Positions 1-64,000 of a stretch of DNA of 64,000 nucleotides are shown one piece after another. Each line of letters starts with the position of its first letter. Position 1 is the stretch's first letter. The notes under the pieces are model-generated. The model saw only the letters and a list, made by a program, of their open reading frames with translations, did no database searches and was not told the DNA's origin. Source of the DNA: Cuniculiplasma divulgatum. Its GTDB lineage: Archaea; Thermoplasmatota; Thermoplasmata; Thermoplasmatales; Thermoplasmataceae. The stretch lies in assembly GCA_031200235.1 (NCBI GenBank), contig CP133595.1, positions 1,054,001 through 1,118,000 on the forward strand, read 5' to 3'. A program made the position numbers and the translations under genes.

Positions 1-202
1 CATAGATTGCCCATGGCATGGAACGGTGCATCGACTGCATTCCAGAAGTTTAAGGATCCATTCACACTTAAGGTTTTGACCACGGAGATGCATCGTGATC
101 CTGCCAGAATCAATGAACCAGATGCGTCAATACTGAAGGTAAGGCAACTGTATTCCTGGATCTATTTAAAGCAAAGCAGAACACAACCTGCACCACTTCG
201 AA

Positions 203-216
203 AACGTTATATATTG
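203..216 (+). promoter_or_regulatory. Probable 16S rRNA promoter TATA box
   Basis: The sequence ACGTTATATATTG is a good archaeal TATA element, with a purine-rich BRE-like stretch (CGAAAA) directly upstream. It lies about 220 nt before the mature 16S 5' end, which leaves room for a processed leader. It is the strongest such box in the 427 nt before the gene. The assignment rests on motif and position only. Confidence 0.45.
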
Positions 217-381
217 TTTTGCTATAAGTCGGATTACGCACTAAATGGCTAATTGGCCAAATAGATATCAGAACATAAGGCGATAGGGGGACAGAACGTT
301 TGAGTTCAGTATGAACCCTTGATTCCAGGTCTGGTAAACATGGAGTTGTGAGGCAAAACTCACTTCTGACAGGAGAAAAGG

Positions 382-400
382 TGCAAACTGTGGCTCGCCA
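382..400 (+). other. 16S pre-rRNA processing stem, 5' half
   Basis: Bases 388-400 (CTGTGGCTCGCCA) are complementary to 1905-1917 (TGGCGAGTCACAG) over 13 pairs, with one G-U wobble. A further GTGC/GCAT helix (about 382-385 with 1918-1921) lies beyond a three-base AAA bulge on the leader side. This resembles the bulge-helix-bulge geometry cut during archaeal pre-rRNA maturation. The two halves flank the mature 16S by 27 and about 5 nt. The pairing is seen directly; cleavage is inferred. Confidence 0.6.
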
Positions 401-427
401 ATTTTCCATAATATTTCATAAAGGATT

Positions 428-1899
<1,472 letters not shown>

Positions 1900-1904
1900 A
1901 GTAG

Positions 1905-1921
1905 TGGCGAGTCACAGGCAT
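1905..1921 (+). other. 16S pre-rRNA processing stem, 3' half
   Basis: This pairs with 382-400 to close a helix around the mature 16S, as described for the 5' half. The downstream insertion sequence starts at 1976, so the stem remains intact and rRNA maturation need not be affected by the insertion. Confidence 0.6.
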
Positions 1922-1966
1922 AATCTTCTCCAGCCAGTTAGTCAATTTAGTTGTGTATTTATTTTC

Positions 1967-1975
1967 TCATATTTG
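1967..1975. repeat. Target-site duplication, left copy
   Basis: The 9 bp TCATATTTG directly abuts the left inverted repeat of the insertion sequence and recurs exactly at 3181-3189, immediately after the right inverted repeat. Perfect identity suggests a fairly recent insertion. Confidence 0.85.
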
Positions 1976-1996
1976 GACTCTGGGACATAAGTAGCC

Positions 1997-2962
1997 CTAC
2001 CCATTCACAAGCATCAGGTTGTGCAGAAGTCCCTTGCAGAATCCTGAGGTCTCTATACGATCTTTTCTTCTCTGGAATATCATGTGCCCTGTCGATCTCT
2101 TGTCTGAGGAGAATCCTGCCTCGGAGTTGCTTCTTTTGAAGTATTCCCTCAGGTATGCTATGGGATCGTTCATGAACCTAAGGATCATATGCCTCCATGC
2201 CCATGGCCCCCTTATTCTGGAATTCTTCTTCGGTATGATGAATATCCTTGTGTTTTCAGAGAAGTCATCAAGTATGCTCTGTCCAGAATAGTATCTGTCC
2301 AGCCTGATGCTTTCCAGATCTATCCTCAGATTGGCGATCATGTCCAGGGCTTTCATGTATGCGTCCCTCTCCGATCTGAGGGAGACGGCATACCCAATGT
2401 ACATCCTTGTACTGAGGTCCATCAGGGCGAATGAATAGACGAACTGCCCTTTCTTTACGGATTCTCCATGTTTCTCCCTCATTGATCGGTAATGCTTGGT
2501 TACAGTGAGGGAATAGCCTGTTCCATCGCCAGCAGCATCACATTTCCCGATCTCCTTTTTCCTCAGTGTTTCAATGAAGAGGTTGTTCAGTATCATGATA
2601 ACAAGGGGATCTGAATAGAGCCTTTCAACGGTCTTGTATGAGATGATTCTGTCAATTCCAAACAGCGGCAGCCCATATGCCATTCTCCTGTTGCTTAGCT
2701 TCATTATCTCCTTTGTCAGGAGTATGAATGCTTTCTCCTTAGCGTTCAGTAAAGATGGCCTGCCATATTCATTTATGGCAATGGAGGATGCATGATCGAT
2801 CATGGATCTGAGTTCCACTGACATTCCAAGAAGTCTTTTCCTGTATATTTCCTCATATTTCTTTGTATCTGAGATCACCGGCACTGAGAATTTCTGCCTG
2901 TACTCTTCTATCAGTGTGTTGATGTTATCCCTGAATGCCTCGTACTGATCCTGGGTGATCAC
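1997..2962 (-). CDS. DDE transposase of the insertion sequence
   Basis: This 321-residue protein has the layout of an RNase H-fold DDE transposase. A first Asp lies in CDAAGDGTGYS, a second in LDRYYSG, and a Glu in RSNSEAGFSSDKR, where an Arg/Lys-rich helix usually follows the third catalytic residue. The N-terminal 120 residues are charged and helical and probably bind the inverted repeats. The frame is uninterrupted and fills most of the element, so the transposase may be active. The divergent DUF2080 gene starts 35 bp from its start codon, so the two probably share a regulatory region. Exact family assignment is uncertain. Confidence 0.85.
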   Translation of the reverse strand: MITQDQYEAFRDNINTLIEEYRQKFSVPVISDTKKYEEIYRKRLLGMSVELRSMIDHASSIAINEYGRPSLLNAKEKAFILLTKEIMKLSNRRMAYGLPLFGIDRIISYKTVERLYSDPLVIMILNNLFIETLRKKEIGKCDAAGDGTGYSLTVTKHYRSMREKHGESVKKGQFVYSFALMDLSTRMYIGYAVSLRSERDAYMKALDMIANLRIDLESIRLDRYYSGQSILDDFSENTRIFIIPKKNSRIRGPWAWRHMILRFMNDPIAYLREYFKRSNSEAGFSSDKRSTGHMIFQRRKDRIETSGFCKGLLHNLMLVNG

Positions 2963-2996
2963 GAAAGTATGATATATACCGAATATATATACATTT

Positions 2997-3161
2997 GTGA
3001 AGAAGGTTCAGGTTGTTGAGGCCAATGAGATTACTGTAAGAAACATTCAAGCCTATATGGAAAAAGTTGTGACAAAATTCGGATCAGGAGCAAAGGTGGA
3101 TTGCCCCAAGGAATTCCTGGGAAAGAAGGCCTATCTCATAATTGAAAAAGACCAGGAGTGA
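2997..3161 (+). CDS. DUF2080 transposase-associated protein
   Basis: This 54-residue protein starts at GTG and reads VKKVQVVEANEITV near the N terminus, with KVDCPKEFLGKKAYLIIE near the C terminus. It matches the DUF2080 family of small archaeal transposon-encoded proteins, which have this AbrB/SpoVT-like look (a VDCPKE..GK.A core). Such proteins are routinely found divergent from an archaeal IS transposase, as here. The molecular role is unknown; DNA binding or control of transposition is a reasonable guess. The gene ends 3 bp before the right inverted repeat, which confirms that it belongs to the element. Confidence 0.8.
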   Translation: MKKVQVVEANEITVRNIQAYMEKVVTKFGSGAKVDCPKEFLGKKAYLIIEKDQE

Positions 3162-3180
3162 CGACTTCTGTCCCGAAGTC

Positions 3181-3189
3181 TCATATTTG
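3181..3189. repeat. Target-site duplication, right copy
   Basis: Exact copy of TCATATTTG at 1967-1975. It immediately follows the right inverted repeat and precedes the secE promoter region. Confidence 0.85.
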
Positions 3190-3234
3190 AGAAAGGTTTT
3201 ATTTGTCATTATGTTAATGGAATGTTGATTGATC

Positions 3235-3456
3235 ATGACCGTGGATGATAAACTCCTTGATGTTCAGAATAAGATAGAGCGTAAGATTGGAGGAATAGGA
3301 AAGGGAAAGTACTCCAGAATCCTCAGGATGGCAAAGAAGCCCACCAGGGATGAATATATCAAGGTCGTTCTCATAACGGGTGTGGGAATAATACTGCTCG
3401 GGCTCGTGGGATTTTTCATATACCTTATCATGGGAGTCTACGTGCCTGTGCCATAG
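3235..3456 (+). CDS. secE: Preprotein translocase subunit SecE (Sec61 gamma)
   Basis: The small subunit of the SecYE translocon, which clamps SecY in the cytoplasmic membrane. The 73-residue protein has the family layout: an amphipathic basic N-terminal helix, the hinge RMAKKPTRDEYIKVV, and one C-terminal transmembrane helix (about residues 45-68). ATG 3235 is preferred over the upstream TTG at 3229. A TATA-like TTTTATTTG lies about 35 nt upstream, consistent with a very short leader. It is followed 14 bp later by spt5, the usual archaeal secE-spt5 order. The nearby insertion sequence ends 54 bp upstream and may have moved the original promoter context. Confidence 0.93.
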   Translation: MTVDDKLLDVQNKIERKIGGIGKGKYSRILRMAKKPTRDEYIKVVLITGVGIILLGLVGFFIYLIMGVYVPVP

Positions 3457-3470
3457 GTGTGTGTTTGAAC

Positions 3471-4349
3471 ATGGAAAATGCAGAAAATCAGTTTGAATGG
3501 ATAAGAATGGATGTTGCCAGCCTGAGTGTTGGTAGTGACAGGCCTGTTGAAGTTCCTGTTACGGTCCGGAACATACAGTCCTCAAAGAGGAGATTCAGAA
3601 TCACGGTTTCATCGGAGTTTAACCAGGTGGATAAACTTGTTGAGTGGTCACTTGCTATTCAGGACCAGAAGACAAAGACCTTCTCGCTTTCCCCCATTGA
3701 CAATAAACCGGTGTCGGAAGAATTTGACATAGACGGCAAAAAGGAAAGAAAACTCACCCTGGTATTCACAACCCCAAAGGGCGGCTATCTTGGAGACAGG
3801 GCATCATTTGTTGTAACAGTGGAATCTGACGATGGAATACACCGTCTCCAGAAAGAATTCACCCTGACACTGTCGCCAGTCATAGTGGCAATTAAGACCA
3901 CAGTGGGAAATGAATTCCCAGTTTCCAGGGATCTGGAGAGAAGAAGTGAAAAGGATAAGCAGGAAAGGCTGGAACGTGACCCAAAGGCCACAAATGAGGT
4001 ATTCGCCATAATGGCACCACACGAGGTCAAGGGTTACGTTTTCGTTGAGACCATGCATCCTGACCGCGTTTCTTTCATTGCCAAGGGGATCAAGGGTTAC
4101 AAGGGAATGGTGGAGGGTGACATAAAACTGGAAGAGATTGAGCACTATCTCACGCCAAAGCCTGCCGTTACTGGTCTTGAACTGGGAGCTTTTGTTGAAC
4201 TTATAGATGGGCCATTCAAGGGCGAGAAGGCCAAGATAATGTCCATCGATTCGGGCAAGGAAGAGGTCACAGTCCAGCTGGTGGAGTCCATGGTGCCTAT
4301 CCCGGTCACGGTCAGGGCCGAGGCCATCAGGATGCTGGACAACAAATAA
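3471..4349 (+). CDS. spt5: Transcription elongation factor Spt5 (NusG family) with N-terminal extension
   Basis: Spt5 binds RNA polymerase with Spt4 and promotes processive elongation. The C-terminal half of this 292-residue protein carries the NGN domain (from about residue 140, VIVAIKTTVGNE, through KGYVFVETMHPD) and a KOW domain (GAFVELIDGPFKGEKAKI). Archaeal Spt5 is normally about 150 residues. Here the first roughly 135 residues form an extra beta-rich domain (VEVPVTVRNIQSSKRRF, LVFTTPKGGYLGDRASFVVTV) that looks like an Ig/CARDB-type sandwich. ATG 3471 is chosen because upstream codons add nothing conserved. The gene overlaps the next start by one base (TAATG), which implies translational coupling. 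Confidence 0.88.
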   Translation: MENAENQFEWIRMDVASLSVGSDRPVEVPVTVRNIQSSKRRFRITVSSEFNQVDKLVEWSLAIQDQKTKTFSLSPIDNKPVSEEFDIDGKKERKLTLVFTTPKGGYLGDRASFVVTVESDDGIHRLQKEFTLTLSPVIVAIKTTVGNEFPVSRDLERRSEKDKQERLERDPKATNEVFAIMAPHEVKGYVFVETMHPDRVSFIAKGIKGYKGMVEGDIKLEEIEHYLTPKPAVTGLELGAFVELIDGPFKGEKAKIMSIDSGKEEVTVQLVESMVPIPVTVRAEAIRMLDNK

Positions 4350-5773
4350 TGCCTATGAGGCTCAAGAGCACTTCAAGAGAAAAGCAGCGGGATTTTCTGG
4401 GGCACATGGAGAAGCTGTTCCAGGACCCGTCCGTCATTGTACCACAATGCGTTGACGGTGGTATGTTCTGCCCCTTCAGGACCTACGAGAAGAAGATTGC
4501 ATCCCTTAGCGCTTCAGGAAACTATGATAAATATTCAAAATCGCCAGACCAGATTCTTTCCGGGCTCAGTGAAACACACAGGGCCATGGAATCAGATCAG
4601 AACACGGTCTTCGGAGTGCTTAAGACACAGTTCGGCAGCATAGAGTACGCAAAACGTGGTGGCTCCACCGATGACACGGTGCTTGCCGGGATACAGCACT
4701 TTGACGATCCCCTGTGGAGGATGCTTGCATTTTCTTCACTGGCAAAGACTAAGGGAGTTCGGGTGTATTCTTCATCAAATTTCTTTCTGGGATCATGCAA
4801 GAACACATCTCCAGGCGTGGAGTTCTTCAAGGACCTCCTGAAAGACGAGGGCGTGCAGTTCACGTCTGAAGGATCATCAATAACCATAGGCAACAGCGGG
4901 CACACGCTTGCAGTATCGCATCTTTCTGCAGTTACCATCAACGTGATGGAAAATTCAACCCTGAACACAGTAAACCTGATTCTAAAGCATATACTGACCC
5001 CGGATGTTTCTGCAGACATTTCATTTTCCTGTGATTTTCTCGGCTCAACACTTTCCGGAATACCTGCAAACTCCCTGGGGATGTACATGCAGGGCAAGAT
5101 CAACGACAGGACCTTCATCAGGGACATAATGGATTACAGGGTGAACGAAGCGGTGAAGACGGGCTATTATATCATCGGCGAGGAGGTATTCAAGACTCCG
5201 GAGGAACTTGCCGGTAAATATCCTTTCAAGTATGTTCCCGACAGCAAGATCATAGAGATACTGCATGAAACAAACAGGGGATTCCAGATGGATGCCTTTT
5301 CCGAGAGGAAGGTGCTGGAGGCAGTCTGGCCATCGCATGGCCGGGAAATCCTGAAAGAACTGTTTCCTGAGGTGGATGAGGCCGTAATAGCATCATCACA
5401 TGGGTCTCCTGTGGATCAGATTGAATCCATCCAGAACGCCTCCAGGGGGATGGATATCAGGAATTCCGTGGAGGTGTCCGGATGGTCTCCTGACTCCCAG
5501 TTTCTTGTGGACGTTCTGATGGATTATTTTGCGCATGGACGTGAGAAATCCATAAGAAATGCAGAAAAGAACCTTGGCAGTTCAAACGTCAGGAAATCAC
5601 TTTTCTATGCGTTCCTGGACTGCATCGGGGAAAGCAGGAACAGGGAGTGGCAGTTCACGGATACGGAAAAGGATCTTGCATGGAAGATCAGGGATCACGT
5701 GTGCAGCATAATCAAACGGGGACCGGATGCGCTTCCAGAGGAGCTGGAGAATATAAAAATATTTTTGAGGTGA
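4349..5773 (+). CDS. Conserved protein of unknown function in the secE-spt5 operon
   Basis: I do not recognise this 474-residue protein. It is soluble, with no signal peptide or membrane segment. A Cys pair lies in the N-terminal CVDGGMFCPFRTYE, there is a Ser/Thr-rich central beta section, and an acidic helical C-terminal half. No nucleotide-binding or metal-binding motif is obvious. Its start overlaps the spt5 stop (TAATG) and its stop overlaps the PUA gene start (TGATG), so it is a coupled middle gene of a transcription and translation operon. That position suggests a housekeeping, perhaps RNA-related, role, but this is only context. Confidence 0.8.
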   Translation: MPMRLKSTSREKQRDFLGHMEKLFQDPSVIVPQCVDGGMFCPFRTYEKKIASLSASGNYDKYSKSPDQILSGLSETHRAMESDQNTVFGVLKTQFGSIEYAKRGGSTDDTVLAGIQHFDDPLWRMLAFSSLAKTKGVRVYSSSNFFLGSCKNTSPGVEFFKDLLKDEGVQFTSEGSSITIGNSGHTLAVSHLSAVTINVMENSTLNTVNLILKHILTPDVSADISFSCDFLGSTLSGIPANSLGMYMQGKINDRTFIRDIMDYRVNEAVKTGYYIIGEEVFKTPEELAGKYPFKYVPDSKIIEILHETNRGFQMDAFSERKVLEAVWPSHGREILKELFPEVDEAVIASSHGSPVDQIESIQNASRGMDIRNSVEVSGWSPDSQFLVDVLMDYFAHGREKSIRNAEKNLGSSNVRKSLFYAFLDCIGESRNREWQFTDTEKDLAWKIRDHVCSIIKRGPDALPEELENIKIFLR

Positions 5774-6240
5774 TGCAGCTGGGCCGTCATTTTGTGTCAA
5801 GGAAGGAGGCAAGGGATGTGCACGATACACTCATGGGAATGGGCATAGATCTTCCGCCAGATGGAATAGAGATTGACCAGAGGAAGGGCGAGAAATGCTA
5901 CTTCGGTTCCGGGAAGCCATATCTGTACGTTGGCGAAAGCACGGTACCCACTCTGTTCCTCATAAACGACTTCCACCCCTCAAGGGGCAACGTAACCGTG
6001 GACGATGGAGCCGTTCCTCATATTATCAACGGATCCAATGTTTTTGCCCAGGGCATAACCGAGATGGATCCTGCAATCAAGAAAGGGGATATGGTCTATA
6101 TCAGGAACAGGAATAACCAGTACATTGCAGTTGGGGTTGCAGACAGGGATGCTTCAGATATCATGGAGAACAAGAAGGGGCAGGTGATCACCCTCATGCA
6201 CTTCCCCGGGGATAAGATACTGAAGAAATTCTATTCCTGA
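5773..6240 (+). CDS. PUA-domain RNA-binding protein, MCT-1/Tma20-like
   Basis: This 155-residue protein is an archaeal homologue of MCT-1/Tma20. These proteins bind RNA through a C-terminal PUA domain and act with the small ribosomal subunit. The PUA core is visible as VDDGAVPHIINGSNVFAQGI, KKGDMVYIRNRNN, AVGVADRDASDI and KGQVITLMHFPGDKILK. The N-terminal 75 residues form the pre-PUA domain. The ATG at 5773 overlaps the preceding stop and matches family length; a longer frame from 5647 would run inside the upstream gene. It belongs to the secE-spt5 transcription unit. Confidence 0.85.
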   Translation: MQLGRHFVSRKEARDVHDTLMGMGIDLPPDGIEIDQRKGEKCYFGSGKPYLYVGESTVPTLFLINDFHPSRGNVTVDDGAVPHIINGSNVFAQGITEMDPAIKKGDMVYIRNRNNQYIAVGVADRDASDIMENKKGQVITLMHFPGDKILKKFYS

Positions 6241-6275
6241 TACATCAATATTTGAACTTATCTGCATCTGTCTGA

Positions 6276-6291
6276 TTATAAAGATTATATG
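6276..6291 (+). promoter_or_regulatory. Promoter TATA box of the peroxiredoxin gene
   Basis: The AT-rich stretch TTATAAAGATTATATG is centred about 28 nt before the ATG at 6312. That distance suits a leaderless or near-leaderless transcript, which is common in Thermoplasmatales. Confidence 0.5.
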
Positions 6292-6311
6292 CATATCATG
6301 TATTAAGATTC

Positions 6312-6770
6312 ATGGCAGAACTTCTTAAAATTGGTGAAAAGGCACCGGACTTTGAATCCGTGGATCAGGACGGCAGGCCAGTGAAGCTTAGAGATTTCAT
6401 TGGAAAGCCTGTAATTGTGTATTTCTACCCTGCAGATGACACACCGGGATGCACTGCGGAAGCATGCAGCTTCAGGGACAACATCACTGCATATGAGCAG
6501 GCTGGTGTGAAGGTTCTCGGCGTAAGCGTAAACACCCAGAATTCACACAGGAAATTCGCTGATAAATACAACCTTAACTTCACTCTTGTGGTGGACAACA
6601 GCAAGAAGATAGCATCGGATTACAGGGTGCTGGGGACAAGGAGTGCCTCAAGGGTGACATACATCGTGGGACCGGATGGGAAAATAGCCTACGTATATCC
6701 CAGGGTCTCTCCAAAGGATCATGCCCCTGAAGTGATGCAGAAGCTCAGGGAGCTGAAACTGGTTAACTGA
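6312..6770 (+). CDS. Peroxiredoxin, Bcp/PrxQ type
   Basis: A thiol peroxidase that reduces hydrogen peroxide and organic hydroperoxides, probably with thioredoxin as electron donor. The thioredoxin-like fold is clear in the 152-residue product. The motif DDTPGCTAEACSFRD holds the peroxidatic Cys47 and the resolving Cys52 five residues later, as in Bcp/PrxQ enzymes, and an Arg in RSASRVTYIVGPDG completes the active site. The gene has its own promoter and is monocistronic, between the spt5 unit and the ribosomal operon. It probably protects this aerobic or microaerobic acidophile from oxidants. Confidence 0.93.
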   Translation: MAELLKIGEKAPDFESVDQDGRPVKLRDFIGKPVIVYFYPADDTPGCTAEACSFRDNITAYEQAGVKVLGVSVNTQNSHRKFADKYNLNFTLVVDNSKKIASDYRVLGTRSASRVTYIVGPDGKIAYVYPRVSPKDHAPEVMQKLRELKLVN

Positions 6771-6841
6771 CTGGTTTCAGTTATGCCAGGATAATTCCGG
6801 ATTTTATTGGCGAGAGTTCCCGGACTTTCAGGAAACAGGTA

Positions 6842-6857
6842 ATAAAAAGTTTAAAGT
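6842..6857 (+). promoter_or_regulatory. Promoter of the L11-L1-L10-L12 operon
   Basis: The AT-rich AAAAAGTTTAAAGTG is the only TATA-like element between the peroxiredoxin and L11. It lies about 45 nt before the L11 start, leaving a leader of some 20 nt that includes the AGGTGA ribosome-binding site. Confidence 0.4.
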
Positions 6858-6884
6858 GTTTGTTAGCCATGTGGTGAAACTCAT

Positions 6885-6890
6885 AGGTGA
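6885..6890 (+). promoter_or_regulatory. Ribosome-binding site that sets the L11 TTG start
   Basis: AGGTGA is complementary to the 16S 3' end (CACCTCC) and lies six bases before TTG 6897. The same GGTGA-N5-TTG arrangement recurs before L1 (7403) and the thiolase (13835), so TTG starts with strong ribosome-binding sites seem normal here. Confidence 0.7.
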
Positions 6891-6896
6891 ATACAT

Positions 6897-7367
6897 TTGG
6901 CACAATCAGTCAGTACCATGGTTGAAGGAGGAAAAGCCTCAACGGGCCCACCCCTTGGCCCAGCACTTGGTCCTCTTGGACTGAATCTGGGACAGATAGT
7001 AAAAGAAATTAACGAGAAGACAAAGGATTTTCAGGGAATGCAGGTTCCAGTCACACTTGTGGTCATCGACGCGGCCACCAAGAAGTACGAAATAAAGGTT
7101 GGAATTCCTCCCACGTCCGCCCTCATAAAGAAGGAGATAGGAATCGAGACAGGGGCAGCCAAGAGAAAGGAGGCAGTGGCAGGAAATGCAACCATTGAGC
7201 AGATAAAGAAGGTTGCCCGCATGAAGATGGACAGCATGATGGCAAACAGCCTGACGGCTGCAGTCCTGGAGGTAATTGGAACATGCGTCTCGCTTGGCAT
7301 CACAATAGATGGCAAGGATCCAAAAGAGGCGCAAATGCTTATAAAGAAAGGTGAAATCAAGATTTAA
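6897..7367 (+). CDS. rpl11: Ribosomal protein L11 (uL11)
   Basis: This 50S stalk-base protein binds 23S rRNA helices 43-44 and contacts elongation factors. The N-terminal domain shows the family signature of GGKASTGPPLGPALGPLGLN. The C-terminal rRNA-binding domain includes GIPPTSALIKKEIG and VIGTCVSLGITIDGKDPKEAQ. Length (156 residues) is normal for archaea. Translation starts at TTG 6897, supported by an AGGTGA site. It is the first gene of the L11-L1-L10-L12 operon. In many archaea this operon directly follows secE-spt5; here three other genes lie between them. Confidence 0.96.
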   Translation: MAQSVSTMVEGGKASTGPPLGPALGPLGLNLGQIVKEINEKTKDFQGMQVPVTLVVIDAATKKYEIKVGIPPTSALIKKEIGIETGAAKRKEAVAGNATIEQIKKVARMKMDSMMANSLTAAVLEVIGTCVSLGITIDGKDPKEAQMLIKKGEIKI

Positions 7368-7412
7368 CTGTAGGAGAGATTTTATCTCGCAGGCACTACA
7401 GAGGTGAAAATA

Positions 7413-8069
7413 TTGGCATCAAAGAAGGAATTGCTCGCACAGATTGAAGAGGTCAAGAAAGCTTCCCCGGAAAGGAAGTTCCCGGAAAGCATTGAACTTG
7501 CCATAAACATAAAGGAAGTTGATCTCACAAATCCCAAGAGCAGGATTAACGAGGAAATAGCTCTTCCCAAAGGGAGAGGGAAGGATCTCAGGGTCGCTGT
7601 GTTCGGTACTGAGGACATGAAGAGCAAGGCAAAGAACTCAGCAGATTTTATTTATGGCCCAGAGGATCTGTCAAAATTTGCAGACGATAAGAAAGCATTC
7701 AAGAAACTGGCAAACAGGATTGACTTTTTCATTGCTGAAGCAACACTCATGGCAAACATCGGTAAGACACTGGGTCAGGTTCTTGGTCCCAGAGGTAAGA
7801 TCCCCAGGCCTCTGCCGCCAGGCCAGGATCCAACGCCGCTCATCGCCAGCCTTAAGAGAACCGTGAGGGCCAGAAGCAGGGACAGAAGGACTTTCCATGT
7901 TCCCATTGGCACCAAGCTCATGAGCAACGAGGATATTGCTGAGAATCTCAGTGCAGTAATCAAGAGGATTGTGAGCAAGCTTGAGAAGGGGTATGGAAAC
8001 ATAGATTCAGTCTTCCTCAAGACCACCATGGGCAAACCCGTAAAGTTGAATCTGGAGGTTATAGAATGA
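7413..8069 (+). CDS. rpl1: Ribosomal protein L1 (uL1)
   Basis: Forms the mobile L1 stalk that helps release deacylated tRNA, and in archaea usually represses its own operon by binding the mRNA. Family hallmarks are SIELAINIKEVDL near the N terminus, the LGQVLGPRGKIPRPLPPG segment of domain II, and the C-terminal IDSVFLKTTMGKPVKLN. I prefer the TTG at 7413, which has GGTGA five bases upstream, over the GTG at 7404, which lies inside that ribosome-binding site. The gene overlaps L10 by four bases (ATGA). Confidence 0.94.
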   Translation: MASKKELLAQIEEVKKASPERKFPESIELAINIKEVDLTNPKSRINEEIALPKGRGKDLRVAVFGTEDMKSKAKNSADFIYGPEDLSKFADDKKAFKKLANRIDFFIAEATLMANIGKTLGQVLGPRGKIPRPLPPGQDPTPLIASLKRTVRARSRDRRTFHVPIGTKLMSNEDIAENLSAVIKRIVSKLEKGYGNIDSVFLKTTMGKPVKLNLEVIE

Positions 8070-9019
8070 GGCACCCAGCTCAGTGGAAAGTTGAAACTGT
8101 AAATTCTCTTGTTGAGGATCTGAACAGCAGCCCCGTAACTGCCCTTGTTAGCATAAAGGGAATAAGAAACGCGCAGCTGCAGAAGATAAGGAAAGAACTC
8201 AAGGGAGACGCAAAGATACGTGTAGTGAGAAAGAGGCTGCTCTTAAAGGCCCTTGCTGACATAAAGAAGGAGAGAATAGCTGAACTTGGGAAACTCGCCT
8301 CCGGGCAGATTGCCGTTGTTACAACGGGAGAAACACCATCCAAGCTTTATTCCATTCTTGAAAGCAAGAAACAGAAGGCTGCAGCAAGGGGCGGGGAAAT
8401 AGCTGATCATGATATCATCATTCCCGAAATGGCCACAAATTTCCCTCCAGGACCCATGATAAGTGAGTTCCAGAAGGCAGGGTTACAGACGGCCATAGAC
8501 AAGGGAAAGATTGTCATCAAGAAGGAAACACTCTACGTAAAGAGTGGTGAGGTCATTCCAAAGGATAAGGCAAAGATCCTTGAAAAGCTGGAAATATTGC
8601 CTGTTACCGTGGGCCTTGACGTAATAGGGGCCTACAGCGATGGAGTGATATTCAACAGGGAGGCAATATCCATCACCCAGGAGATGGTACTGAGCCAGAT
8701 GGTCACTGCATTCTCGCAGGCCAGAAATATAGCACTTGATGCCATGTTCCTGGTGAAGGAGATCGTGCCTGACCTGATCATAAAGGCAAGGATCGCTGCC
8801 GAGGCTCTGGCTCTTGACACCGGTACTGTGGACGAAAGCAATGTAGAGTTATTTATATTGAAAGCGATTAGGGAAGCCACAGCACTGAACAGAGCAATGT
8901 CAGGAGAAGCCGAGGAAAAGGGTTCAGCCCACGAGGCTGCGCCTGAAGCACCCAAGGAAGAAAGCAAGGAAGACGATGAAGATAAGGCTTCAGAGGGCCT
9001 TAGCGCGCTATTTGGATAA
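8066..9019 (+). CDS. rplP0: Ribosomal protein L10 / stalk protein P0 (uL10)
   Basis: Anchors the L12 dimers to the large subunit and so recruits translational GTPases. The 317-residue archaeal P0 form is clear: an rRNA-binding N-terminal domain (VSIKGIRNAQLQKIRKELKG), the archaeal insertion domain, L12-binding helices after about residue 215, and an acidic Ala/Glu-rich tail ending in EGLSALFG, which contacts factors. The ATG overlaps the L1 stop, so the two are translationally coupled. L12 follows after 13 bp. Confidence 0.96.
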   Translation: MRHPAQWKVETVNSLVEDLNSSPVTALVSIKGIRNAQLQKIRKELKGDAKIRVVRKRLLLKALADIKKERIAELGKLASGQIAVVTTGETPSKLYSILESKKQKAAARGGEIADHDIIIPEMATNFPPGPMISEFQKAGLQTAIDKGKIVIKKETLYVKSGEVIPKDKAKILEKLEILPVTVGLDVIGAYSDGVIFNREAISITQEMVLSQMVTAFSQARNIALDAMFLVKEIVPDLIIKARIAAEALALDTGTVDESNVELFILKAIREATALNRAMSGEAEEKGSAHEAAPEAPKEESKEDDEDKASEGLSALFG

Positions 9020-9032
9020 GGAGGTATAGAAA

Positions 9033-9347
9033 ATGGAATATATATATGGAGCACTGCTGCTTCACTCAGCAGGGAAAGAAGTGGATGAGGAAAACCTCAA
9101 GAAGGTACTTACAGAGGCAGGAGTCAAGGCAGATGATGCAAGGCTGAAGTCACTGGTGTCAAGCCTGAAAGAGGTCAAGATCGACGAGGTGCTGAAGAAC
9201 GCAGCCAGTATGGCTGTTGCTGCACCAGCCCACGCTGCAGAAGCACCAAAGAAGGCAGAGTCCAAGAAGGAAGAAAAGAAAGAAGAGAAGAAGGAAGAGG
9301 CATCCGAAGAGGACGCTCTTGCAGGTCTCAGTTCACTTTTCGGATAA
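9033..9347 (+). CDS. rpl12: Ribosomal protein L12 (archaeal P1)
   Basis: The stalk protein that binds P0 as dimers and activates GTPase factors. The protein has 104 residues: an N-terminal helical dimerisation and P0-binding domain ([20 protein letters not shown]), an Ala-rich hinge, a highly charged Lys/Glu repeat, and the factor-binding end [10 protein letters not shown], which matches the P0 tail. A GGAG ribosome-binding site lies upstream. It is the last ribosomal gene of the operon. Confidence 0.95.
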
Positions 9348-9356
9348 GGGCACTGA

Positions 9357-9542
9357 ATGGACTACTACAGCTATTTTTGGGGCATGTTAAAATATTACAT
9401 CCCCGCAATTTTATTAATAATTTCAATATTCATAGAGCCCAGCATATTGCTGCTTATAATCGCCATAGTCTGGATCACCATCTCGATTTTCATGGGAATC
9501 CTCATGGCAGACGATGACCAGAAGAAGAAATCGTATTCCTGA
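9357..9542 (+). CDS. Small membrane protein of unknown function
   Basis: A 61-residue protein starting nine bases after the L12 stop, probably on the same transcript. Two closely spaced hydrophobic helices (about residues 11-28 and 31-50) precede a short charged tail, DDDQKKKS. No catalytic motif is visible. The tight spacing, ATG start and clean hydrophobic pattern support a real gene, perhaps a translocon-associated or membrane-insertion accessory given its neighbours, but that function is a guess. Confidence 0.6.
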   Translation: MDYYSYFWGMLKYYIPAILLIISIFIEPSILLLIIAIVWITISIFMGILMADDDQKKKSYS

Positions 9543-9736
9543 GGCAGTCACACGGAAACCTGCTCCAAAAACGTTTTTTCAGACCGTAATTATCATAAAG
9601 TCCAATGCAGGTGTTTTTACCTGGATTTCCATGTACAGTTATTCAACAGCTCTCATGGGAAAGCCGGATGAAAACGAGCTGCGGTGTCTTCAACTCCGGG
9701 ACCGCAGCAAAGAATATTTAGATCCAGGAGCATAAT

Positions 9737-10393
9737 GTGCTGTTGACTGTCCGTATTATTGAGGGTCGCCGTGCCCGGAACTTTGATAAATCCACCAAGG
9801 TGCTTGTTGATATATTCAGGTCCACATCCTCAATGCCGGTGATTATGGCCCGTGGAGCAGCCAGAATCCTCCCCACAGATTCCATCAGGGAGGCAAGAAA
9901 GTTGAGACGCCTCAACCCTGGCTACGTCCTTGTGGGTGAAAGATACGGGCTTCGCATACCCGGATTCGACTACAACAACTCCCCTGTGGAACTCATGAAT
10001 GCCCATGTGGACGGGAAGACCATTGTATTCACATCCACCAATGGAACCAGGGTGCTCAGGAAAATTTCTGGAACGGGGCGCATACTCATAGGTTCATTCA
10101 TCAATGCAGGTGCCATTGCAGAGGCGCTTTCCTCAGAAGACAATGTGGACATAATTCTGTCAGGCAGGCCGGATGGGTCCGCCGATGAGGATCAGATCTT
10201 CGGTGAATATCTCAGGGAAATGCTGGAAGGTTCAAATCCTGATTTCAAAATATACGCTGACAGAGTAAGGCAGTCAAAGGGTGCTGCAAGGCTGAGAATC
10301 ATGGGATCAGGCCAGGACATAGAAGCATGCCTTCAGCTGGACTCTGCCCATTTTGCACTGGAGTATACTGACGGCTGGATTGTCAGATTATGA
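9737..10393 (+). CDS. comB: ComB-family 2-phosphosulfolactate phosphatase homologue
   Basis: The 218-residue product matches the ComB family: VLVDIFRSTSSMPVIMARGA, then VGERYGLRIPGFDYNNSPVEL, then TIVFTSTNGTRVL. Characterised ComB dephosphorylates 2-phosphosulfolactate in coenzyme M synthesis. Members also occur in organisms that make no coenzyme M, and nothing else here suggests methanogenesis, so the substrate may differ. A GTG at 9737 is the likely start. Its 3' end overlaps the convergent mptE gene by 11 bp. The family call is good; the reaction in this organism is uncertain. Confidence 0.8.
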   Translation: MLLTVRIIEGRRARNFDKSTKVLVDIFRSTSSMPVIMARGAARILPTDSIREARKLRRLNPGYVLVGERYGLRIPGFDYNNSPVELMNAHVDGKTIVFTSTNGTRVLRKISGTGRILIGSFINAGAIAEALSSEDNVDIILSGRPDGSADEDQIFGEYLREMLEGSNPDFKIYADRVRQSKGAARLRIMGSGQDIEACLQLDSAHFALEYTDGWIVRL

Positions 10394-11057
10394 GGCTTCC
10401 TGTATCCGGCAGCGTCCTGCCTCGTTCAGCTGCGAGCTCTTGAAGGAGCTTTCTGGCCCACTTGAGTTTCTTCAGCTTCCTTTCCATGTCCTGGCCCGGC
10501 TTCAAATTTGGGTGTTCGAAGTCAAAACCAGCCAGCAAAATGGTTTCAGCACCCAGATAATCGGCGAGAAAAGCAGCCCGATCGCCGTCTGTGAAGCCAT
10601 AGAAGTTGTATACGTTCCACAGTGGAGAGTTCTGTGTTGTCCCAAGCACCCTGCCACTCAGAAGCTGCTGGTTTTCCCTGATCTTATCCATGTTATCGCC
10701 ATGCGCATGCACAACAAGCAGGCTTCCACCTGCTGAGGCCTCCTCTATTTTCGCAATGCTGCCATCAAGGTCTGTTACAACAATTTCCGGATAGGACATC
10801 AAGTCCATATATGCAGGCAAAGCAGAATCAGCCACTATGCTCATGTCGCCGTGCATCCTGGCAAGGTCATCTGGCATTGAGGCTGCATTTCCCACGACCA
10901 TGATGCTAGCCGCGGAATAATCATGAAGGAGGGAAAGTCGTGAACGGTCTCCAAGTATCCCGGAAAGCAGAAGGGAACTCGTGTAATCGTCCTGCGTTGA
11001 AAAACCAAGATCTGCGGAGATTCTTGAATAATAGGAATTCCATAGTTCCGGGTTCAT
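10383..11057 (-). CDS. mptE: 6-hydroxymethyl-7,8-dihydropterin pyrophosphokinase, MptE type
   Basis: MptE (a DUF115-related family) transfers pyrophosphate from ATP to 6-hydroxymethyldihydropterin in archaeal folate or methanopterin synthesis. Diagnostic stretches are ASIMVVGNAASMPDDL near residue 50, VVTDLDGSIAKIEEA, LLVVHAHGDNMDKI, NFYGFTDGDRAAFLADYLGA and ILLAGFDFEHPN. These are the conserved nucleotide- and metal-binding loops of the family. At 224 residues the length is normal. The start overlaps the stop of the upstream DUF373 gene by 4 bp, so both are co-transcribed on the minus strand. Confidence 0.88.
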   Translation of the reverse strand: MNPELWNSYYSRISADLGFSTQDDYTSSLLLSGILGDRSRLSLLHDYSAASIMVVGNAASMPDDLARMHGDMSIVADSALPAYMDLMSYPEIVVTDLDGSIAKIEEASAGGSLLVVHAHGDNMDKIRENQQLLSGRVLGTTQNSPLWNVYNFYGFTDGDRAAFLADYLGAETILLAGFDFEHPNLKPGQDMERKLKKLKWARKLLQELAAERGRTLPDTGSLII

Positions 11058-12229
11058 TTGTGCTCAGGAGCATTGTTTACTGTTGAGGTGGAGCTGCTGT
11101 TGGATGCAGGCTTCAGTTCCGTGATCTCTCCCCTGTCCGTGAAGTATCTGTGCACCATGGAAGAGAGCATTGCGATGATAAGTCCCAGCACCAGGAAGAA
11201 TATGCTTATGATTGCAGAAGAGAACGGTATGAAAGCAAGGATGTACCTGATGTAGTTTATCATTCCATAAACGATGAATGCGACCGACAGAGAAAACATG
11301 AGGCCGTAAAGGGTCTTGAATATTCCAGTGCGGTTGTTGTTTATGTACATCTCGATTGCCGATCCGCCTTCCCTTGCAAAGAAAGCTCCATATATCCACC
11401 ATGTGAACATTGAAAGGAAGATCAGGACGCCGTCCACAGGGTTCTTCATGGTACTCCTTGTTATGACGTAGCTTGATGCAATCCCAACAAAAACAAGGCT
11501 TGCGGCTATGACATACGATAGAAAAATGATCCGGGTCTCCTGTGCATACTCTCTCACAGACTTCAACATACCAACGAATATCCTTCCAAGCTCGAATCCC
11601 CTTTCCACAAGGTATGCTCCAAGGACAATGGTCACAAAGGTTACGGCGCCAAGGCTCGGGTCAACAGCAAGTGACCTGCTCACAAGGGCGCCATAAATTA
11701 TGAAGCCCAGTGAAACAATACCATAGGTCAGGAAAACAAGCCCCAGAGGTATGATAAATTTGTTTATGAGCTTCTTATCCTTGAGCGCCTTCACTATGTA
11801 ATAGTACATTGATTCTATGTTCTGGTTGTGACGCACAATGATGTGTTTCACATAGCGTATTCTTTTCCTTGATATGATGAGGGGAACAATGTAGTCATCC
11901 TCCGCCCCGTCCGTAACAAGGATAACGTCATCATAATCACTGTTGGAAAGAAGCAGGTCCAGCTGGCTCCCGATTCTCTCATCGGAAACCTGTCCCACAT
12001 CCATATCTCCTGTAACAAGGGCAATCTGGGCGCTCTGTCCCTGCCTGAGCAGTTCCTCATAATGCCTTATTGCCCCAAAAAGTGCATTGGCATCTGAATC
12101 CTCCGGATCAATGGTGATCAGCTTGAGCGCAGCCGCGTAGCATGCCTCATAACCGACTATGGGACCCTCTAGTCCAGCCTTCTCCCCGAAATCGTTATCC
12201 CTGTCTATGTTCAGAACCAGAGTGGTCAT
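11054..12229 (-). CDS. DUF373 family membrane protein
   Basis: An archaeal family of unknown function. The N-terminal cytosolic domain (about residues 1-150) has an alternating beta/alpha pattern with LVLNIDRDNDFGEKAG, ALVTGDMDVG and VILVTDGAEDDYIVPLI, somewhat like a nucleotide-binding or Toprim/HAD-type sheet. The rest has about six transmembrane helices and a Ser/Asn-rich tail. The Asp-rich loops suggest metal or nucleotide binding, but no activity is known to me. The second ATG (12229) is preferred as the family N terminus. It is coupled to mptE by a 4-bp overlap. Confidence 0.82.
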   Translation of the reverse strand: MTTLVLNIDRDNDFGEKAGLEGPIVGYEACYAAALKLITIDPEDSDANALFGAIRHYEELLRQGQSAQIALVTGDMDVGQVSDERIGSQLDLLLSNSDYDDVILVTDGAEDDYIVPLIISRKRIRYVKHIIVRHNQNIESMYYYIVKALKDKKLINKFIIPLGLVFLTYGIVSLGFIIYGALVSRSLAVDPSLGAVTFVTIVLGAYLVERGFELGRIFVGMLKSVREYAQETRIIFLSYVIAASLVFVGIASSYVITRSTMKNPVDGVLIFLSMFTWWIYGAFFAREGGSAIEMYINNNRTGIFKTLYGLMFSLSVAFIVYGMINYIRYILAFIPFSSAIISIFFLVLGLIIAMLSSMVHRYFTDRGEITELKPASNSSSTSTVNNAPEHK

Positions 12230-12382
12230 GATCGATATCACCATATCAAGTCAAGGCGAGTATATAGCCTTTGATGTATGGTTTCCATCTGACCATATAC
12301 CTACATACGTCCTCGACGCAAATAAAAGATGCAAACTTAAAATATAAAAGTATCTAATGGGATTCAGATACAACCTATATAA

Positions 12383-12604
12383 TTACTTAAGAGCGTAATA
12401 TCCGGCACTTTTCGCCCTTGCAACTCTCTTGACGTACCCCTTGGTTGCAAGCGTCTGAAGCGCTGAAGTCACAATGGCCTTTCCCACACCCGCCGCTTTC
12501 ATAATGTCGTCAGCAGATTTGACCTTGTCATCCGAAATTGCACCAAGTTTCTTTACGGCATCGTAAACTTTCTTTTCGTTGGGATTGAGGCTAACATCGG
12601 CCAT
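12383..12604 (-). CDS. Small winged-helix DNA-binding protein
   Basis: A 73-residue basic protein beginning MADVSLNPNEKKVYDAVKKLG. A helix-turn-helix follows (SADDIMKAAGVGKAIVTSALQTL), then a wing with basic residues (KGYVKRVARAKSAGYYALK). The start at 12604 is fixed by GGTGAAATAATG; the longer upstream frame has no family support. It could be a local regulator. It could also be an abundant chromatin-type winged-helix protein, since some archaea lacking histones use such proteins. Nothing here decides between these. Confidence 0.82.
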   Translation of the reverse strand: MADVSLNPNEKKVYDAVKKLGAISDDKVKSADDIMKAAGVGKAIVTSALQTLATKGYVKRVARAKSAGYYALK

Positions 12605-12756
12605 TATTTCACCTTTATGAAATTGGTTAGTGAAAAAGCATATAAATATTATTGCATCTAACAGCATTATCCAGTTTTTCCTGTCAGGAAGGCACACCCA
12701 AATTGCAGGATAGATCACAGTGGGAAATCGGCAAACGCTGAATCGTGTTTCGTGAA

Positions 12757-12770
12757 TTTTTATATATATG
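12757..12770 (+). promoter_or_regulatory. Promoter TATA box of the HMG-CoA synthase operon
   Basis: TTTTTATATATATG lies about 30 nt before the ATG at 12797. The transcript would be leaderless or nearly so. It drives the HMG-CoA synthase, thiolase and DUF35 genes. Confidence 0.6.
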
Positions 12771-12796
12771 CACACACTCACAAGTTCGGTGTACTG

Positions 12797-13852
12797 ATGT
12801 CTGGAATAGTCACATACGGCTCCTACATTCCCCGGTTCAGGATAAAACCTGAGGAAATAGCCAGGGTATGGGGAGAGGACGTGGATGCCCTTAAAAACGG
12901 CATATACATATTGAGTAAATCCGTGCCAGCCCCCGATGAGGATGTTGCAACCATATCGGTTGAGGCTGCCAGGAATGCAATGAAAAGGAAGGGTATTGAT
13001 CCCAGGGAAATTGGGGCGATATATGTAGGCTCTGAATCCCACCCATATGCCGTGAAGCCAACTGCAACAATAGTTGCGTCGGCACTTGGCGTTGACTTCT
13101 CTCTGTTTGCTGCTGATTATGAATTTGCATGCAAGGCAGGCACAGCCGGTGTTCAGAATGTCAAGGCAATGGTGGATTCCTCAATGATCAAGTACGGAAT
13201 GGCAATAGGTGCTGACACATCACAGGGGGCGCCTGGTGATGTTCTGGAATATACGGCATCTGCCGGAGGAACTGCCTTTGTTGTTGGAAGGGAAAATGTC
13301 ATTGCGGAGATCAACAGCACTCTTTCAGTCACTTCCGATACTCCGGATTTCTGGAGAAGGGAGGGCCAGCCATATCCTAGCCACGGAGAGAGATTCACAG
13401 GTGAACCCGCATATTTCAGGCATACGCTTTCTGCGGCCAGGATGATGATGGAGAGAATGAAAACGGAGCCCGTTGATTATGATTATGCGGTATTCCACCA
13501 GCCCAACGGGAAATTTCCGTCAAGAGCAGCCAAGACCCTGGGATTCACGGAACCCCAGATAAAGGATGGCCTTCTGACCCCAGTCATAGGGAACACATAT
13601 TCTGCTTCCATGATGACCGGCCTTTCAGCGGTGCTTGATATCGCCAAACCTGGTGACAGGATACTGGCGACGTCATTCGGTTCCGGTGCAGGATCCGATG
13701 CGTTCGATCTCACCGTGACAGATGCAATAGAGGAGATGGACAGGCAGGCAGCTCCAACAATAAAGGAAATGCTGAGCAAGGTCAGGTGGCTGGACTACGC
13801 AATGTATGCAAAATTCAAGAAGAAAATAGTGGTAGGTGAAGGCGTTGAGTGA
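12797..13852 (+). CDS. Hydroxymethylglutaryl-CoA synthase
   Basis: Condenses acetyl-CoA with acetoacetyl-CoA to HMG-CoA, the committed entry to the mevalonate route for archaeal isoprenoid lipids. In the 351-residue product the catalytic triad is visible: Glu80 in [14 protein letters not shown], nucleophile Cys112 in [12 protein letters not shown] and His234 in [15 protein letters not shown]. The C-terminal [13 protein letters not shown] loop is also typical. The start at 12797 fits the TATA position and family N terminus; a frame opening at 12752 would include the promoter. The 3' end overlaps the thiolase gene, as in the archaeal thiolase-HMGCS-DUF35 complex. Confidence 0.95.
13835..13839 (+). 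promoter_or_regulatory. Ribosome-binding site that sets the thiolase TTG start
   Basis: GGTGA lies five bases before TTG 13845, inside the 3' end of the HMG-CoA synthase gene. It argues for TTG 13845 rather than GTG 13836, since the latter is part of the GGTGA itself. Confidence 0.55.
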
Positions 13853-15008
13853 TGTTTACATAATAGGGGCAGGAGAGACAAAGTTTGGTGAACTGTGGGA
13901 AAGATCTCTCAGGGAACTGGCAGTTGAGGCAGGACTGAAAGCCATCGAGAACGCCGGCATATTCTCAAGGGATATCCAGGTGCTCTACGGAAGCAACAGC
14001 CTTGCTGGCATAATCAATGGCCAGGAGAACATCGGCGCGCTCATTTCTGATTTCTCGGGAATTGCAGAGAATCATATCCCTGCAATTAGGGTCGAGGCAT
14101 CCACAGCATCAGGCGGTGCTGCCGTGAGGCAGGCCAGCCTGGCAATCAAGTCAGGGGAATACGATGTGGTGATGGTTGGCGGTGTGGAGAAGATGACTGA
14201 CGTATACGGCTCAGAGATAATAGACCTGACAAGCTCGGTTCTTGACAGGGAATGGGAGGCATTCTTCGGAGCTACTCCTGCATCTCTTGCTGCCATTACA
14301 GCCAGAAAATACATGGCCGACTTCGGTGTTGATAAGGAGGCACTTGCCATGATGTCTGTGAATGATCACCTGAATGCCTCAAAGAATCCGGATGCGCAGT
14401 TCAAGAACAAGATCAGCGTGGAGCAGGCAATGGGCGCAACTCCCGTGGCGGAACCGCTGAACCTTATGGACTGCAGCCCTGTCAGTGACGGTGCAGCTGC
14501 AATAATCCTTGCATCCGAAAAATACGTGAAGAAAAACAAGATTGATGGCATAAGGATTGCCGGTTCGGCGGATGCCCAGGACTATCTTGCCGTCCACAGC
14601 AGGAAATCTCTTTATGCACTGGATTCGGCAAGGATAGCTGGCAAAGCCGCTCTGGAGAAAGCCCACGTGAAGCTTGAAGATATATCATTTGCAGAACTGC
14701 ATGATTCCTACAGTATTTACGGCCTTATCGAACTGGAGGAGCTTGGTTTTGCAGAGAGAGGGCATGCAAAGGACCTGGTATTCGACGACATAAAACTGGG
14801 AGGAAGGATTCCAATTAATCCGTCTGGTGGCCTCAAGGCCAAGGGAAACCCATTCGGAGCCACGGGAGTCGGGCAGTTTGTTGAAGCCTACAGGCAGCTA
14901 AAGGGCAAATGTGGGGAAAGACAGGTTAAGGGTCCAAAATATGCCCTACTGCACAGCATGGCCGGAACGGGTTCCATGTCTGTTGTACATATAGTGGGTG
15001 GTGAATAA
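13845..15008 (+). CDS. Thiolase-family protein (acetoacetyl-CoA thiolase position)
   Basis: By context this is the acetyl-CoA acetyltransferase of the archaeal thiolase/HMGCS/DUF35 complex, which channels acetoacetyl-CoA. The thiolase fold is clear: [68 protein letters not shown] and [19 protein letters not shown]. Two residues are odd. Where archaeal thiolases normally read EAACASGG, this protein reads EASTASGG, so the nucleophilic Cys is Thr. The GHPxGATG His is Asn. The enzyme may be inactive for Claisen chemistry or may have changed role. Start choice: TTG 13845, matching the conserved N terminus. Confidence 0.88.
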
Positions 15009-15409
15009 TGGGAGAGGTTTCAAGGTTCTGGAGAGAATCGGTTCACAGATACAGGCTCATGGGCAATCAGTGCGGGAACTGCAAGAGGATATTTTTCCCG
15101 CCTCGTGACGTTTGCCCCATCTGCCACAGAGAATCCATCGGCAAGATGAAGGAATTCACGCTGTCCGGAAACGGGACAATAGAATCCTTCAGCGTGGTGC
15201 ACGACGTCCCGCCGGCCTTTACCAGGCAGAGGCCATATATAATCGCAATAATAAGGCTGGATGACGGCCCCTCGGTGACCGGTCAGATAGTTGACAGTGA
15301 TCCCGGGGAAGTTGAGATGGGAAAAAGAGTCACATCGGTATTCAGAAGGGTTGCCCAGGAAGGGGAATCGGGAATCATAGAATACGGATACAAGTTTGTC
15401 CTGGCATGA
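15008..15409 (+). CDS. DUF35 Zn-ribbon/OB-fold protein bridging thiolase and HMG-CoA synthase
   Basis: A 133-residue protein with an N-terminal zinc ribbon (CGNCKRIFFPPRDVCPICH, four Cys in two CxxC pairs) and a C-terminal OB-like domain (GTIESFSVVHDVPPAF, PYIIAIIRLDDGPSVTGQIV). In methanogens, DUF35 proteins physically link thiolase to HMG-CoA synthase and form a shared CoA-binding site, and gene order is conserved here. The start overlaps the thiolase stop by one base (TAATG). It is probably a structural subunit of the same complex. Confidence 0.92.
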   Translation: MGEVSRFWRESVHRYRLMGNQCGNCKRIFFPPRDVCPICHRESIGKMKEFTLSGNGTIESFSVVHDVPPAFTRQRPYIIAIIRLDDGPSVTGQIVDSDPGEVEMGKRVTSVFRRVAQEGESGIIEYGYKFVLA

Positions 15410-15429
15410 GTACTGGGAACCAGTTTTCA

Positions 15430-15478
15430 AAACCATAAAATCTTTTTTCTATTTTATCCTTTTCTGATGACCCTTTTT
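15430..15478. terminator. Bidirectional T-rich terminator region
   Basis: Between the convergent DUF35 and purN genes lie several T runs on the plus strand (CTTTTTTCTATTTTATCC, then CCCTTTTTCC) and A-rich complements. Archaeal termination needs only U-rich tracts, so this 44-bp gap plausibly ends transcription of the mevalonate operon. The last stretch overlaps the purN 3' end. Confidence 0.45.
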
Positions 15479-16068
15479 CCAGAGATAATGTAATTCTTTG
15501 ATAAGACGAGCTGAATGGCCTCCACAACCGCCTCATGCTCCAGTGGCCTGATTCTGTCAGCCAGGCTTTCTGGAGTATCACTGTCCAGCACTTCCGCAAC
15601 TTTCTGGACAATTATGGGTCCGGCATCAACATCAGGTGTCACAAAATGCACGGTGCATCCAGAATATCTTGCTCCGCTCTCCATAACCTTACTGTGCACA
15701 TGAATTCCATACATGCCCTTACCGCCAAAGCAGGGAAGAAGTGAGGGGTGAAGGTTAATCACAGGGGCCGTGAAATTGAGGAGAATTTCAGTTGGGATAA
15801 TTCTCATGAATCCAGCCAGCACTATTATTTCAGGGCTGATACCGGCAAGTTCCCGCATTATACCGGCATAAAATTTCTCTTTTCCAGGCGATGGGTCCAT
15901 AAAAATTGCCCTTATTCCGGATATTCTGGCCCGTTCAAGTGCACCCGAATCGTCGTGGTCGGATATGACTGCAGAAATGGAAGCCAGTATCCGGTGCCCC
16001 CTGACTGCTTCAATAATAGCCTGAAGTGTTGTGCCCCTGCCCGAAGCGAAAACAACAATACCTGTCAT
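15454..16068 (-). CDS. purN: Phosphoribosylglycinamide formyltransferase
   Basis: PurN transfers a formyl group from 10-formyl-tetrahydrofolate to GAR in purine synthesis. The 204-residue product has the N-terminal GIVVFASGRGTTLQAIIEA phosphate-binding loop, the folate-site LAGFMRIIPTEILLNF, and the catalytic NLHPSLLPCFGGKGMYGIHVH, with Asn, His and a following Asp in VTPDVDAGPIIVQ. It stands alone, convergent with the mevalonate operon. A folate dependence fits with the nearby mptE. Confidence 0.94.
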   Translation of the reverse strand: MTGIVVFASGRGTTLQAIIEAVRGHRILASISAVISDHDDSGALERARISGIRAIFMDPSPGKEKFYAGIMRELAGISPEIIVLAGFMRIIPTEILLNFTAPVINLHPSLLPCFGGKGMYGIHVHSKVMESGARYSGCTVHFVTPDVDAGPIIVQKVAEVLDSDTPESLADRIRPLEHEAVVEAIQLVLSKNYIISGKRVIRKG

Positions 16069-16080
16069 CCTGATTACGTA

Positions 16081-16470
16081 TCATGAGTACTTTTAAATCA
16101 TTATTGTGGCAGCACCCCGTCAGTGTTCTGATGGATAAACTTCAGGGTTATGGAACGAATCATCATCTATAGATTTCAGCCGATAACTGAAATGAAAAGC
16201 TTATTATTGGACAGAAAATAATGTGTTGTTGGCGGACTCACCCATATGTGAGCATGTTCCGTGGAAGATGTATTGTTCAAATTGCAACTGAAACCTCAGG
16301 GTGGAATGGGGGCAATATGCTGATCATAGCCATGGATATCTCATATCTCAAAGAAGTCCATGTAATCCATGGATGCACGAAACTGCCTGAAGGATTAGAG
16401 ATTAAGGTTCGCATCAACACACACTGCCACTGCGGATAACGTCATAGGACGGATAACACGAGGAAAAGAA
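16081..16470. other. Intergenic region with one doubtful small reading frame
   Basis: About 390 nt separate purN and the RFC gene. A plus-strand frame at 16221-16439 (72 codons, with a shorter start at 16251) ends in LEIKVRINTHCHCG, but I recognise no family and codon use is not distinctive. A small hairpin, CTCAC/GTGAG, lies near 16238-16253. The frame could be a small Cys/His protein or nothing. Both neighbours are transcribed away from this region, so their promoters must lie in it. Confidence 0.3.
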
Positions 16471-17427
16471 ATGATAGACATATGGACGGAAAAATACAGA
16501 CCCAGAAAGCTGTCAGATATTGTGGGGCAGGACGAAATAATCCGTAAGCTGCAGTCCTTTGTTAGGCACAGGGAACTGCCTCATCTAATATTTGCTGGCC
16601 CTGCTGGCGTTGGGAAAACTACCGCCGCACTGTCGGTGGCCATCGAGCTGTTTGGTGAGGACTGGAGAGACAATTTCCTTGAACTCAATGCATCAAATGA
16701 GAGAGGAATTGATGTTATCAGGGATAACGTGAAGGATTTTGCCAGGATAATGCCATCCAATGGGCTCGGGTTCAAGATAATATTTCTGGACGAGGCGGAT
16801 CAGCTCACTCCCGAAGCACAGGCGGCGCTGAGGAGGACAATGGAGCTTTATTCGTCAGCGACGCGGTTTATCTTCTCATGCAACTATTCCTCCCAGATAA
16901 TTCCGCCCATACAGTCAAGGACAGTTGTTATGCGTTTCAGGCCCATAAGGCCGGAAGACATGAAAAAGAGGATAGAGGTCATAGCGAAGCAGGAGAACTT
17001 TACCATAGACGATGATGCAATGGCAGCCATCACTGAAATATCTGAAGGGGATATGAGAAAGGCGTTGAACATTCTGCAGACCATAAAATCCTCGGGAGAA
17101 ATGACAGCATCAAGAATTTACGAGATTTCCGGAATGGCCAACCCGAAGCAGTACAAATCCCTGCTTTCAAAGGCGCTCAGTGGCCTTTTTGATGATGCAC
17201 GGGAAACCCTTGATTCAATGATGATTGAGCAGGGGCTTTCCGGAATTGACATTGTCAGGGGAATACATTCAGTGGTGAGGAAAGAGCTCATATCACCCAG
17301 GCAGAAACTTCAGATAATAATGGCCCTGGGTGAATCTGAGTTCAGGATTGTGGAGGGCTCCAGCGATACCATACAGCTCGACGCACTGATGGCCAGGCTT
17401 GCCTATATAGGCCAGGAATTCAATTAA
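16471..17427 (+). CDS. rfcS: Replication factor C small subunit (clamp loader)
   Basis: An AAA+ ATPase that, with RFC-L, loads the PCNA clamp. The 318-residue product shows WTEKYRPRKLSDIVGQDE (RFC box), Walker A FAGPAGVGKTTAA, Walker B FLDEADQLTPEAQ, the SRC-type arginine-finger region and sensor residues FSCNYSSQIIPPIQSR, and the GDMRKALNILQ sensor 2 helix. Length is normal for an intein-free subunit. It converges on, and overlaps by 8 bp, the Hef-like helicase, so transcription from both sides collides at the 3' ends. Confidence 0.95.
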   Translation: MIDIWTEKYRPRKLSDIVGQDEIIRKLQSFVRHRELPHLIFAGPAGVGKTTAALSVAIELFGEDWRDNFLELNASNERGIDVIRDNVKDFARIMPSNGLGFKIIFLDEADQLTPEAQAALRRTMELYSSATRFIFSCNYSSQIIPPIQSRTVVMRFRPIRPEDMKKRIEVIAKQENFTIDDDAMAAITEISEGDMRKALNILQTIKSSGEMTASRIYEISGMANPKQYKSLLSKALSGLFDDARETLDSMMIEQGLSGIDIVRGIHSVVRKELISPRQKLQIIMALGESEFRIVEGSSDTIQLDALMARLAYIGQEFN

Positions 17428-18988
17428 TGAAGTCATCAAGGTTGAAATTTCTCTTCTTTGGCGCAGATTCGGGATGAAATGAATTGGAAACCCTCTCGAT
17501 GTTTGTTTTCATTCTTGCCTCCTTTCTTATGCTTGAATAGTAATAGGCACTGTCCCTTGTATCCATGTACATCAGTATTTTGACATCACCTGCATGGGTC
17601 CTGCCGGTTCTTCCTCTGCGCTGAATGCTCCTGATTTCAGAAGGAACTGGCTCAAAAAATATTACAAGATCTGTTGAGGGTATATCCAGGCCTTCCTCAG
17701 CCACGCTTGTGGCGACCATAACATTATATGTGTTCTCCCTGAAATTCCTTATTATGGCATCCTGATCCTTCTGCCTTATGCCGGCATCCTCACCTTTGCT
17801 GGACTGCCCAATGAACCTCACCGGCCTGATTTTCCGGGATCTGGTGGAAAGAAATTCGGTGAGAAGATCTGAGGTCTTCCTGAAATGGGTGAATACTATG
17901 ATTCTGGAATCCGGATTCTCTGTTATTCTATACTCACAGAGTCTCAGGACGGTGATCATTTTCGGATTGTCAGGCTTCTCTTCCATAAGTGAATTGAATT
18001 CATTCATGAATTCCCTGAATTCCGGCATCTTCTGAAGTATGGAAGCTGTTCTCCTCAGGGTCTTGTCCTGGCCAGACAGTATCTGGGAAACATAGTCCCA
18101 CGCGATTTCTATTCCCTGTGTTTCAAGGTATTCCAGCAGGTAATCTATTCTGATGGCAGCTGACATGTATGGAATTATGCCGAAAAGCTTACTGTCTTCA
18201 GTCCTGGCTCTCTGAACTACCTCTGTGATCTTCTTGGCCATTTCGCTGCGGGAAAAATTGCCTGAGCCCATGAATCCAGCCTCCCTAAGTTTTTCAGTAA
18301 TGTTCCTGAGCACCTTCTTAAGTGTGGACAAGAGATTCCTGATATATTGTGGGAGCTCCAGTTTTACTACTTCTATTTTTATTCCACCGATGTATTTCTC
18401 CACATCCTGGTCATGCTCGCTCTTGATGATCACGCGTTCAATTCCCAGGGTTCGGGTTATTTCGTCGAGCTTTTCCCTATCGCTTCCAGGACTTGCTGTG
18501 ATCCCAAGCACAAGCCTCTTCCTGGCCTCCAGGAAGTGCCTTGCAATCGTTGAGTAGGCGTAGTTCCCGGTTGCCCTGTGGGCTTCATCAAACACAATGA
18601 GACCGAAGCGGGATATATCGAAGAGGCCATTCCTCAGATCATTCTCTGCCACCTGGGGTGTTGATATAATCAATCTGGAAGTTGTCCACAGCAGTAGCCT
18701 ATCCTCATTGTCTATTTCTCCCGTAAAAGCCGAGATTTCAATATTATGGGTGCTGAAAAGCCTTTTCATTGTTGCAAGGTGCTGCATTACCAGCGGCCTT
18801 GTGGGGGCCAGAAAAAGTACTTTCTCATTTTTTTCGAAAAGAATGTATTCCGCAAGCATGGCTGCAATTACCGTTTTCCCGAGTCCGGTGGGCAATACAA
18901 CAAGTGTGTTAAACTCCCTGGCGGAATTAAAAATGTTAATCTGATATTCCCTTGGCTCTATATTACCTCCAAGGAAGTTTTGCGTCAC
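17420..18988 (-). CDS. Hef-type superfamily 2 helicase without nuclease domain
   Basis: A DEAH helicase like the N-terminal half of archaeal Hef (FANCM/XPF relatives), acting on stalled forks and branched DNA. The 522-residue protein shows Walker A LPTGLGKTVIAAM, DEAH in LIVFDEAHRATGNYAYS, SPGSDREKL, a helical thumb-like insertion (about residues 210-330) and motif VI SIQRRGRTGRTHAGD. Full-length euryarchaeal Hef adds a C-terminal ERCC4 nuclease of about 250 residues, which is absent here. The protein ends in a short basic tail, KKRNFNLDDFIN. A similar short form is expected in Thermoplasma relatives. ATG 18988 is the start. Confidence 0.9.
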   Translation of the reverse strand: MTQNFLGGNIEPREYQINIFNSAREFNTLVVLPTGLGKTVIAAMLAEYILFEKNEKVLFLAPTRPLVMQHLATMKRLFSTHNIEISAFTGEIDNEDRLLLWTTSRLIISTPQVAENDLRNGLFDISRFGLIVFDEAHRATGNYAYSTIARHFLEARKRLVLGITASPGSDREKLDEITRTLGIERVIIKSEHDQDVEKYIGGIKIEVVKLELPQYIRNLLSTLKKVLRNITEKLREAGFMGSGNFSRSEMAKKITEVVQRARTEDSKLFGIIPYMSAAIRIDYLLEYLETQGIEIAWDYVSQILSGQDKTLRRTASILQKMPEFREFMNEFNSLMEEKPDNPKMITVLRLCEYRITENPDSRIIVFTHFRKTSDLLTEFLSTRSRKIRPVRFIGQSSKGEDAGIRQKDQDAIIRNFRENTYNVMVATSVAEEGLDIPSTDLVIFFEPVPSEIRSIQRRGRTGRTHAGDVKILMYMDTRDSAYYYSSIRKEARMKTNIERVSNSFHPESAPKKRNFNLDDFIN

Positions 18989-19083
18989 ACCGGTTAATTA
19001 CGCCTCAATATTAATATGATTATTCCATCTTCCCGCATCGCAGAAGTGGCAACATTTTTAAGAGATCCGACATAAGCATTGAA

Positions 19084-19155
19084 GGGCCGGTAGATCAGCG
19101 GTAGATCGCCTGCTTCGCAAGCAGGAGGCCTCGGGTTCAAATCCCGACCGGTCCA
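19084..19155 (+). tRNA. tRNA-Ala(CGC)
   Basis: A complete 72-nt cloverleaf. The acceptor GGGCCGG pairs with CCGGTCC through the alanine identity pair G3-U70. The D arm is GATC/GATC, the anticodon stem CCTGC/GCAGG has loop TTCGCAA (anticodon CGC), and the T arm is TCGGG/CCCGA with loop TTCAAAT, followed by discriminator A. No CCA is encoded and there is no intron. Its 3' end from the T loop onwards is the attachment site of the integrated element, and the tRNA is left intact by the integration. Confidence 0.96.
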
Positions 19156-19158
19156 TTT
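19137..19158 (+). repeat. attL: left attachment site in the tRNA-Ala 3' end
   Basis: This 22-nt stretch, from the T loop to three bases beyond the discriminator, recurs without mismatch at 44868-44889. The flanks diverge at once on both sides. Integration at a tRNA 3' end that preserves the tRNA is the classic mode for archaeal tyrosine integrases. Confidence 0.92.
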
Positions 19159-19204
19159 AATCTATTAATCGAATACTTTTTATTGCACCACTCGTTATGT
19201 TCTC

Positions 19205-20494
19205 ATGACCATGCAGCCGAAGTACCAGGAACTGCTTCTTGACGATGATGTGAGAAGGTGGTACGAGAACCTGAGGGCAAAGTCTGTACTGACGGCAACA
19301 GTGGCATTAAGAAATCTTGGCCACTATTGTGAGCTTACCCATACCGATACGAAGGAAATCCTGAGGAAGGCAAAAGCCAACGAGAAGAATTTCAGATATG
19401 AATTCACAGATTTTGTCCGGAAGATGGAAAAAGAAGGCAAGGCAGGATCATACATAGCGAGATTTAAGAAGGTCATACTTTCATGGCTGAAGTTTAACGA
19501 TATCGGTTTGCAGTTAACCGTTAACATATCCGGGGAGAACGAAACACCGACAATCGTTAACGAAAGGGTGCCCGGCAAAGATGAACTGGCAAGAATACTC
19601 AGAAAAGCCACATCAAGAGGGAGAGCTGCCATAGGCATTATGGCTTTTTCTGGGCTGAGACCTGAATCCCTAGGAGATTACGAAGGCACAGACGGATTGA
19701 AACTTGGCGACATCAAAGAATTACGTATATCTGATGAAATACAGTTCGAAAAGACCCCTGCAATGATTGTGGTGAAAAACAAGCTGAGCAAGGCAAGGCA
19801 CCAGTACTTCAGCTTCATCGGTGAGGAAGGAGGTACCTACATCAAAGAATATCTTGAAGAAAGAAGGAAACAGGGCGAAGAGCTGACCTACGAGTCTCCA
19901 TTGTTGCAGTTCGATGTCAGGGGAGTAAGGAAGAACGCATTCCTGAGAACCACCCTTGTTACCAGGGATATAAGGGAAGCAATAGAAAACTCAGGCCTGA
20001 GGATGCGCCCATATGTCATGAGAGCGTATTTCTCAACGGCACTGGACATAGCAGAGGCAAAGGGCCTGATATCCCATCCATGGAGACAGTTCATCATGGG
20101 CCACAAGGGAGACATAGAAGCAAGATACTCAACGAACAAACGGCTACCTCCTGATGTGATCGAGGAGATGAGAGAGGCTTACAGGAAGAGCACGAAATTC
20201 CTTGAGACCAGATACAGCGAGCTTGAGGAGGACAAGGCTCGATTATATTTGCAGCAGCAACTCCTATCAGCAGTTGGCTACAAACAGGAGGAGATTGACA
20301 AAATGGATCTCACCGACATAAGCAGCGACGACTTCCAGAAGCTACTCAGGGACAAGGTGGCAGGAGCCATGGCCAGCAACGGCTCGAAGCAGAGACTTGT
20401 TCCCATGAATGAGATAGAGAAACTGCTAGGCGAAGGATACGAGTTCCAGGCAGTCCTGCCAAACGGAAAGGCTATAATGAAAATGCCGTTTTAG
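19205..20494 (+). CDS. int: Tyrosine recombinase (element integrase)
   Basis: A 429-residue site-specific recombinase that should integrate and excise the element at tRNA-Ala. An N-terminal SAM-like core-binding domain (about residues 20-105) precedes the catalytic domain: Arg152 in FSGLRPESLG, a Lys in VVKNKLSKARHQYF, Arg273 in RPYVMRAYFST, where the usual HxxR His is Tyr, His300 in MGHKGDIEARYS, and nucleophile Tyr308. After the catalytic Tyr about 120 residues follow, including a helical region. The last codons (from about NGKAIMKMPF) are duplicated 2 kb downstream. Orientation and position next to attL are typical. Confidence 0.93.
   Translation: MTMQPKYQELLLDDDVRRWYENLRAKSVLTATVALRNLGHYCELTHTDTKEILRKAKANEKNFRYEFTDFVRKMEKEGKAGSYIARFKKVILSWLKFNDIGLQLTVNISGENETPTIVNERVPGKDELARILRKATSRGRAAIGIMAFSGLRPESLGDYEGTDGLKLGDIKELRISDEIQFEKTPAMIVVKNKLSKARHQYFSFIGEEGGTYIKEYLEERRKQGEELTYESPLLQFDVRGVRKNAFLRTTLVTRDIREAIENSGLRMRPYVMRAYFSTALDIAEAKGLISHPWRQFIMGHKGDIEARYSTNKRLPPDVIEEMREAYRKSTKFLETRYSELEEDKARLYLQQQLLSAVGYKQEEIDKMDLTDISSDDFQKLLRDKVAGAMASNGSKQRLVPMNEIEKLLGEGYEFQAVLPNGKAIMKMPF
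20462..20487 (+). repeat. Integrase 3'-end repeat, copy 1
   Basis: A 26-nt stretch at the very end of the integrase gene, identical to 22453-22478. Similarity continues more weakly to the stop codon in both copies (each ends in a Phe codon and TAG). The two copies bracket the first archaeocin-like cassette. Confidence 0.85.
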
Positions 20495-20597
20495 TTGGGC
20501 TATCTAGGGGTTTCGATAAATGAAGTTAGATAGAGTTATAGGCTCTTGTTCGCATTATGCGTGAAGGTAATAAATATAATTCGATTAGCTAAACTGA

Positions 20598-20654
20598 TAA
20601 AAGCAGAAACCTGCGATCGTTTCTATGCTTTTATGCCGCCCTAGTTAATAGGGC
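20598..20654 (+). promoter_or_regulatory. Two hairpins upstream of the first cassette
   Basis: The first inverted repeat (20598-20610 with 20619-20633) pairs TAAAAGCAGAAAC with GTTTC-TA-TGCTTTTA: 13 base pairs with a two-base bulge and an eight-base loop. The second, GCCCTA-GTTAA-TAGGGC (20638-20654), is perfect and ends five bases before the TATA box of the cassette. The first could end the integrase transcript. The second is well placed as an operator for the cassette. Confidence 0.55.
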
Positions 20655-20658
20655 CAAC

Positions 20659-20669
20659 ATTTTTATAAC
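20659..20669 (+). promoter_or_regulatory. Promoter TATA box of archaeocin-like cassette 1
   Basis: ATTTTTATAAC lies 20-30 nt before the ATG at 20689, which fits a leaderless mRNA. It follows the perfect hairpin GCCCTA/TAGGGC. Confidence 0.55.
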
Positions 20670-20688
20670 ATGATTTTATTCATAAATT

Positions 20689-21330
20689 ATGAGTTGCAGT
20701 AATTGTTTTGATGCAAAAGGCAGGAAGATTACCAAAATAAGCGTGCCACACACAGAGACCTATAAGGTGGGAGCAACAAACGTAACCGAAGGAGTTACGG
20801 TTGTGCAATTTAAAGAGGGCCCTGGTGCACTCCTAAACTGGAAGTACATTATCGAAGGAGAAACTTCATCAAATGCCTCGATTACATACGTAATACAGCA
20901 TAGCGGAAAAACAATAACCAATAAATTCAAGACGAAGTACATTGACACAATCGACGGTAAGAAAATTGTTCATGTTGAGGGAAGCGGACTGAACTCGAAC
21001 GGCAGGGTTACGACTGCTAACCAGGATGTCGCTCTCTCGAACATAAAATCGGACCCAAATGCCATCGAGTGTCTTATCTGCCATGCTCTTGGAACGGTGC
21101 TCTGTACACTTCTCGCAGATGGAGTTTCTGAGGACTTGGCTTGCGAGGAGGCATCGGGTATTGTATGTCTGGAATTCATAGAAGATCCTATTGTTTATGT
21201 CGTCTGTTTTGGAGTCGTGGCATCTATTTGCGACGTTGTCCTTCAAACGGTAATAGATATTGGCGTTCACGTAGCGTGTGAACTTGGTGCAGACTATATA
21301 TGCGAGAAAGCAATCGGTTGTTCTCTATGA
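20689..21330 (+). CDS. Cysteine-rich archaeocin-like precursor 1 (halocin C8-like domain)
   Basis: A 213-residue protein whose last 90 residues resemble halocin C8, a disulfide-rich haloarchaeal antimicrobial. This tail has 10 Cys spaced C2C7C12C7C12C7C15C7C5C, ending CELGADYICEKAIGC. Halocin C8 also has 10 Cys, with a C7C12C7 core and a C7C5C end. Between the Cys are hydrophobic stretches. The N-terminal 125 residues are polar and beta-rich, with one CxxC (SCSNC) and no Sec or Tat signal peptide, so secretion must use another route or cleavage follows. In ProC8 the N-terminal part is the immunity protein, so a similar role is possible. Small membrane genes follow. Confidence 0.75.
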   Translation: MSCSNCFDAKGRKITKISVPHTETYKVGATNVTEGVTVVQFKEGPGALLNWKYIIEGETSSNASITYVIQHSGKTITNKFKTKYIDTIDGKKIVHVEGSGLNSNGRVTTANQDVALSNIKSDPNAIECLICHALGTVLCTLLADGVSEDLACEEASGIVCLEFIEDPIVYVVCFGVVASICDVVLQTVIDIGVHVACELGADYICEKAIGCSL

Positions 21331-21370
21331 GGTATTTAAATAGTCTCACCCATTATAGCATGGTGGTTCT

Positions 21371-21898
21371 ATGAGATACAGACTTGTGTTAATCATTATC
21401 GGGATCACAATAATATCTGTTGATACTGTAGTCTCTCTCAGATATCCAAAAATTCTAATTTACAGTTATTGGGGGTCCTTCCTTGGATTCTTCGTCCCCT
21501 TTGGGATTGGCCTCTCAGCTCTCCTGTATGGCATATTTAAGGCACGTGATTATGGAATAAATCCGATTATTGGAACACTCGGATCAGGGGGCTTTACAAG
21601 AGTGATGAGACAAAATAGGATTCAGGGCACAAGAATGTGGAAATCCGACCACGACATTCTTTCTGATCTGCCAGGGGCGGTGAAATCACCGGATGGTAAG
21701 ACTGTAGAATACACTAACCTGTTCATAAGAAAACCATATGGGACAACGAAATATTCTAGAATGCTTAACGAAGCGGCGAATAAATACCTTAGCGGTGAAT
21801 TAGATGAGGCGGGCTTTTACAACTACGTCGGAAAGCATGGAGCGAAAGAGGAGCAAATGCTAGAATTCATTAAGAAATTCAAAAATGACTATAAATGA
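21371..21898 (+). CDS. Membrane protein of cassette 1, candidate immunity or export factor
   Basis: A 175-residue protein with two N-terminal transmembrane helices (about residues 5-23 and 33-55) and a basic, soluble C-terminal part of about 115 residues. I recognise no family. The first 40 bp after the precursor gene contain a possible weak promoter, but the gene is most likely co-transcribed. Cassette 3 has a four-helix protein at this position and cassette 2 has none, so this member varies. A role in immunity, processing or export of the Cys-rich peptide is inferred from position only. Confidence 0.7.
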   Translation: MRYRLVLIIIGITIISVDTVVSLRYPKILIYSYWGSFLGFFVPFGIGLSALLYGIFKARDYGINPIIGTLGSGGFTRVMRQNRIQGTRMWKSDHDILSDLPGAVKSPDGKTVEYTNLFIRKPYGTTKYSRMLNEAANKYLSGELDEAGFYNYVGKHGAKEEQMLEFIKKFKNDYK

Positions 21899-21907
21899 GG
21901 TGATAAA

Positions 21908-22162
21908 ATGGTTAAATTTCATCCGATAAACAAAGTAATGACCGTGGGTACCTTTCTGTTCTTCGCTTCTCTTATTGTTTTAGTTATAGGGGCAATTTTT
22001 AATTTTAACGGTTCAATATTGGCAGATGCTTTTCTGTACGGAGGATTAGCTTTCCTAATTTCTATAATTCTCCTGACAATAGGTGTACTCACCGGTGCAC
22101 GAAGTGGTAAACTCCGACAGAGGACAGACGAGATATTTGGCAAGAAACAGAAAAGAGAATAA
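21908..22162 (+). CDS. Small two-helix membrane protein of cassette 1
   Basis: An 84-residue protein with two transmembrane helices (about residues 12-32 and 40-62) and a basic tail, SGKLRQRTDEIFGKKQKRE. AGGTGA precedes the ATG. It aligns over its full length with the protein at 40882 in cassette 2: MVKFHP versus MVKYHK at the start, GAI in helix 1, and SGKLRQRTDEIF versus SGSRQERMSELF in the tail. This shared position and sequence mark it as a conserved cassette component, most simply an immunity protein that protects the producer's membrane. Confidence 0.72.
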   Translation: MVKFHPINKVMTVGTFLFFASLIVLVIGAIFNFNGSILADAFLYGGLAFLISIILLTIGVLTGARSGKLRQRTDEIFGKKQKRE

Positions 22163-22199
22163 GGTGTCAAAGTGAGCATTCAAGGAGTTGTAAATCCAA

Positions 22200-22412
22200 T
22201 TGCTGAGTAAATACCCACATCATTTGCTCTTTGTCATTTTAGTCTCTATCGTGACACTTATAGTCAATGTCCTTGCATTCTACACAAGGAATGTCTCTAA
22301 CTATCTCTATCTTTTCGACATAGCTTATGTAATTGGAAACAGTGCCCATTTTGTTGCCTTGTCCATCTCATCAAGTGGCATTAGCGTTGAGGACGAAAAG
22401 AGACCAACATAG
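22200..22412 (+). CDS. Small two-helix membrane protein of cassette 1 (paralogue of 44638)
   Basis: A 70-residue protein with an N-terminal transmembrane helix, LLFVILVSIVTLIVNVLAF, and a second weaker hydrophobic segment ending GNSAHFVALS. It is clearly homologous to the last gene of cassette 3 (44638): both share NVS.YLY.FD..Y..GNSAHFVALS. That alignment supports the TTG start at 22200, with an AAGGAG site further upstream. The family is unknown to me. Repeated occurrence at the end of archaeocin-like cassettes makes it a prime immunity candidate. Confidence 0.72.
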   Translation: MLSKYPHHLLFVILVSIVTLIVNVLAFYTRNVSNYLYLFDIAYVIGNSAHFVALSISSSGISVEDEKRPT

Positions 22413-22452
22413 CCTTGGTTTCTGAAACTCCTGACTAAATTGCAGGATGCCC

Positions 22453-22478
22453 AACGGAAAGGCTATAATGAAAATGCC
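22453..22478 (+). repeat. Integrase 3'-end repeat, copy 2 (remnant)
   Basis: An exact 26-nt copy of the integrase 3' end (20462-20487). It continues to an in-frame TAG at 22483-22485 and encodes the same NGKAIMKMPF tail. No further integrase sequence precedes it. It is either the scar of a recombination that brought in cassette 1 or an attachment-like end created when the cassette integrated at the integrase 3' end. Confidence 0.85.
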
Positions 22479-22489
22479 TTTCTAGAATT

Positions 22490-23119
22490 GTGCTTCTTTC
22501 TACGCCCATAGATTACCGCCTTCCCGAAGATAAGAATGCGGAGATGGTGCTGAGGACCATTCAGGACAGAGAAAGAAGTTTTGAGAGGACTTACACCACA
22601 GACTTATACATGATGTTTTCAGACAAAATGGAGGATGAGATTACTTCCACCAACGAGCTCAAGCACGAGTGGATCGATAAAGCCATTAAAAGGCTCAAAA
22701 AGAGAAACTTCATCGACAGAATTCAGGATGAAAAAGATAGGCGAAGGGTAGAGCTCAGAACCAGGTCCGAGGAAATATACACCCATATGATCAAAAGGGA
22801 CCCCATGCTCTTCTGGAAGCTGATAGAGAAGGGTCACTTTTATTTCATAGTCAGGTTCAGGAATTCCGGTGGCAATGTGATATGCCCGGAATGCGGCCGC
22901 CGCAGGCCTCTTATTGCCGATATAACCGGCAACAGGGCCGCAAGATACGTGGTGAATGACGATCTGCACATAGATGTAACAATCAGGCACCTTGCCATCA
23001 GATTCGACTGCGGATGCGGATATTCCTACTCGGATGAGGTTGATATGTTCGATCCTCTGACCGTGGAGGACTTTTCCAGACTTCATGATGCCGCAGACAA
23101 CCGTCGTAATCCAGTGTAA
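22490..23119 (+). CDS. Winged-helix and zinc-ribbon protein of the element
   Basis: A 209-residue protein. The first 110 residues are helical and charged, with a likely winged helix (DKAIKRLKKRNFIDRIQDEKDRRRVEL resembles a MarR-type wing; only part is quoted here in sense). A zinc site follows, with ICPECGRRRP and a later FDCGCGYSYS, giving four Cys. No family is recognised. It is the first gene of a run leading to the HerA-like ATPase and may regulate the plasmid backbone. GTG 22490 is the apparent start, five bases after the integrase-tail remnant. Confidence 0.65.
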   Translation: MLLSTPIDYRLPEDKNAEMVLRTIQDRERSFERTYTTDLYMMFSDKMEDEITSTNELKHEWIDKAIKRLKKRNFIDRIQDEKDRRRVELRTRSEEIYTHMIKRDPMLFWKLIEKGHFYFIVRFRNSGGNVICPECGRRRPLIADITGNRAARYVVNDDLHIDVTIRHLAIRFDCGCGYSYSDEVDMFDPLTVEDFSRLHDAADNRRNPV

Positions 23120-23152
23120 ATCGACGTATTATCCTGAAAGCCATCGTTAAGC

Positions 23153-23335
23153 ATGGGAGAGCACGCCAGAAAGATTGATATTTCCGGAGTTAAAGTAGCT
23201 TTTGTGCGCAATTTTCCCTCGCATCCATTGTCAAAAATACTGCTTTCTGAGCCGGACAGCGTAACAGGTGAGGAATTGCTTGCGAAAGCCCAGACCTGGC
23301 TAGCTTTCTTCCATGGAGAGAAAGAAAATGAGTAG
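23153..23335 (+). CDS. Small hypothetical protein
   Basis: A 60-residue soluble protein of unknown function (MGEHARKIDISGVKVAFVRN...). It overlaps the next gene by 8 bp and lies in the same run of closely spaced plus-strand genes, which supports it as real. No motif is visible. Confidence 0.5.
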   Translation: MGEHARKIDISGVKVAFVRNFPSHPLSKILLSEPDSVTGEELLAKAQTWLAFFHGEKENE

Positions 23336-23687
23336 AAGGCAGAGAGTAATTTTGGGTGAAAACGAGCCAGAATACGCAGGAACTGTCCAACCGGAGATTG
23401 TGCGTTATGAGATAGCGAATCCCCGAAAGAAGGGCACAATAGAGAGACTCCAGGAGACAATCATTGAGAACACCGTGAATCAATACGAAATCGAAGACCG
23501 GAGGCAGATAGCAGCCATACGGGATTTCATGGAGCGGAATCCCGATATTAGTTATGTAGAATATGAGTCTAACCCCGTGTTGAGCATGGACCTTGTGATT
23601 ACAAGACGTGGTCTCATATTCAAGCGTGAAGAAGCCTCGATATCGGCAACGCTCACCCCTAACAGGAGATTCAGGGCACAGAGGTGA
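23328..23687 (+). CDS. Hypothetical element protein
   Basis: A 119-residue basic protein starting at ATG 23328, which overlaps the upstream stop; an ATG 15 bp earlier is possible. It is rich in Arg and Glu and helical in the first 80 residues, then beta-strand-like (DLVITRRGLIFKREEASISA). It ends three bases before the next gene, so the four genes 23153-25888 are an operon. I recognise no family. A partner of the ATPase encoded downstream is plausible. Confidence 0.55.
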   Translation: MSRRQRVILGENEPEYAGTVQPEIVRYEIANPRKKGTIERLQETIIENTVNQYEIEDRRQIAAIRDFMERNPDISYVEYESNPVLSMDLVITRRGLIFKREEASISATLTPNRRFRAQR

Positions 23688-23690
23688 ATT

Positions 23691-24098
23691 ATGGAAGCCG
23701 AAGATCTGTTCACTGAGGTGTTTCCCGCCATGGCGCTGATCATGATTATTGCGGGTTTCCTTGACCCCACATTCTGGCCAATGCTCCTTCAGTGGCTGGT
23801 ATCGGGAAAGGCATTCCTGATGGTTCTTGCAGCTTCAGCATTCCTGATAGTTATTGTTGGAGGCGTTGTTCTGATCTACTATGCAATCGTTGCTCTCATC
23901 TTCATAGCGATATTTTCTATTTTTGTCCTGGCTCCCCTGTATTTTCTTTATCTGGTTCTGGGGCTCACATACTCTGTGATTCTGGGGGCTGTTGTCGGTG
24001 CCGTTATCCTGCTGTATCTCGTGGAAACCAGGACGGTGAGGATCGAGCAACACACCATAACACTCTCCGTGCACAGGAAGTACATTGTCAAAAGGTAG
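23691..24098 (+). CDS. Membrane protein preceding the HerA-like ATPase
   Basis: A 135-residue protein with about four transmembrane helices (roughly residues 12-30, 40-65, 66-88 and 88-110) and a basic cytoplasmic tail. It is tightly placed between a small gene (3 bp upstream) and the ATPase (5 bp downstream). Small multi-helix proteins next to VirB4/TraG-type ATPases often form the channel of an archaeal DNA-transfer apparatus. That is the most economical role here, but there is no sequence match to prove it. Confidence 0.6.
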   Translation: MEAEDLFTEVFPAMALIMIIAGFLDPTFWPMLLQWLVSGKAFLMVLAASAFLIVIVGGVVLIYYAIVALIFIAIFSIFVLAPLYFLYLVLGLTYSVILGAVVGAVILLYLVETRTVRIEQHTITLSVHRKYIVKR

Positions 24099-24103
24099 AC
24101 AGA

Positions 24104-25888
24104 ATGGATAAATATTTGCGATGCGAAGACAGAAATATGCGGGAAATGGGCTTTTCCGATCTCATCAAGGCACGAAAGGTCCTATCCAGACCAATAATAG
24201 AATTGCCCATAAGGAACGAGGAAAGACTATTCTATCATCCAGAGAAAAGGCTCAAAAGGTTCACAGGTAGAACTGCAATTGCTTACGCAATAATCCCTGA
24301 CGCCGAGAGAGGGAAATTCAGGAGAGAAGAATGCTCTCCAAAGGCGTCTTCCCTCGGGGACTATATCATCCACAAAGGCAACAGGAATGTGTCAATAACG
24401 GGAGTATCAGGACAGGGCAAGAGCTATCTGACCACTCACCTAATATCGATATTCAGCGATAAGGAGATAATCATTTTCTCATTCAAGCCAAACGACCACG
24501 AATTGCACCTTGGTATTCCCGTCATTGATGCAAAGGAGTGCCTGCCCAATCCATTCAGCGATGTGAACGCCTTTTCTGAGGCATACATGACCGCATTCTT
24601 CGGTGAGAGAACCTCTTCAGGGATACAGCTTCAGCAAACTCCAGGATTCCTGCAGGAACTTGCTTCCGAAAGCAACAGCTGGAAGGATTTCATGAAGATG
24701 CTGAACGATAGGAAGAGATCCGCATCCAAGAATCAGGTAGAGGCTCTGAACGCCATTGAACAGAACGTGAAAAGCCTCATTATTGAGGCTATGGGAAGCG
24801 TAGCTCTTGATGATGGAAGTGTTGTTTTCGACTTCTCATCCTTACCGACAAAGCAGGCTCAGAACTTCTATGCCGAGCTTGTGCTGAGGCAGATATACAG
24901 GGAAATGGAAGAGCGCAAGAGGAATGATGTTCTTATCCTGATCGATGAAGCCCATCGCCTGACCAAGTCATATCATACAATCCTTGATGTCATGTCCCGC
25001 GAGATAAGAGACAAGGGAATGCTCTGGATAATCACGCAGAATCTTATCGACATCCTGCCTGAGATGAGGGCAAACTTCGGAACAAAATTCACGTTCAGGC
25101 TGGGAGACGCCGACCTTAACCTTCTATCATACAACCCACTCATGAGATATGCTGTTGAAATACTCCAGCCAAGACAGTTCATAGACATAGAGTTTCCTGA
25201 AGGATCGGCATTCTCGCCTGTTTTCACATACGTATCGAATGGCCTGGAGCACAATGAAACGCAAAAGGTCGCCGCGGTAGTATTAGAGCAAAGGAGGGAA
25301 GTGGGAGTCGGAGGGAGAGGGGAGGCTGTCGACTTCAGGAGGGAGGCCCTGGAAATTCTCGATGAAAAAATGTCCTACGCGACAGAAATGGGAAAGATAA
25401 TTGCCGAGAAGTATGACATCACAAAAGACCAGGCGAAGCTCAAGCTGAAATCCGCACTGGAAGACCTAAAGAACAACAACGAAGTGGGCAGAGTGAAATA
25501 CATCAGAGATGGAAAGCCAATAGTCATGTACTACTCCAAGAACCCGAACCTATCCAATCTTCACACCGGAATGCAAAGCCAGGTTGTGGGAATCCTAAAC
25601 GATCTCGGTGTGACCATCAATAGAATTTCCACAACAGGTGAAAGAAGTGCATTTGACGTTGAGACAGACTTCTTCATGGTTGAGATCGAAACAGGATTGA
25701 AGCACAGCATGGAAGACCTGAAGGATAGGATAAAGAGTACCAATCTGAGGGTGATTATAATTGTACCCAACGAAGACTTAATCGACAAATACCAGAACTT
25801 GGGGGACCAGGTATTAGTTATGACTATAGATTCTTTAAGGGAAATGCTCATGGAACCTATGCACTCAAAGAATACCAAGAGTGTATGA
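24104..25888 (+). CDS. HerA/VirB4-like DNA-translocating ATPase
   Basis: A 594-residue ATPase of the HerA-FtsK superfamily. Walker A is SITGVSGQGKSYLTTHL (Lys106), Walker B is VLILIDEAHRL, and the sensor-like WIITQNL follows. The C-terminal 180 residues hold a winged-helix-like region (AEKYDITKDQAKLKLKSAL) and a domain with FDVETDFFMVEIETGLKHS, where spaced acidic residues and a Lys suggest a PD-(D/E)XK-like fold. Such ATPases drive conjugative DNA transfer or DNA end processing. ATG 24104 is used; the long upstream frame overlaps the membrane gene and is not credible. It ends an operon. Confidence 0.85.
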   Translation: MDKYLRCEDRNMREMGFSDLIKARKVLSRPIIELPIRNEERLFYHPEKRLKRFTGRTAIAYAIIPDAERGKFRREECSPKASSLGDYIIHKGNRNVSITGVSGQGKSYLTTHLISIFSDKEIIIFSFKPNDHELHLGIPVIDAKECLPNPFSDVNAFSEAYMTAFFGERTSSGIQLQQTPGFLQELASESNSWKDFMKMLNDRKRSASKNQVEALNAIEQNVKSLIIEAMGSVALDDGSVVFDFSSLPTKQAQNFYAELVLRQIYREMEERKRNDVLILIDEAHRLTKSYHTILDVMSREIRDKGMLWIITQNLIDILPEMRANFGTKFTFRLGDADLNLLSYNPLMRYAVEILQPRQFIDIEFPEGSAFSPVFTYVSNGLEHNETQKVAAVVLEQRREVGVGGRGEAVDFRREALEILDEKMSYATEMGKIIAEKYDITKDQAKLKLKSALEDLKNNNEVGRVKYIRDGKPIVMYYSKNPNLSNLHTGMQSQVVGILNDLGVTINRISTTGERSAFDVETDFFMVEIETGLKHSMEDLKDRIKSTNLRVIIIVPNEDLIDKYQNLGDQVLVMTIDSLREMLMEPMHSKNTKSV

Positions 25889-25958
25889 TACAGCCCACAA
25901 AATGAAGAATAACGCTATCAAAGCACCTATTATACCTTCGATCTCTTTTTTGGACACT

Positions 25959-26816
25959 TCATCCCAACTTAATTGTTTTCGTTATCTTCAGAGCAGCTCC
26001 TTCACCACTAGTGTTGTAATACTCCCAAACCAGATAATACGGCCCATTACTGGGCAGGAGTGCACTAAATGTATTGTTCTGAGACTGGGTTGCATTATAA
26101 ATTGTGGTCAGAGAATAACCCGGTGAAACAACAATAGACTGTTGAATTGTCACTGTCGTATTTTGGTAAGTTCCAAAAGTGTAGTTATATCCTGCAGTTG
26201 GGTCGTAAAAGACAAAATAATAGCTTCCAGGAGGTATCTTTGCGTTTATCGTAGAGGTTGATCCCTGAACTGCCGTTGAAGAATAAACATAGCCTCCCAT
26301 CTGATGATAGATTTCATAGTTGGAATACTGACTGGGTGTCAAAATGTAAAAAGTTACAGGATAATTTGATTCAAACTTGCCTAAAACAGAATAATTTGAA
26401 ACGAGGCCCCCATATGAGGGCAACACAAGGCTGTCCATGTAGGTAATGCCACTATAGTACAAGTCCCAGACATAATTCTTGCTGGATATCAGACTATCAA
26501 ACGGGACGTCTCCAATATAAGTCTGGAACTGTGAAGGCGTCATCAGATAGAAATCCAAGGGTTGCGTTGATGAATATGATCCACCAATACTCTGCCCCTT
26601 AGTGGCATTAAATTCCACATCGTACACATTACTGTATGTACTAAAGGAGCTAACATGGCCGAAGGGCAACACAATATTTGAATTCGATTTTGCAGGTATG
26701 GTGAGAGTTTGGGTTGGTGCTCTGAGTGCTACCACAACAATGAGCGTTATAAGTACTAAAGTCAGCGTCAAAGAGGACAACAGAATCGGCAACTTATCGT
26801 TGGATTTGTTACTCAT
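25959..26816 (-). CDS. Secreted or membrane-anchored beta-rich protein
   Basis: A 285-residue protein with one N-terminal transmembrane helix (LPILLSSLTLTLVLITLIVVVAL) and a long extracellular part rich in Ser, Thr, Tyr and Asn. Repeated units such as QPLDFYLMTPSQFQTY and YPVTFYILTPSQYSNY suggest at least two copies of a beta-sandwich domain. Several NxS/T sites could be glycosylated. It is probably exposed at the cell surface. On this element it could serve in cell contact, mating or exclusion. It is divergent from parA and is one of few minus-strand genes in the element. Confidence 0.65.
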   Translation of the reverse strand: MSNKSNDKLPILLSSLTLTLVLITLIVVVALRAPTQTLTIPAKSNSNIVLPFGHVSSFSTYSNVYDVEFNATKGQSIGGSYSSTQPLDFYLMTPSQFQTYIGDVPFDSLISSKNYVWDLYYSGITYMDSLVLPSYGGLVSNYSVLGKFESNYPVTFYILTPSQYSNYEIYHQMGGYVYSSTAVQGSTSTINAKIPPGSYYFVFYDPTAGYNYTFGTYQNTTVTIQQSIVVSPGYSLTTIYNATQSQNNTFSALLPSNGPYYLVWEYYNTSGEGAALKITKTIKLG

Positions 26817-26892
26817 ACAGACCACGTAAGAATACTATTTTACAGATATGGAATCTATGTAAAATAATAAAAGACAGACTGATGAAGGTAAT

Positions 26893-26909
26893 TAACCGCT
26901 AACCGTTAA
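26893..26909. repeat. TAACCGCTAAC-type site upstream of parA
   Basis: TAACCGCTAACCGTTAA holds overlapping CTAACCG/TTAACCG units. The 11-mer TAACCGCTAAC recurs at 27996-28006, just after the ParA partner gene, and a GGTTAACC lies nearby at about 26918. Repeats flanking a parA pair are candidate centromere (parS-like) or operator sites. Confidence 0.5.
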
Positions 26910-26927
26910 TCCAAGCGGGTTAACCAT

Positions 26928-26939
26928 AAACTTATAACT
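26928..26939 (+). promoter_or_regulatory. Promoter TATA box of parA
   Basis: AAACTTATAACTC lies 22-33 nt before ATG 26961 and follows directly on the CTAACCG repeats, so repeat-bound protein could control this promoter. Confidence 0.5.
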
Positions 26940-26960
26940 CTTTGCTTCCAAGTTCAATCG

Positions 26961-27716
26961 ATGATCATCTCAATCGCCAACCAGAAGGGAGGTTGCGGAA
27001 AAACCACAACCGCAGTAAACCTTGGCTCAGTACTGGCAAGAAAACACAAGGTGCTGCTTATTGACATCGACCCGCAGGGCAATCTTACAACCTCTTTTGG
27101 CGTGAATAAGGGTGAACTGAACCGGACGATGTACGATGTGATGCTTGATGGAGGCCTTGAGAAAGCCATACTCAGGAAAGACAGCATCGACATTGTTCCA
27201 AGCATAATAGACCTGGCAGGTGCAGAAGTGCAATTATCGGGCAGGATGGGCAGGGAATACATCCTTGCCAACGAACTCAGGAAGCTGTCAAGGCAATACG
27301 ACTTCATCATTATAGACACACCGCCGAGTCTTGGCGTATTCACCATAAACGCACTGGTAGCTTCTGATTACGTTCTGATACCAGTGCAGGCAGAGTTCTT
27401 TGCTCTTGAAGGTCTCACACAGCTACTCAGCGTTGTGGATCTCGTGAACACGAGGCTTGGTCGAACACTGAAAGTACTGGGAATGGTCGTAACCATGTTC
27501 AATTCAAGAACAAAATCATCGAATGAGGTGCTTGAGGATGTCAGGAAGCATTACTCGAAGCACCTGTTCAGGACCATAATACCGAGAAATGTTACCGTGA
27601 CTGATTCAACCATGACCGGAGAGCCAGTGGTAATTTACAGGAAGGATGCTTCTGCCTCAAAATCTTACGTTGAGCTTGCAAAAGAGGTTGAAAACAGGTT
27701 AAGGGTGAAACGATGA
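26961..27716 (+). CDS. parA: ParA family partitioning ATPase
   Basis: A 251-residue deviant Walker-type ATPase for plasmid segregation. The deviant Walker A is QKGGCGKTT (signature Lys9, Lys14), with IDPQGNLTTSFG (A'), Walker B FIIIDTPPS and a Lys/Arg-rich C terminus for DNA binding. Length and motifs are typical of small plasmid ParAs. It overlaps the partner gene by 4 bp (ATGA). With flanking CTAACCG repeats it forms a probable partition locus, which means the element spends time as a free replicon. Confidence 0.93.
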   Translation: MIISIANQKGGCGKTTTAVNLGSVLARKHKVLLIDIDPQGNLTTSFGVNKGELNRTMYDVMLDGGLEKAILRKDSIDIVPSIIDLAGAEVQLSGRMGREYILANELRKLSRQYDFIIIDTPPSLGVFTINALVASDYVLIPVQAEFFALEGLTQLLSVVDLVNTRLGRTLKVLGMVVTMFNSRTKSSNEVLEDVRKHYSKHLFRTIIPRNVTVTDSTMTGEPVVIYRKDASASKSYVELAKEVENRLRVKR

Positions 27717-27991
27717 GCGAAAAGAAACGAAGAGGTTTGGATGACCTTATATCTCAGGAGCCAGCCAAGGCCTTAGAGAGAAATGCTGAGCAAACAGACC
27801 ATCGGTATACGAAAACCGTCGGATTCAAGGTCACCAACAGGCAATACGACACTTACAGACTGTATTCCAAGTATTACGGACCTGATGAACTGATAGAGAA
27901 GTGGAGAAGCGATTTAGAGAAGATAGCACAGGAGAAGGGACAGGAATTGGAAAACGTTGAAACGGAAATCAGGAAACGGTTGAACAAGTAA
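27713..27991 (+). CDS. ParA partner protein (ParB-like adaptor)
   Basis: A 92-residue charged protein coupled to parA. The N terminus (MSEKKRRGLDDLISQEPAK) is basic and resembles the ParA-activating peptide of small centromere-binding proteins. The C-terminal part (VTNRQYDTYRLYSKYYG onwards) is helical and might form a ribbon-helix-helix or similar DNA-binding dimer. There is no canonical ParB domain. Archaeal plasmids often use such small unrelated partners. It ends five bases before the second TAACCGCTAAC repeat. Confidence 0.75.
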   Translation: MSEKKRRGLDDLISQEPAKALERNAEQTDHRYTKTVGFKVTNRQYDTYRLYSKYYGPDELIEKWRSDLEKIAQEKGQELENVETEIRKRLNK

Positions 27992-27992
27992 C

Positions 27993-28006
27993 GGCTAACC
28001 GCTAAC
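27993..28006. repeat. TAACCGCTAAC-type site downstream of the parA pair
   Basis: GGCTAACCGCTAAC contains the same 11-mer as 26893-26903. Together the sites bracket parA and its partner. Confidence 0.5.
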
Positions 28007-28041
28007 TTGACAGACCGATTTATTTATTCACGTGGTAAGTT

Positions 28042-28512
28042 ATGAGTAAGAACATTCAAGATAATAACTGTCTAAACGATCTTCGCAGGTCATTGGAAAT
28101 TACGGTCAGTTTCCTAATAGCGATTCTCATTGTCATATTAACACCGCTTATTGTAACCATCCCTGGATTTACTTATAATTCCTTAGGGCAGTACAGTAAT
28201 ACCGTGCATTTCGAAATCACGCTGTATAATAGCTTCTTTTTCCTACTACTTGTGGTTTCTATCGTGTGTGTATGGCTGTTTATTGCACTTTCTTATCTTG
28301 TTGGCAACGTCAAAAATAAGGTATGGGCACTGTCTATGTCTGTAGTATTTTTACTGTTTACTTCGTTTGCTCTCCTCTCCATTTTATGGGTTCATAGTAA
28401 TTTTTTGTCCGGTTCATCTCTATCTGTGATAATAGGGTCGATTGTTATTGGAGTACTTATCTATGTTGGGGTATTCTTCTGGCGCATCGCTAAATACAAT
28501 ATTTGTCACTAA
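28042..28512 (+). CDS. Four-helix membrane protein
   Basis: A 156-residue protein with four predicted transmembrane helices (about residues 18-38, 57-80, 90-112 and 120-143) and short loops. I do not recognise it. TTTATTTATTCACG about 20 nt upstream could be its TATA box. It lies alone between the partition locus and the serine recombinase. It might be an entry-exclusion or immunity-type protein, but nothing in the sequence proves this. Confidence 0.55.
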   Translation: MSKNIQDNNCLNDLRRSLEITVSFLIAILIVILTPLIVTIPGFTYNSLGQYSNTVHFEITLYNSFFFLLLVVSIVCVWLFIALSYLVGNVKNKVWALSMSVVFLLFTSFALLSILWVHSNFLSGSSLSVIIGSIVIGVLIYVGVFFWRIAKYNICH

Positions 28513-28540
28513 ACTTGTAATTTTAGTAACGCCACTAAAC
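28507..28540. repeat. CACTAAAC repeats before the serine recombinase
   Basis: CACTAAAC occurs at 28507 and again at 28533, 26 bp apart, with the inverted TTTAGT at 28522. TTTAGT-AACGCC-ACTAAA forms a perfect 6-bp inverted repeat. Spaced short repeats directly upstream of a resolvase gene are typical of res/operator sites, where the recombinase both acts and represses itself. Confidence 0.45.
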
Positions 28541-28584
28541 ACTGGATTTTAATAACATATGCGTCCCTAAATTCTATGATTTAA

Positions 28585-29190
28585 ATGACACTCGCTTTCG
28601 CCTATGTCAGGGCAAGCACCATAGAAGAGGTCAGGCAGGGCTCAAACGAGAGGCAGAAGGAGGCAATCAGGCAGTATACAGCCCGGAAAGGCTACGAATT
28701 AGAGATATTTGAAGACAAGGCGAAGTCAGGCAGGAATACGCTGAGACCAGAATTCGAGAAGATGCTCAAATCGCTTGACAGGAGGCCCAATATTGTTATT
28801 GTTTCCAAGATCGACAGGTTTGCCCGATCCCTGTCCGATCTGCTGAGAACGCTTGAATATCTTGACCAGAATGGCGCAGGATTCGTCAGCGTCAATGACT
28901 CAGGCATAGATACCACAACACCCAACGGAAGGCTCCTGCTGCAAATTCTGGGCGCATTCGCTGAATTTGAGAGGAACATGATCAATTCAAGAACAAAGGC
29001 AGGCAGGGAACAGGCACAGAGCAGGGGTGTCAAATTCGGAAGACCTGCACTGAAGACCAGAAACGGGAGCTTCATAGACCGAAGAAAGGTAATGGAGTTG
29101 AAGCAAAAGGGATTATCAGCAAGAGCCATAGCGAAGTCCCTTGAATGCTCCATCACTCCGATACTGAGGATTCTGAGGGAAAACCGCTGA
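28585..29190 (+). CDS. Serine recombinase, resolvase/invertase type
   Basis: A 201-residue small serine recombinase. The nucleophile is Ser11 in AYVRAST, followed by the DRFARSLSDLL helix, the dimer-interface LQILGAFAEFERNMI, and a C-terminal helix-turn-helix (KGLSARAIAKSLECSITPILRIL). Such enzymes resolve plasmid multimers or invert DNA. Alongside the tyrosine integrase, it probably maintains the free form of the element. The gene has AT-rich repeats upstream that could be its res site. Confidence 0.92.
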   Translation: MTLAFAYVRASTIEEVRQGSNERQKEAIRQYTARKGYELEIFEDKAKSGRNTLRPEFEKMLKSLDRRPNIVIVSKIDRFARSLSDLLRTLEYLDQNGAGFVSVNDSGIDTTTPNGRLLLQILGAFAEFERNMINSRTKAGREQAQSRGVKFGRPALKTRNGSFIDRRKVMELKQKGLSARAIAKSLECSITPILRILRENR

Positions 29191-29444
29191 AAGAGAGAGA
29201 GTCGCCGAACGCGTCAGCAGTTTCCTTATATATATTATATAACTGATACAATGAACATAACATACCAGAAATATGGAATTTTGTTATTTTTTGAACAGTC
29301 TCATCTTATCCGAAAGCCTCACTCGTTTTCTCACACTCTCTCTCCAAAATGTGAAATTACCATTTTACAACACTGTGATATTCGGCTCGTTCGAAAGTCT
29401 TAAGAATTTTGCGTGTCCAATCAAATAGTCGCAAGGGTAATTGA
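29191..29444. other. AT-rich region before the Orc1/Cdc6 gene, candidate origin and promoter
   Basis: This 254-bp gap holds an AT-only core TTATATATATTATATAA (about 29225-29241) and an inverted pair GAGAGAGAGT (29193-29202) / ACTCTCTCTC (29335-29344). A further hairpin AAAATG/CATTTT lies near 29348-29368. Archaeal origins usually lie next to orc1/cdc6 genes and contain an AT-rich unwinding element, so this is the best origin candidate in the element. No clear origin-recognition-box consensus is visible. It could equally be just the promoter of the defence operon. Confidence 0.4.
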
Positions 29445-30530
29445 ATGTCCATGAAAGATCCAATATCGTTTGTGGAGGAGAAGGTGAAGGAGAGAGCCAA
29501 AGAGACAAGCAACATCAAGAGTGCAATAATCTTCGACATGGACTTCAAGCCGCCAAGAATCCTCATAAGAAGCGAACTTAACAAGGTAACAAACGATCTC
29601 GCGGACTACGTGAACCTGAACCTTCCAAGGCACATAATCATCTATGGTTCCAAGGGCTCCGGTAAGACCCTGAGTGCGCTGACAATAGCATCGGCTTTCA
29701 GGGAAAGCAAATCCATACCGTTTTTCTACGTAAACGCAAGAGAAAACCCCACGTCAATAAAGATTTACCGCAAGCTGACGAGAATTGACAGCAGAGGTCA
29801 CGACATAGATGAGGTGAAGAGCAGATTCGATGCCATGCTTTCCGGAAAGTCCATCGTTATCCTTGACGAAGTAGATTTTCTCCAGGACTATGACATATTA
29901 TATCACTTGACCAGACACACCAGGGCCAATCTTATCCTTTTGACGCAGAAGGTATACTGGTACAAGGACATGAACGATGAGAGCGTCAAGAGCTCATTGC
30001 AGCCGGATCACATCGTATTCCATGAATACAGTTCGGAAGAGATCAGGGAAATATTGAAAATGAGAGCCGACGAGGGGCTTAACAAATACGACAAGGAGTC
30101 TCTGGGTTTATTGTCTGCGATGCTTGTGAGGGACTACAGGAGCGACGCAAGGATAGGCATCAAGGCGCTGGAAATCATCGGCAGGCTGAACGAGTGGGAC
30201 GATGAGTCCGTAAGAACTGCCCTGAAGCAGGCCTACGTGGAAGTGGAGGGCGAAACGCTGAAGAACCTCGGAGATCGGGATCTGCTGATACTGGCAGCCC
30301 TGATCAAGAACCAGGATACGAACAGGGCGTATTCCGAAGTTTCAGCGTCAGGCAACATGCTCCTCAGGGGAGTGAGCAAATCAACATTCTTCCAGAGCGT
30401 GAACTACCTGCAGAATCTTGGTCTCATTACTCTGATAAAGAAGAAGATAGGCAGATATTATACAATGGAGTCACAAATATTATTATCCGATGCGTCTATT
30501 GTATCTGGAGAACTAAGAAAGAGGCTATGA
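29445..30530 (+). CDS. Orc1/Cdc6-like AAA+ ATPase
   Basis: A 361-residue AAA+ protein of the archaeal Orc1/Cdc6 type. Walker A is IIYGSKGSGKTLSAL (Lys74), Walker B is SIVILDEVDFLQDYD (Asp141, Glu142), VKSSLQPDHIVFHEYSSEEI matches the family's sensor and lid region, and YRSDARIGIKALEII is sensor 2. A C-terminal winged helix follows (about residues 275-350). It should start element replication. However, its stop overlaps the start of the methylase gene by 4 bp, making it the first gene of the defence operon, so a role in that system is also possible. ATG 29445 is the natural start. Confidence 0.85.
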   Translation: MSMKDPISFVEEKVKERAKETSNIKSAIIFDMDFKPPRILIRSELNKVTNDLADYVNLNLPRHIIIYGSKGSGKTLSALTIASAFRESKSIPFFYVNARENPTSIKIYRKLTRIDSRGHDIDEVKSRFDAMLSGKSIVILDEVDFLQDYDILYHLTRHTRANLILLTQKVYWYKDMNDESVKSSLQPDHIVFHEYSSEEIREILKMRADEGLNKYDKESLGLLSAMLVRDYRSDARIGIKALEIIGRLNEWDDESVRTALKQAYVEVEGETLKNLGDRDLLILAALIKNQDTNRAYSEVSASGNMLLRGVSKSTFFQSVNYLQNLGLITLIKKKIGRYYTMESQILLSDASIVSGELRKRL

Positions 30531-33500
30531 GCATGCTAAATGAGGTTATTTTGCGCGAACACGTTTACCAACAAGTGATCAAAACCAGGTCTGCAAAAGA
30601 CCTTTTTGACCTCTTCAAGATATTAGGCTATCCAGAAAGTGTTATTCTAGACCCATCCTCAAAAAGGAAAAAATCGGACTTAGATTTTAGAAAGGAGGAT
30701 GAGGAAAGGATCAAGGAGATATATTCAATTTTGAGTTTTGACAAGAACTTACCTGTTTTCCTGCTGGAAACAACAACATTGCACCCATCTTTTGTGAGGT
30801 CGGTAGCAAGCACCTTCGATAAACAGTATTTGCAGTTTTTATTAATTTTCACAACAGATTACTCCGAAATCTCTTTTGTTTTCCCAGATAAAGAGAAGAT
30901 AGAAGCGGGGAAACACAAACTGAAGCTGACGAAACTGACTCTTGATAAAGAGGATATAAAGAGCAAAAGGGATTATTACAGTGTTATCCAGACACTTGCA
31001 AACATGGAATATGAAGATAAAGCAAGTTGGAGAGAGGTGTGGAGAAAGTGGAAAAAGGCCTTTAGCGTTGAAAGAGTGACAAAGGAATTCTTTGAACGTT
31101 ACAAAGAGATTTTTTTCAAATTAAGAGATGAATTGCATAAGCAGAGAATTCCCAGCAAGGAATCCCATGAATTTACCCTTCAATTTCTGAACAGGATAAT
31201 GTTTATTTATTTCATCTCAAAGAAGAATTGGCTGGAAAAGCCGAAATTTGTTGATTGGCTATGGTCTTCTTACAAAGAACTTGGGAAATTTAACTCGAAC
31301 GAATTCTACGAAGAATGGCTCAAGCAAGTATTTCTAAAGGCGTTTAACAATCGCGCAAACGAGATTAAAGGTCTGCCGGATGAGGTTGTAAAAGTAATCT
31401 CAAATGTACCTTACCTGAATGGAGGCTTATTCAGAGAAAACGATCTAGACAACCTAAAAGTTCAGATTAGTGACAGGATGTTCCAAAAAATCCTCGAATT
31501 CTTTGAATCCTATAATTTTACAATCAAGGAAGATATGCCTCTTGAGTCAGAGGTTGCAGTAGACCCGCAGATGATCGGTTACGTTTACGAGTCCTTAGCC
31601 AATGTTGCAGAAGAGATATATGACAGGAATGACCTTGGAATCTTCTATACTCCTAGAGTTGAAGTAGATTTCATGTGTAGAAGAAGTCTGGTTGAATACC
31701 TATCAAAGAACTTGTCTGAAATCCCAAAGGAGAAATTTTACCATTTAATCTTTGACCCACTTGAGGAAAAAGATAAGATTGAGAATTGGTTCGAAAAAGA
31801 GAATTTATGGAGGAAATTAGAGGATGCCCTGAACAACTTATCCGTGGTTGATCCTGCTTGCGGATCAGGGGCATTCCTCGTAGGAATGCTGAATGTTGTT
31901 TCTGAGATTTATAGGATGGTTTATAAACGCATAGGGAGCAGTCTAACAGACTTTGCCCTGAAGAACAGAGTCATACAATACTCTCTCTATGGTGTAGATG
32001 TGATGCCATGGGCAATACACGCAGCTGAACTAAGGTTGTGGCTTCAACTCATCGTGGAGACAGAGTTCAAGAAAGAGGAATTAAGACAACATCCTCTTTT
32101 GCCTAACCTGAATCTCAATTTGAGAGTCGGAGATTCCCTTGTTCAGGAAATTGGTGGAATAAGCTTCAATTTAAGAACTAATAACTTGAAGAATCACCTG
32201 AAGAGGAAGTTGGAAGACTTAAAACAAGAAAAAAGGAAGTACTTTGAAAACTCACCAACTGCCAAATTTAAGTCGCCTGAAGAGGTTAAAGAAGAGGAGA
32301 TTCGACTATTTGAGGAAATAATAGATGAAAGAGTTGAAAGCCTTACAACTGATATACAAGTCTTTGAGCATAACATAAAGATGGCAAGGTCTCAAAAAAC
32401 TCTTGCCGGAGAGCAAGTAATAGATGAGAAAAAAGTAAATGAGAACCAACTAAGGATTGACTCAAATAAGGAGGAAATTGAGAAGCTAAGAAATGTCAAA
32501 AGCCATCTGAATGATCCTGAGAAGAAACCTTTCGTCTGGGACATTGATTTTGCTGAAATTTTTGGTGATAAAGGAGGCTTTGATATTGTCATTGGTAATC
32601 CGCCATACGTTAGACACGAAGTTATTTCTCCACCTAACAGACTTAAATCCGATGTTGGAGAGGACGACCGGAAAGAGTATAAGGAAAAATTGGTCCAGTC
32701 AGTCAGAGCCAGATTTCCCGTAGTCAATAGTTTAGATCTTAAAAATGACTACTATATTTATTTCTATTTTCATGGTTTGAGCCTTTTAAATGAGAAAGGA
32801 ACCTTTTCCTTCATAACTTCTAATTCTTGGCTTGATGTTGGATACGGTTGGAAGTTACAAGAGTTTCTCTGTAAGTATGTCCCAATACTTTCTATTTATG
32901 ATAATCCCAAAAGAAGTTTTGCGCATGCTGATGTTAACACGATAATTGCATTATTCGGAGCTGCCGAAGTGAAACAAAGAAGTCTAAGCGATTGGACGCC
33001 AGGAGCGAGCGCTGGTAACGAAAAAGTTTGGCCACAACTTAGAAGCGTAGCAAAGTTTGTGATGTTTAAGAAATCATTTGAAGAAGTTCTATCACCTTCT
33101 AACCTAATTGAATTAGATAACATAAAGGCAACAAAGAGAGGAGAAGAAATAACCCAGTTAGTAGGAAATGTAGTAGAAACCAACGACTACCGATGTTTCC
33201 CAATAGTCCAGGATGATTTACTTGAGGACGGGTGGGAATATCCTGAAAACTATAACAACAAAAGATTCAGGGAAGGTAATTATGGCGGCAATAACTGGGG
33301 TGGTAAATACCTAAGAGCACCGAATATTCTTTACTCTGTACTACAAAAGGGAAATTTTAGAGACTTGGAAACCATGGGCAAAATAGGAACGTATCTTAAT
33401 ACTGGCGGAGTCGACAAATTTTACTTTGTGAAGGTGAAGCAAAGAAACAAGGCTACCTCTCTTATCTTAAATACGGAGTTTAACGAAGAGTTTGAAGTGG

Positions 33501-34213
33501 AAAATAAATTCCTTCAACCAATCATTAAGTCTTCCCAAGAATTGTCAAGGATTTTAATAGAAGATAAAGATGTAAAATCCTATATAATTTCTATTCCCGA
33601 TGATGAAAACATTTCAGGGATGAAGGTCAATGACTATATACAATTCGGAGTCAGAAAGAAATACAACAAAAGGTCTGGCCCCTCAAAAAGAAAACCGTGG
33701 TGGAGACTCCCAGATCAAGCGAGATTTTGCACAGAAATACTATTTCCAAGAAATTACAACGATAAACTTGAAGTCTTTTACAATCCAACTAGGTTTATTG
33801 CGAATCGATTTTATAGGCTTGAGACAAACAAGCACTCCTCACTTATCATTTATTTGAACTCTACTTTGAACTTTCTAATGCTTGAATTATTTGGAAGGAG
33901 AAATCTTGGTCTCGGTGCCTTAGACATAGAAAAACCGGAGTTGAGAAAACTTCCGATACTGGACAAAGATATAAAATTCAAAGACCACAATTTCTTTAGA
34001 AGAGAAGTTAAAACAATCTACGAAGAGCTTGGATTTAACAAATCGATACCAATACGTGAGCAAGAACCTAACCCCCTTCCTGATCGGGCAGAACTTGACA
34101 ACATCATTTTCGATGAGTTGGGATTAACACAGCAAGAGAGAAAAGAGGTGTATTGGTCAATTTGTGAGCTGGTAAAGCAGAGAATCGATAAATCGAAGAG
34201 TTTGAGGGAATAA
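30527..34213 (+). CDS. Eco57I-type adenine-specific DNA methylase, PglX or type IIG-like
   Basis: A 1228-residue N6-adenine methyltransferase. SAM motif I is SVVDPACGSGAFLVGM (about residue 442) and catalytic motif IV is VIGNPPYVRHEV (Asn691). Between them lies a roughly 110-residue Lys/Glu-rich coiled coil. The C-terminal third (LIIYLNSTLNFLMLELFGRR, LGLGALDIEKPELRKLPI) is the TaqI/Eco57I-like target-recognition region. The N-terminal 180 residues form a separate domain, but I see no certain nuclease motif, so it may methylate only, as PglX does in BREX. The gene is noticeably AT-richer than the host genes. It is coupled to the Orc1/Cdc6 gene. Confidence 0.9.
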   Translation: MSMLNEVILREHVYQQVIKTRSAKDLFDLFKILGYPESVILDPSSKRKKSDLDFRKEDEERIKEIYSILSFDKNLPVFLLETTTLHPSFVRSVASTFDKQYLQFLLIFTTDYSEISFVFPDKEKIEAGKHKLKLTKLTLDKEDIKSKRDYYSVIQTLANMEYEDKASWREVWRKWKKAFSVERVTKEFFERYKEIFFKLRDELHKQRIPSKESHEFTLQFLNRIMFIYFISKKNWLEKPKFVDWLWSSYKELGKFNSNEFYEEWLKQVFLKAFNNRANEIKGLPDEVVKVISNVPYLNGGLFRENDLDNLKVQISDRMFQKILEFFESYNFTIKEDMPLESEVAVDPQMIGYVYESLANVAEEIYDRNDLGIFYTPRVEVDFMCRRSLVEYLSKNLSEIPKEKFYHLIFDPLEEKDKIENWFEKENLWRKLEDALNNLSVVDPACGSGAFLVGMLNVVSEIYRMVYKRIGSSLTDFALKNRVIQYSLYGVDVMPWAIHAAELRLWLQLIVETEFKKEELRQHPLLPNLNLNLRVGDSLVQEIGGISFNLRTNNLKNHLKRKLEDLKQEKRKYFENSPTAKFKSPEEVKEEEIRLFEEIIDERVESLTTDIQVFEHNIKMARSQKTLAGEQVIDEKKVNENQLRIDSNKEEIEKLRNVKSHLNDPEKKPFVWDIDFAEIFGDKGGFDIVIGNPPYVRHEVISPPNRLKSDVGEDDRKEYKEKLVQSVRARFPVVNSLDLKNDYYIYFYFHGLSLLNEKGTFSFITSNSWLDVGYGWKLQEFLCKYVPILSIYDNPKRSFAHADVNTIIALFGAAEVKQRSLSDWTPGASAGNEKVWPQLRSVAKFVMFKKSFEEVLSPSNLIELDNIKATKRGEEITQLVGNVVETNDYRCFPIVQDDLLEDGWEYPENYNNKRFREGNYGGNNWGGKYLRAPNILYSVLQKGNFRDLETMGKIGTYLNTGGVDKFYFVKVKQRNKATSLILNTEFNEEFEVENKFLQPIIKSSQELSRILIEDKDVKSYIISIPDDENISGMKVNDYIQFGVRKKYNKRSGPSKRKPWWRLPDQARFCTEILFPRNYNDKLEVFYNPTRFIANRFYRLETNKHSSLIIYLNSTLNFLMLELFGRRNLGLGALDIEKPELRKLPILDKDIKFKDHNFFRREVKTIYEELGFNKSIPIREQEPNPLPDRAELDNIIFDELGLTQQERKEVYWSICELVKQRIDKSKSLRE

Positions 34214-34214
34214 A

Positions 34215-35363
34215 ATGCCAAAATCAATGCCTATTGAAGTAAACCCTGAAGTCCTGAAGTGGCTCAGAGAAAGTTCTGGCTGGAAGATAGATGAAGTTAG
34301 CAAGAGATTGGGAAGCACTTCTGAGGCTATATTAGACTTTGAGACGGGGGAAAAATCACCAACATTAACACAATTAAGGAGACTGTCTGAACTATACAAG
34401 AGACCTTCGGCTTCATTCTTCCTGTCTAAACCAAAGGAAGAAAAACCTCTGCCCAAAGATTACAGGTTCCTGCCAAACCGAGCAAACGTATTTGACAAAA
34501 AGACCATCCTTGCGATAAGAAGGTCCAGAAGCCTACAGAGTATAGGCAAAGAGCTATCCCTGAACATAAGATATGAAACAGTAACAAAGACCAAAAAGGC
34601 TGCTTTAACCGATAATCCAGAGCTCATTGCAGCTGAATATAGGAAGTTGTTCGCTCTTGACTTTGAAAAACAAAGAAAACTCAAAGATGCATACAAGTTG
34701 TTTGGTTACCTGAGAGATGCCCTTGAAGATTCAAACGTTCTGGTTTTCCAGTTCTCCATGCCTATCGAAGATGCAAGGGGCTTTGCATTGGCAGACGAGT
34801 TCCCATCCATTGTTGTAATTAATTCAAAAGACAGTATAGAGGCAAGATTGTTTACCCTAATGCATGAATTCGGGCACATTCTTCTTGGCGAAACAGTAAT
34901 AGATATTCCTGACGAATCTCAGGCAAATAGGGATAGCATAGAAAGGTGGTGTAATGCATTTTCGGCCTCGTTCTTGCTGCCAAAGGAATCGATCAGCGAA
35001 TTATTCAAAGAATATCGTGGTAGACTGACGGAAACAGAAACTCTAAACTCTTTGTCCAGAAAATATAAGGTCAGCAAGGCCGTGCTTCTGGTCAAGATGC
35101 TGGAACTGGATTATATTTCAAGACAGGAATTCGAGAATGTTCTGGCGAGGTATGTGCCAAAGGAAACCAAGAAGATTGAAGTTAAAAAGAAAGGTATAAG
35201 CCTGACATCAGATCAGAGATGCCTCTCGGAGATGGGCAACAAGTTCGTATCTTTAGTAGCTAACAATTTCGACAAGGATTTCATAACATACAGTGATGCC
35301 CTGAATTATTTGTCAATCAAATCAAAGAACTTCGACAGGGTTCTGGCGAAAGCGAGAAAATGA
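34215..35363 (+). CDS. XRE-family HTH and ImmA/IrrE metallopeptidase protein (antitoxin or regulator)
   Basis: A 382-residue protein. The N-terminal XRE helix-turn-helix (residues 10-60, WLRESSGWKIDEVSKRLG and FETGEKSPTLTQLRRLSE) is followed by an ImmA/IrrE (COG2856) peptidase domain with LMHEFGHILLGE, that is HEFGH with His217, Glu218 and His221. A further helical segment ends the protein. Such fusions act as regulators cleaved or cleaving under stress and as antitoxins of PIN-like toxins. It starts two bases after the methylase and overlaps the DUF4411 gene by 4 bp. Confidence 0.9.
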   Translation: MPKSMPIEVNPEVLKWLRESSGWKIDEVSKRLGSTSEAILDFETGEKSPTLTQLRRLSELYKRPSASFFLSKPKEEKPLPKDYRFLPNRANVFDKKTILAIRRSRSLQSIGKELSLNIRYETVTKTKKAALTDNPELIAAEYRKLFALDFEKQRKLKDAYKLFGYLRDALEDSNVLVFQFSMPIEDARGFALADEFPSIVVINSKDSIEARLFTLMHEFGHILLGETVIDIPDESQANRDSIERWCNAFSASFLLPKESISELFKEYRGRLTETETLNSLSRKYKVSKAVLLVKMLELDYISRQEFENVLARYVPKETKKIEVKKKGISLTSDQRCLSEMGNKFVSLVANNFDKDFITYSDALNYLSIKSKNFDRVLAKARK

Positions 35364-35851
35364 CCTCAAATAACTATATCATGGATTCGTCTTCGCTGAT
35401 TGAACTGAACAGGCACAATCCAATTGATGTATTTCCCAGTGTGTGGAAGAATATGGAGTCATTGATCAGTAAAGGCCTCTTGATAGCCCCTACTGAGGTA
35501 CTTTACGAAATAACGGAAAGAGATGATCAGCTGGCAAAATGGGCCAAAGAACAAACCAGCTTTTTTCGTACACCCACACAGAAACAGATAGAAATTCTGA
35601 AGGGCATATTAAAAGCATATCCGTCAATGGTAAGGGAAGACAGGAAATATGATGCGGATCCATGGGTTATTGCTTTAGCCATAGAGATGACAACAGATTC
35701 CCAGCAAACACTGACTCCGATAAAGAGGATAGTAGTTACGGAAGAAAAACTGAGAGGGGAAAAAATCAGAATCCCTTACGTCTGCCAGAAATACAACATA
35801 GATTCAATCGACATTATAGAAATGTTCAGAATAGAAGGATGGAAATTCTAG
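35360..35851 (+). CDS. DUF4411 PIN-like nuclease (probable toxin)
   Basis: A 163-residue PIN-fold protein. It begins YIMDSSSLIELNR, with the first catalytic Asp near residue 9. A conserved Glu follows in LIAPTEVLYEI, and KYDADPWVIALA holds the later acidic residues, the DUF4411 pattern. DUF4411 proteins regularly follow XRE-COG2856 genes and have been predicted as toxins of a type II toxin-antitoxin pair, with RNA cleavage as the likely activity. Here the pair is embedded between the methylase and helicase of a defence operon, where it may act as a suicide module. Confidence 0.85.
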   Translation: MTSNNYIMDSSSLIELNRHNPIDVFPSVWKNMESLISKGLLIAPTEVLYEITERDDQLAKWAKEQTSFFRTPTQKQIEILKGILKAYPSMVREDRKYDADPWVIALAIEMTTDSQQTLTPIKRIVVTEEKLRGEKIRIPYVCQKYNIDSIDIIEMFRIEGWKF

Positions 35852-35860
35852 GGGGATAAT

Positions 35861-38800
35861 GTGACACTACAAAAAGAGATAATTGATAATAGCGAAGGAA
35901 ACAAGTTGGTTAGCTTTCTCAACAGCACTTTGAAAGAGAACGCCAATACGAATCTCGATATAGCAACTGCATTCTTCAATATAGAGGCTTTTGCAATGAT
36001 TAAGGACAACCTGAACGGGTTTACGAGATTCAGGCTTCTTCTCGGCAAGACTCCGGAAATCCAGAATGAAAAGACCCTTGGAGATGTTCTTTTGGAAGAG
36101 ATCCGGAAAGAAGTTGAAGGGTTTGACTTAACCAGGGAATCAGATTCCACCGTGAGACTGTTCATCAAGTTCTTGGGAAGAGAAAACGTCGAAGTGCGGT
36201 TGTTCGAGAAATTCCTTCATGGAAAAGCGTACATCTTTGATGACAGGATCGTAATAGGGTCATCGAACTTCACCGCAGCGGGATTGACAAGATATGGTGA
36301 GCTGAACACGTGGCAGCAGCAGTCCCAGGCAGTCTACACAAGAAAGGAATGGTTTGAGAAATTCTGGTCAGAATCGGTGGATTTCAAGGATGAGTTGATC
36401 AGGCTCTTGGAGGATTCAAGGTTTGGAAGTAAAGAATACTCTCCTTATGAAATCTATATCAAATCACTGTACGAGCTCCAAAAGGATGACATCAAAGAAG
36501 AACAGAAAGGAGAAAAGGACAAGCCAAGAGGATTGCCGGAAACCAAGGTTAACCTTGCCCAATTCCAGGAGGATGCCATAGCCAGGATATGGACAAGAAT
36601 GAAGAAATACGGTGGCTGTATAGTTGCGGATTCAGTGGGATTGGGAAAGACCTGGATTGCAAAAAAGATTCTTGAACAGATAGGATACTATGAGAGAAAG
36701 AATATTCTGGTCGTCTGCCCCGCTCAGTTGAGAGAAATGTGGCGATCCGAATTAAAAAAGATTGACACCAAGGAAAACATTCTTTCACAGGAAGACCTCG
36801 CTTCTGAATCTTATCTGGAAAAGGCGAAAAGAACACTTGGTGGAAGGATGGATAACGTTGAACTGATTGTTGTGGATGAAAGCCACAATTTCAGGAATCC
36901 ATTGTCGAACAGATGGGAAAATTTCTTTTCTTTGGTTCACGACAACATTTCAGAAACAGGAAAGAAACCTTACATCCTGTTCCTAACCGCAACGCCCATA
37001 AACAACACCCCATGGGACCTGTACTGGCAGATCATGCTCCTTGTTTTGATGGATAGATCAGCATTTATCAAGGAAAACATACCTGATCTTTTTAAATTCT
37101 TCAAGGAAGCAAAAGGAACCCCTTCAATGCTGAATGATTTGCTGAATGAGATTTCCATAAGGAGAACAAGAGACTACATTATTGAGAATTACCCTGACGC
37201 ATTCATCATCCGGGAGCTACCGAACGGAGAGGTAGAGGAACAAAAAGTAACATTTCCAAAGAGAATTCTGGAGAATGTCAACTACAAGCTTGACAGCGCC
37301 TACAAGGGAATGTATAAGGAGATTTCTGACACGATTACAGAGAAACTGAAGATGGCCTACTATAAGATTCTGGAATACAGGAAGGAACCCCTCAAAACCG
37401 AAGAGGAAAGACTCGCACTAGGTAGAATGGTTGCCATAGGCGGTATATTCAGGACCATACTTCTCAAAAGGTTAGAGAGCAGTGTTGATTCCTTCAGGAA
37501 GAGTATCTCAAACCATATAAGATTCCTGGAGAAATTGAAGGTCTATCTAAAATCGGGAAAGCTCTTAACGAAGAAGAGTTATTTGAAGTACCTCCTCAAT
37601 GTTTACGATGAATTGGAAGATGGAGACCTTAGAGATGTTTTGGACGACTTCAGAATTGATGAATACAGAACTGATGATCTGTTTAAGGACATAGACATAG
37701 ACATCTCACTGCTCAGTGGTATTTTGGAAAAAGTGAACAAGATCAGACCGGAAGACGATTCTAAACTCAACGTTCTCAAGGAGAAACTCCTGGATCTGTC
37801 AAAGGGCGGTCAAATCGTTCTATTCACATATTACGCGGACACACTGAACTACATCTACAGCGAGATAATGAAAGATGGGCGATTTTCGAAACTTAAGATA
37901 GAAGCAATATCAAGTTCCGGCATGACGAGTAAGAGTCCACAGGAAAGAGAGACTATTATTAAACGATTCTTCGAGAAAGGAGTCGATATCATACTCAGTA
38001 CAGATGTATTGTCAGAAGGACAGAACCTGCAAACAGCTAAATTCCTTATCAATTATGACCTGCACTGGAATCCCACTAGGATGATTCAGAGAGCAGGGAG
38101 AATCGACAGGATTGGATCTCCATACAAAGAGATATACGTCTATAATTTCTTCCCGGAAGATGAGCTCGAAGAACTTCTCAAGCTCGTAGAAATACTGCAA
38201 AATAAGATAATAGGCATTGACGAAGCAGTGGGACTGGACCAGACCATACTTGGCGAGGAGATACATCCCAAGGTATTTGGAATTATCAGAAGAATCAAGG
38301 GCAAGGACGAGAAGGTATTTGCAGAATTAGAGAAGGATATATTTGGTGGAGGAGAGGTATTCTACCAACCCCTGAAAGATTTCCTCAAGAATAAGGGTGT
38401 TGAGGAACTCGAAAAAATACCGAATGGGGTATTCAGCGGATTGAAAAAAGACAAGCCATCAGGAATATTCTTCTACTACAAATTCGAAGACGATTTTCAC
38501 TTTTGGTATCTATACGACCTGAAATCTGGCATAATGCTTACAAGAAAAACCGAGATTTTAGACTTTATAAAATGCAAACCAGACGAAATACGGGTAATTC
38601 CGGACTTTTTTGAACGGGTTTATGATGCCAACAAATTGGTTCTGGAGGATATAGAGAGAATGTATAAGGAAATCGAGTTGAGTCACACCCAGGATTCGCA
38701 ATTGAAAGAACTTAACAGGTCAAAAAGCACTAAATTTATCAAGAAGATGATTGATGAAATTGAATTACAAATAACTGATTATCTGAATGAATACCCCAAT

Positions 38801-39043
38801 GATACTTCTGCGGAGCAGGTGTGGGAACCTATCAAGACAAAACTCCTTTCCCTGCCGCCAACCAAGAAAAGACTCCAGGAACTTAGAAAAATATGGAGAG
38901 AGTATAAAAAGAACAACGATTGGAAAAGAATGATCACGGAACTCGGAGGTTTCTTAACCGAAAAGGGAATATTTAAGAAGGCGGTAGTGAACCCCTTTGA
39001 CGTGTCAAAGCTGAAGTTGATTGCGATGGACTTCATTTCATAA
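35861..39043 (+). CDS. PLD-domain SNF2-family helicase
   Basis: A 1060-residue protein. The N-terminal phospholipase D-like domain carries the HKD motif LHGKAYIFDDRIVIGSSNFT (His120, Lys122, Asp127). The SNF2 helicase follows, with Walker A DSVGLGKTWIAKKI (Lys263), DESH motif II at about residue 339-342, LTATPINNTPWDL, LSTDVLSEGQNLQ and motif VI QRAGRIDRIG. The C-terminal 280 residues are helical. COG0553-type helicases with PLD domains are common partners of Eco57I-type methylases in defence islands and resemble parts of DISARM. It probably translocates on and cuts or blocks foreign DNA. GTG 35861 is the start, 9 bp after the toxin gene. Confidence 0.9.
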   Translation: MTLQKEIIDNSEGNKLVSFLNSTLKENANTNLDIATAFFNIEAFAMIKDNLNGFTRFRLLLGKTPEIQNEKTLGDVLLEEIRKEVEGFDLTRESDSTVRLFIKFLGRENVEVRLFEKFLHGKAYIFDDRIVIGSSNFTAAGLTRYGELNTWQQQSQAVYTRKEWFEKFWSESVDFKDELIRLLEDSRFGSKEYSPYEIYIKSLYELQKDDIKEEQKGEKDKPRGLPETKVNLAQFQEDAIARIWTRMKKYGGCIVADSVGLGKTWIAKKILEQIGYYERKNILVVCPAQLREMWRSELKKIDTKENILSQEDLASESYLEKAKRTLGGRMDNVELIVVDESHNFRNPLSNRWENFFSLVHDNISETGKKPYILFLTATPINNTPWDLYWQIMLLVLMDRSAFIKENIPDLFKFFKEAKGTPSMLNDLLNEISIRRTRDYIIENYPDAFIIRELPNGEVEEQKVTFPKRILENVNYKLDSAYKGMYKEISDTITEKLKMAYYKILEYRKEPLKTEEERLALGRMVAIGGIFRTILLKRLESSVDSFRKSISNHIRFLEKLKVYLKSGKLLTKKSYLKYLLNVYDELEDGDLRDVLDDFRIDEYRTDDLFKDIDIDISLLSGILEKVNKIRPEDDSKLNVLKEKLLDLSKGGQIVLFTYYADTLNYIYSEIMKDGRFSKLKIEAISSSGMTSKSPQERETIIKRFFEKGVDIILSTDVLSEGQNLQTAKFLINYDLHWNPTRMIQRAGRIDRIGSPYKEIYVYNFFPEDELEELLKLVEILQNKIIGIDEAVGLDQTILGEEIHPKVFGIIRRIKGKDEKVFAELEKDIFGGGEVFYQPLKDFLKNKGVEELEKIPNGVFSGLKKDKPSGIFFYYKFEDDFHFWYLYDLKSGIMLTRKTEILDFIKCKPDEIRVIPDFFERVYDANKLVLEDIERMYKEIELSHTQDSQLKELNRSKSTKFIKKMIDEIELQITDYLNEYPNDTSAEQVWEPIKTKLLSLPPTKKRLQELRKIWREYKKNNDWKRMITELGGFLTEKGIFKKAVVNPFDVSKLKLIAMDFIS

Positions 39044-39086
39044 TTATGCAAACCCAGCGCAACATATCCGGTGTTGCATAGGATTT

Positions 39087-39254
39087 CTACGAACTACGAG
39101 GAATAGTGTAAGTATTCTTCTCACCAACATACGTGTTGAAATGATCGCCACATTCAGAGCACTTGTACCTTGAGACCTGGAAAACATTAAACGTCCATTC
39201 TTTGATTGGTTGATTTTTATTTTCATTTCCGCAAATTGGACACTTCATAGCCAT
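39087..39254 (-). CDS. Small zinc-ribbon protein
   Basis: A 55-residue protein, MAMKCPICGNENKNQ at the N terminus and YKCSECGDHFNTYVG in the middle. The two CxxC knuckles (Cys5/Cys8 and Cys32/Cys35) form a complete zinc-ribbon site. The tail is KNTYTIPRSS. It faces the helicase gene tail to tail. Small zinc ribbons of this kind occur widely in archaeal plasmids and may bind nucleic acid or proteins. The intact Cys spacing and ATG start support a real gene, with function unknown. Confidence 0.65.
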   Translation of the reverse strand: MAMKCPICGNENKNQPIKEWTFNVFQVSRYKCSECGDHFNTYVGEKNTYTIPRSS

Positions 39255-39305
39255 GTTAGATACCATACTTACTTTAATTTTTCTTGATCCTTCATCCGGT
39301 GGCTG

Positions 39306-39482
39306 TTAGAGCTCCTTGAGAAACTCTCTCACATTCCTTACTGTACCCTTTTGTATGTCCTGCTCACTTCTTTCCAGCTGATCCATGACATACTCGTTTT
39401 CCAAGGTTTCAATAGTGGCCTCAAGGCTCTCCAGATCAGATTTCGGTATGCTCACGAGCCGTGACTGTTTTGTTGTGGACAT
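39306..39482 (-). CDS. RelB/Phd-like antitoxin, without adjacent toxin
   Basis: A 58-residue protein, MSTTKQSRLVSIPKSDLESLE, followed by a long helix, ENEYVMDQLERSEQDIQKG, and the acidic end VREFLKEL. Its layout is that of a small antitoxin (RelB/Phd/VapB class): an N-terminal strand and DNA-binding segment and a helical toxin-binding tail. No RelE, Doc or VapC gene is next to it; the neighbouring zinc ribbon does not look like a toxin. It may be a solitary antitoxin that protects the host against related systems, or a remnant. Confidence 0.55.
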   Translation of the reverse strand: MSTTKQSRLVSIPKSDLESLEATIETLENEYVMDQLERSEQDIQKGTVRNVREFLKEL

Positions 39483-39535
39483 ATTATAACACACTATTCT
39501 TCCAGATTTTAATATCTTTTGGTAGGTTTCGGCTC

Positions 39536-39960
39536 AAATTCACCCCGACCTTCGGCCACCCCTCTTTGAACCTTCGCCTTTTGTATGTGCCCTTCGCTCT
39601 CCTGCACGCCGAGCACAGGACCCCATGCTTCGACTCCAATCAAAATTCACCCCGTCTTGCTTACGCAATCCACCCCTCTTTTGATTTTCGTCTCGCACTC
39701 TTCTTCGAAGAGCCCCCCCATTCGCCATGCTCATTCAGGGTGGTGTCCTGTGCTCGCCGCTCGTGGTGTATGTGTGGTGTTTCACACCACCCACCGCTAA
39801 CGCTTACACCACTCGGTCTTGCTACGCAAGACTTCCGGCTCGCTTCGGGCACATTATTCTCTCCTGCGGAGTGCAATTACAAGGGGGAATAGGGGAGAGG
39901 AATTTTTGACCGCACAATGCCGCTTCGCTCAGTGCGGAATTACAGGAATATGAGGGGTTC
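39536..39960. other. GC-richer, hairpin-dense non-coding region with an imperfect tandem repeat
   Basis: This region contrasts with the AT-rich element around it. AAATTCACCCCG occurs at 39536 and again at 39643. Each copy is followed by a small hairpin (CCGACCTTCGG; TTGC-TTAC-GCAA) and CCACCCCTCTTTTGA-like sequence, which gives two units of about 107 bp. Further hairpins include CTCTTC-TTC-GAAGAG (about 39707), GTGGTGT-TTC-ACACCAC (about 39775), GTCTTGC-TAC-GCAAGAC (about 39820) and CCGCAC...GTGCGG (about 39910-39937). Several TTCG loops recur. Short open frames cross it but none is convincing. A structured RNA or the end of a mobile element are the best guesses. Confidence 0.5.
39949..39959 (+). 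repeat. Short direct repeat, left of cassette 2
   Basis: TATGAGGGGTT recurs at 41351-41361, so the 11-mers bracket cassette 2 (precursor and two membrane genes). The length is modest and chance cannot be ruled out. Confidence 0.35.
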
Positions 39961-40150
39961 TCGTGCCGTGCTGTTTTTCTATTATTCAAGAATATCTGGT
40001 CAGTGGATTATGAAAATGAATTTGCTATTTTCGTACGTGTAGCTTGTATTTTACTGACTTTCTCGTTATGTATGGGGCAAAATTCAATTAAGTAAAAACT
40101 AAATCCTCTATTTTGTTACTATTTCGTTTAATTTCAAGGCTCTATATGAA

Positions 40151-40852
40151 ATGGACATAAAGGTATGTCACAAAGGACTAACCACTCACAAAATAGGAAT
40201 ATATATACATGATGATTTTATTATTAGTCTTATGACAAAGAAAATTAAGAGTGTAAAGGTGCTTCATTTTGATGAAAGCACGGAAAAGGAAGCGAGAATC
40301 CAGCAAGCCTCTATCCTTATAGAGATTGAGGGAGAGAAACCAAAACTAATTCAAGGAATGCAACTATTGAAAGGAGATGTAAACGGTAATCACACTATCA
40401 ACTATACTATATTCGATGGGAAAAATATTGGGAAAGCAACGTACTCCATAAACACAAAGGAAAAGAATAAAAATGATTCAAAGCTAAAAATTGTAGGCAT
40501 TAGTGAGGGAAAAGCTTGTTGCGGGAATAGTAAACCGATAGACATAACATTAGTGGTATCAAATAAAACATACTCAAGCAATGATCCATCTATTCAATGC
40601 GACATTTGTCAGGCATTAGTTAAGGAAATATGCGAGGAATTGGCAGACGGCATACCTTCGGATGAGATATGTGCGGACGTGTGCGTTGCGGGAGCAGGAG
40701 ATATTTGCTTATTATTTGTTGAAACCTTAATCGGTTACCTTATCTGTCTATCAATTTGCGCCTCTCTCTGCGCACTGGCAATAGAGGAAATAACAGATTA
40801 CGGTTGTAGCGTGGGAGCTGAGTACATATGCCAAAAGATAGGTGTATGCTAG
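40151..40852 (+). CDS. Cysteine-rich archaeocin-like precursor 2 (halocin C8-like domain)
   Basis: A 233-residue protein whose C-terminal 85 residues hold 12 Cys spaced C2C7C12C3C7C12C3C3C11C7C5C, ending CSVGAEYICQKIGVC. This is the pattern of precursor 1 plus one extra Cys pair, and it includes the C3C7C12 step of halocin C8. The N-terminal 145 residues are beta-rich and polar, with a CC pair (KACCGNS), and there is no signal peptide. Sequence identity with precursor 1 is clearest in the tail (ICEELADGIPSDEIC versus LCTLLADGVSEDLAC). A weak TATA-like TCGTTTAATTT lies about 20 nt upstream. It is followed by two small membrane-protein genes. Confidence 0.78.
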   Translation: MDIKVCHKGLTTHKIGIYIHDDFIISLMTKKIKSVKVLHFDESTEKEARIQQASILIEIEGEKPKLIQGMQLLKGDVNGNHTINYTIFDGKNIGKATYSINTKEKNKNDSKLKIVGISEGKACCGNSKPIDITLVVSNKTYSSNDPSIQCDICQALVKEICEELADGIPSDEICADVCVAGAGDICLLFVETLIGYLICLSICASLCALAIEEITDYGCSVGAEYICQKIGVC

Positions 40853-40881
40853 ATAGTTTACATTAACGTGGGATGATTATA

Positions 40882-41124
40882 GTGGTAAAATATCATAAAC
40901 CAGTTAGTTATTTGAGTCTTATCGCAGGTTTCCTCTTCATAGCGTTTTTATTAATCGGAGCAATTGCGATAATAGTCATACATTCACATGTTCTGGCCTT
41001 TATTGATCTGGGTTTGTTACCGGTAATCGTAATTGTGGGAACAGTAGGATATATAAAAAGCCTAAAAAGCGGTTCGAGACAAGAGAGAATGAGTGAACTC
41101 TTTGAAAATTCAAAGAGGAAGTGA
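40882..41124 (+). CDS. Small two-helix membrane protein of cassette 2
   Basis: An 80-residue protein homologous to the cassette 1 protein at 21908 (MVKYHK start, long double hydrophobic hairpin, SGSRQERMSELFENSKRK tail). That alignment supports GTG 40882, preceded by GGATGA, rather than the in-frame ATG at 40873. The conserved position after the Cys-rich precursor marks it as a candidate immunity protein. Confidence 0.7.
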   Translation: MVKYHKPVSYLSLIAGFLFIAFLLIGAIAIIVIHSHVLAFIDLGLLPVIVIVGTVGYIKSLKSGSRQERMSELFENSKRK

Positions 41125-41127
41125 AAA

Positions 41128-41337
41128 ATGGTTTCAAAACACATTCACAGGTATATCATAGGTGGGACGGCCATATTTTTCATAGTTTATGTGCTTGTAG
41201 CAAATGCCTATCTTACTTTCAGGGACTTTGCATTCTATGCAGCGGTGCCTTCATTAGTGATAATGATTGCTCTTGCCTTTGTTTACCGCTATCTTGAAAA
41301 CAGTATCAAATTTGAGCGGAGAACAGGAACTCAATAA
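41128..41337 (+). CDS. Small two-helix membrane protein of cassette 2
   Basis: A 69-residue protein with two transmembrane helices (about residues 9-29 and 33-53) and a charged tail, YLENSIKFERRTGTQ. It starts three bases after the previous stop. Its length and place match the last genes of cassettes 1 and 3, though its sequence is diverged and homology is uncertain. Confidence 0.62.
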   Translation: MVSKHIHRYIIGGTAIFFIVYVLVANAYLTFRDFAFYAAVPSLVIMIALAFVYRYLENSIKFERRTGTQ

Positions 41338-41350
41338 CCTGAAAGAAAAG

Positions 41351-41361
41351 TATGAGGGGTT
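41351..41361 (+). repeat. Short direct repeat, right of cassette 2
   Basis: Second copy of TATGAGGGGTT (first at 39949). It lies 13 bp after the last gene of the cassette. Confidence 0.35.
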
Positions 41362-41408
41362 GGGGAAATAGGTGGTATTATAGTCTTTATCATAACATTG
41401 TACCCTTA

Positions 41409-41783
41409 TTAGTTAACAAACATCTCCACCCATCTTTTACAGAAGGATTTGCTTTTTGAGAATTCAATGAAGCTTGCTTTAACAGTATCAACCATCATTT
41501 CCTGGTCTTTCACAAATGTATGTGACACTACTTTCTTGATGAATTTCCATATGATTTCTATTGGATTCAGTTGTGGTGAATACGGTGGAAGAAATACCAG
41601 TTCAATGTCCAGTATCTCTGCGGTTATTGCAACATTCTCTGTTCTGTGGGCAGAGAAGTTATCCAGTATGAGAATGATATGATTGAACGGATTACTGTAT
41701 CTTATCTCATTCAGGAAATCCATGACACTTTCCTGTTTTGAATTGACATACATGTTCACTGTACCTTTACACCGTTAGGCATA
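41409..41783 (-). pseudogene. IS630-family transposase remnant, C-terminal part
   Basis: About 116-120 residues survive of the DDE domain. The second catalytic Asp lies in LILDNFSAHRTENV and the Glu in VFLPPYSPQLNPIEIIWKFIKK, both classic for IS630/Tc1-like transposases. Reading upstream from the first Met, the frame continues with GTVN and soon hits a stop near 41783, so the N-terminal half, including the first Asp and the DNA-binding domain, is missing. No inverted ends are visible. It is a dead fragment between cassettes 2 and 3 and shows that this part of the element has been rearranged. Confidence 0.8.
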
Positions 41784-43030
41784 TTTTATAATCTATATAG
41801 CAAACCACGGTGTCGGTTATCGCTTTTCTGTATGAGTAAAATAGGTGTAGGAATCAATGAATTCAAAACCGGCCATTTTCCGTCAGTTCTGTGATTTGGT
41901 TAATAAAGTCCATCTAACGCTCTGTGGCCGCAATAGTCAATGACTATAATCAAAAATGAAATCAGGAATAGCAGAAATAGACTATAACTATTGGAATGAA
42001 GTGCAGCGGTCTCAAGTTTTCTCATGAAATGAACGGGAGGATAGGAAAGGAATCAATAAGCAGATGGGGGAGCTTCTGGATGGTCAGTAATTCCTATTAA
42101 ACTAAAAGACACTGCCCCCAAAATGTTACACTTGTAACAAGTAATACCTGTAATAACCTTTGAAATGTGACTAATGTGCTACAGAGCAGACTGTGCTATT
42201 TTAGTAAGTATCCCCTCAAAACGTTAGTCGTGTAGATGGCAAGCGCAGTCTCTCCTGTATTCTGATCATATTTCAGCATCCCTCTGAATCGATTACGAGA
42301 GATCTGTTTCCAGCCACCCCACTAAAATTCCGGACTGGGGCATTTCGTCCATCCGGCTTCAAGCATGGCGCCCTATCGGTCAAATACATCCCTCCCTCCC
42401 GGTTTGATGTATTCTTCGTCTTTAGTCTAACGGCTCCGGAACTATACTTTTCCAGTGACTCAGACCGGAAAGGTATCGGCCTCATAGCCTATTTAAGGGC
42501 AATAACCTGTCCATCCGCTATCCCGAAAACCACCATGTCCACAGGTCCTTTCCTCTTCCCCTTGTTATCAGGGATGTCATGGGTACTACGACCTGATCCG
42601 CCAGGCCTTGAGCGATCAATGAAGTTGGCACTACGCATTCCCTCATTGACCTTCTATGCTCAGGGTCCTTCCCTGCTTTGTATATCAATCCCTGTGAACG
42701 TGCTATCTCCCTTACGCCGGAGTGCTCTTCGGGGCATATACCCGTCTTGCCCAAAGATGTTGGTTTCGCCCATTTGATAGAGGCTCACCGCACTCAATAT
42801 TCCACTCAAACCGTATTCGAGTGGCGGTCGTTGCGGCGCTGCAGAGTTCACTTAATGCTATGGCCCGTCCACTTGCTAGCCCCCCTGTACGGCCACCTCT
42901 TTCGAGGCCGGAGACATTATCCTCGAAGCTTTCACACCAGTGATTACTCAACTGGCGTGTTCGATTTGCTACCATGCTATCAGGTTCTTTCATGGGTTGG
43001 TTCCTCCAACTGGATTGATACTTTTACAGG
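41784..43030. other. About 1.25 kb with no supported gene, GC-richer in its second half
   Basis: The first 450 bp are AT-rich and featureless apart from the hairpin GTTACA-CT-TGTAAC at 42124-42137. From about 42240 to 43030 the sequence becomes clearly GC-richer. On the minus strand several overlapping frames of 60-95 codons appear (for example 42273-42485, 42518-42754 and 42712-42993), but none resembles a known protein and none is long enough to be convincing alone. It may be the eroded remains of a mobile element read from the minus strand or a structured RNA. I cannot identify it. Confidence 0.4.
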
Positions 43031-43036
43031 CTGCAC

Positions 43037-43049
43037 ATCAAATCCCGAC
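43037..43049 (+). repeat. Partial attachment-site copy before cassette 3
   Basis: ATCAAATCCCGAC matches attR at 44867-44879 over 13 bases, including the A before the shared core, where attL has T. Together with attR it brackets cassette 3, as if that cassette had once integrated next to the element by the same site. Confidence 0.55.
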
Positions 43050-43103
43050 GCATCTTCTATATATTAAAAAATGCTTTGAACTACAGGGTTTACTAATAAA
43101 TGT

Positions 43104-43120
43104 GAATATATTTATATAAT
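43104..43120 (+). promoter_or_regulatory. Promoter TATA box of archaeocin-like cassette 3
   Basis: GAATATATTTATATAAT ends 20 nt before ATG 43140, which fits a leaderless transcript of the third cassette. Confidence 0.55.
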
Positions 43121-43139
43121 ATGTTTTGCTTCTTTTATT

Positions 43140-44021
43140 ATGGGTAGCAGAAAGCAGGAACTCACAATGTCAGAAGTAGTACGAGTGACAAAGGATAAAG
43201 ATGAAATAAAAACTGAGGTTATTACTTACAAGAAACCTAGAAAGATCTCCCCAAAAATTCAAACGCCTCAAACGTTTGCTAATAGCGGTGTGAAAAACAT
43301 TTCTCTAATTTTTTCTGATAAAACTCAAAATTACACCTTATCATTTCGAGAGATGGATTATGAACTTTCAGAGAAAAAAATATCTCAGTCTGGAAAAGCT
43401 TATTCATTATACTTTGAGATTGCCGATGATGAGGCCATAATATACTTAGAAGGGAATATAGTTCCACTTGAAAACAACAAAGGTGCATTATTTCTATCTA
43501 TCAACGTTTCACCAAAGGACCCAACCCATGTTGACTTTTTCGCTTTACCTATAAGCATAAATTATAAAGGAGACTTTTTATCGGTTGCAAAAGACTTAAG
43601 TTTTGTTATAAACAAATTAGATAATGGTGCCTCAGAAAAGAGAAAGTGGATTTACAGTAAAATGGAGTCTCTTCTGAGCGCATTTCCTGAAGCATATGAA
43701 AGCAACCGAAATAAATTGAAGACAATTGATGTGATGGAACTATCTTACAAGGTGACCTTAATGGATTTTAATTTTACATGTTGCCTGGAGAATGCATTGA
43801 GTCTCACGGATTGCGTTCTTAGTGTTCCTGACATTGAGGAGATATGCGCAGAGTGTCTAGTTTTACCCGATTGTCTTGCAGCTTGCTTTGATTTTTTAAC
43901 GTTACCTGCTTGCCTTATATGCTTTAGTCTTGATGTTCTTGCATGTGCCTATTGTATTTATAAAGCAGGAGAGTGCACTGAGGATGCGTATAATGTAATT
44001 CAATGTTGCACTGGGGCTTAA
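43140..44021 (+). CDS. Cysteine-rich archaeocin-like precursor 3 (divergent)
   Basis: A 293-residue protein. The last 85 residues carry 14 Cys, including CC pairs at both ends (FTCCLENALS and VIQCCTGA), with hydrophobic spacers such as LPACLICFSLDVLACAYC. The spacing differs from precursors 1 and 2, so it is a divergent relative or an analogous peptide. The N-terminal 205 residues are polar, Lys-rich and free of Cys, with beta strands (LFLSINVSPKDP, FFALPISINYKGD). No signal peptide is seen. The gene is AT-rich and is followed by three small membrane genes, the same cassette plan as before. Confidence 0.68.
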   Translation: MGSRKQELTMSEVVRVTKDKDEIKTEVITYKKPRKISPKIQTPQTFANSGVKNISLIFSDKTQNYTLSFREMDYELSEKKISQSGKAYSLYFEIADDEAIIYLEGNIVPLENNKGALFLSINVSPKDPTHVDFFALPISINYKGDFLSVAKDLSFVINKLDNGASEKRKWIYSKMESLLSAFPEAYESNRNKLKTIDVMELSYKVTLMDFNFTCCLENALSLTDCVLSVPDIEEICAECLVLPDCLAACFDFLTLPACLICFSLDVLACAYCIYKAGECTEDAYNVIQCCTGA

Positions 44022-44046
44022 TAAGATTGAGAAAAGGGAAGTAAAT

Positions 44047-44442
44047 ATGAGATATGAGAACACCTATAAGTCCCTTCTTTTTTATATTGTTGGTTTAGCT
44101 CTTCTATATGTGTCAATATTTCTATCTAACAACCTAAAGTTTAATGGAAATTTCATATCGGCATTGCCAATAGTTTTGCCATTGGTTTTTTCCATAGCCT
44201 CTATTGGTGTGGCAGTTATTTTTATAATGGAAAAAGATTCCCCTTGGTTTTTCAGAACCGGCATGATGAGTTTAGTTAGTGGAATCACTTTATTTTCGTT
44301 CGGTATTCTAGCATTTTACTTGGGAGTAAAATCCTTAGTATGGGCAGGTTCATTTGTAATTGGTATAATGTTAATTTTCGCTGCTATGGTTAGATTATTC
44401 ATTCAAGGTGGTTTGAGTGCATACAGAAAAAGCAGGAATTAG
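44047..44442 (+). CDS. Four-helix membrane protein of cassette 3
   Basis: A 131-residue protein with four transmembrane helices (about residues 10-28, 36-60, 72-92 and 95-118) and a basic tail. It takes the place of the 175-residue membrane protein of cassette 1 but is not obviously related. It overlaps the next gene by 26 bp. Candidate immunity or transport component by position. Confidence 0.62.
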   Translation: MRYENTYKSLLFYIVGLALLYVSIFLSNNLKFNGNFISALPIVLPLVFSIASIGVAVIFIMEKDSPWFFRTGMMSLVSGITLFSFGILAFYLGVKSLVWAGSFVIGIMLIFAAMVRLFIQGGLSAYRKSRN

Positions 44443-44641
44443 GGCATCATTCCTATCAACATTTGGAATTATATTTCTAACTTTAGGTGTTGTGGGGTTA
44501 TTAGATTCATTTAATGTTCAAATATTGTATTCATTTGGTACTTTGATTTCCATAGTTTCCATTATCGCTGGAGTATATTTTATTCTGAGTGCTCACATAA
44601 GTAGGAAGAATAGAGTTAAAAGGAGTGCCAGACAATCATGA
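44417..44641 (+). CDS. Small two-helix membrane protein of cassette 3
   Basis: A 74-residue protein with two hydrophobic helices (about residues 12-30 and 36-58) and a basic tail, SRKNRVKRSARQS. Its size, topology and basic tail match the 84- and 80-residue proteins of cassettes 1 and 2, although identity is low. It overlaps the genes on both sides, which indicates an operon. Confidence 0.6.
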   Translation: MHTEKAGIRASFLSTFGIIFLTLGVVGLLDSFNVQILYSFGTLISIVSIIAGVYFILSAHISRKNRVKRSARQS

Positions 44642-44844
44642 ATCGTTATGTATACCACTTAATTCTTGTAGTAATTGTGTCCCTTGTTGTTCTGGCAATC
44701 AACATTATGGCATTCATTTCAAAGAACGTTTCCGATTATCTCTACATTTTTGATCTAACATATGCCGTAGGAAACAGTGCCCATTTTGTTGCGTTATCTG
44801 TTTCTGATAAAGGTGTTTCAGTTAAGAATGAATCATACAAATAA
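44638..44844 (+). CDS. Small two-helix membrane protein of cassette 3 (paralogue of 22200)
   Basis: A 68-residue protein clearly homologous to the last gene of cassette 1, sharing NVSDYLYIFDLTYAVGNSAHF and following residues almost in register. ATG overlaps the upstream stop (ATGA). The two cassettes lie 22 kb apart at opposite ends of the element, and their retained similarity argues for common descent of the cassettes. Confidence 0.75.
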   Translation: MNRYVYHLILVVIVSLVVLAINIMAFISKNVSDYLYIFDLTYAVGNSAHFVALSVSDKGVSVKNESYK

Positions 44845-44867
44845 TTAGTATTCCATTAAAACATTAA

Positions 44868-44889
44868 TCAAATCCCGACCGGTCCATTT
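44868..44889 (+). repeat. attR: right attachment site
   Basis: A perfect 22-nt copy of the tRNA-Ala 3' end (attL at 19137-19158), not followed or preceded by other tRNA sequence. Host-type genes resume after it. Confidence 0.92.
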
Positions 44890-44982
44890 TTCGCGCATCT
44901 ATGTTTTTATTCTATTTTGTGGACAGAAATTAATTGCCTCACCATTTCTTCAGTGCAGGATAAGTTCTAATAGCATGCATTT

Positions 44983-45555
44983 ATGGGAAATAATCTCGCA
45001 ATGTATCATGCAACAATATCCTCATCAATTCCAGTGCTGGCATATGTCGGCATATCGCTGATGGCAGCAGGAGCTGCAGGGTTCATTATTTTCATAGCCC
45101 TATCCCTCAAGGACGGTCAAAGGAAGAAGCGTATATACAGGCTTCTCAGCCTGGTTTTCGCAATGATTCTCATTACCGGGCTCCCCATATACATAGTTCA
45201 GGGAATTAGCGGCAGTAAGGCGGAAATAAGTATTGGCTCCGGGTTTGTGCATGTCAGTGGCCCTTACATAGGCAACCGGAATTTCACCACTTCAGAGGTA
45301 AGTTATGCCTTCGTGGAAAACATAGACACCGGGAATATCACAATAACCATAAGGGACGCAGGCACATCGCTGGGAAACCTGAATGAGGGATTGTTTACCC
45401 TTAGCAACGATAAGACCGCATATGTCGCAACGGACAATGCCACATCCCTAGTAGTGGCGCTGGATAGTGGAAAATTTCTGATCCTTGGCTCACAGGATTC
45501 ACTGTCGATGGCTGAATATTTCAGTTCACATGTCCACAGCATCTCCGGTTTGTGA
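44983..45555 (+). CDS. Membrane protein with PH-like domain
   Basis: A 190-residue protein. Two N-terminal transmembrane helices (about residues 15-40 and 50-73) precede an external or cytosolic beta-rich domain. Short strands and the pattern SGPYIGNRNFTTSEVSYAFV, then DSGKFLILGSQDSLSMAEYF, resemble bacterial PH-like (bPH) domains of small membrane proteins. Function is unknown. It is the first host-type gene after attR. Confidence 0.65.
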   Translation: MGNNLAMYHATISSSIPVLAYVGISLMAAGAAGFIIFIALSLKDGQRKKRIYRLLSLVFAMILITGLPIYIVQGISGSKAEISIGSGFVHVSGPYIGNRNFTTSEVSYAFVENIDTGNITITIRDAGTSLGNLNEGLFTLSNDKTAYVATDNATSLVVALDSGKFLILGSQDSLSMAEYFSSHVHSISGL

Positions 45556-45614
45556 TCAGTGTAAGTTGCAAGCCTTGCCGGAAATAATTTTAATCGCCGC
45601 CATCATTCCCTGTC

Positions 45615-46379
45615 ATGGGTTCCCTGCACTTCACAATGATATCGTCAGGCAGCCGGGGCAACTCCACCCTCATATGGGACCAGGAAGACATAATAATTAT
45701 CGACTTCGGGATAACACTCCGCAAGCTTAAAAACCGGCTGGAAGAGATTAATCTGGATCTGGGAAGCGCCAGCCTCTTCATAAGCCACGAACATACTGAT
45801 CACAGTAAGGGCATACCATATCTTACAAGGAATCATTCGATCGATATATACTCCAAGGAAGCGACCCTTTCTGCCCTTGGCCTTCGTGACGGCTACGGAA
45901 TAAAGGAAAAAACTGCAATCGGCAACTTCAGCATAACTTCAGTACCCGTGTCCCACGATGCGGCCGACCCGGTTGGGTACGTGCTGAAGTGGGGCAGGCG
46001 GAAGATTACCGTTGTCTCAGATCTGGGCGTGGTGCCGCCTCGTCTTATAGAGGAAGCCAGAGGCTCTGATATTTTAGCATTTGAGGCAAACCACGATGTG
46101 GAAATGCTGAAAAATGGACGCTATCCTCTGCAGCTTCAGAAAAGGATCCTGGGCAGGCAGGGGCATCTTTCCAATGATCAGTCTGCTGAAGCCATATCGC
46201 AGATTGCATCCAGCTGGACTCGCATAGTGCTCACGCACCTGAGCCAGGAGAACAACACCCCTGAGAAGGCAGCAACCACTGTCAGGTCATACCTGGACAA
46301 CAGGGATATTGCCTACGCATCCCTGGAATGTGCAACACAGGAACTGGGGACGCCAGTCTACACCCTTGAGACGGATTGA
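45615..46379 (+). CDS. Metallo-beta-lactamase-fold hydrolase, YycJ/WalJ-like
   Basis: A 254-residue hydrolase. The metal-binding motif is FISHEHTDHSKG (HxHxDH), with further ligands in VPVSHDAAD, VVSDLG and VLTHLSQENN. The N-terminal FTMISSGSRGNSTLIWDQED matches the YycJ family of presumed DNA or RNA 5'-processing nucleases. Zinc binding is expected; the substrate in archaea is not known to me. Its closest neighbours are unrelated housekeeping genes. Confidence 0.88.
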   Translation: MGSLHFTMISSGSRGNSTLIWDQEDIIIIDFGITLRKLKNRLEEINLDLGSASLFISHEHTDHSKGIPYLTRNHSIDIYSKEATLSALGLRDGYGIKEKTAIGNFSITSVPVSHDAADPVGYVLKWGRRKITVVSDLGVVPPRLIEEARGSDILAFEANHDVEMLKNGRYPLQLQKRILGRQGHLSNDQSAEAISQIASSWTRIVLTHLSQENNTPEKAATTVRSYLDNRDIAYASLECATQELGTPVYTLETD

Positions 46380-46407
46380 ATTTATATACCTCTGGAGATA
46401 ACATGGC

Positions 46408-47280
46408 ATGACCAACATAGGGTTCATGGGCCTCGGAAAGATGGGAATTCCCATACTGAGCCGTATCCGCCGCAGATTTGGCGTTCACGCAGTATATGAT
46501 CGGAATCCTTCCAAGGGGGCTCTATTTTCACCGGCAAAAATTAACAGTGAACCGTTTCAAATGGGTTCAACCTGTGACATCATTTTTGCATCCCTCTCAG
46601 GCGAAGAGGCCTGTGAGGAGGTTTTTTTCGGTAAAACTGGCCTGGATAAGACAATAGCCCCCGGTACCATAGTTGCCAACCTTGGAAACGTTTCGTACGG
46701 CTTCGCAATGTCAGCGTACCGAAGGTTTGCCGAGAAGGGAGCCATATACATGGACTGCCCTGTAATGGGCAGTGTGCAGGAGGCACTGGACGGGGCGCTC
46801 CTCACCATGGTTTCGGGCGATGCAGGCGCTTATGAAAGGCTGAAGGGGATTCTGGAGACATTCTCAAAACAGGTCATATACCTTGGCGTTGCGGGAAATG
46901 CAGTGAAAATGAGGATCATTGCAACCATGGCATCGGCTACCAGCCTGGCTGTTTCTGCAGAAGCCATTGTGGCAGCAGAGCATGCGGGCATACCAATAGC
47001 CAAATCCATTGACGTGCTGCTGGCCGGGAATGCAGGAGGATCAGCCCTTCAGGAGAAACGCAGGACAATGGAGGATGGAGACTTCGTTCCTGGATATCCT
47101 CTATCAAGCATGATCAGAGATCTCAGGAATGGACTGGAACTTTCGGCATCAATCAATGCCCCAATGCCTCTGGAAGCATCTGCTGTGCAGTATTATGTTG
47201 CTGCGTCATCAATAGGGCTCAGCAGCCTGGATTATTCGTCGGTTCTCAGGGCATTCCGCTTCCTCTCAGGGAAGAGCTGA
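46408..47280 (+). CDS. Beta-hydroxyacid dehydrogenase (3-hydroxyisobutyrate/6-phosphogluconate type)
   Basis: A 290-residue NAD(P)-dependent enzyme. The N-terminal Rossmann motif is IGFMGLGKMGIPI, with VYDRNPSKG next. The substrate-binding DCPVMGSVQEALDGALLTMVSG matches the D-V-SGG region of the family, and the catalytic Lys lies in GNAVKMRIIATM. The C-terminal helical domain mediates dimerisation. The exact substrate (3-hydroxyisobutyrate, tartronate semialdehyde, succinic semialdehyde or other) cannot be decided. It is followed within 4 bp by a prepilin peptidase, probably without functional relation. Confidence 0.88.
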   Translation: MTNIGFMGLGKMGIPILSRIRRRFGVHAVYDRNPSKGALFSPAKINSEPFQMGSTCDIIFASLSGEEACEEVFFGKTGLDKTIAPGTIVANLGNVSYGFAMSAYRRFAEKGAIYMDCPVMGSVQEALDGALLTMVSGDAGAYERLKGILETFSKQVIYLGVAGNAVKMRIIATMASATSLAVSAEAIVAAEHAGIPIAKSIDVLLAGNAGGSALQEKRRTMEDGDFVPGYPLSSMIRDLRNGLELSASINAPMPLEASAVQYYVAASSIGLSSLDYSSVLRAFRFLSGKS

Positions 47281-47283
47281 TCA

Positions 47284-48012
47284 ATGAGTTCGCTGAATTT
47301 CCTGGAAATTATCCGATACGCAGTGATCGTAATAGCAATAGCCTCTCTTGCATACGGTTCCTACTCCGACCTCAGGACAAGAACGGTCAGTTCCTTTCTC
47401 TTTGTTCCACTGATGGTTGCTGGTATCGTTGTAAACTTACAGTTGGATTCCGCCATTTTTTTCCTGATAGCAGGTGCAATCATGATGTTCCTTTCATTCC
47501 TGAGGGCAGACACATGGGCGTATCTGCTCACCGGAATAGCCCTTTTCGCTGCATCGCTGGTGGCAATGGAAATCTCTGGCTTCTACTATGGCTATGAGAT
47601 GCTCATCATGTCAGTGGTATATCTCATTGGATTCCAGGAGAGGCTCTTTGGATCTGGCGACATAAAGGCAATAGTTTCGGTTATGTACGCCTTCCCGCTG
47701 GCTTACAGCATAATTCAGGTGAGACCTGACATCGTATACGGAATAGTTCCGCCTGCCCTCATAATACTGGTTGGCATATCCATATTCTCGCTGGCATGGG
47801 CCGTATATGGAATAATCCTGACCGGAGGAGACAGGAAGTTCGGTACAGGGCTTTTCAGGATGAAGTATGATTCTGATCTGGTCAGGAGAAAGCCCAATGC
47901 TTTTTCAACTGGGGAAAAGAACGGCGTAAGGTACATGACCTACAGGGTCCCATTCATGATCCCGATATTCCTGGGTTTCCTTGCATATCTCGCGATTGTG
48001 GCCATTTTATAA
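47284..48012 (+). CDS. A24-family prepilin/preflagellin peptidase
   Basis: A 242-residue membrane aspartic protease that cleaves class III signal peptides of archaeal pilins, archaellins or sugar-binding proteins. Catalytic Asp residues lie in YGSYSDLRTRTVSS (near residue 30) and in the GxGD motif LFGSGDIKAIVSV. About six to seven transmembrane helices are seen. It stands apart from any pilus operon in this window. Confidence 0.88.
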   Translation: MSSLNFLEIIRYAVIVIAIASLAYGSYSDLRTRTVSSFLFVPLMVAGIVVNLQLDSAIFFLIAGAIMMFLSFLRADTWAYLLTGIALFAASLVAMEISGFYYGYEMLIMSVVYLIGFQERLFGSGDIKAIVSVMYAFPLAYSIIQVRPDIVYGIVPPALIILVGISIFSLAWAVYGIILTGGDRKFGTGLFRMKYDSDLVRRKPNAFSTGEKNGVRYMTYRVPFMIPIFLGFLAYLAIVAIL

Positions 48013-48069
48013 ATATACCAGAAGGAGGAGTCGACAAAAATTTTTAATCAAACACGGGTTCTGCACCAG

Positions 48070-49326
48070 ATGCATTCCTATCTCATAGAGAACACGTCCC
48101 AGGTGCTGACAATGGCCGGTGCTGGATGGGACCCGCTGAAGGGCGACATGATGCGTCGGCTGCGAATCAGGGAAAACTCCTCTGTTCTTTTGGACGACGG
48201 AAAGATCATCGGGGTGTTTGACCATGAAAAGGGCCGCCAGCTTGGTGAAAAATACGGCGCGACATTCATAGATGCAAAGGGCCACGCCGTCATGCCAGGA
48301 ATGATTGATTCCCATACACATGTGGTTTATGCAGGAACACGGGAGGACGAGTTCTACATGAAGGTCAGGGGTAAGAGCTACCTGGAGATACTCACGTCCG
48401 GCAACGGCATTTACAGGACTGTGGACCAGACAAGATCGGCCACAGAGGACCAGATATTCTCCCAGAGCCTTTCCAGGGTATACGATGCCATATGGTCAGG
48501 AACAACAACAATGGAGATCAAGACGGGCTACGGGCTTGATCTTGATTCCGAGTCAAAGATGCTGAATGTAATCAACAGGATTGCTGGGCTTGGCATCATC
48601 AATGTGGTTCCAACATTCCTGCCTCTGCATGCCATTCCCAAGGGAAGAAGGGAGGATTCATACTTGGAATATGTCACCGACAGGATGCTGCCGAAATTCG
48701 CTGGTAAAGTCAGATTTGCGGATGCATTCTGCGACCGGGGGGCGTTTTCGCCCGAAGTCACGGAGGCCTTCTTCAGGGCTGCTATACAGGCTGGGATGAT
48801 CCCCAGGATGCATGCAGATGAACTTGCGGACATCGGTTGCCTCAGGATACTGGATGACCTGAAAATCGCAAGCGTGGATCACCTCCTCTACACTGATGGC
48901 GATGGCAGAGAGCGCATCAGAAAGAGCGGGTCCGTGGCAACCTTCCTGCCAATAACAGCATTCAACATAGCGGATGGAAAATACCCGGATATTGGAAAAT
49001 TCATACAGGATAACATCCCTGTGGCAATCGCCACAGATTCTTCACCAGTATCTTACAACACAAGCCTCATATTCGCCATCTATCTTGCCGTGCGGTACTG
49101 CAATATCAGCATTGAGGAAGCCCTGAATGCAGTCACGGTGAATGCAGCGTATTCACTGGGGATACTGGAGAATACCGGGACAATAGAGCCGGGCAAGCGA
49201 GCCGATCTCATAATACTGAACACGGACGACTACAGGAAGATACCATATGAATACGGATCACGGCTTGTGGACACGGCCTTCATTGCGGGAGAGCCGGTCA
49301 TGAGGAATGGCGTCATGCAGCTCTGA
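48070..49326 (+). CDS. hutI: Imidazolonepropionase
   Basis: Hydrolyses imidazolone-5-propionate to N-formimino-glutamate in histidine degradation. The 418-residue amidohydrolase shows the metal-binding VMPGMIDSHTHVVYAGTRE, the EIKTGYGLDLDSE active-site strand, FLPLHAIPKG, RMHADELADIG and the late ATDSSPVSYNTS, where the Asp is a metal ligand. The C-terminal GTIEPGKRADLIIL is typical of the superfamily. No other hut gene is in the window. It fits a peptide-scavenging, amino-acid-fermenting or respiring organism. Confidence 0.93.
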   Translation: MHSYLIENTSQVLTMAGAGWDPLKGDMMRRLRIRENSSVLLDDGKIIGVFDHEKGRQLGEKYGATFIDAKGHAVMPGMIDSHTHVVYAGTREDEFYMKVRGKSYLEILTSGNGIYRTVDQTRSATEDQIFSQSLSRVYDAIWSGTTTMEIKTGYGLDLDSESKMLNVINRIAGLGIINVVPTFLPLHAIPKGRREDSYLEYVTDRMLPKFAGKVRFADAFCDRGAFSPEVTEAFFRAAIQAGMIPRMHADELADIGCLRILDDLKIASVDHLLYTDGDGRERIRKSGSVATFLPITAFNIADGKYPDIGKFIQDNIPVAIATDSSPVSYNTSLIFAIYLAVRYCNISIEEALNAVTVNAAYSLGILENTGTIEPGKRADLIILNTDDYRKIPYEYGSRLVDTAFIAGEPVMRNGVMQL

Positions 49327-49478
49327 AATGTCCAGGTAGAGTATTCCACCAGCAATGTTTCCTTCACAATAATGCAGGGATACCAGTGCCAGGCTGACTG
49401 GAAGTACTTCTACTGAAATGATTCCGGCACGAATTCTGTATCTCTAAATGTCAATATACCGGAACTAAATCAGGTAGG

Positions 49479-50480
49479 GTGCAGGTCGATACGATTGAGG
49501 TCGTTAAGAGGCTCAGGGAACTGGGGGCCAGGAAGATACTGCTTCAGCTACCCGATGGGCTGAAGCCGGATGTATTCAGGTATTTCACGGAATTTTCAAG
49601 GGAATTCTCAGTCATTGTTAGTTCGGACCCTTTCTACGGGGCATGTGACATAGGAAACCAGGAGGTATACGGGAAGGTGGATGCGATAGTGCAGCTGGGC
49701 CATTCAGTAATACCCAACATCGTTTACCCACTACCTGTAATATTCGTGGAATACCGTTCTGAAGCCAGAGTGGAGATCGATCCCCATGTTTTCGACGTTC
49801 TTGCCATGTCCGGCTACAAAAGGATTGGCCTCCTGGCCTCCATACAGTACATGAATCACATGGAGATGGTGCGGCAGATTCTTGTCAGCAGCGGATACGA
49901 AGTGCAGGTCGGAAAGCAGGATTCAAGGATGGCGTATCCGGGCCAGGTTCTGGGTTGCAATTTCAGCGCTGCGCACTCAATATCCGCGTGGGCTGACTGC
50001 TATGTTGTGGTGAGCACAGGGAAGTTCCACGGCATCGGAGCACAGCTGGCCTCAGATAAGCCGGTGTATATACTTGACCTCAATCTTCGCCGCCTAGTTC
50101 CCATGAAAGATGAAACAGATAAGTTTCTCAGGCGCAGGTATGCAAGGATATCAAGGGCAATGGGTGCACACAAATTCTGCGTTGTAGTGGACACAAAGAT
50201 AGGGCAGTACCGGATGAGGCTTGCCAGTAACATTGTGAAGCAGATCACTGGTATGGGGCATGAAGCCGTACTTGTAACGGCAAATGACGCAAGACCAAGC
50301 GATTATGAGAATATGAGGTGCGATGCAGTAATATTCACTGGATGCCCCAGGGTTCCAATCGACGAGGAGGAGCGCTTTCCCATGCCTGTACTGACCCCGC
50401 CGGAGTTTCAGTCTCTATTCGGACCGCATGCCGGAGGCAGATACGTGATGGACGAGATTGTTGCCGTTGACCGGTTATGA
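49479..50480 (+). CDS. dph2: Diphthamide biosynthesis enzyme Dph2
   Basis: A 333-residue non-canonical radical SAM enzyme that transfers the 3-amino-3-carboxypropyl group to a His of elongation factor 2. The three cluster-binding Cys lie in DPFYGACDIGN, QVLGCNFSAA and IFTGCPRVPID. LLQLPDGLKP and VQLGHSVIPNIVYPLPVIFVEYRSE are family hallmarks. GTG 49479 is the start. The 3' end overlaps the convergent methylthiotransferase by 6 bp. Confidence 0.94.
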   Translation: MQVDTIEVVKRLRELGARKILLQLPDGLKPDVFRYFTEFSREFSVIVSSDPFYGACDIGNQEVYGKVDAIVQLGHSVIPNIVYPLPVIFVEYRSEARVEIDPHVFDVLAMSGYKRIGLLASIQYMNHMEMVRQILVSSGYEVQVGKQDSRMAYPGQVLGCNFSAAHSISAWADCYVVVSTGKFHGIGAQLASDKPVYILDLNLRRLVPMKDETDKFLRRRYARISRAMGAHKFCVVVDTKIGQYRMRLASNIVKQITGMGHEAVLVTANDARPSDYENMRCDAVIFTGCPRVPIDEEERFPMPVLTPPEFQSLFGPHAGGRYVMDEIVAVDRL

Positions 50481-51683
50481 GACCATCTTCCCGGCAAGAT
50501 AGGTTGGTCCGCTGTCAACTATTTCCACGTTTATCCTGGAATAGATGGGGTATTCGCCCTTTATGACAACTGGCCGATAGGCATCATCCCTTGCAACAAC
50601 GGTACCGTTGCGGCCCTTCTCCGTGACCATGGCTTTCTCCACTCTTCCATGTAGCGAGGCAAGCCGCTCCTGTATTATCTCATGGTGAAGGTCTGTGAGT
50701 TCTCTGGCCCTTCTCTTCACCGTATTTGAAGATGGAACAGCGCTTCCGAAGTCCGGTGTGTATGGCCTCGGAGAGAACCTTGTGATATTGACGATCTCAG
50801 GCCGCACTTCCTGCAGCAGCTTCATTGTAAGTTCATGGGAATTCTCATCCTCATCATGGTATCCTGTTATTATGTCGGTTGAAAATGTGGAATCCGGAAA
50901 ATTCCGGCGAAACGTATCGGAGATATGCCTGAACTCATGGGCATGATATTCCCTGTTCATGAGGTCAAGTATCCTGTCATCCCCGCTCTGCACCGGCACA
51001 TGCAGAAACTTGAAAACCTTTTCCGAACCCATGCTGTTCATCAAATGATCCATTATGTCGGTGGTATTCCTGGGTTCCATCATGCCTATCCTGAGCCTGA
51101 AATCACCCTGAATCCCTGTAATCGCATCAACCAGTTCAGGAAGCCTTATTCCAAGGTCCCTGCCATATGCTGCCGTGTCAAGGGACGATATCCTCACCTC
51201 CATAATTCCCCGCTCAATCTGCATCATTGCCTGGCTCACAATCTTCTGGACAGGCCTGGATAAAAGCTTTCCCCTGGCCATGTGGGATATGCAGTAATTG
51301 CAACTTCCTGTGCACCCCTGGTTTATGGGTATGCCTTCAAACACTGACGGCTCCCTGATCACAACGTCATCAAGGTAACCCTGGTAAAAGCTGCGTATTT
51401 CCCGCGGCTTGATGACCTCTATGTTTTCGCTCTCAAGAGTCCCTCCGGAAACTGGCGGAAGGCAACCTGTCACCCTGACCTTCGAGTGCGCAGACAGCTC
51501 CTGTATCCTTTTCACCATCCTGTCCTCCGTATGCTTTATGACAACACATGTTCCAATGATGCTCAGATCCGCCTCATCAGGGCGGGAAACAAGCTCATTA
51601 TTCTGCTCCAGCATACGGTTCACGTAAAGGCCCGCTTCAGCTCTGTTAAGGGTGCAACCATAGGATTCAAAGTAAATCTTCAT
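50475..51683 (-). CDS. tRNA methylthiotransferase, CDKAL1/MtaB-like
   Basis: A radical SAM enzyme that adds a methylthio group to N6-threonylcarbamoyladenosine-37 of tRNA. The N-terminal UPF0004 domain has Cys in FESYGCTLNRAE, IIGTCVVIKHTE and VTGCLPP. The radical SAM motif is INQGCTGSCNYCISHMARG (Cx3Cx2C). A C-terminal TRAM domain is visible in VEKAMVTEKGRNGTVVARD and later residues. At 402 residues it is typical for the archaeal subfamily. It stands alone, convergent with dph2. Confidence 0.92.
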   Translation of the reverse strand: MKIYFESYGCTLNRAEAGLYVNRMLEQNNELVSRPDEADLSIIGTCVVIKHTEDRMVKRIQELSAHSKVRVTGCLPPVSGGTLESENIEVIKPREIRSFYQGYLDDVVIREPSVFEGIPINQGCTGSCNYCISHMARGKLLSRPVQKIVSQAMMQIERGIMEVRISSLDTAAYGRDLGIRLPELVDAITGIQGDFRLRIGMMEPRNTTDIMDHLMNSMGSEKVFKFLHVPVQSGDDRILDLMNREYHAHEFRHISDTFRRNFPDSTFSTDIITGYHDEDENSHELTMKLLQEVRPEIVNITRFSPRPYTPDFGSAVPSSNTVKRRARELTDLHHEIIQERLASLHGRVEKAMVTEKGRNGTVVARDDAYRPVVIKGEYPIYSRINVEIVDSGPTYLAGKMVS

Positions 51684-51787
51684 TAGAGGACACTGGCGTT
51701 AGCTGATCCAGACCACCTATTTTGCATTTTTGCATAGAGTTCAGGGAGGAGAGTCAAGTCTTAAGTATTCAGTAAGGATGACGAATT

Positions 51788-52321
51788 ATGGCAACTGATG
51801 ACGTTAATGAACAATATCTCGAAGGATATAGTTGTGACGTGGCAATAAGATGGTCAAAGATTGACCCTTCACTGTTACCTGTAGACGAACTGGATAAGCA
51901 AATAATCTGTTTCCTCAGGTATGACGCCAGGATGTCCAATGCAGAGATAGCCAAGAAAGTTGGCACCAGCGAAGCTACCGTGAGGAGGAGAATCGCCAGG
52001 CTGCAGAACAAGAAGATCATTATCGGTTTTTCTGCACTTGTGGACCTGCAGGCAGTGGAAAACAGCATAAAAGCATACCTGAAGATCAGGGTTGAACCCC
52101 CGAGGCTGGAGGAGATCAGCCAGAAGCTTCAGGATAACATGAACATCCTGACTTTATATCGCAGGAGGGGCGAGAATGAGCTGCTTGCTGAAACGCTCTT
52201 CCTGAACATGGAGGCAATACAGGATTTCGAGGACACACTGTCAAGGATTCCGGGAGTCCAGGGATTCGAGACCATGATTATTTCAAAGGCCTACAGGAAG
52301 AATCCCTGGATAGGTATCTGA
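51788..52321 (+). CDS. Lrp/AsnC-family transcriptional regulator
   Basis: A 177-residue regulator. After a variable N terminus, DELDKQIICFLRYDARMS starts the winged helix, NAEIAKKVGTSEATVRRRIARL is the helix-turn-helix, and IIGFSALVDLQAV links to a RAM-like alpha/beta domain for oligomerisation and amino-acid binding. It ends one base before the convergent aspartase gene. Members often control amino-acid metabolism, so aspA, korAB or hutI are plausible targets. ATG 51788 is the start. Confidence 0.9.
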   Translation: MATDDVNEQYLEGYSCDVAIRWSKIDPSLLPVDELDKQIICFLRYDARMSNAEIAKKVGTSEATVRRRIARLQNKKIIIGFSALVDLQAVENSIKAYLKIRVEPPRLEEISQKLQDNMNILTLYRRRGENELLAETLFLNMEAIQDFEDTLSRIPGVQGFETMIISKAYRKNPWIGI

Positions 52322-53698
52322 TCAGTTTCCCGGAACACCATTCTTCATTATTTCGTCAAACTGGCTCTCGGTTACCTTCCCGGTCTTCAGGGCAAGTTCC
52401 TTAATGGACCTGCCAGTATCCAGGGATTCCTTGACGATCTTTGCCACGGTGTCATATCCAAGGTACGGGTTCAGCAGTGCTGCAGAGCCGAAACTCTTGC
52501 TTAGATGCTCCCTTGCCACGTCCCTGTTCACGTCCAGGCCGTCTATGAGTTTTGTCCTGAACATTTTCAACCCGTTTGATAGAATGTCCTCAGATCTGGT
52601 GAGCTCGTAGTCTATGTGGGGCATCATGACATTAAGCTCCAGCTGGCCGGCCTGCACAGATATATTCAGTGCCTGCTGTGCCCCTATGACGGAATGGCAG
52701 ATCATGTTCATGGCCTCAGCAATTGAGGGATTGATTTTCCCGGGCATTATGGACGATCCCTGCTGCACCGCCGGTATCTTTATCTCGTGAATACCTGCAC
52801 CGGGGCCTGAATATAGAAGCCTTATATCGTTTGCAATCTTTGTCACATCCAGTGCGGTGTTTGCAACGGCGTTCATCAACCTTGAAAAGTCCGTCATGAA
52901 TTCCATTATTCCAGGGAGATTCAGGCTCTTCCTGAAGGGTATGCCCAGGAAATTCTTCAGCTCCGCCACAACGTTGTCCTGGTATCCAGGCGAAGTGTTT
53001 ATGCCTGTGCCCACGGCTGTACCACCGATGTTGAGCTCCAGTATGTAGTCCATGGCTCCCTCCAGTTCCTTCCTGTCCTTGTCCAGCGTGTACGCCCAAG
53101 CAGATAGCTCAATCCCGAATGTCACGGGCGCTGCATCCTGAAGGTGCGTCCTGCCAGGCTTCACAGCGTCTTTGAACTGTTCTGATTTTTTGCGGAGCAG
53201 TTCCACAAGGCTCCTGATCTCTTCCGACAGCTTCTTTGCCTTAATGTATGAAACAACCCTTATGAGAGTTGGATACACATCATTGGTTGACTGGCTCATG
53301 TTCACATGGTCATTTGGGTGGATGTACGAGTAGTCCCCCTTCTTTTTTCCGGCAATTTCCAGTGCAAGGTTTGCAATAACCTCATTTGCGTTCATATTGT
53401 AGGAAGTTCCGGCACCTGCCTGGAAGAGATCAATGCGGAACTGGTCATGGAGTTTCCCTCCGTATATCTGGTCACAGGCCTTCACAATGGCCTCCATTCT
53501 GTCGGCGGAAAGCTTCCCCCCCTTGTTGTTTGCCACCGCTGCGCACCTCTTTATTGCCGTTATGGATCTGATATGATCAGAATCCGCGGTCAGGCCTGTG
53601 ATCTGGAAGTTCTGTATGGCCCTGTATGTGTTTATGCCGAAATATTCAGAATCCTCTATTTTGACATCTCCAATTACATCCCTTTCTGTTCTTGCCAT
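52322..53698 (-). CDS. aspA: Aspartate ammonia-lyase
   Basis: A 458-residue member of the aspartase/fumarase superfamily. EYFGINTYRAIQNFQITG and QAGAGTSYNMNANEVIAN at the N terminus are aspartase-type. HVNMSQSTNDVYPT and the signature loop GSSIMPGKINPSIAEAMN, holding the catalytic Ser, complete the active site. It deaminates aspartate to fumarate and feeds the citric acid cycle. Fumarase is the alternative, but the N-terminal motifs favour aspartase. It is divergent from korA. Confidence 0.9.
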   Translation of the reverse strand: MARTERDVIGDVKIEDSEYFGINTYRAIQNFQITGLTADSDHIRSITAIKRCAAVANNKGGKLSADRMEAIVKACDQIYGGKLHDQFRIDLFQAGAGTSYNMNANEVIANLALEIAGKKKGDYSYIHPNDHVNMSQSTNDVYPTLIRVVSYIKAKKLSEEIRSLVELLRKKSEQFKDAVKPGRTHLQDAAPVTFGIELSAWAYTLDKDRKELEGAMDYILELNIGGTAVGTGINTSPGYQDNVVAELKNFLGIPFRKSLNLPGIMEFMTDFSRLMNAVANTALDVTKIANDIRLLYSGPGAGIHEIKIPAVQQGSSIMPGKINPSIAEAMNMICHSVIGAQQALNISVQAGQLELNVMMPHIDYELTRSEDILSNGLKMFRTKLIDGLDVNRDVAREHLSKSFGSAALLNPYLGYDTVAKIVKESLDTGRSIKELALKTGKVTESQFDEIMKNGVPGN

Positions 53699-53813
53699 AG
53701 TACATTATCACTGGAAAAATAATAACTGTTTGCAGTTATCCCAACTTAAATTTTATGCTCATGATTGAATGCAATAAGAATTAATATAATCTTGAGATAC
53801 AGAGAAGATTTGA

Positions 53814-55553
53814 ATGAAAACCGACGAAGTGGTTATAAGAGTCGGGGGGGCGGCAGGCGATGGAGTCCAGTCCGCTGGGCTCATTATTGCAAAGGTTTTT
53901 TCCAGAAGCGGCCTTCACGTGAACACATACAATTATTATCAGAGCATAATCAGGGGTGGCCAGAGCTGGTACCAGATAAGGGCAAGCGACAGGCCGGTCA
54001 GGTCTCAGGGAGACGGGCTGGACATACTGCTTGCACTGAACAGGGACGCTCTTGAAAGACACACGAATCCAATGATAAATGAGGGCGGCGCATCTCCACT
54101 TGGCAAGAATGGAGTGGCAATATTCGACTCCTCAATTTCCGATTACAAGAAGGAGGATGTGCAGTATGTTTCCATGCCTCTTGGCGACATAGCAGCCAAA
54201 CACGGGAAAAATGCGCTGATGAAGAACACGGTGGCAATAGGCGCCACAATGGCTGCAATCAGCATGAATTTTGACACGCTTGCGGACGTCATAAGAGAGC
54301 AGTTTGGAAACAAGGGCGAGGTTGCGGAGGAAAACGTCAGGGCAGCAAAGGAAGGATACGACTATTACCTTGCAAACTTCAAGAAACTTGGCATCACCCT
54401 GAAGACTTCGAACAAGAAATTCTATCTCATCAGCGGAGGGGAATCAGCCGGGCTTGGGGCAGTTAATGGCGGCCTGAAGATGTATGTGGGTTACCCAATG
54501 ACTCCGGCATCATCAATCATCCATTATCTTGCCTCTCATGAAAAACAGTTCGGTGTATTCGTCAAGATACCCGAGGACGAAATATCAGCAATAAACATGG
54601 CAGTTGGCGCAAACTACGCAGGTGTAAGGGCCATGACCGGATCATCGGGGGGAGGTTTCTCACTGATGGTGGAAGCTCTGGGAATGGCAGGAATGATGGA
54701 GGTACCCCTTGTTGTGTACGAGGCACAGAGAGCAGGGCCATCCACAGGACTTCCAACCAAGAACGAGCAGGGAGACCTGAACCTTGTTCTGGGCGCATCT
54801 CAGGGTGACTTCCAGAGAATTGTCCTTGCTCCGAGAAACGTGGAGGACGCATTCTACCTGGCCAGGGAAGCCTTGAACCTTGCAGAAAAATACCAGACCC
54901 CTGTTATACTGATGTCAGATCTTTACATAGCAGAACACTATGAGACCGTTGAGAAATTTGACCTGAATTTCAAGATTGAGAGGGGAAAGATTGCACAGGC
55001 AGGAACCTCGAACTACAAGCGTTATGAATACACTGTGGATGGTGTGTCCCTGAGGGCACTTCCAGGCACTCCCGGTCTAATGCATAATGAGGACTCAGAT
55101 GAGCACAATGAATACGGCGAAGTGGTTAGCGATGCCATTACCGATCCTTCACTGAGGGCAAAGTCCATGGAGAAGAGGATGAGGAAGCTTGACGCTTACA
55201 TAAAGAGCATGCCTCCGACCCCAACATACAGGTATGACGATGCAGAGTATGCGGTTGTCCAGTGGGGTGGCACTCAGGGCGTTGTCGAGGAAGCAGTTGA
55301 TGAGCTCAGAAACAAGGGGATCAAGGCAGGCGCTGTTGAGATAAACAGGCCATACCCGCTGAACCCGGATATTGGCAAGCTGCTTTCCGGCAAGAAGAAG
55401 ATAATAGTGGTTGAAGGAAACTACTCCGGCCAGATGAATAAGCTTCTGAGGTCTGAGTTCCTTGTTAATACCGAGCTGATAACAAAGTACGATGGAGAGA
55501 GCTTCTATCCCGGGGCGCTTGCCGAGGAAATTGAGGCTGTAATAAAGAGGTGA
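53814..55553 (+). CDS. korA: 2-oxoacid:ferredoxin oxidoreductase, fused gamma-alpha subunit
   Basis: A 579-residue subunit. The N-terminal gamma domain (about residues 1-180, VIRVGGAAGDGVQSAGLIIAK) precedes the alpha domain with the YPMTPAS motif, EDEISAINMAVGANYAGVRA and GSSGGGFSLMVEALGMAGM. With the beta subunit it oxidises 2-oxoglutarate or another 2-oxoacid to the acyl-CoA and reduces ferredoxin. The fused form is usual in aerobic and acidophilic archaea, including Sulfolobus and Thermoplasma. Its stop overlaps the korB start by 4 bp. Substrate specificity is not fixed by sequence alone. Confidence 0.93.
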   Translation: MKTDEVVIRVGGAAGDGVQSAGLIIAKVFSRSGLHVNTYNYYQSIIRGGQSWYQIRASDRPVRSQGDGLDILLALNRDALERHTNPMINEGGASPLGKNGVAIFDSSISDYKKEDVQYVSMPLGDIAAKHGKNALMKNTVAIGATMAAISMNFDTLADVIREQFGNKGEVAEENVRAAKEGYDYYLANFKKLGITLKTSNKKFYLISGGESAGLGAVNGGLKMYVGYPMTPASSIIHYLASHEKQFGVFVKIPEDEISAINMAVGANYAGVRAMTGSSGGGFSLMVEALGMAGMMEVPLVVYEAQRAGPSTGLPTKNEQGDLNLVLGASQGDFQRIVLAPRNVEDAFYLAREALNLAEKYQTPVILMSDLYIAEHYETVEKFDLNFKIERGKIAQAGTSNYKRYEYTVDGVSLRALPGTPGLMHNEDSDEHNEYGEVVSDAITDPSLRAKSMEKRMRKLDAYIKSMPPTPTYRYDDAEYAVVQWGGTQGVVEEAVDELRNKGIKAGAVEINRPYPLNPDIGKLLSGKKKIIVVEGNYSGQMNKLLRSEFLVNTELITKYDGESFYPGALAEEIEAVIKR

Positions 55554-56404
55554 ATGATATGGTTACAATAGCAGACTACAGGGGAAAGGTAAAGCCGGAT
55601 TGGTGTCCAGGCTGCGGTAATTTCGCACAGCTCTCTGCAATAAGCGGAGCACTTACGGATCTGAAAATGGATCCAAAGGATACAGTTGTTGTTTCAGGCA
55701 TCGGATGCTCCAGCAACATGCCGGAATTCATAAATACCTATGGATTTCACGGCATACATGGAAGATCCCTTCCAGTTGCGTCAGCAATAAAGTGGGCAAA
55801 CCCGAAGCTCAATGTCATCTGTTATGGTGGCGATGGAGACGGCTTCTTTGAGGGTACTCAGCACTTCTTCCACACTGCCAAGAGGAATGTGGATATAACA
55901 TACATAGTATCCGACAACCAGATATTCGGTCTCACAACGGGCCAGGCATCACCCACAAGCGAGCTTGGAATGAAGACAAAGACAACTCCTGACGGCAACA
56001 TCGAGAAGCCAATGAACCCGCTTACGCTTGCGCTCACGGCAGGTGCAACATTTGTTGCAAGGGCATTTTCAGGTGATGCTGTTCACCTGAAGGAAGTCAT
56101 AAAGAAGGGAATAGAGCACAAGGGTTTTTCCTTCATAGACGTATTCAGCCCATGCGTGACATACAATAAGATCAACACATACGATTTCTTCAGGAAGAGG
56201 GTTTACAAGCCGGAAATGGACACCAAGAATTTTGCCAAGGCATATGAAATGGCACTTCAGTGGGGAGACAAGATCCCAATAGGCATTTTCTATGATGTGG
56301 ATGAGGAAACCTATGAGGACAGGAGCCCCGTCATAGGCGCAAAGTCACTCATTGACCAGCCGCTTTACAAACTGAAGCCTGAAGACCTGGCAGAATTTCT
56401 TTAA
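55550..56404 (+). CDS. korB: 2-oxoacid:ferredoxin oxidoreductase, beta subunit
   Basis: A 284-residue TPP-binding subunit. DWCPGCGNFAQLSAI and SGIGCSSNMPEF carry cluster-ligand Cys, and YGGDGDGFFEGTQHFF followed by IVSDNQIFGLTTGQASPTS is the TPP/Mg motif (GDGD...N). FSPCVTYNK gives a further Cys. Translationally coupled to korA. Terminated in a T-rich stretch shared with the end of the convergent tricorn gene. Confidence 0.94.
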   Translation: MNDMVTIADYRGKVKPDWCPGCGNFAQLSAISGALTDLKMDPKDTVVVSGIGCSSNMPEFINTYGFHGIHGRSLPVASAIKWANPKLNVICYGGDGDGFFEGTQHFFHTAKRNVDITYIVSDNQIFGLTTGQASPTSELGMKTKTTPDGNIEKPMNPLTLALTAGATFVARAFSGDAVHLKEVIKKGIEHKGFSFIDVFSPCVTYNKINTYDFFRKRVYKPEMDTKNFAKAYEMALQWGDKIPIGIFYDVDEETYEDRSPVIGAKSLIDQPLYKLKPEDLAEFL

Positions 56405-56432
56405 ATATAGATTATTTATTTTTTGTTTTTCA
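56405..56432 (+). terminator. T-rich terminator after korB
   Basis: TTTATTTTTTGTTTTT on the plus strand follows korB by 12 bp and is also the Lys-rich C-terminal coding end of the convergent tricorn gene. Such U-rich tracts terminate archaeal transcription. Confidence 0.5.
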
Positions 56433-59400
56433 TCATTTCCATTATTTCACCTATGGCCCTATCCAGTTGTGGGTCTGAGTTCTTGAGGTAATCATCGGGT
56501 GAAGGTTCTACCTCAATTGTCGGATCAGTGCCGTAGTTTTCAACACCGAATCCAACATCAATGAAGCTGAAGGAAAACTCGGGCTGGGTCACTATGGTGC
56601 CATCCACCAGAGTGGAATCAGTGTTGATCCCGACCACTCCTCCCCAGGTCCTGGTGCCAACCAGTGGTCCAAGGCCGAAAAGTTTCCACGAGTGGCTGAA
56701 TATATCTCCATCAGAGCCTGCAAATTCATTGGTGACAGCAATCATGGGCCCTGCAACGGAATAATCAGGATACGGTATTTTCGGCCCTCTTCTCGGCTGA
56801 TCGAAGCCTATCCTCTTTCTGGCAAGCTTCTCAAGGAGCAACTGGGATACATGCCCTCCGCCGTTGAATCTCACATCCACGATGAGGCCTTCGTACTTAG
56901 TCTCGGATTCAAGTAGCCTGTGGAATTCATTGAACCCATTGGGGCCCATGTCCGGGATATGTATGTACCCGACTTTTCCATCTGTTTTTTTGTGCACATA
57001 TTTCTTGCGGTCCTCAACCCAGTCCCGGTACCTGATGCTTCGGTCATCCGGAATTGCCGGTACCGTGAAAAAGGTTCGATGCCCGTCCCTGTAAAATTCA
57101 AGCTGGACATCTTCACCTGAATGGTTGAGAAGGGCGGCATTTGGTGGCATGTCCTTTCCAACTCTGATGCCGTTAACGGATAACAGAAGGTCTCCGGACC
57201 TGACGTCAATTCCCGGGAGAAGCAGTGGGGATTTCTCACCCGGGCTTGACTCGTCGCCACAGTAGATTCTGGAAACCATGAATGCACTGCCATTCCACTG
57301 AAAGTCTGCACCCAGCCGTCCTATGGAATAGTTGGGAACAGTGGTCATCTCTCCCCCGATCTCATAGGAATGTGAAGTGCCAAGTTCGCCCTGCATCTCC
57401 CTTATAAGATCGGAAAGAGCATATCTTGTGGTTATTCTTGGCAGCAATTTTTCATACTTGGTATAGGTATCATTCCAGAAACTGCCGATTCTATCAGGAT
57501 TCCAGTAGAATTCGCGCATCCTTATCCATGCCTCCCTGAACATCTGTTTCCACTCAGAACGAGGATGAACTCTGAGCTTTATCCTCTGCAGATCAACAGG
57601 TACTGCCTTTGACGGATCAGCTACCGTTGGAAAAACTATGTCTTTCTGCGGCAGGTTCATGAGGAAAAATTTACCCTGAGATTTGATGAGCATATGCTTC
57701 AGGTCCGGTGAAAGCTTGAAGTCAGTCAGACCGGTTGCAACTATTTCGCCCCTCCGTCTCTTCAGATCGAAGTTCTCCAGTATGCCTGAGCTTCTTTCTG
57801 CGGAGGACCAGAGGTAATATTTCATGCTTCCCTCAACAGGGAACTTCAATGTATAGAACGATTCCTCGGCAGCTTCCAGCCTGGTGTAATCAGATACTTC
57901 CATTGGAAAGCTGCCAACCCTGCCGGTTATCCCCTGAAAGGAAATTTCGCTGTATGTTTCTGTCAGGTCATTTGAAAGGAGTGGTGATTTCACTTTCTCA
58001 TCGAGTGTCACAAAATACGGCCTTGCGGCCATGGGATATCCAAGTTCAAAGACTATCTTGTCATATACCGGATCCAGGTCCCGCTGGGACAGGTAGTACA
58101 GGTATCTTCCCTTTGGATCAAAGCTCGGGCTGTAATCCCTGTAGCCACCGGTTGTTACACGATGAGCGTCAAGCCTGTCAGCATCAGCTACGAATATGCT
58201 TGACTGGCTTCTGCTTTCTGGGAATGAATATGCTATATATTTTGAATTTCTGTGCCAGCTGAAGTCATCAATGAAGCCGTATTCAGACCTTGCAACAAGA
58301 TCTATGCTGTCATTCGATAAATCCAGGACGAATAGCTCATAGCGGCTGTTAGAAAATGCCAGTTTTTTTCCGTCCGGGCTTGCGTATGCTTTTCTGATAA
58401 GCCCTCTCTCAATTTTAATACGCCTGACCAATTCTCCATTGAGATCATAAATGGAAAAACCATCTTCACCATCCTCATCTGATATTCCTATGGTATTGTT
58501 AGAACCGGGAATGAAGATCAGTGACTTTATCCGGCCTTTCTCTTCACTCCCAAGCTCAACCACGGGCCCGTGCTCCGGACTCATAACAAATGAATGGCCC
58601 CTTGAGACAAAAGATACTCTGAACGAATCTGGAGAGACCGAAAAATCGGTGAGAAAGTGTGATGGATCTGCGAAGCGCATTGAGGTCTGAAGTCCCCCGA
58701 TTTCCGGTGCCAGATTCAGTTTCTCAGGGCTGGAGCCTTCGTCCGCCATATAAAAGATTTCTCCGCCGGACTGAAATACAATTGAATGGCCGTCTGATCT
58801 CACATTTCTTGCATAATATGTTCCAGAGGACGTGTGTTTTCTGATATCCCTGCCACGAATATCAACAGAATACAGTTCCCCTGTTCCTTCATAATCCGAT
58901 GTGAAGAAAATCCTGTTGCCTGCATATGTGATTGAAGTAATGTTTCCATCCAGATCAAGAAGCTTACGGAACTGATCGCCATCACTCCTGACCCATATTT
59001 TGCCTCTCAGCCCTCCTCTGTAGTGTTTCCAGTTTGGAATATCGAATGTGTTTCTTCCAAGGATTGTGTACTTATCTGAATAGAGAATTGTGGTGGCCGG
59101 CCCAAGATTCAGTGGTTTCCAGGATCCTGTATCCTCATCTATCTCAATGAGTTCAGAGGCCCTTCTGAATGGGCTCAATGAATCGGTTGTCACGATAAGT
59201 TTTCCATCCTTTGAGAATCCGGCAATACCAAGGGAAGGACTTCCGAAGAAAGTTACCTGGATGGGTGTTCCTCCGGAAGATGAAACTTTGAAAACTTCGC
59301 TGGAGGTTGCCTCTGTTCCACGGAGAAGGCAGAAATATATGTGCTTACCATCAGGCGAGAATCTCAGATTTGTCACTGCACCAAAGTTAGATAGAATCTT

Positions 59401-59526
59401 CTGGTAGCTCCCTCTTCCGGTTTCGTATTCCCATATTTCATCGTCAGCCACAAAAGCAATTCTATCAAGGTGAATGTCTGGAAAGAGTTGGTATGTTTCC
59501 ATAGTGGTATATGCAGCAACCTGCAT
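56416..59526 (-). CDS. tri: Tricorn protease 1
   Basis: A 1036-residue self-assembling peptidase that degrades peptides released by the proteasome. The N-terminal half has beta-propeller repeats (FSPDGKHIYFCLLRG, ASPDGKKLAFSNSRYE). A PDZ-like domain and a C-terminal S41 protease domain follow. The catalytic residues fit the Thermoplasma acidophilum enzyme exactly by spacing: Ser718/His719 in GTSHSYE, nucleophile Ser938 in EFAGSDGDIFSH, and Glu996 in GVENYG (719 to 938 and 938 to 996, as 746-965-1023 in the reference). The protein is cytosolic. It is divergent from a second tricorn gene 76 bp away. Confidence 0.95.
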   Translation of the reverse strand: MQVAAYTTMETYQLFPDIHLDRIAFVADDEIWEYETGRGSYQKILSNFGAVTNLRFSPDGKHIYFCLLRGTEATSSEVFKVSSSGGTPIQVTFFGSPSLGIAGFSKDGKLIVTTDSLSPFRRASELIEIDEDTGSWKPLNLGPATTILYSDKYTILGRNTFDIPNWKHYRGGLRGKIWVRSDGDQFRKLLDLDGNITSITYAGNRIFFTSDYEGTGELYSVDIRGRDIRKHTSSGTYYARNVRSDGHSIVFQSGGEIFYMADEGSSPEKLNLAPEIGGLQTSMRFADPSHFLTDFSVSPDSFRVSFVSRGHSFVMSPEHGPVVELGSEEKGRIKSLIFIPGSNNTIGISDEDGEDGFSIYDLNGELVRRIKIERGLIRKAYASPDGKKLAFSNSRYELFVLDLSNDSIDLVARSEYGFIDDFSWHRNSKYIAYSFPESRSQSSIFVADADRLDAHRVTTGGYRDYSPSFDPKGRYLYYLSQRDLDPVYDKIVFELGYPMAARPYFVTLDEKVKSPLLSNDLTETYSEISFQGITGRVGSFPMEVSDYTRLEAAEESFYTLKFPVEGSMKYYLWSSAERSSGILENFDLKRRRGEIVATGLTDFKLSPDLKHMLIKSQGKFFLMNLPQKDIVFPTVADPSKAVPVDLQRIKLRVHPRSEWKQMFREAWIRMREFYWNPDRIGSFWNDTYTKYEKLLPRITTRYALSDLIREMQGELGTSHSYEIGGEMTTVPNYSIGRLGADFQWNGSAFMVSRIYCGDESSPGEKSPLLLPGIDVRSGDLLLSVNGIRVGKDMPPNAALLNHSGEDVQLEFYRDGHRTFFTVPAIPDDRSIRYRDWVEDRKKYVHKKTDGKVGYIHIPDMGPNGFNEFHRLLESETKYEGLIVDVRFNGGGHVSQLLLEKLARKRIGFDQPRRGPKIPYPDYSVAGPMIAVTNEFAGSDGDIFSHSWKLFGLGPLVGTRTWGGVVGINTDSTLVDGTIVTQPEFSFSFIDVGFGVENYGTDPTIEVEPSPDDYLKNSDPQLDRAIGEIMEMMKNKK

Positions 59527-59602
59527 AATAATACTTGTTTCAAATGAACTTAGTTCATATTTTTGAGAAATGCATATAGGGGAATAAAGACATTAAGCAA
59601 TT

Positions 59603-62600
59603 ATGAATGCATACATAACTGCACCAGATATTAACGGTGAGAACGTAATTTTCACTGCCAATGACAGTCTCTGGATAATGTCCATCAGAGAGAGGGTACC
59701 ACATTACCTTGCAGGAGGCATGGGCATAATCAGCAATTCTAAATTCAGCCCTGATGGCCATAAAATTGCTTTCCGGGTGATGTCTGGTGAAGATGCAAGT
59801 TCTGCCGATATATATGTCATTGATGCCGATGGCACCGATCTGCATAGGCTCACTTATTTGACGGGCAAAAGCACAAGCAGGAGGATGTATACGGATGTGG
59901 CAGGGTGGAAAGATAACCAGCACGTGATAATATCCACAGACGCATTGAGTCCATTCACAGCACTGACATATCTCTATTCTGTTGACACAGCAAATGGAAT
60001 TCTGGAGCGAATGTTATACGGCCCTGCTTCCCACATAATATTTGGAGATGGTAATATCTTCCTGGGGCGCAATACCTGGGAAATGCCACACTGGAAGAGA
60101 TACAGGGGAGGTACTCGCGGTAAAGTATGGAAAGGAACCACTGATGGAGGTTTTTCCTTGATTGTGGACATGGAAACCCATGTATCTTCTCCGGTGTACA
60201 TGAATGGCAGGATATATTTCCTGACAGACAGGGATGGATTCGGCCAGATATATTCAATAAATCAGTATGGTTCAGACTTGAAAAAACACACGGAATTCAA
60301 GGACTTTTACCCAAGGCATCTCTCTTCGGATGGTTCTCTGGCAGTATTTTCCAAAGCCGGAAAATTGTATAATTTTAATCCGAAGGATGGTATAACCAGT
60401 GATATTACTCCGCAGTTCAGGGTTGGGTTCACCAGTCTGACCACCAGATATGTTGATTCCTCTAAATTCCTGGAAGAGTTTGAACTTAATAACACTGGCG
60501 ATGTGGTCCTCACGGTGGTCAGAGGGCAGGGATTCATAACGGGTGTGAAGGATGGTCCGTCCATTAAAATTGATGCTGCTTCCGGAAGAATAAGATTGGC
60601 CAGATTTATTGGCCCTGACAGTGTAGTGTTTGATGGAGACAAGGATAATATCGAAACAATTTACAGATACAATTTCCGAACCGGCAAATGTTCAAAGCTT
60701 AAGGGGGAGCTTGGCAGTATTGAATCTCTTGTTCCATCACCCGACGGGAAATGGCTGGCCGTAACAAACAACAGTTTTCAGCTTATTCTTGTAAATAATG
60801 AAGATGCAAGCCATATTGTGGTGGATACAAGTCCACAGGGAAGGATATACGATGTTGCCTGGTCCCGCGATTCCTCCAAGATTGCTTATGTGTTCCCTGT
60901 CATAAGGCAGTTCCTGGGTGGACATGAATTTGCCACTCTAAGGATATATGACCTGAAAACAGGCAATATCAGGCATATAACCACGGATAATTCCCGCGAC
61001 TACTCTCCTGCTTTCAGTGATGATGACAAATTTTTATTTTACTTATCAGACAGGTCGCTGGATCCAGTATCGGACAAGCTTGTTTTCGATCTGGGTTTTC
61101 AGCAGATAACCCGCCCTTATTCCATTGCACTGGGTAAACTCAGTTCTCCTGATGACGTGCCATTGCCTGCAGATCTGGTACCAGAAAATTATATTGATAC
61201 CGGCACGGGAGATGAAAAACTTTCAAGCAAACCCTTAATGGTGCCAGCAGGAGATATTTCCGCTTTGAAGTCAGTCCCCGGGGGTCTCACTTACTTGAGA
61301 TATGAAGTGGAAGGTGGAATGAAATACTATAATACTATGGCCCTGAGGACAGGAAAACTATGCCTGTACAGCTTTGCCAAAAGGGAGGAATCGGTAATTG
61401 CAGAAAAGGTTGCAGAATACACTGTTTCCAGATCAGGCAGTTCAGTAATGGCCAGATTTGAGGGGGACGTTCTCAGGCAATTAGAATTCAATGTGGCGAG
61501 TGAATTTAAACCGTTCAAGATAATAGCGGAAACAAATTTTGACACAAAGCGCATCAGCGTATCTATTGATCCCAGTGAAGAATGGTTGCAGATGTTCAGG
61601 GAAAGCTGGAGGCTTGCAAGGGATAATTACTGGAACGGAGAAATTTCAAAGAAGCTTTCAGTTGATATTTATGCAAGATACGAAGAACTTGTGAAAAACG
61701 TAACCAGCAGATACGAACTCTCTGATGTGATCAGGGAGATGCAGGGGGAATTCGGTACGTCGCATTCATATGAGATGGGCGGTGATTTCCATGTAGCTTC
61801 TTCCCTGCAAGTTGCCAGGCTTGGAGCGGATTTTTCATTCAAGGATGGCAGATATGTCCTAACTAAGGTGCTCATGGGAGACCCGTCCAACGAAAACGAA
61901 AAGTCTCCGCTTGCCTATGGCGGATTTGCACAGGCCGGTGATGTGATCAACAGAATAAATGGTCAGGAACTCAACAAGGATTTCACACCATGGAAGGCTC
62001 TCATCAATTGTTCCAATAGAATCGTAAATGTGGAGTTAATCAGGAAGGATGGAAGAATAGTTGCAAGGCCGGTGAGAGCAATTCCCGACGATCGCTTTCT
62101 AAGATACAGGGACTGGGTCGAAACGAACAGAAAATATGTTCATACTAAGAGCAACGGGAGGCTTGGATACGTGCATATACCTGATATGGGGGTCAACGGA
62201 TTTAACGAATTTTCAAGACTGTTCAGCAGGGAAGCAAATTACGATGGCCTGATTGTGGACGTACGATTTAACGGGGGAGGTTCTGTATCACAGATCATTC
62301 TGGAGAAGCTGATGCGCGCCAGGCTTGGTTTCGATAAACCAAGATACGGTATTCCGCATGCATATCCAGCGGATTCTGTAAACGGGCCAATAGTGGCAAT
62401 CACAAATGAGAATGCGGGATCAGATGGTGACATCTTCACCCACGCGTTTAAATTGCTTGGTATAGGTCCAGTTGTGGGCAAACGAACATGGGGTGGCGTC
62501 GTGGGAATAAGCCCCCGCAGGAAACTGGTGGATGGCACCATAGTAACCCAGCCTGAATTTGCTCTCTGGTTCAAGGATATAAAATTTGGATTGGAGAATC

Positions 62601-62740
62601 ATGGCGCAGAACCCACAGACGATGTTGAAAACCCACCTGACGCTTACATGAATGGCAAGGACGAACAGCTTGATTACGCTTTGCAGAAATGCATGAAAAT
62701 GCTTGATGGATCAGAACGGCGTGTGGAATTTAAGCCATAG
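59603..62740 (+). CDS. tri: Tricorn protease 2 (paralogue)
   Basis: A 1045-residue paralogue of the neighbouring tricorn, with the same layout: propeller repeats (FSPDGHKIAFRVMSG, PSPDGKWLAVTNNSFQ), PDZ region, and S41 domain. The catalytic residues are present with reference spacing: Ser720/His721 in GTSHSYEMGG, Ser940 in NAGSDGDIFTH and Glu998 in GLENHG. Specificity-determining loops differ from copy 1 (for example VENPPDAYMNG versus VEPSPDDYLKN), so the two may cut different peptides or form mixed hexamers. It is transcribed away from copy 1 through a shared 76-bp promoter region. Confidence 0.94.
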   Translation: MNAYITAPDINGENVIFTANDSLWIMSIRERVPHYLAGGMGIISNSKFSPDGHKIAFRVMSGEDASSADIYVIDADGTDLHRLTYLTGKSTSRRMYTDVAGWKDNQHVIISTDALSPFTALTYLYSVDTANGILERMLYGPASHIIFGDGNIFLGRNTWEMPHWKRYRGGTRGKVWKGTTDGGFSLIVDMETHVSSPVYMNGRIYFLTDRDGFGQIYSINQYGSDLKKHTEFKDFYPRHLSSDGSLAVFSKAGKLYNFNPKDGITSDITPQFRVGFTSLTTRYVDSSKFLEEFELNNTGDVVLTVVRGQGFITGVKDGPSIKIDAASGRIRLARFIGPDSVVFDGDKDNIETIYRYNFRTGKCSKLKGELGSIESLVPSPDGKWLAVTNNSFQLILVNNEDASHIVVDTSPQGRIYDVAWSRDSSKIAYVFPVIRQFLGGHEFATLRIYDLKTGNIRHITTDNSRDYSPAFSDDDKFLFYLSDRSLDPVSDKLVFDLGFQQITRPYSIALGKLSSPDDVPLPADLVPENYIDTGTGDEKLSSKPLMVPAGDISALKSVPGGLTYLRYEVEGGMKYYNTMALRTGKLCLYSFAKREESVIAEKVAEYTVSRSGSSVMARFEGDVLRQLEFNVASEFKPFKIIAETNFDTKRISVSIDPSEEWLQMFRESWRLARDNYWNGEISKKLSVDIYARYEELVKNVTSRYELSDVIREMQGEFGTSHSYEMGGDFHVASSLQVARLGADFSFKDGRYVLTKVLMGDPSNENEKSPLAYGGFAQAGDVINRINGQELNKDFTPWKALINCSNRIVNVELIRKDGRIVARPVRAIPDDRFLRYRDWVETNRKYVHTKSNGRLGYVHIPDMGVNGFNEFSRLFSREANYDGLIVDVRFNGGGSVSQIILEKLMRARLGFDKPRYGIPHAYPADSVNGPIVAITNENAGSDGDIFTHAFKLLGIGPVVGKRTWGGVVGISPRRKLVDGTIVTQPEFALWFKDIKFGLENHGAEPTDDVENPPDAYMNGKDEQLDYALQKCMKMLDGSERRVEFKP

Positions 62741-63242
62741 GTCTTTAAGATATTCCACATTTATCTCATGCACAGTATCTTCAGAGTAAATGGTGTGGTG
62801 GTAACCCAGTATATCTTATCATTCTCTGATAAATATTTTCATTGGAACAAAGTGTTGCAAGTAATTGATACTTGTAATTTCAGAAAAGTGCCTTCGACAT
62901 TGAAATCAGAATATCCATCTTTAATGAACCCTTTTTCTGTAAATTCACACTTCGATCCTATTAAACAGGATGTGACTCGAGAGTTGAAAATCATCCAATA
63001 AACTGGCAAACATTGAAGTTTGCTATGGTTTTTAACTGAAGCATCGAGGTATGCCGAAAAGGCAAAATTCTCTTCGTAATGGCCAATAGATCCTTATTTC
63101 AACTCTATAGAACTGGTTATGGATTGTTATTAATCCAGATATTGAACGATAGTTATAAATATGATAGTTTTCATAAACATTTCATCGATGAAGGTGATAT
63201 GCTATATCAAGTGATGGAAGAAAGTTAGATGGAAAAAGATAT
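62741..63242. other. Intergenic region before the substrate-binding protein gene
   Basis: A 500-bp AT-rich gap. A plus-strand frame at 62768-63001 (77 codons) has no recognisable features and is doubtful. TTATAAATATGATAG near 63153-63167 is a fair TATA element but lies about 80 nt before the next start, so a leader or a closer promoter is implied. Nothing else is clear. Confidence 0.35.
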
Positions 63243-64000
63243 ATGAAACTTGGTGCCGTAATGGCCATACTTATTGTATTTGTTATGGTTGGCCTTGCTG
63301 TATCGGAATCAAACGCTGTGGGCAACGGCTCCAATGCAGTATCAGCTGTAGGAAGCTCTGCAATTGCTTCTGCAGGCTCGGTAACACCTTATACATATCC
63401 CACCACGACAATGCAGGAACCTGGCTATACTAATGGAACATATATAATGGCAGCAACTAACAATGTTGAACATTTGAATGTTTATCTTACGACCGATGTT
63501 TATAGCTTCTACCTGCTCGACGAGATATATGATTCGGCAACCAACCTGCTGCCAAATGAAACAATTTCGCCGTGGCTGGCAACTAACTGGTCAGAAACTG
63601 CGGTGACATCAACAAATGCAGCTAGCTTCCTGGGTCTTGTCAATTCCACTACAAAAGCGACGTACGATCCCCTAAATGGAAAACTTGAACCGGTGAAATA
63701 TGTATATACTGTAAATATAAGACAGGGCGTACAGTGGACTGACTGGACACCAGCTAACGCAGGCAGTACATACACATACAGCAATGTAACAACTTTTAAT
63801 GGTCCAAGGGGCAACACACACACAATACACTACAGATTCAGCCCAATGACCATGAAGACACATTATGTCCAGTCTGCAGATTTTATACTTTCGTGGAAAA
63901 TACTGCAATCATCTGAAGATTACAGTGGTTCATTTGCCAACATTGTAAATGTGGTTCCTGTAAGCAACACTACAGTGGATTTCTATCTCTCAAATCAGTC
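63243..64000 (+). CDS. ABC transporter substrate-binding protein, peptide type (partial)
   Basis: The start of a solute-binding protein that runs past the window end (252 codons visible). An N-terminal signal or anchor segment (LGAVMAILIVFVMVGLAVS) is followed by a Ser/Thr/Asn-rich linker. Then LLDEIYDSATNLLPNETISPWLA, YTVNIRQGVQWTDWTP and SADFILSWKILQSSED match the family 5 (dipeptide/oligopeptide) binding fold, where LRxGVxW and sADV-type motifs recur. It should capture peptides outside the cell for import, which fits the neighbouring tricorn genes. Confidence 0.85.
   Translation, partial: MKLGAVMAILIVFVMVGLAVSESNAVGNGSNAVSAVGSSAIASAGSVTPYTYPTTTMQEPGYTNGTYIMAATNNVEHLNVYLTTDVYSFYLLDEIYDSATNLLPNETISPWLATNWSETAVTSTNAASFLGLVNSTTKATYDPLNGKLEPVKYVYTVNIRQGVQWTDWTPANAGSTYTYSNVTTFNGPRGNTHTIHYRFSPMTMKTHYVQSADFILSWKILQSSEDYSGSFANIVNVVPVSNTTVDFYLSNQ

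Follow-up and report, generated by a model that had tools for sequence, protein, structure and literature searches.

Bacteriocin cassettes behind the stop codon of an archaeal integrase gene: a probable recurrent insertion site in a tRNA-Ala-integrated element of Thermoplasmatales

How a copy of the end of an integrase gene comes to lie about 2 kb downstream of that gene, directly behind a group of small genes, is the question raised by this locus. The original prediction offered two readings of it: the integrase 3′ end may itself have served as an attachment site, with the geometry that elements show at tRNA 3′ ends, or recombination between related plasmids may have left a scar. In what follows, the window means the whole 64,000-nucleotide stretch of DNA analysed, R the 3′ end of its integrase gene, and R′ the downstream copy of that end.

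The element, its integrase and its tRNA attachment site

The integrase belongs to an element delimited by the following features.

19084–19155, plus strand: tRNA-Ala (CGC), the chromosomal target of the element (ARAGORN).
19137–19158, plus strand: attL, the tRNA 3′ end, TCAAATCCCGACCGGTCCATTT (exact 22-nt match to attR, none in 100 shuffles).
19205–20494, plus strand: tyrosine integrase of 429 aa (weak XerA/XerD/XerC NCBIfam matches, motifs, relatives).
44868–44889, plus strand: attR, repeat of the tRNA-Ala 3′ end that closes the element on the right (22-nt exact match).

Because the 22-nt stretch around the tRNA 3′ end has an exact second copy at 44868–44889, we assigned the element a span of approximately 19137–44889 and the tRNA 3′ end as its normal attachment site. 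As in other tRNA-integrated elements, attL and attR duplicate the tRNA 3′ end, and an intact, open integrase gene lies beside attL, starting 50 nt downstream of the tRNA-Ala gene. The same layout was present at the loci inspected in family relatives, where the integrase is preceded by tRNA-Ala sequence or by a duplicate of the 3′ portion of that gene. Direct reading of the protein identified the motifs SGLRPESLG, RPYVMRAYF and MGHKGDIEARYS, and full-length relatives with the same neighbour genes exist. The best of the weak XerA/XerD/XerC matches reached 28 bits against a cut-off of 220. NCBIfam yielded no match to a dedicated integron-integrase family, and no meaningful relative was recovered by sequence among solved structures. 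In viral contigs, we found neither a relative of the integrase nor an exact match to R.

A repeated integrase end bounds cassette 1

Downstream of the integrase, we localized the following features.

20457–20494, plus strand: R, upstream copy, the final 38 nt of the integrase gene including the stop codon (repeat search, shuffles).
20495–22447, plus strand: body of cassette 1, 1.95 kb (missing from empty-site relatives; in silico removal restores the empty arrangement).
20689–21330, plus strand: hal1, halocin-C8-like precursor of 213 aa (TIGR04449, E 0.0012, 19.8 bits, under the 24-bit cut-off).
21371–21898, plus strand: m175, small membrane protein (conserved in the cassette 1 of relatives).
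21908–22162, plus strand: m84, small membrane protein (comparison of relatives).
22200–22412, plus strand: m70, small membrane protein, final gene of cassettes 1 and 3 (53% identical copy at 44635–44832 in cassette 3).
22448–22485, plus strand: R′, downstream copy of the integrase 3′ end (repeat search, shuffles, relatives).
22490–23119, plus strand: winged-helix-like gene, found directly 3′ of the integrase stop in empty-site relatives (L036, L047, L060, L073, L052 and L048).

The original prediction described a 26-nt exact repeat of the integrase C-terminal coding end, located about 2 kb downstream, after the cassette. Our repeat search of the window recovered this core, AACGGAAAGGCTATAATGAAAATGCC, at 20462–20487 and 22453–22478, and extended it to a 38-nt direct repeat with 35 of 38 identical positions (92%) and a spacing of 1991 nt. 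With up to 3 mismatches, the 38-nt repeat occurred just twice in the window and never in 100 dinucleotide shuffles, and the core was present in the whole 2.0-Mb genome solely at the R and R′ sites (reversed-pattern control, 0). The three differences between the copies (CCA/CCC, CCG/CCT and TTT/TTC) are all synonymous in the frame LPNGKAIMKMPF-stop, which argues that R′ is the end of an integrase gene of a slightly different allele. Judged from the sequence, R′ is thus a piece of another integrase allele's end and no fresh duplicate of the window's integrase.

A target-site duplication produced by a transposon-like insertion would also leave an insert flanked by direct repeats. Nevertheless, 38 nt is long for such a duplication, the copies differ by the three synonymous changes although they would stem from a single duplication, no transposase was recognised in family searches of the cassette 1 proteins, and the same site has been used repeatedly; this origin is therefore most improbable.

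The assigned functions of the cassette proteins are based on weak domain matches. Hal1 is 28.8% identical to Hal2, a protein of the same element that exceeds the TIGR04449 cut-off, and among the 77 family genomes full-length hal1 was found in R arrays only. Family searches with m175 gave no match, and its putative function is immunity or export. The m70 gene of the window has a TTG start, and its status as a gene depends on conservation. At the 3′ end of the integrase gene, synonymous sites are no more than moderately conserved, at 0.52 of expected (about the 16th lowest of 368 windows), which counts against this end serving as an insertion site.

Empty and filled sites in relatives

We surveyed 77 family genomes, one per species, many of them fragmented metagenome bins. 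Most of the approximately 30 close integrase relatives had no cassette and showed another gene within a few nucleotides of the integrase stop, so that relatives with a single integrase end, which the original prediction had proposed to look for, exist in numbers. At the six empty-site loci listed above, this gene is a relative of the 22490–23119 gene of the window. With cassette 1 removed in silico, the window aligned with L060 at 73% over 2.9 kb, continuously across the junction. Likewise, L058 (I-plasma) without its cassette aligned with L055 and L042 at 90–91% over 2.5 kb and with L038 at 97.8% over the first 138 nt past the stop, L045 aligned with L034 at 76%, and L040 with L082 at 74%; the empty L055 and the filled L058 come from the same assembly. 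In silico removal restored the empty arrangement at these four filled loci tested. Since filled loci without the cassette align straight through the junction with empty loci, the cassette was inserted at the integrase 3′ end. Additionally, the genes downstream vary among filled loci, and relatives of them also lie directly behind the integrase stop in empty loci; therefore, the filled loci do not represent one old insertion inherited with one backbone.

Similar cassettes in other genomes, some of them in stacked arrays, likewise end in the repeat, a check that the original prediction had suggested. Orphan copies of R with at most 3 mismatches numbered nine in the 77 family genomes (G000, G001, G008, G019, four in G048, and G062), all directly behind a bacteriocin-like cassette. 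The same position is occupied in L058 and L081 by an orphan repeat that is diverged throughout. In a class sample of 400 genomes, G266, from another family of the same order, was the sole carrier of R outside the family. In the window, L080, L137, L059 and both L136 copies, the orphan repeat has its left edge at an identical TGCC, 35–38 nt from the m70 stop; L045 has TGTC there, and the L040 copy is 15 nt longer. The homologous unit is thus 38 nt, and 53 nt in L040.

These edges bear on the proposal that a tandem second element decayed and that R′ is the last remnant of its integrase gene. One locus, L081 of G062, does have a 103-aa C-terminal fragment of another integrase downstream; however, this fragment is of a different lineage (65% identical), has its own end and follows a separate truncated R′. 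Elsewhere, just 38–53 nt are left, their left edge nearly constant across several genomes and cassettes, and what lies to the right is the usual neighbour of an empty integrase, all of which makes tandem decay very unlikely. A full second integrase downstream, the arrangement that the original prediction associated with such decay, was not found in the relatives, L081 alone having an integrase fragment, and a different one, at that place.

Number of events and stacking

To count events, changes of the filled state, gains or losses alike, were placed on a tree of 31 integrases from which the last 45 nt were excluded. Both gains and losses would be expected if insertion is reversible. Counting strongly supported branches only, we found at least five changes, with empty and filled integrases interleaved, and a single filled clade was rejected (p-AU 0.00078). 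G008 aside, the integrase of the window shares up to 83% DNA identity with empty ones, compared with 79–80% with the filled G062, L040 and L045.

Cassettes also occur in tandem. L040 has the order R-C1-R-C1-R, in which cassette 1 is present twice, in identical form, with three copies of the repeat. L059 has the order integrase-R-C3-R-C1, and L136, from the same genome as L040, C3-R-C1-R. Segments ending in att stack likewise at the tRNA att site in relatives. The repeat, the empty sites, the several state changes, the stacking and the differing cassettes at one site are the direct basis for recurrent insertion. We therefore propose that the integrase 3′ end is probably a recurrent, "attI-like" site at which small mobile bacteriocin cassettes insert into a plasmid-like, tRNA-Ala-integrated element of Thermoplasmatales. 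Neither an excised circle nor an in-strain pair of empty and filled sites was seen in the assembled genomes, one per species.

Proposed mechanism and the recombination junction with G008

In the mechanism that we propose, the last part of each cassette is a copy of the integrase 3′ end carried by the cassette itself. A circular cassette would recombine through this R′ with the R of a resident element and so enter right behind the stop codon; the integrase would stay intact, and the inserted cassette would have R on its left and R′ on its right. Recombination of R with R′ would remove the cassette precisely, and repeated insertion would generate R-cassette-R-cassette-R arrays. The circular intermediate is postulated, as is catalysis by a tyrosine recombinase, which would most likely be the element's own integrase. 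A site-specific enzyme is favoured over host homologous recombination because R is short (38–53 nt) and constant in position; in Thermococcus kodakarensis, homologous recombination has been reported only for 500 bp or more (PMC5495485). Against a fixed site, the left edge of R′ is not constant, as seen in the 53-nt copy of L040.

Action of the integrase on R is without sequence support because R is not significantly similar to the tRNA att core, nor are R-type and att-type cassette tails to each other. Most R/att pairs did not score above shuffles, and the 2 of 24 near 0.04–0.06 are unconvincing after multiple tests. Of the arguments against the integrase hypothesis, this lack of resemblance, which extends to the R-type tails and the tRNA att site, weighs most heavily. 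An arm sequence common to R-type and att-type cassette tails was rejected, with 836 of 2000 column shuffles equally good.

Exchange between related elements has also left a trace at this locus. Between the integrase start and 22408, the window and G008 (L080) show 5.4% differences; the next 2052 nt (22409–24459) show none, and the divergence beyond is 12%. The switch to identity falls within 39 nt of R′. The 22409–24459 segment reads as a very recent exchange beginning at R′, and homologous exchange between related elements very probably also occurs. The identical 2052-nt block joins two genera, with 5% and 12% divergence at its borders.

This junction supports a different account, in which the integrase-cassette block travels between related elements by ordinary homologous recombination, or by an integrase-assisted form of low specificity, R′ having been captured once by chance and then used as a short homology arm. 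The common register of the R-type cassette tails, which may point to a single origin of R′, is consistent with it, as is the pTN3 integrase, which recombines homologous sequences down to approximately 100 bp (PMC5495485). However, archaeal homologous recombination and the pTN3 integrase are both reported to use sequences far longer than 38 nt, R separates two distinct cassettes (C1 and C3) as well as tandem copies, and cassette-bearing integrases belong to several lineages nested among empty ones. We consider this account, the main rival to site-specific insertion, unlikely as the explanation of the repeat. With respect to the two initial readings, then, the attachment-site geometry is strongly supported, the action of a site-specific recombinase on it is what we infer, and exchange between related elements is visible as well, at the G008 junction; the two are not exclusive.

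Cassettes 2 and 3 and the tRNA att series

Two further cassettes, encoding proteins related to those of cassette 1, are located at the real att site of the element, at its right end.

40151–40852, plus strand: hal2, halocin-C8-like protein of cassette 2, tRNA-att type (TIGR04449, 52.4 bits against a cut-off of 24).
43038–43049, plus strand: partial att-like sequence TCAAATCCCGAC, left of cassette 3 (direct reading; similar at the same place in L045 and L137).
43140–44832, plus strand: cassette 3, with hal3, m131 and an m70-like gene (comparison of relatives).

Hal3 gave no TIGR04449 match. In cassettes of the type of 2 and 3, the terminal sequence is AGTATTCSCTTAAAACWTTAA, with the tRNA 3′ end after it. 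End sequences of the AGTATTCSCTTAAAACWTTAA type were present in 54 of the 77 family genomes (reversed control, 0), often as several copies on the same strand, 0.7–5 kb apart, and the segments between them encode, by eye, PIN-domain-like, AbrB-like, Fic-like, AAA ATPase and bacteriocin-like proteins. Cassette 3 was found in both the R and the tRNA-att series; this, together with the second docking site, makes it plausible that the element's recombinase handles the cassettes.

Based on these two series, we tentatively suggest that archaea across the Thermoplasmatales family may possess a non-integron cassette-capture system, in which a single tyrosine integrase would use the 3′ ends of both the host tRNA-Ala and its own gene as docking sites and would build integron-like arrays of bacteriocin and toxin-antitoxin cassettes; this broader proposal is possible but doubtful.

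Short segments that each terminate in AGTATTCSCTTAAAACWTTAAKCAAATCCCGACCGGTCCA (the tRNA-Ala 3′ end) form tandem arrays family-wide, in G008 (L139, L151, L156), G035 (L157), G054 (L158), G032 (L138) and others. With their PIN/AbrB-like toxin-antitoxin, Fic and AAA ATPase cargo, these arrays resemble, by analogy, a superintegron on a tRNA att site. L138 (G032:C59, positions 1–1823) shows R, then cassette 3 and a tRNA att at the right; it looks like a minimal element, reduced to the integrase and one bacteriocin cassette, although its contig begins at R.

Relation to known systems

As in integrons (IntI/attI/attC; archaeal integrons, PMC9668308), recombinase-free cassettes with small accessory genes, each ending in a recombination site, form arrays beside an integrase gene; a fixed insertion site next to that gene and arrays with one site per cassette were found in L040, L059, L136 and the empty relatives. 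In contrast to integrons, the integrase matches no integron-integrase model, R lies in the integrase coding sequence, the cassettes are multigene units of 2 kb, and no conserved attC-like hairpin is present, the copies of R folding weakly into differing structures (z −0.6 to −2.1). A classical integron is thus rejected by integrase family and site structure.

Cis-mobilizable elements and accreted tandem islands likewise consist of segments that lack a recombinase, have copies of a gene 3′ end at their borders and are stacked beside an integrase-encoding element, and here too att direct repeats bound a segment without its own recombinase, adjacent to an integrase-bearing element. However, the target here is the integrase gene itself and not a host tRNA or housekeeping gene, and a second, tRNA-type array is present on the same element. 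Helper-embedded satellites (HE-PICI) are also smaller elements integrated inside a larger mobile one, but they have their own integrase and interrupt helper late genes (PMC10111431), whereas our cassettes are without an integrase and do not disrupt the integrase gene behind which they lie. The Thermococcus pTN3 integrase is another archaeal tyrosine integrase acting outside its att site; it is non-specific and works on homologous stretches of at least about 100 bp (PMC5495485), whereas the site here is 38 nt and constant. Regarding cargo, Hal2 passes the curated cut-off for Halocin C8-like archaeocins (TIGR04449), and Hal1 is a weaker relative (19.8 of 24 bits), below it like Hal3; the present proteins differ in residing in Thermoplasmatales, on mobile cassettes. 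In the literature searched, with subscription papers outside its scope, we found no earlier description of such cassette insertion at an integrase 3′ end and no paper naming both halocin C8 and Thermoplasma.

If R is a true docking site, a mobile element bears a landing pad for cargo within its own recombinase gene, whose stop codon is rebuilt with each insertion. This would represent a non-integron route to cassette arrays and would explain sets of bacteriocin and immunity genes circulating among acidophilic archaea. The sites are short and defined, so the docking-site reading lends itself to direct testing.

Additional features of the element and its relatives

In L081 (G062), positions 9307–9640 contain a truncated cassette 1 repeat joined to the 103-aa C-terminal part of a different integrase. 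Within the integrase gene of the window, the strongest synonymous-site conservation, 0.12–0.2 of expected, was located at 19487–19528 (codons ~95–108). This stretch, CTGAAGTTTAACGATATC..TTGCAGTTAACCGTTAACATA, has a repeated GTTAAC and may be a candidate binding site, inside the gene, for a recombinase or regulator. A small serine resolvase at 28585–29190 (Pfam Resolvase, E 9.7e-45) is a second recombinase on the element and could in principle act on the cassettes. Finally, a large block at 30527–39043 encodes, by eye, DNA methylase/restriction-like proteins, an HTH protein with a peptidase-like domain, a PIN-like protein and a helicase-nuclease, and is a probable defence island within the element.
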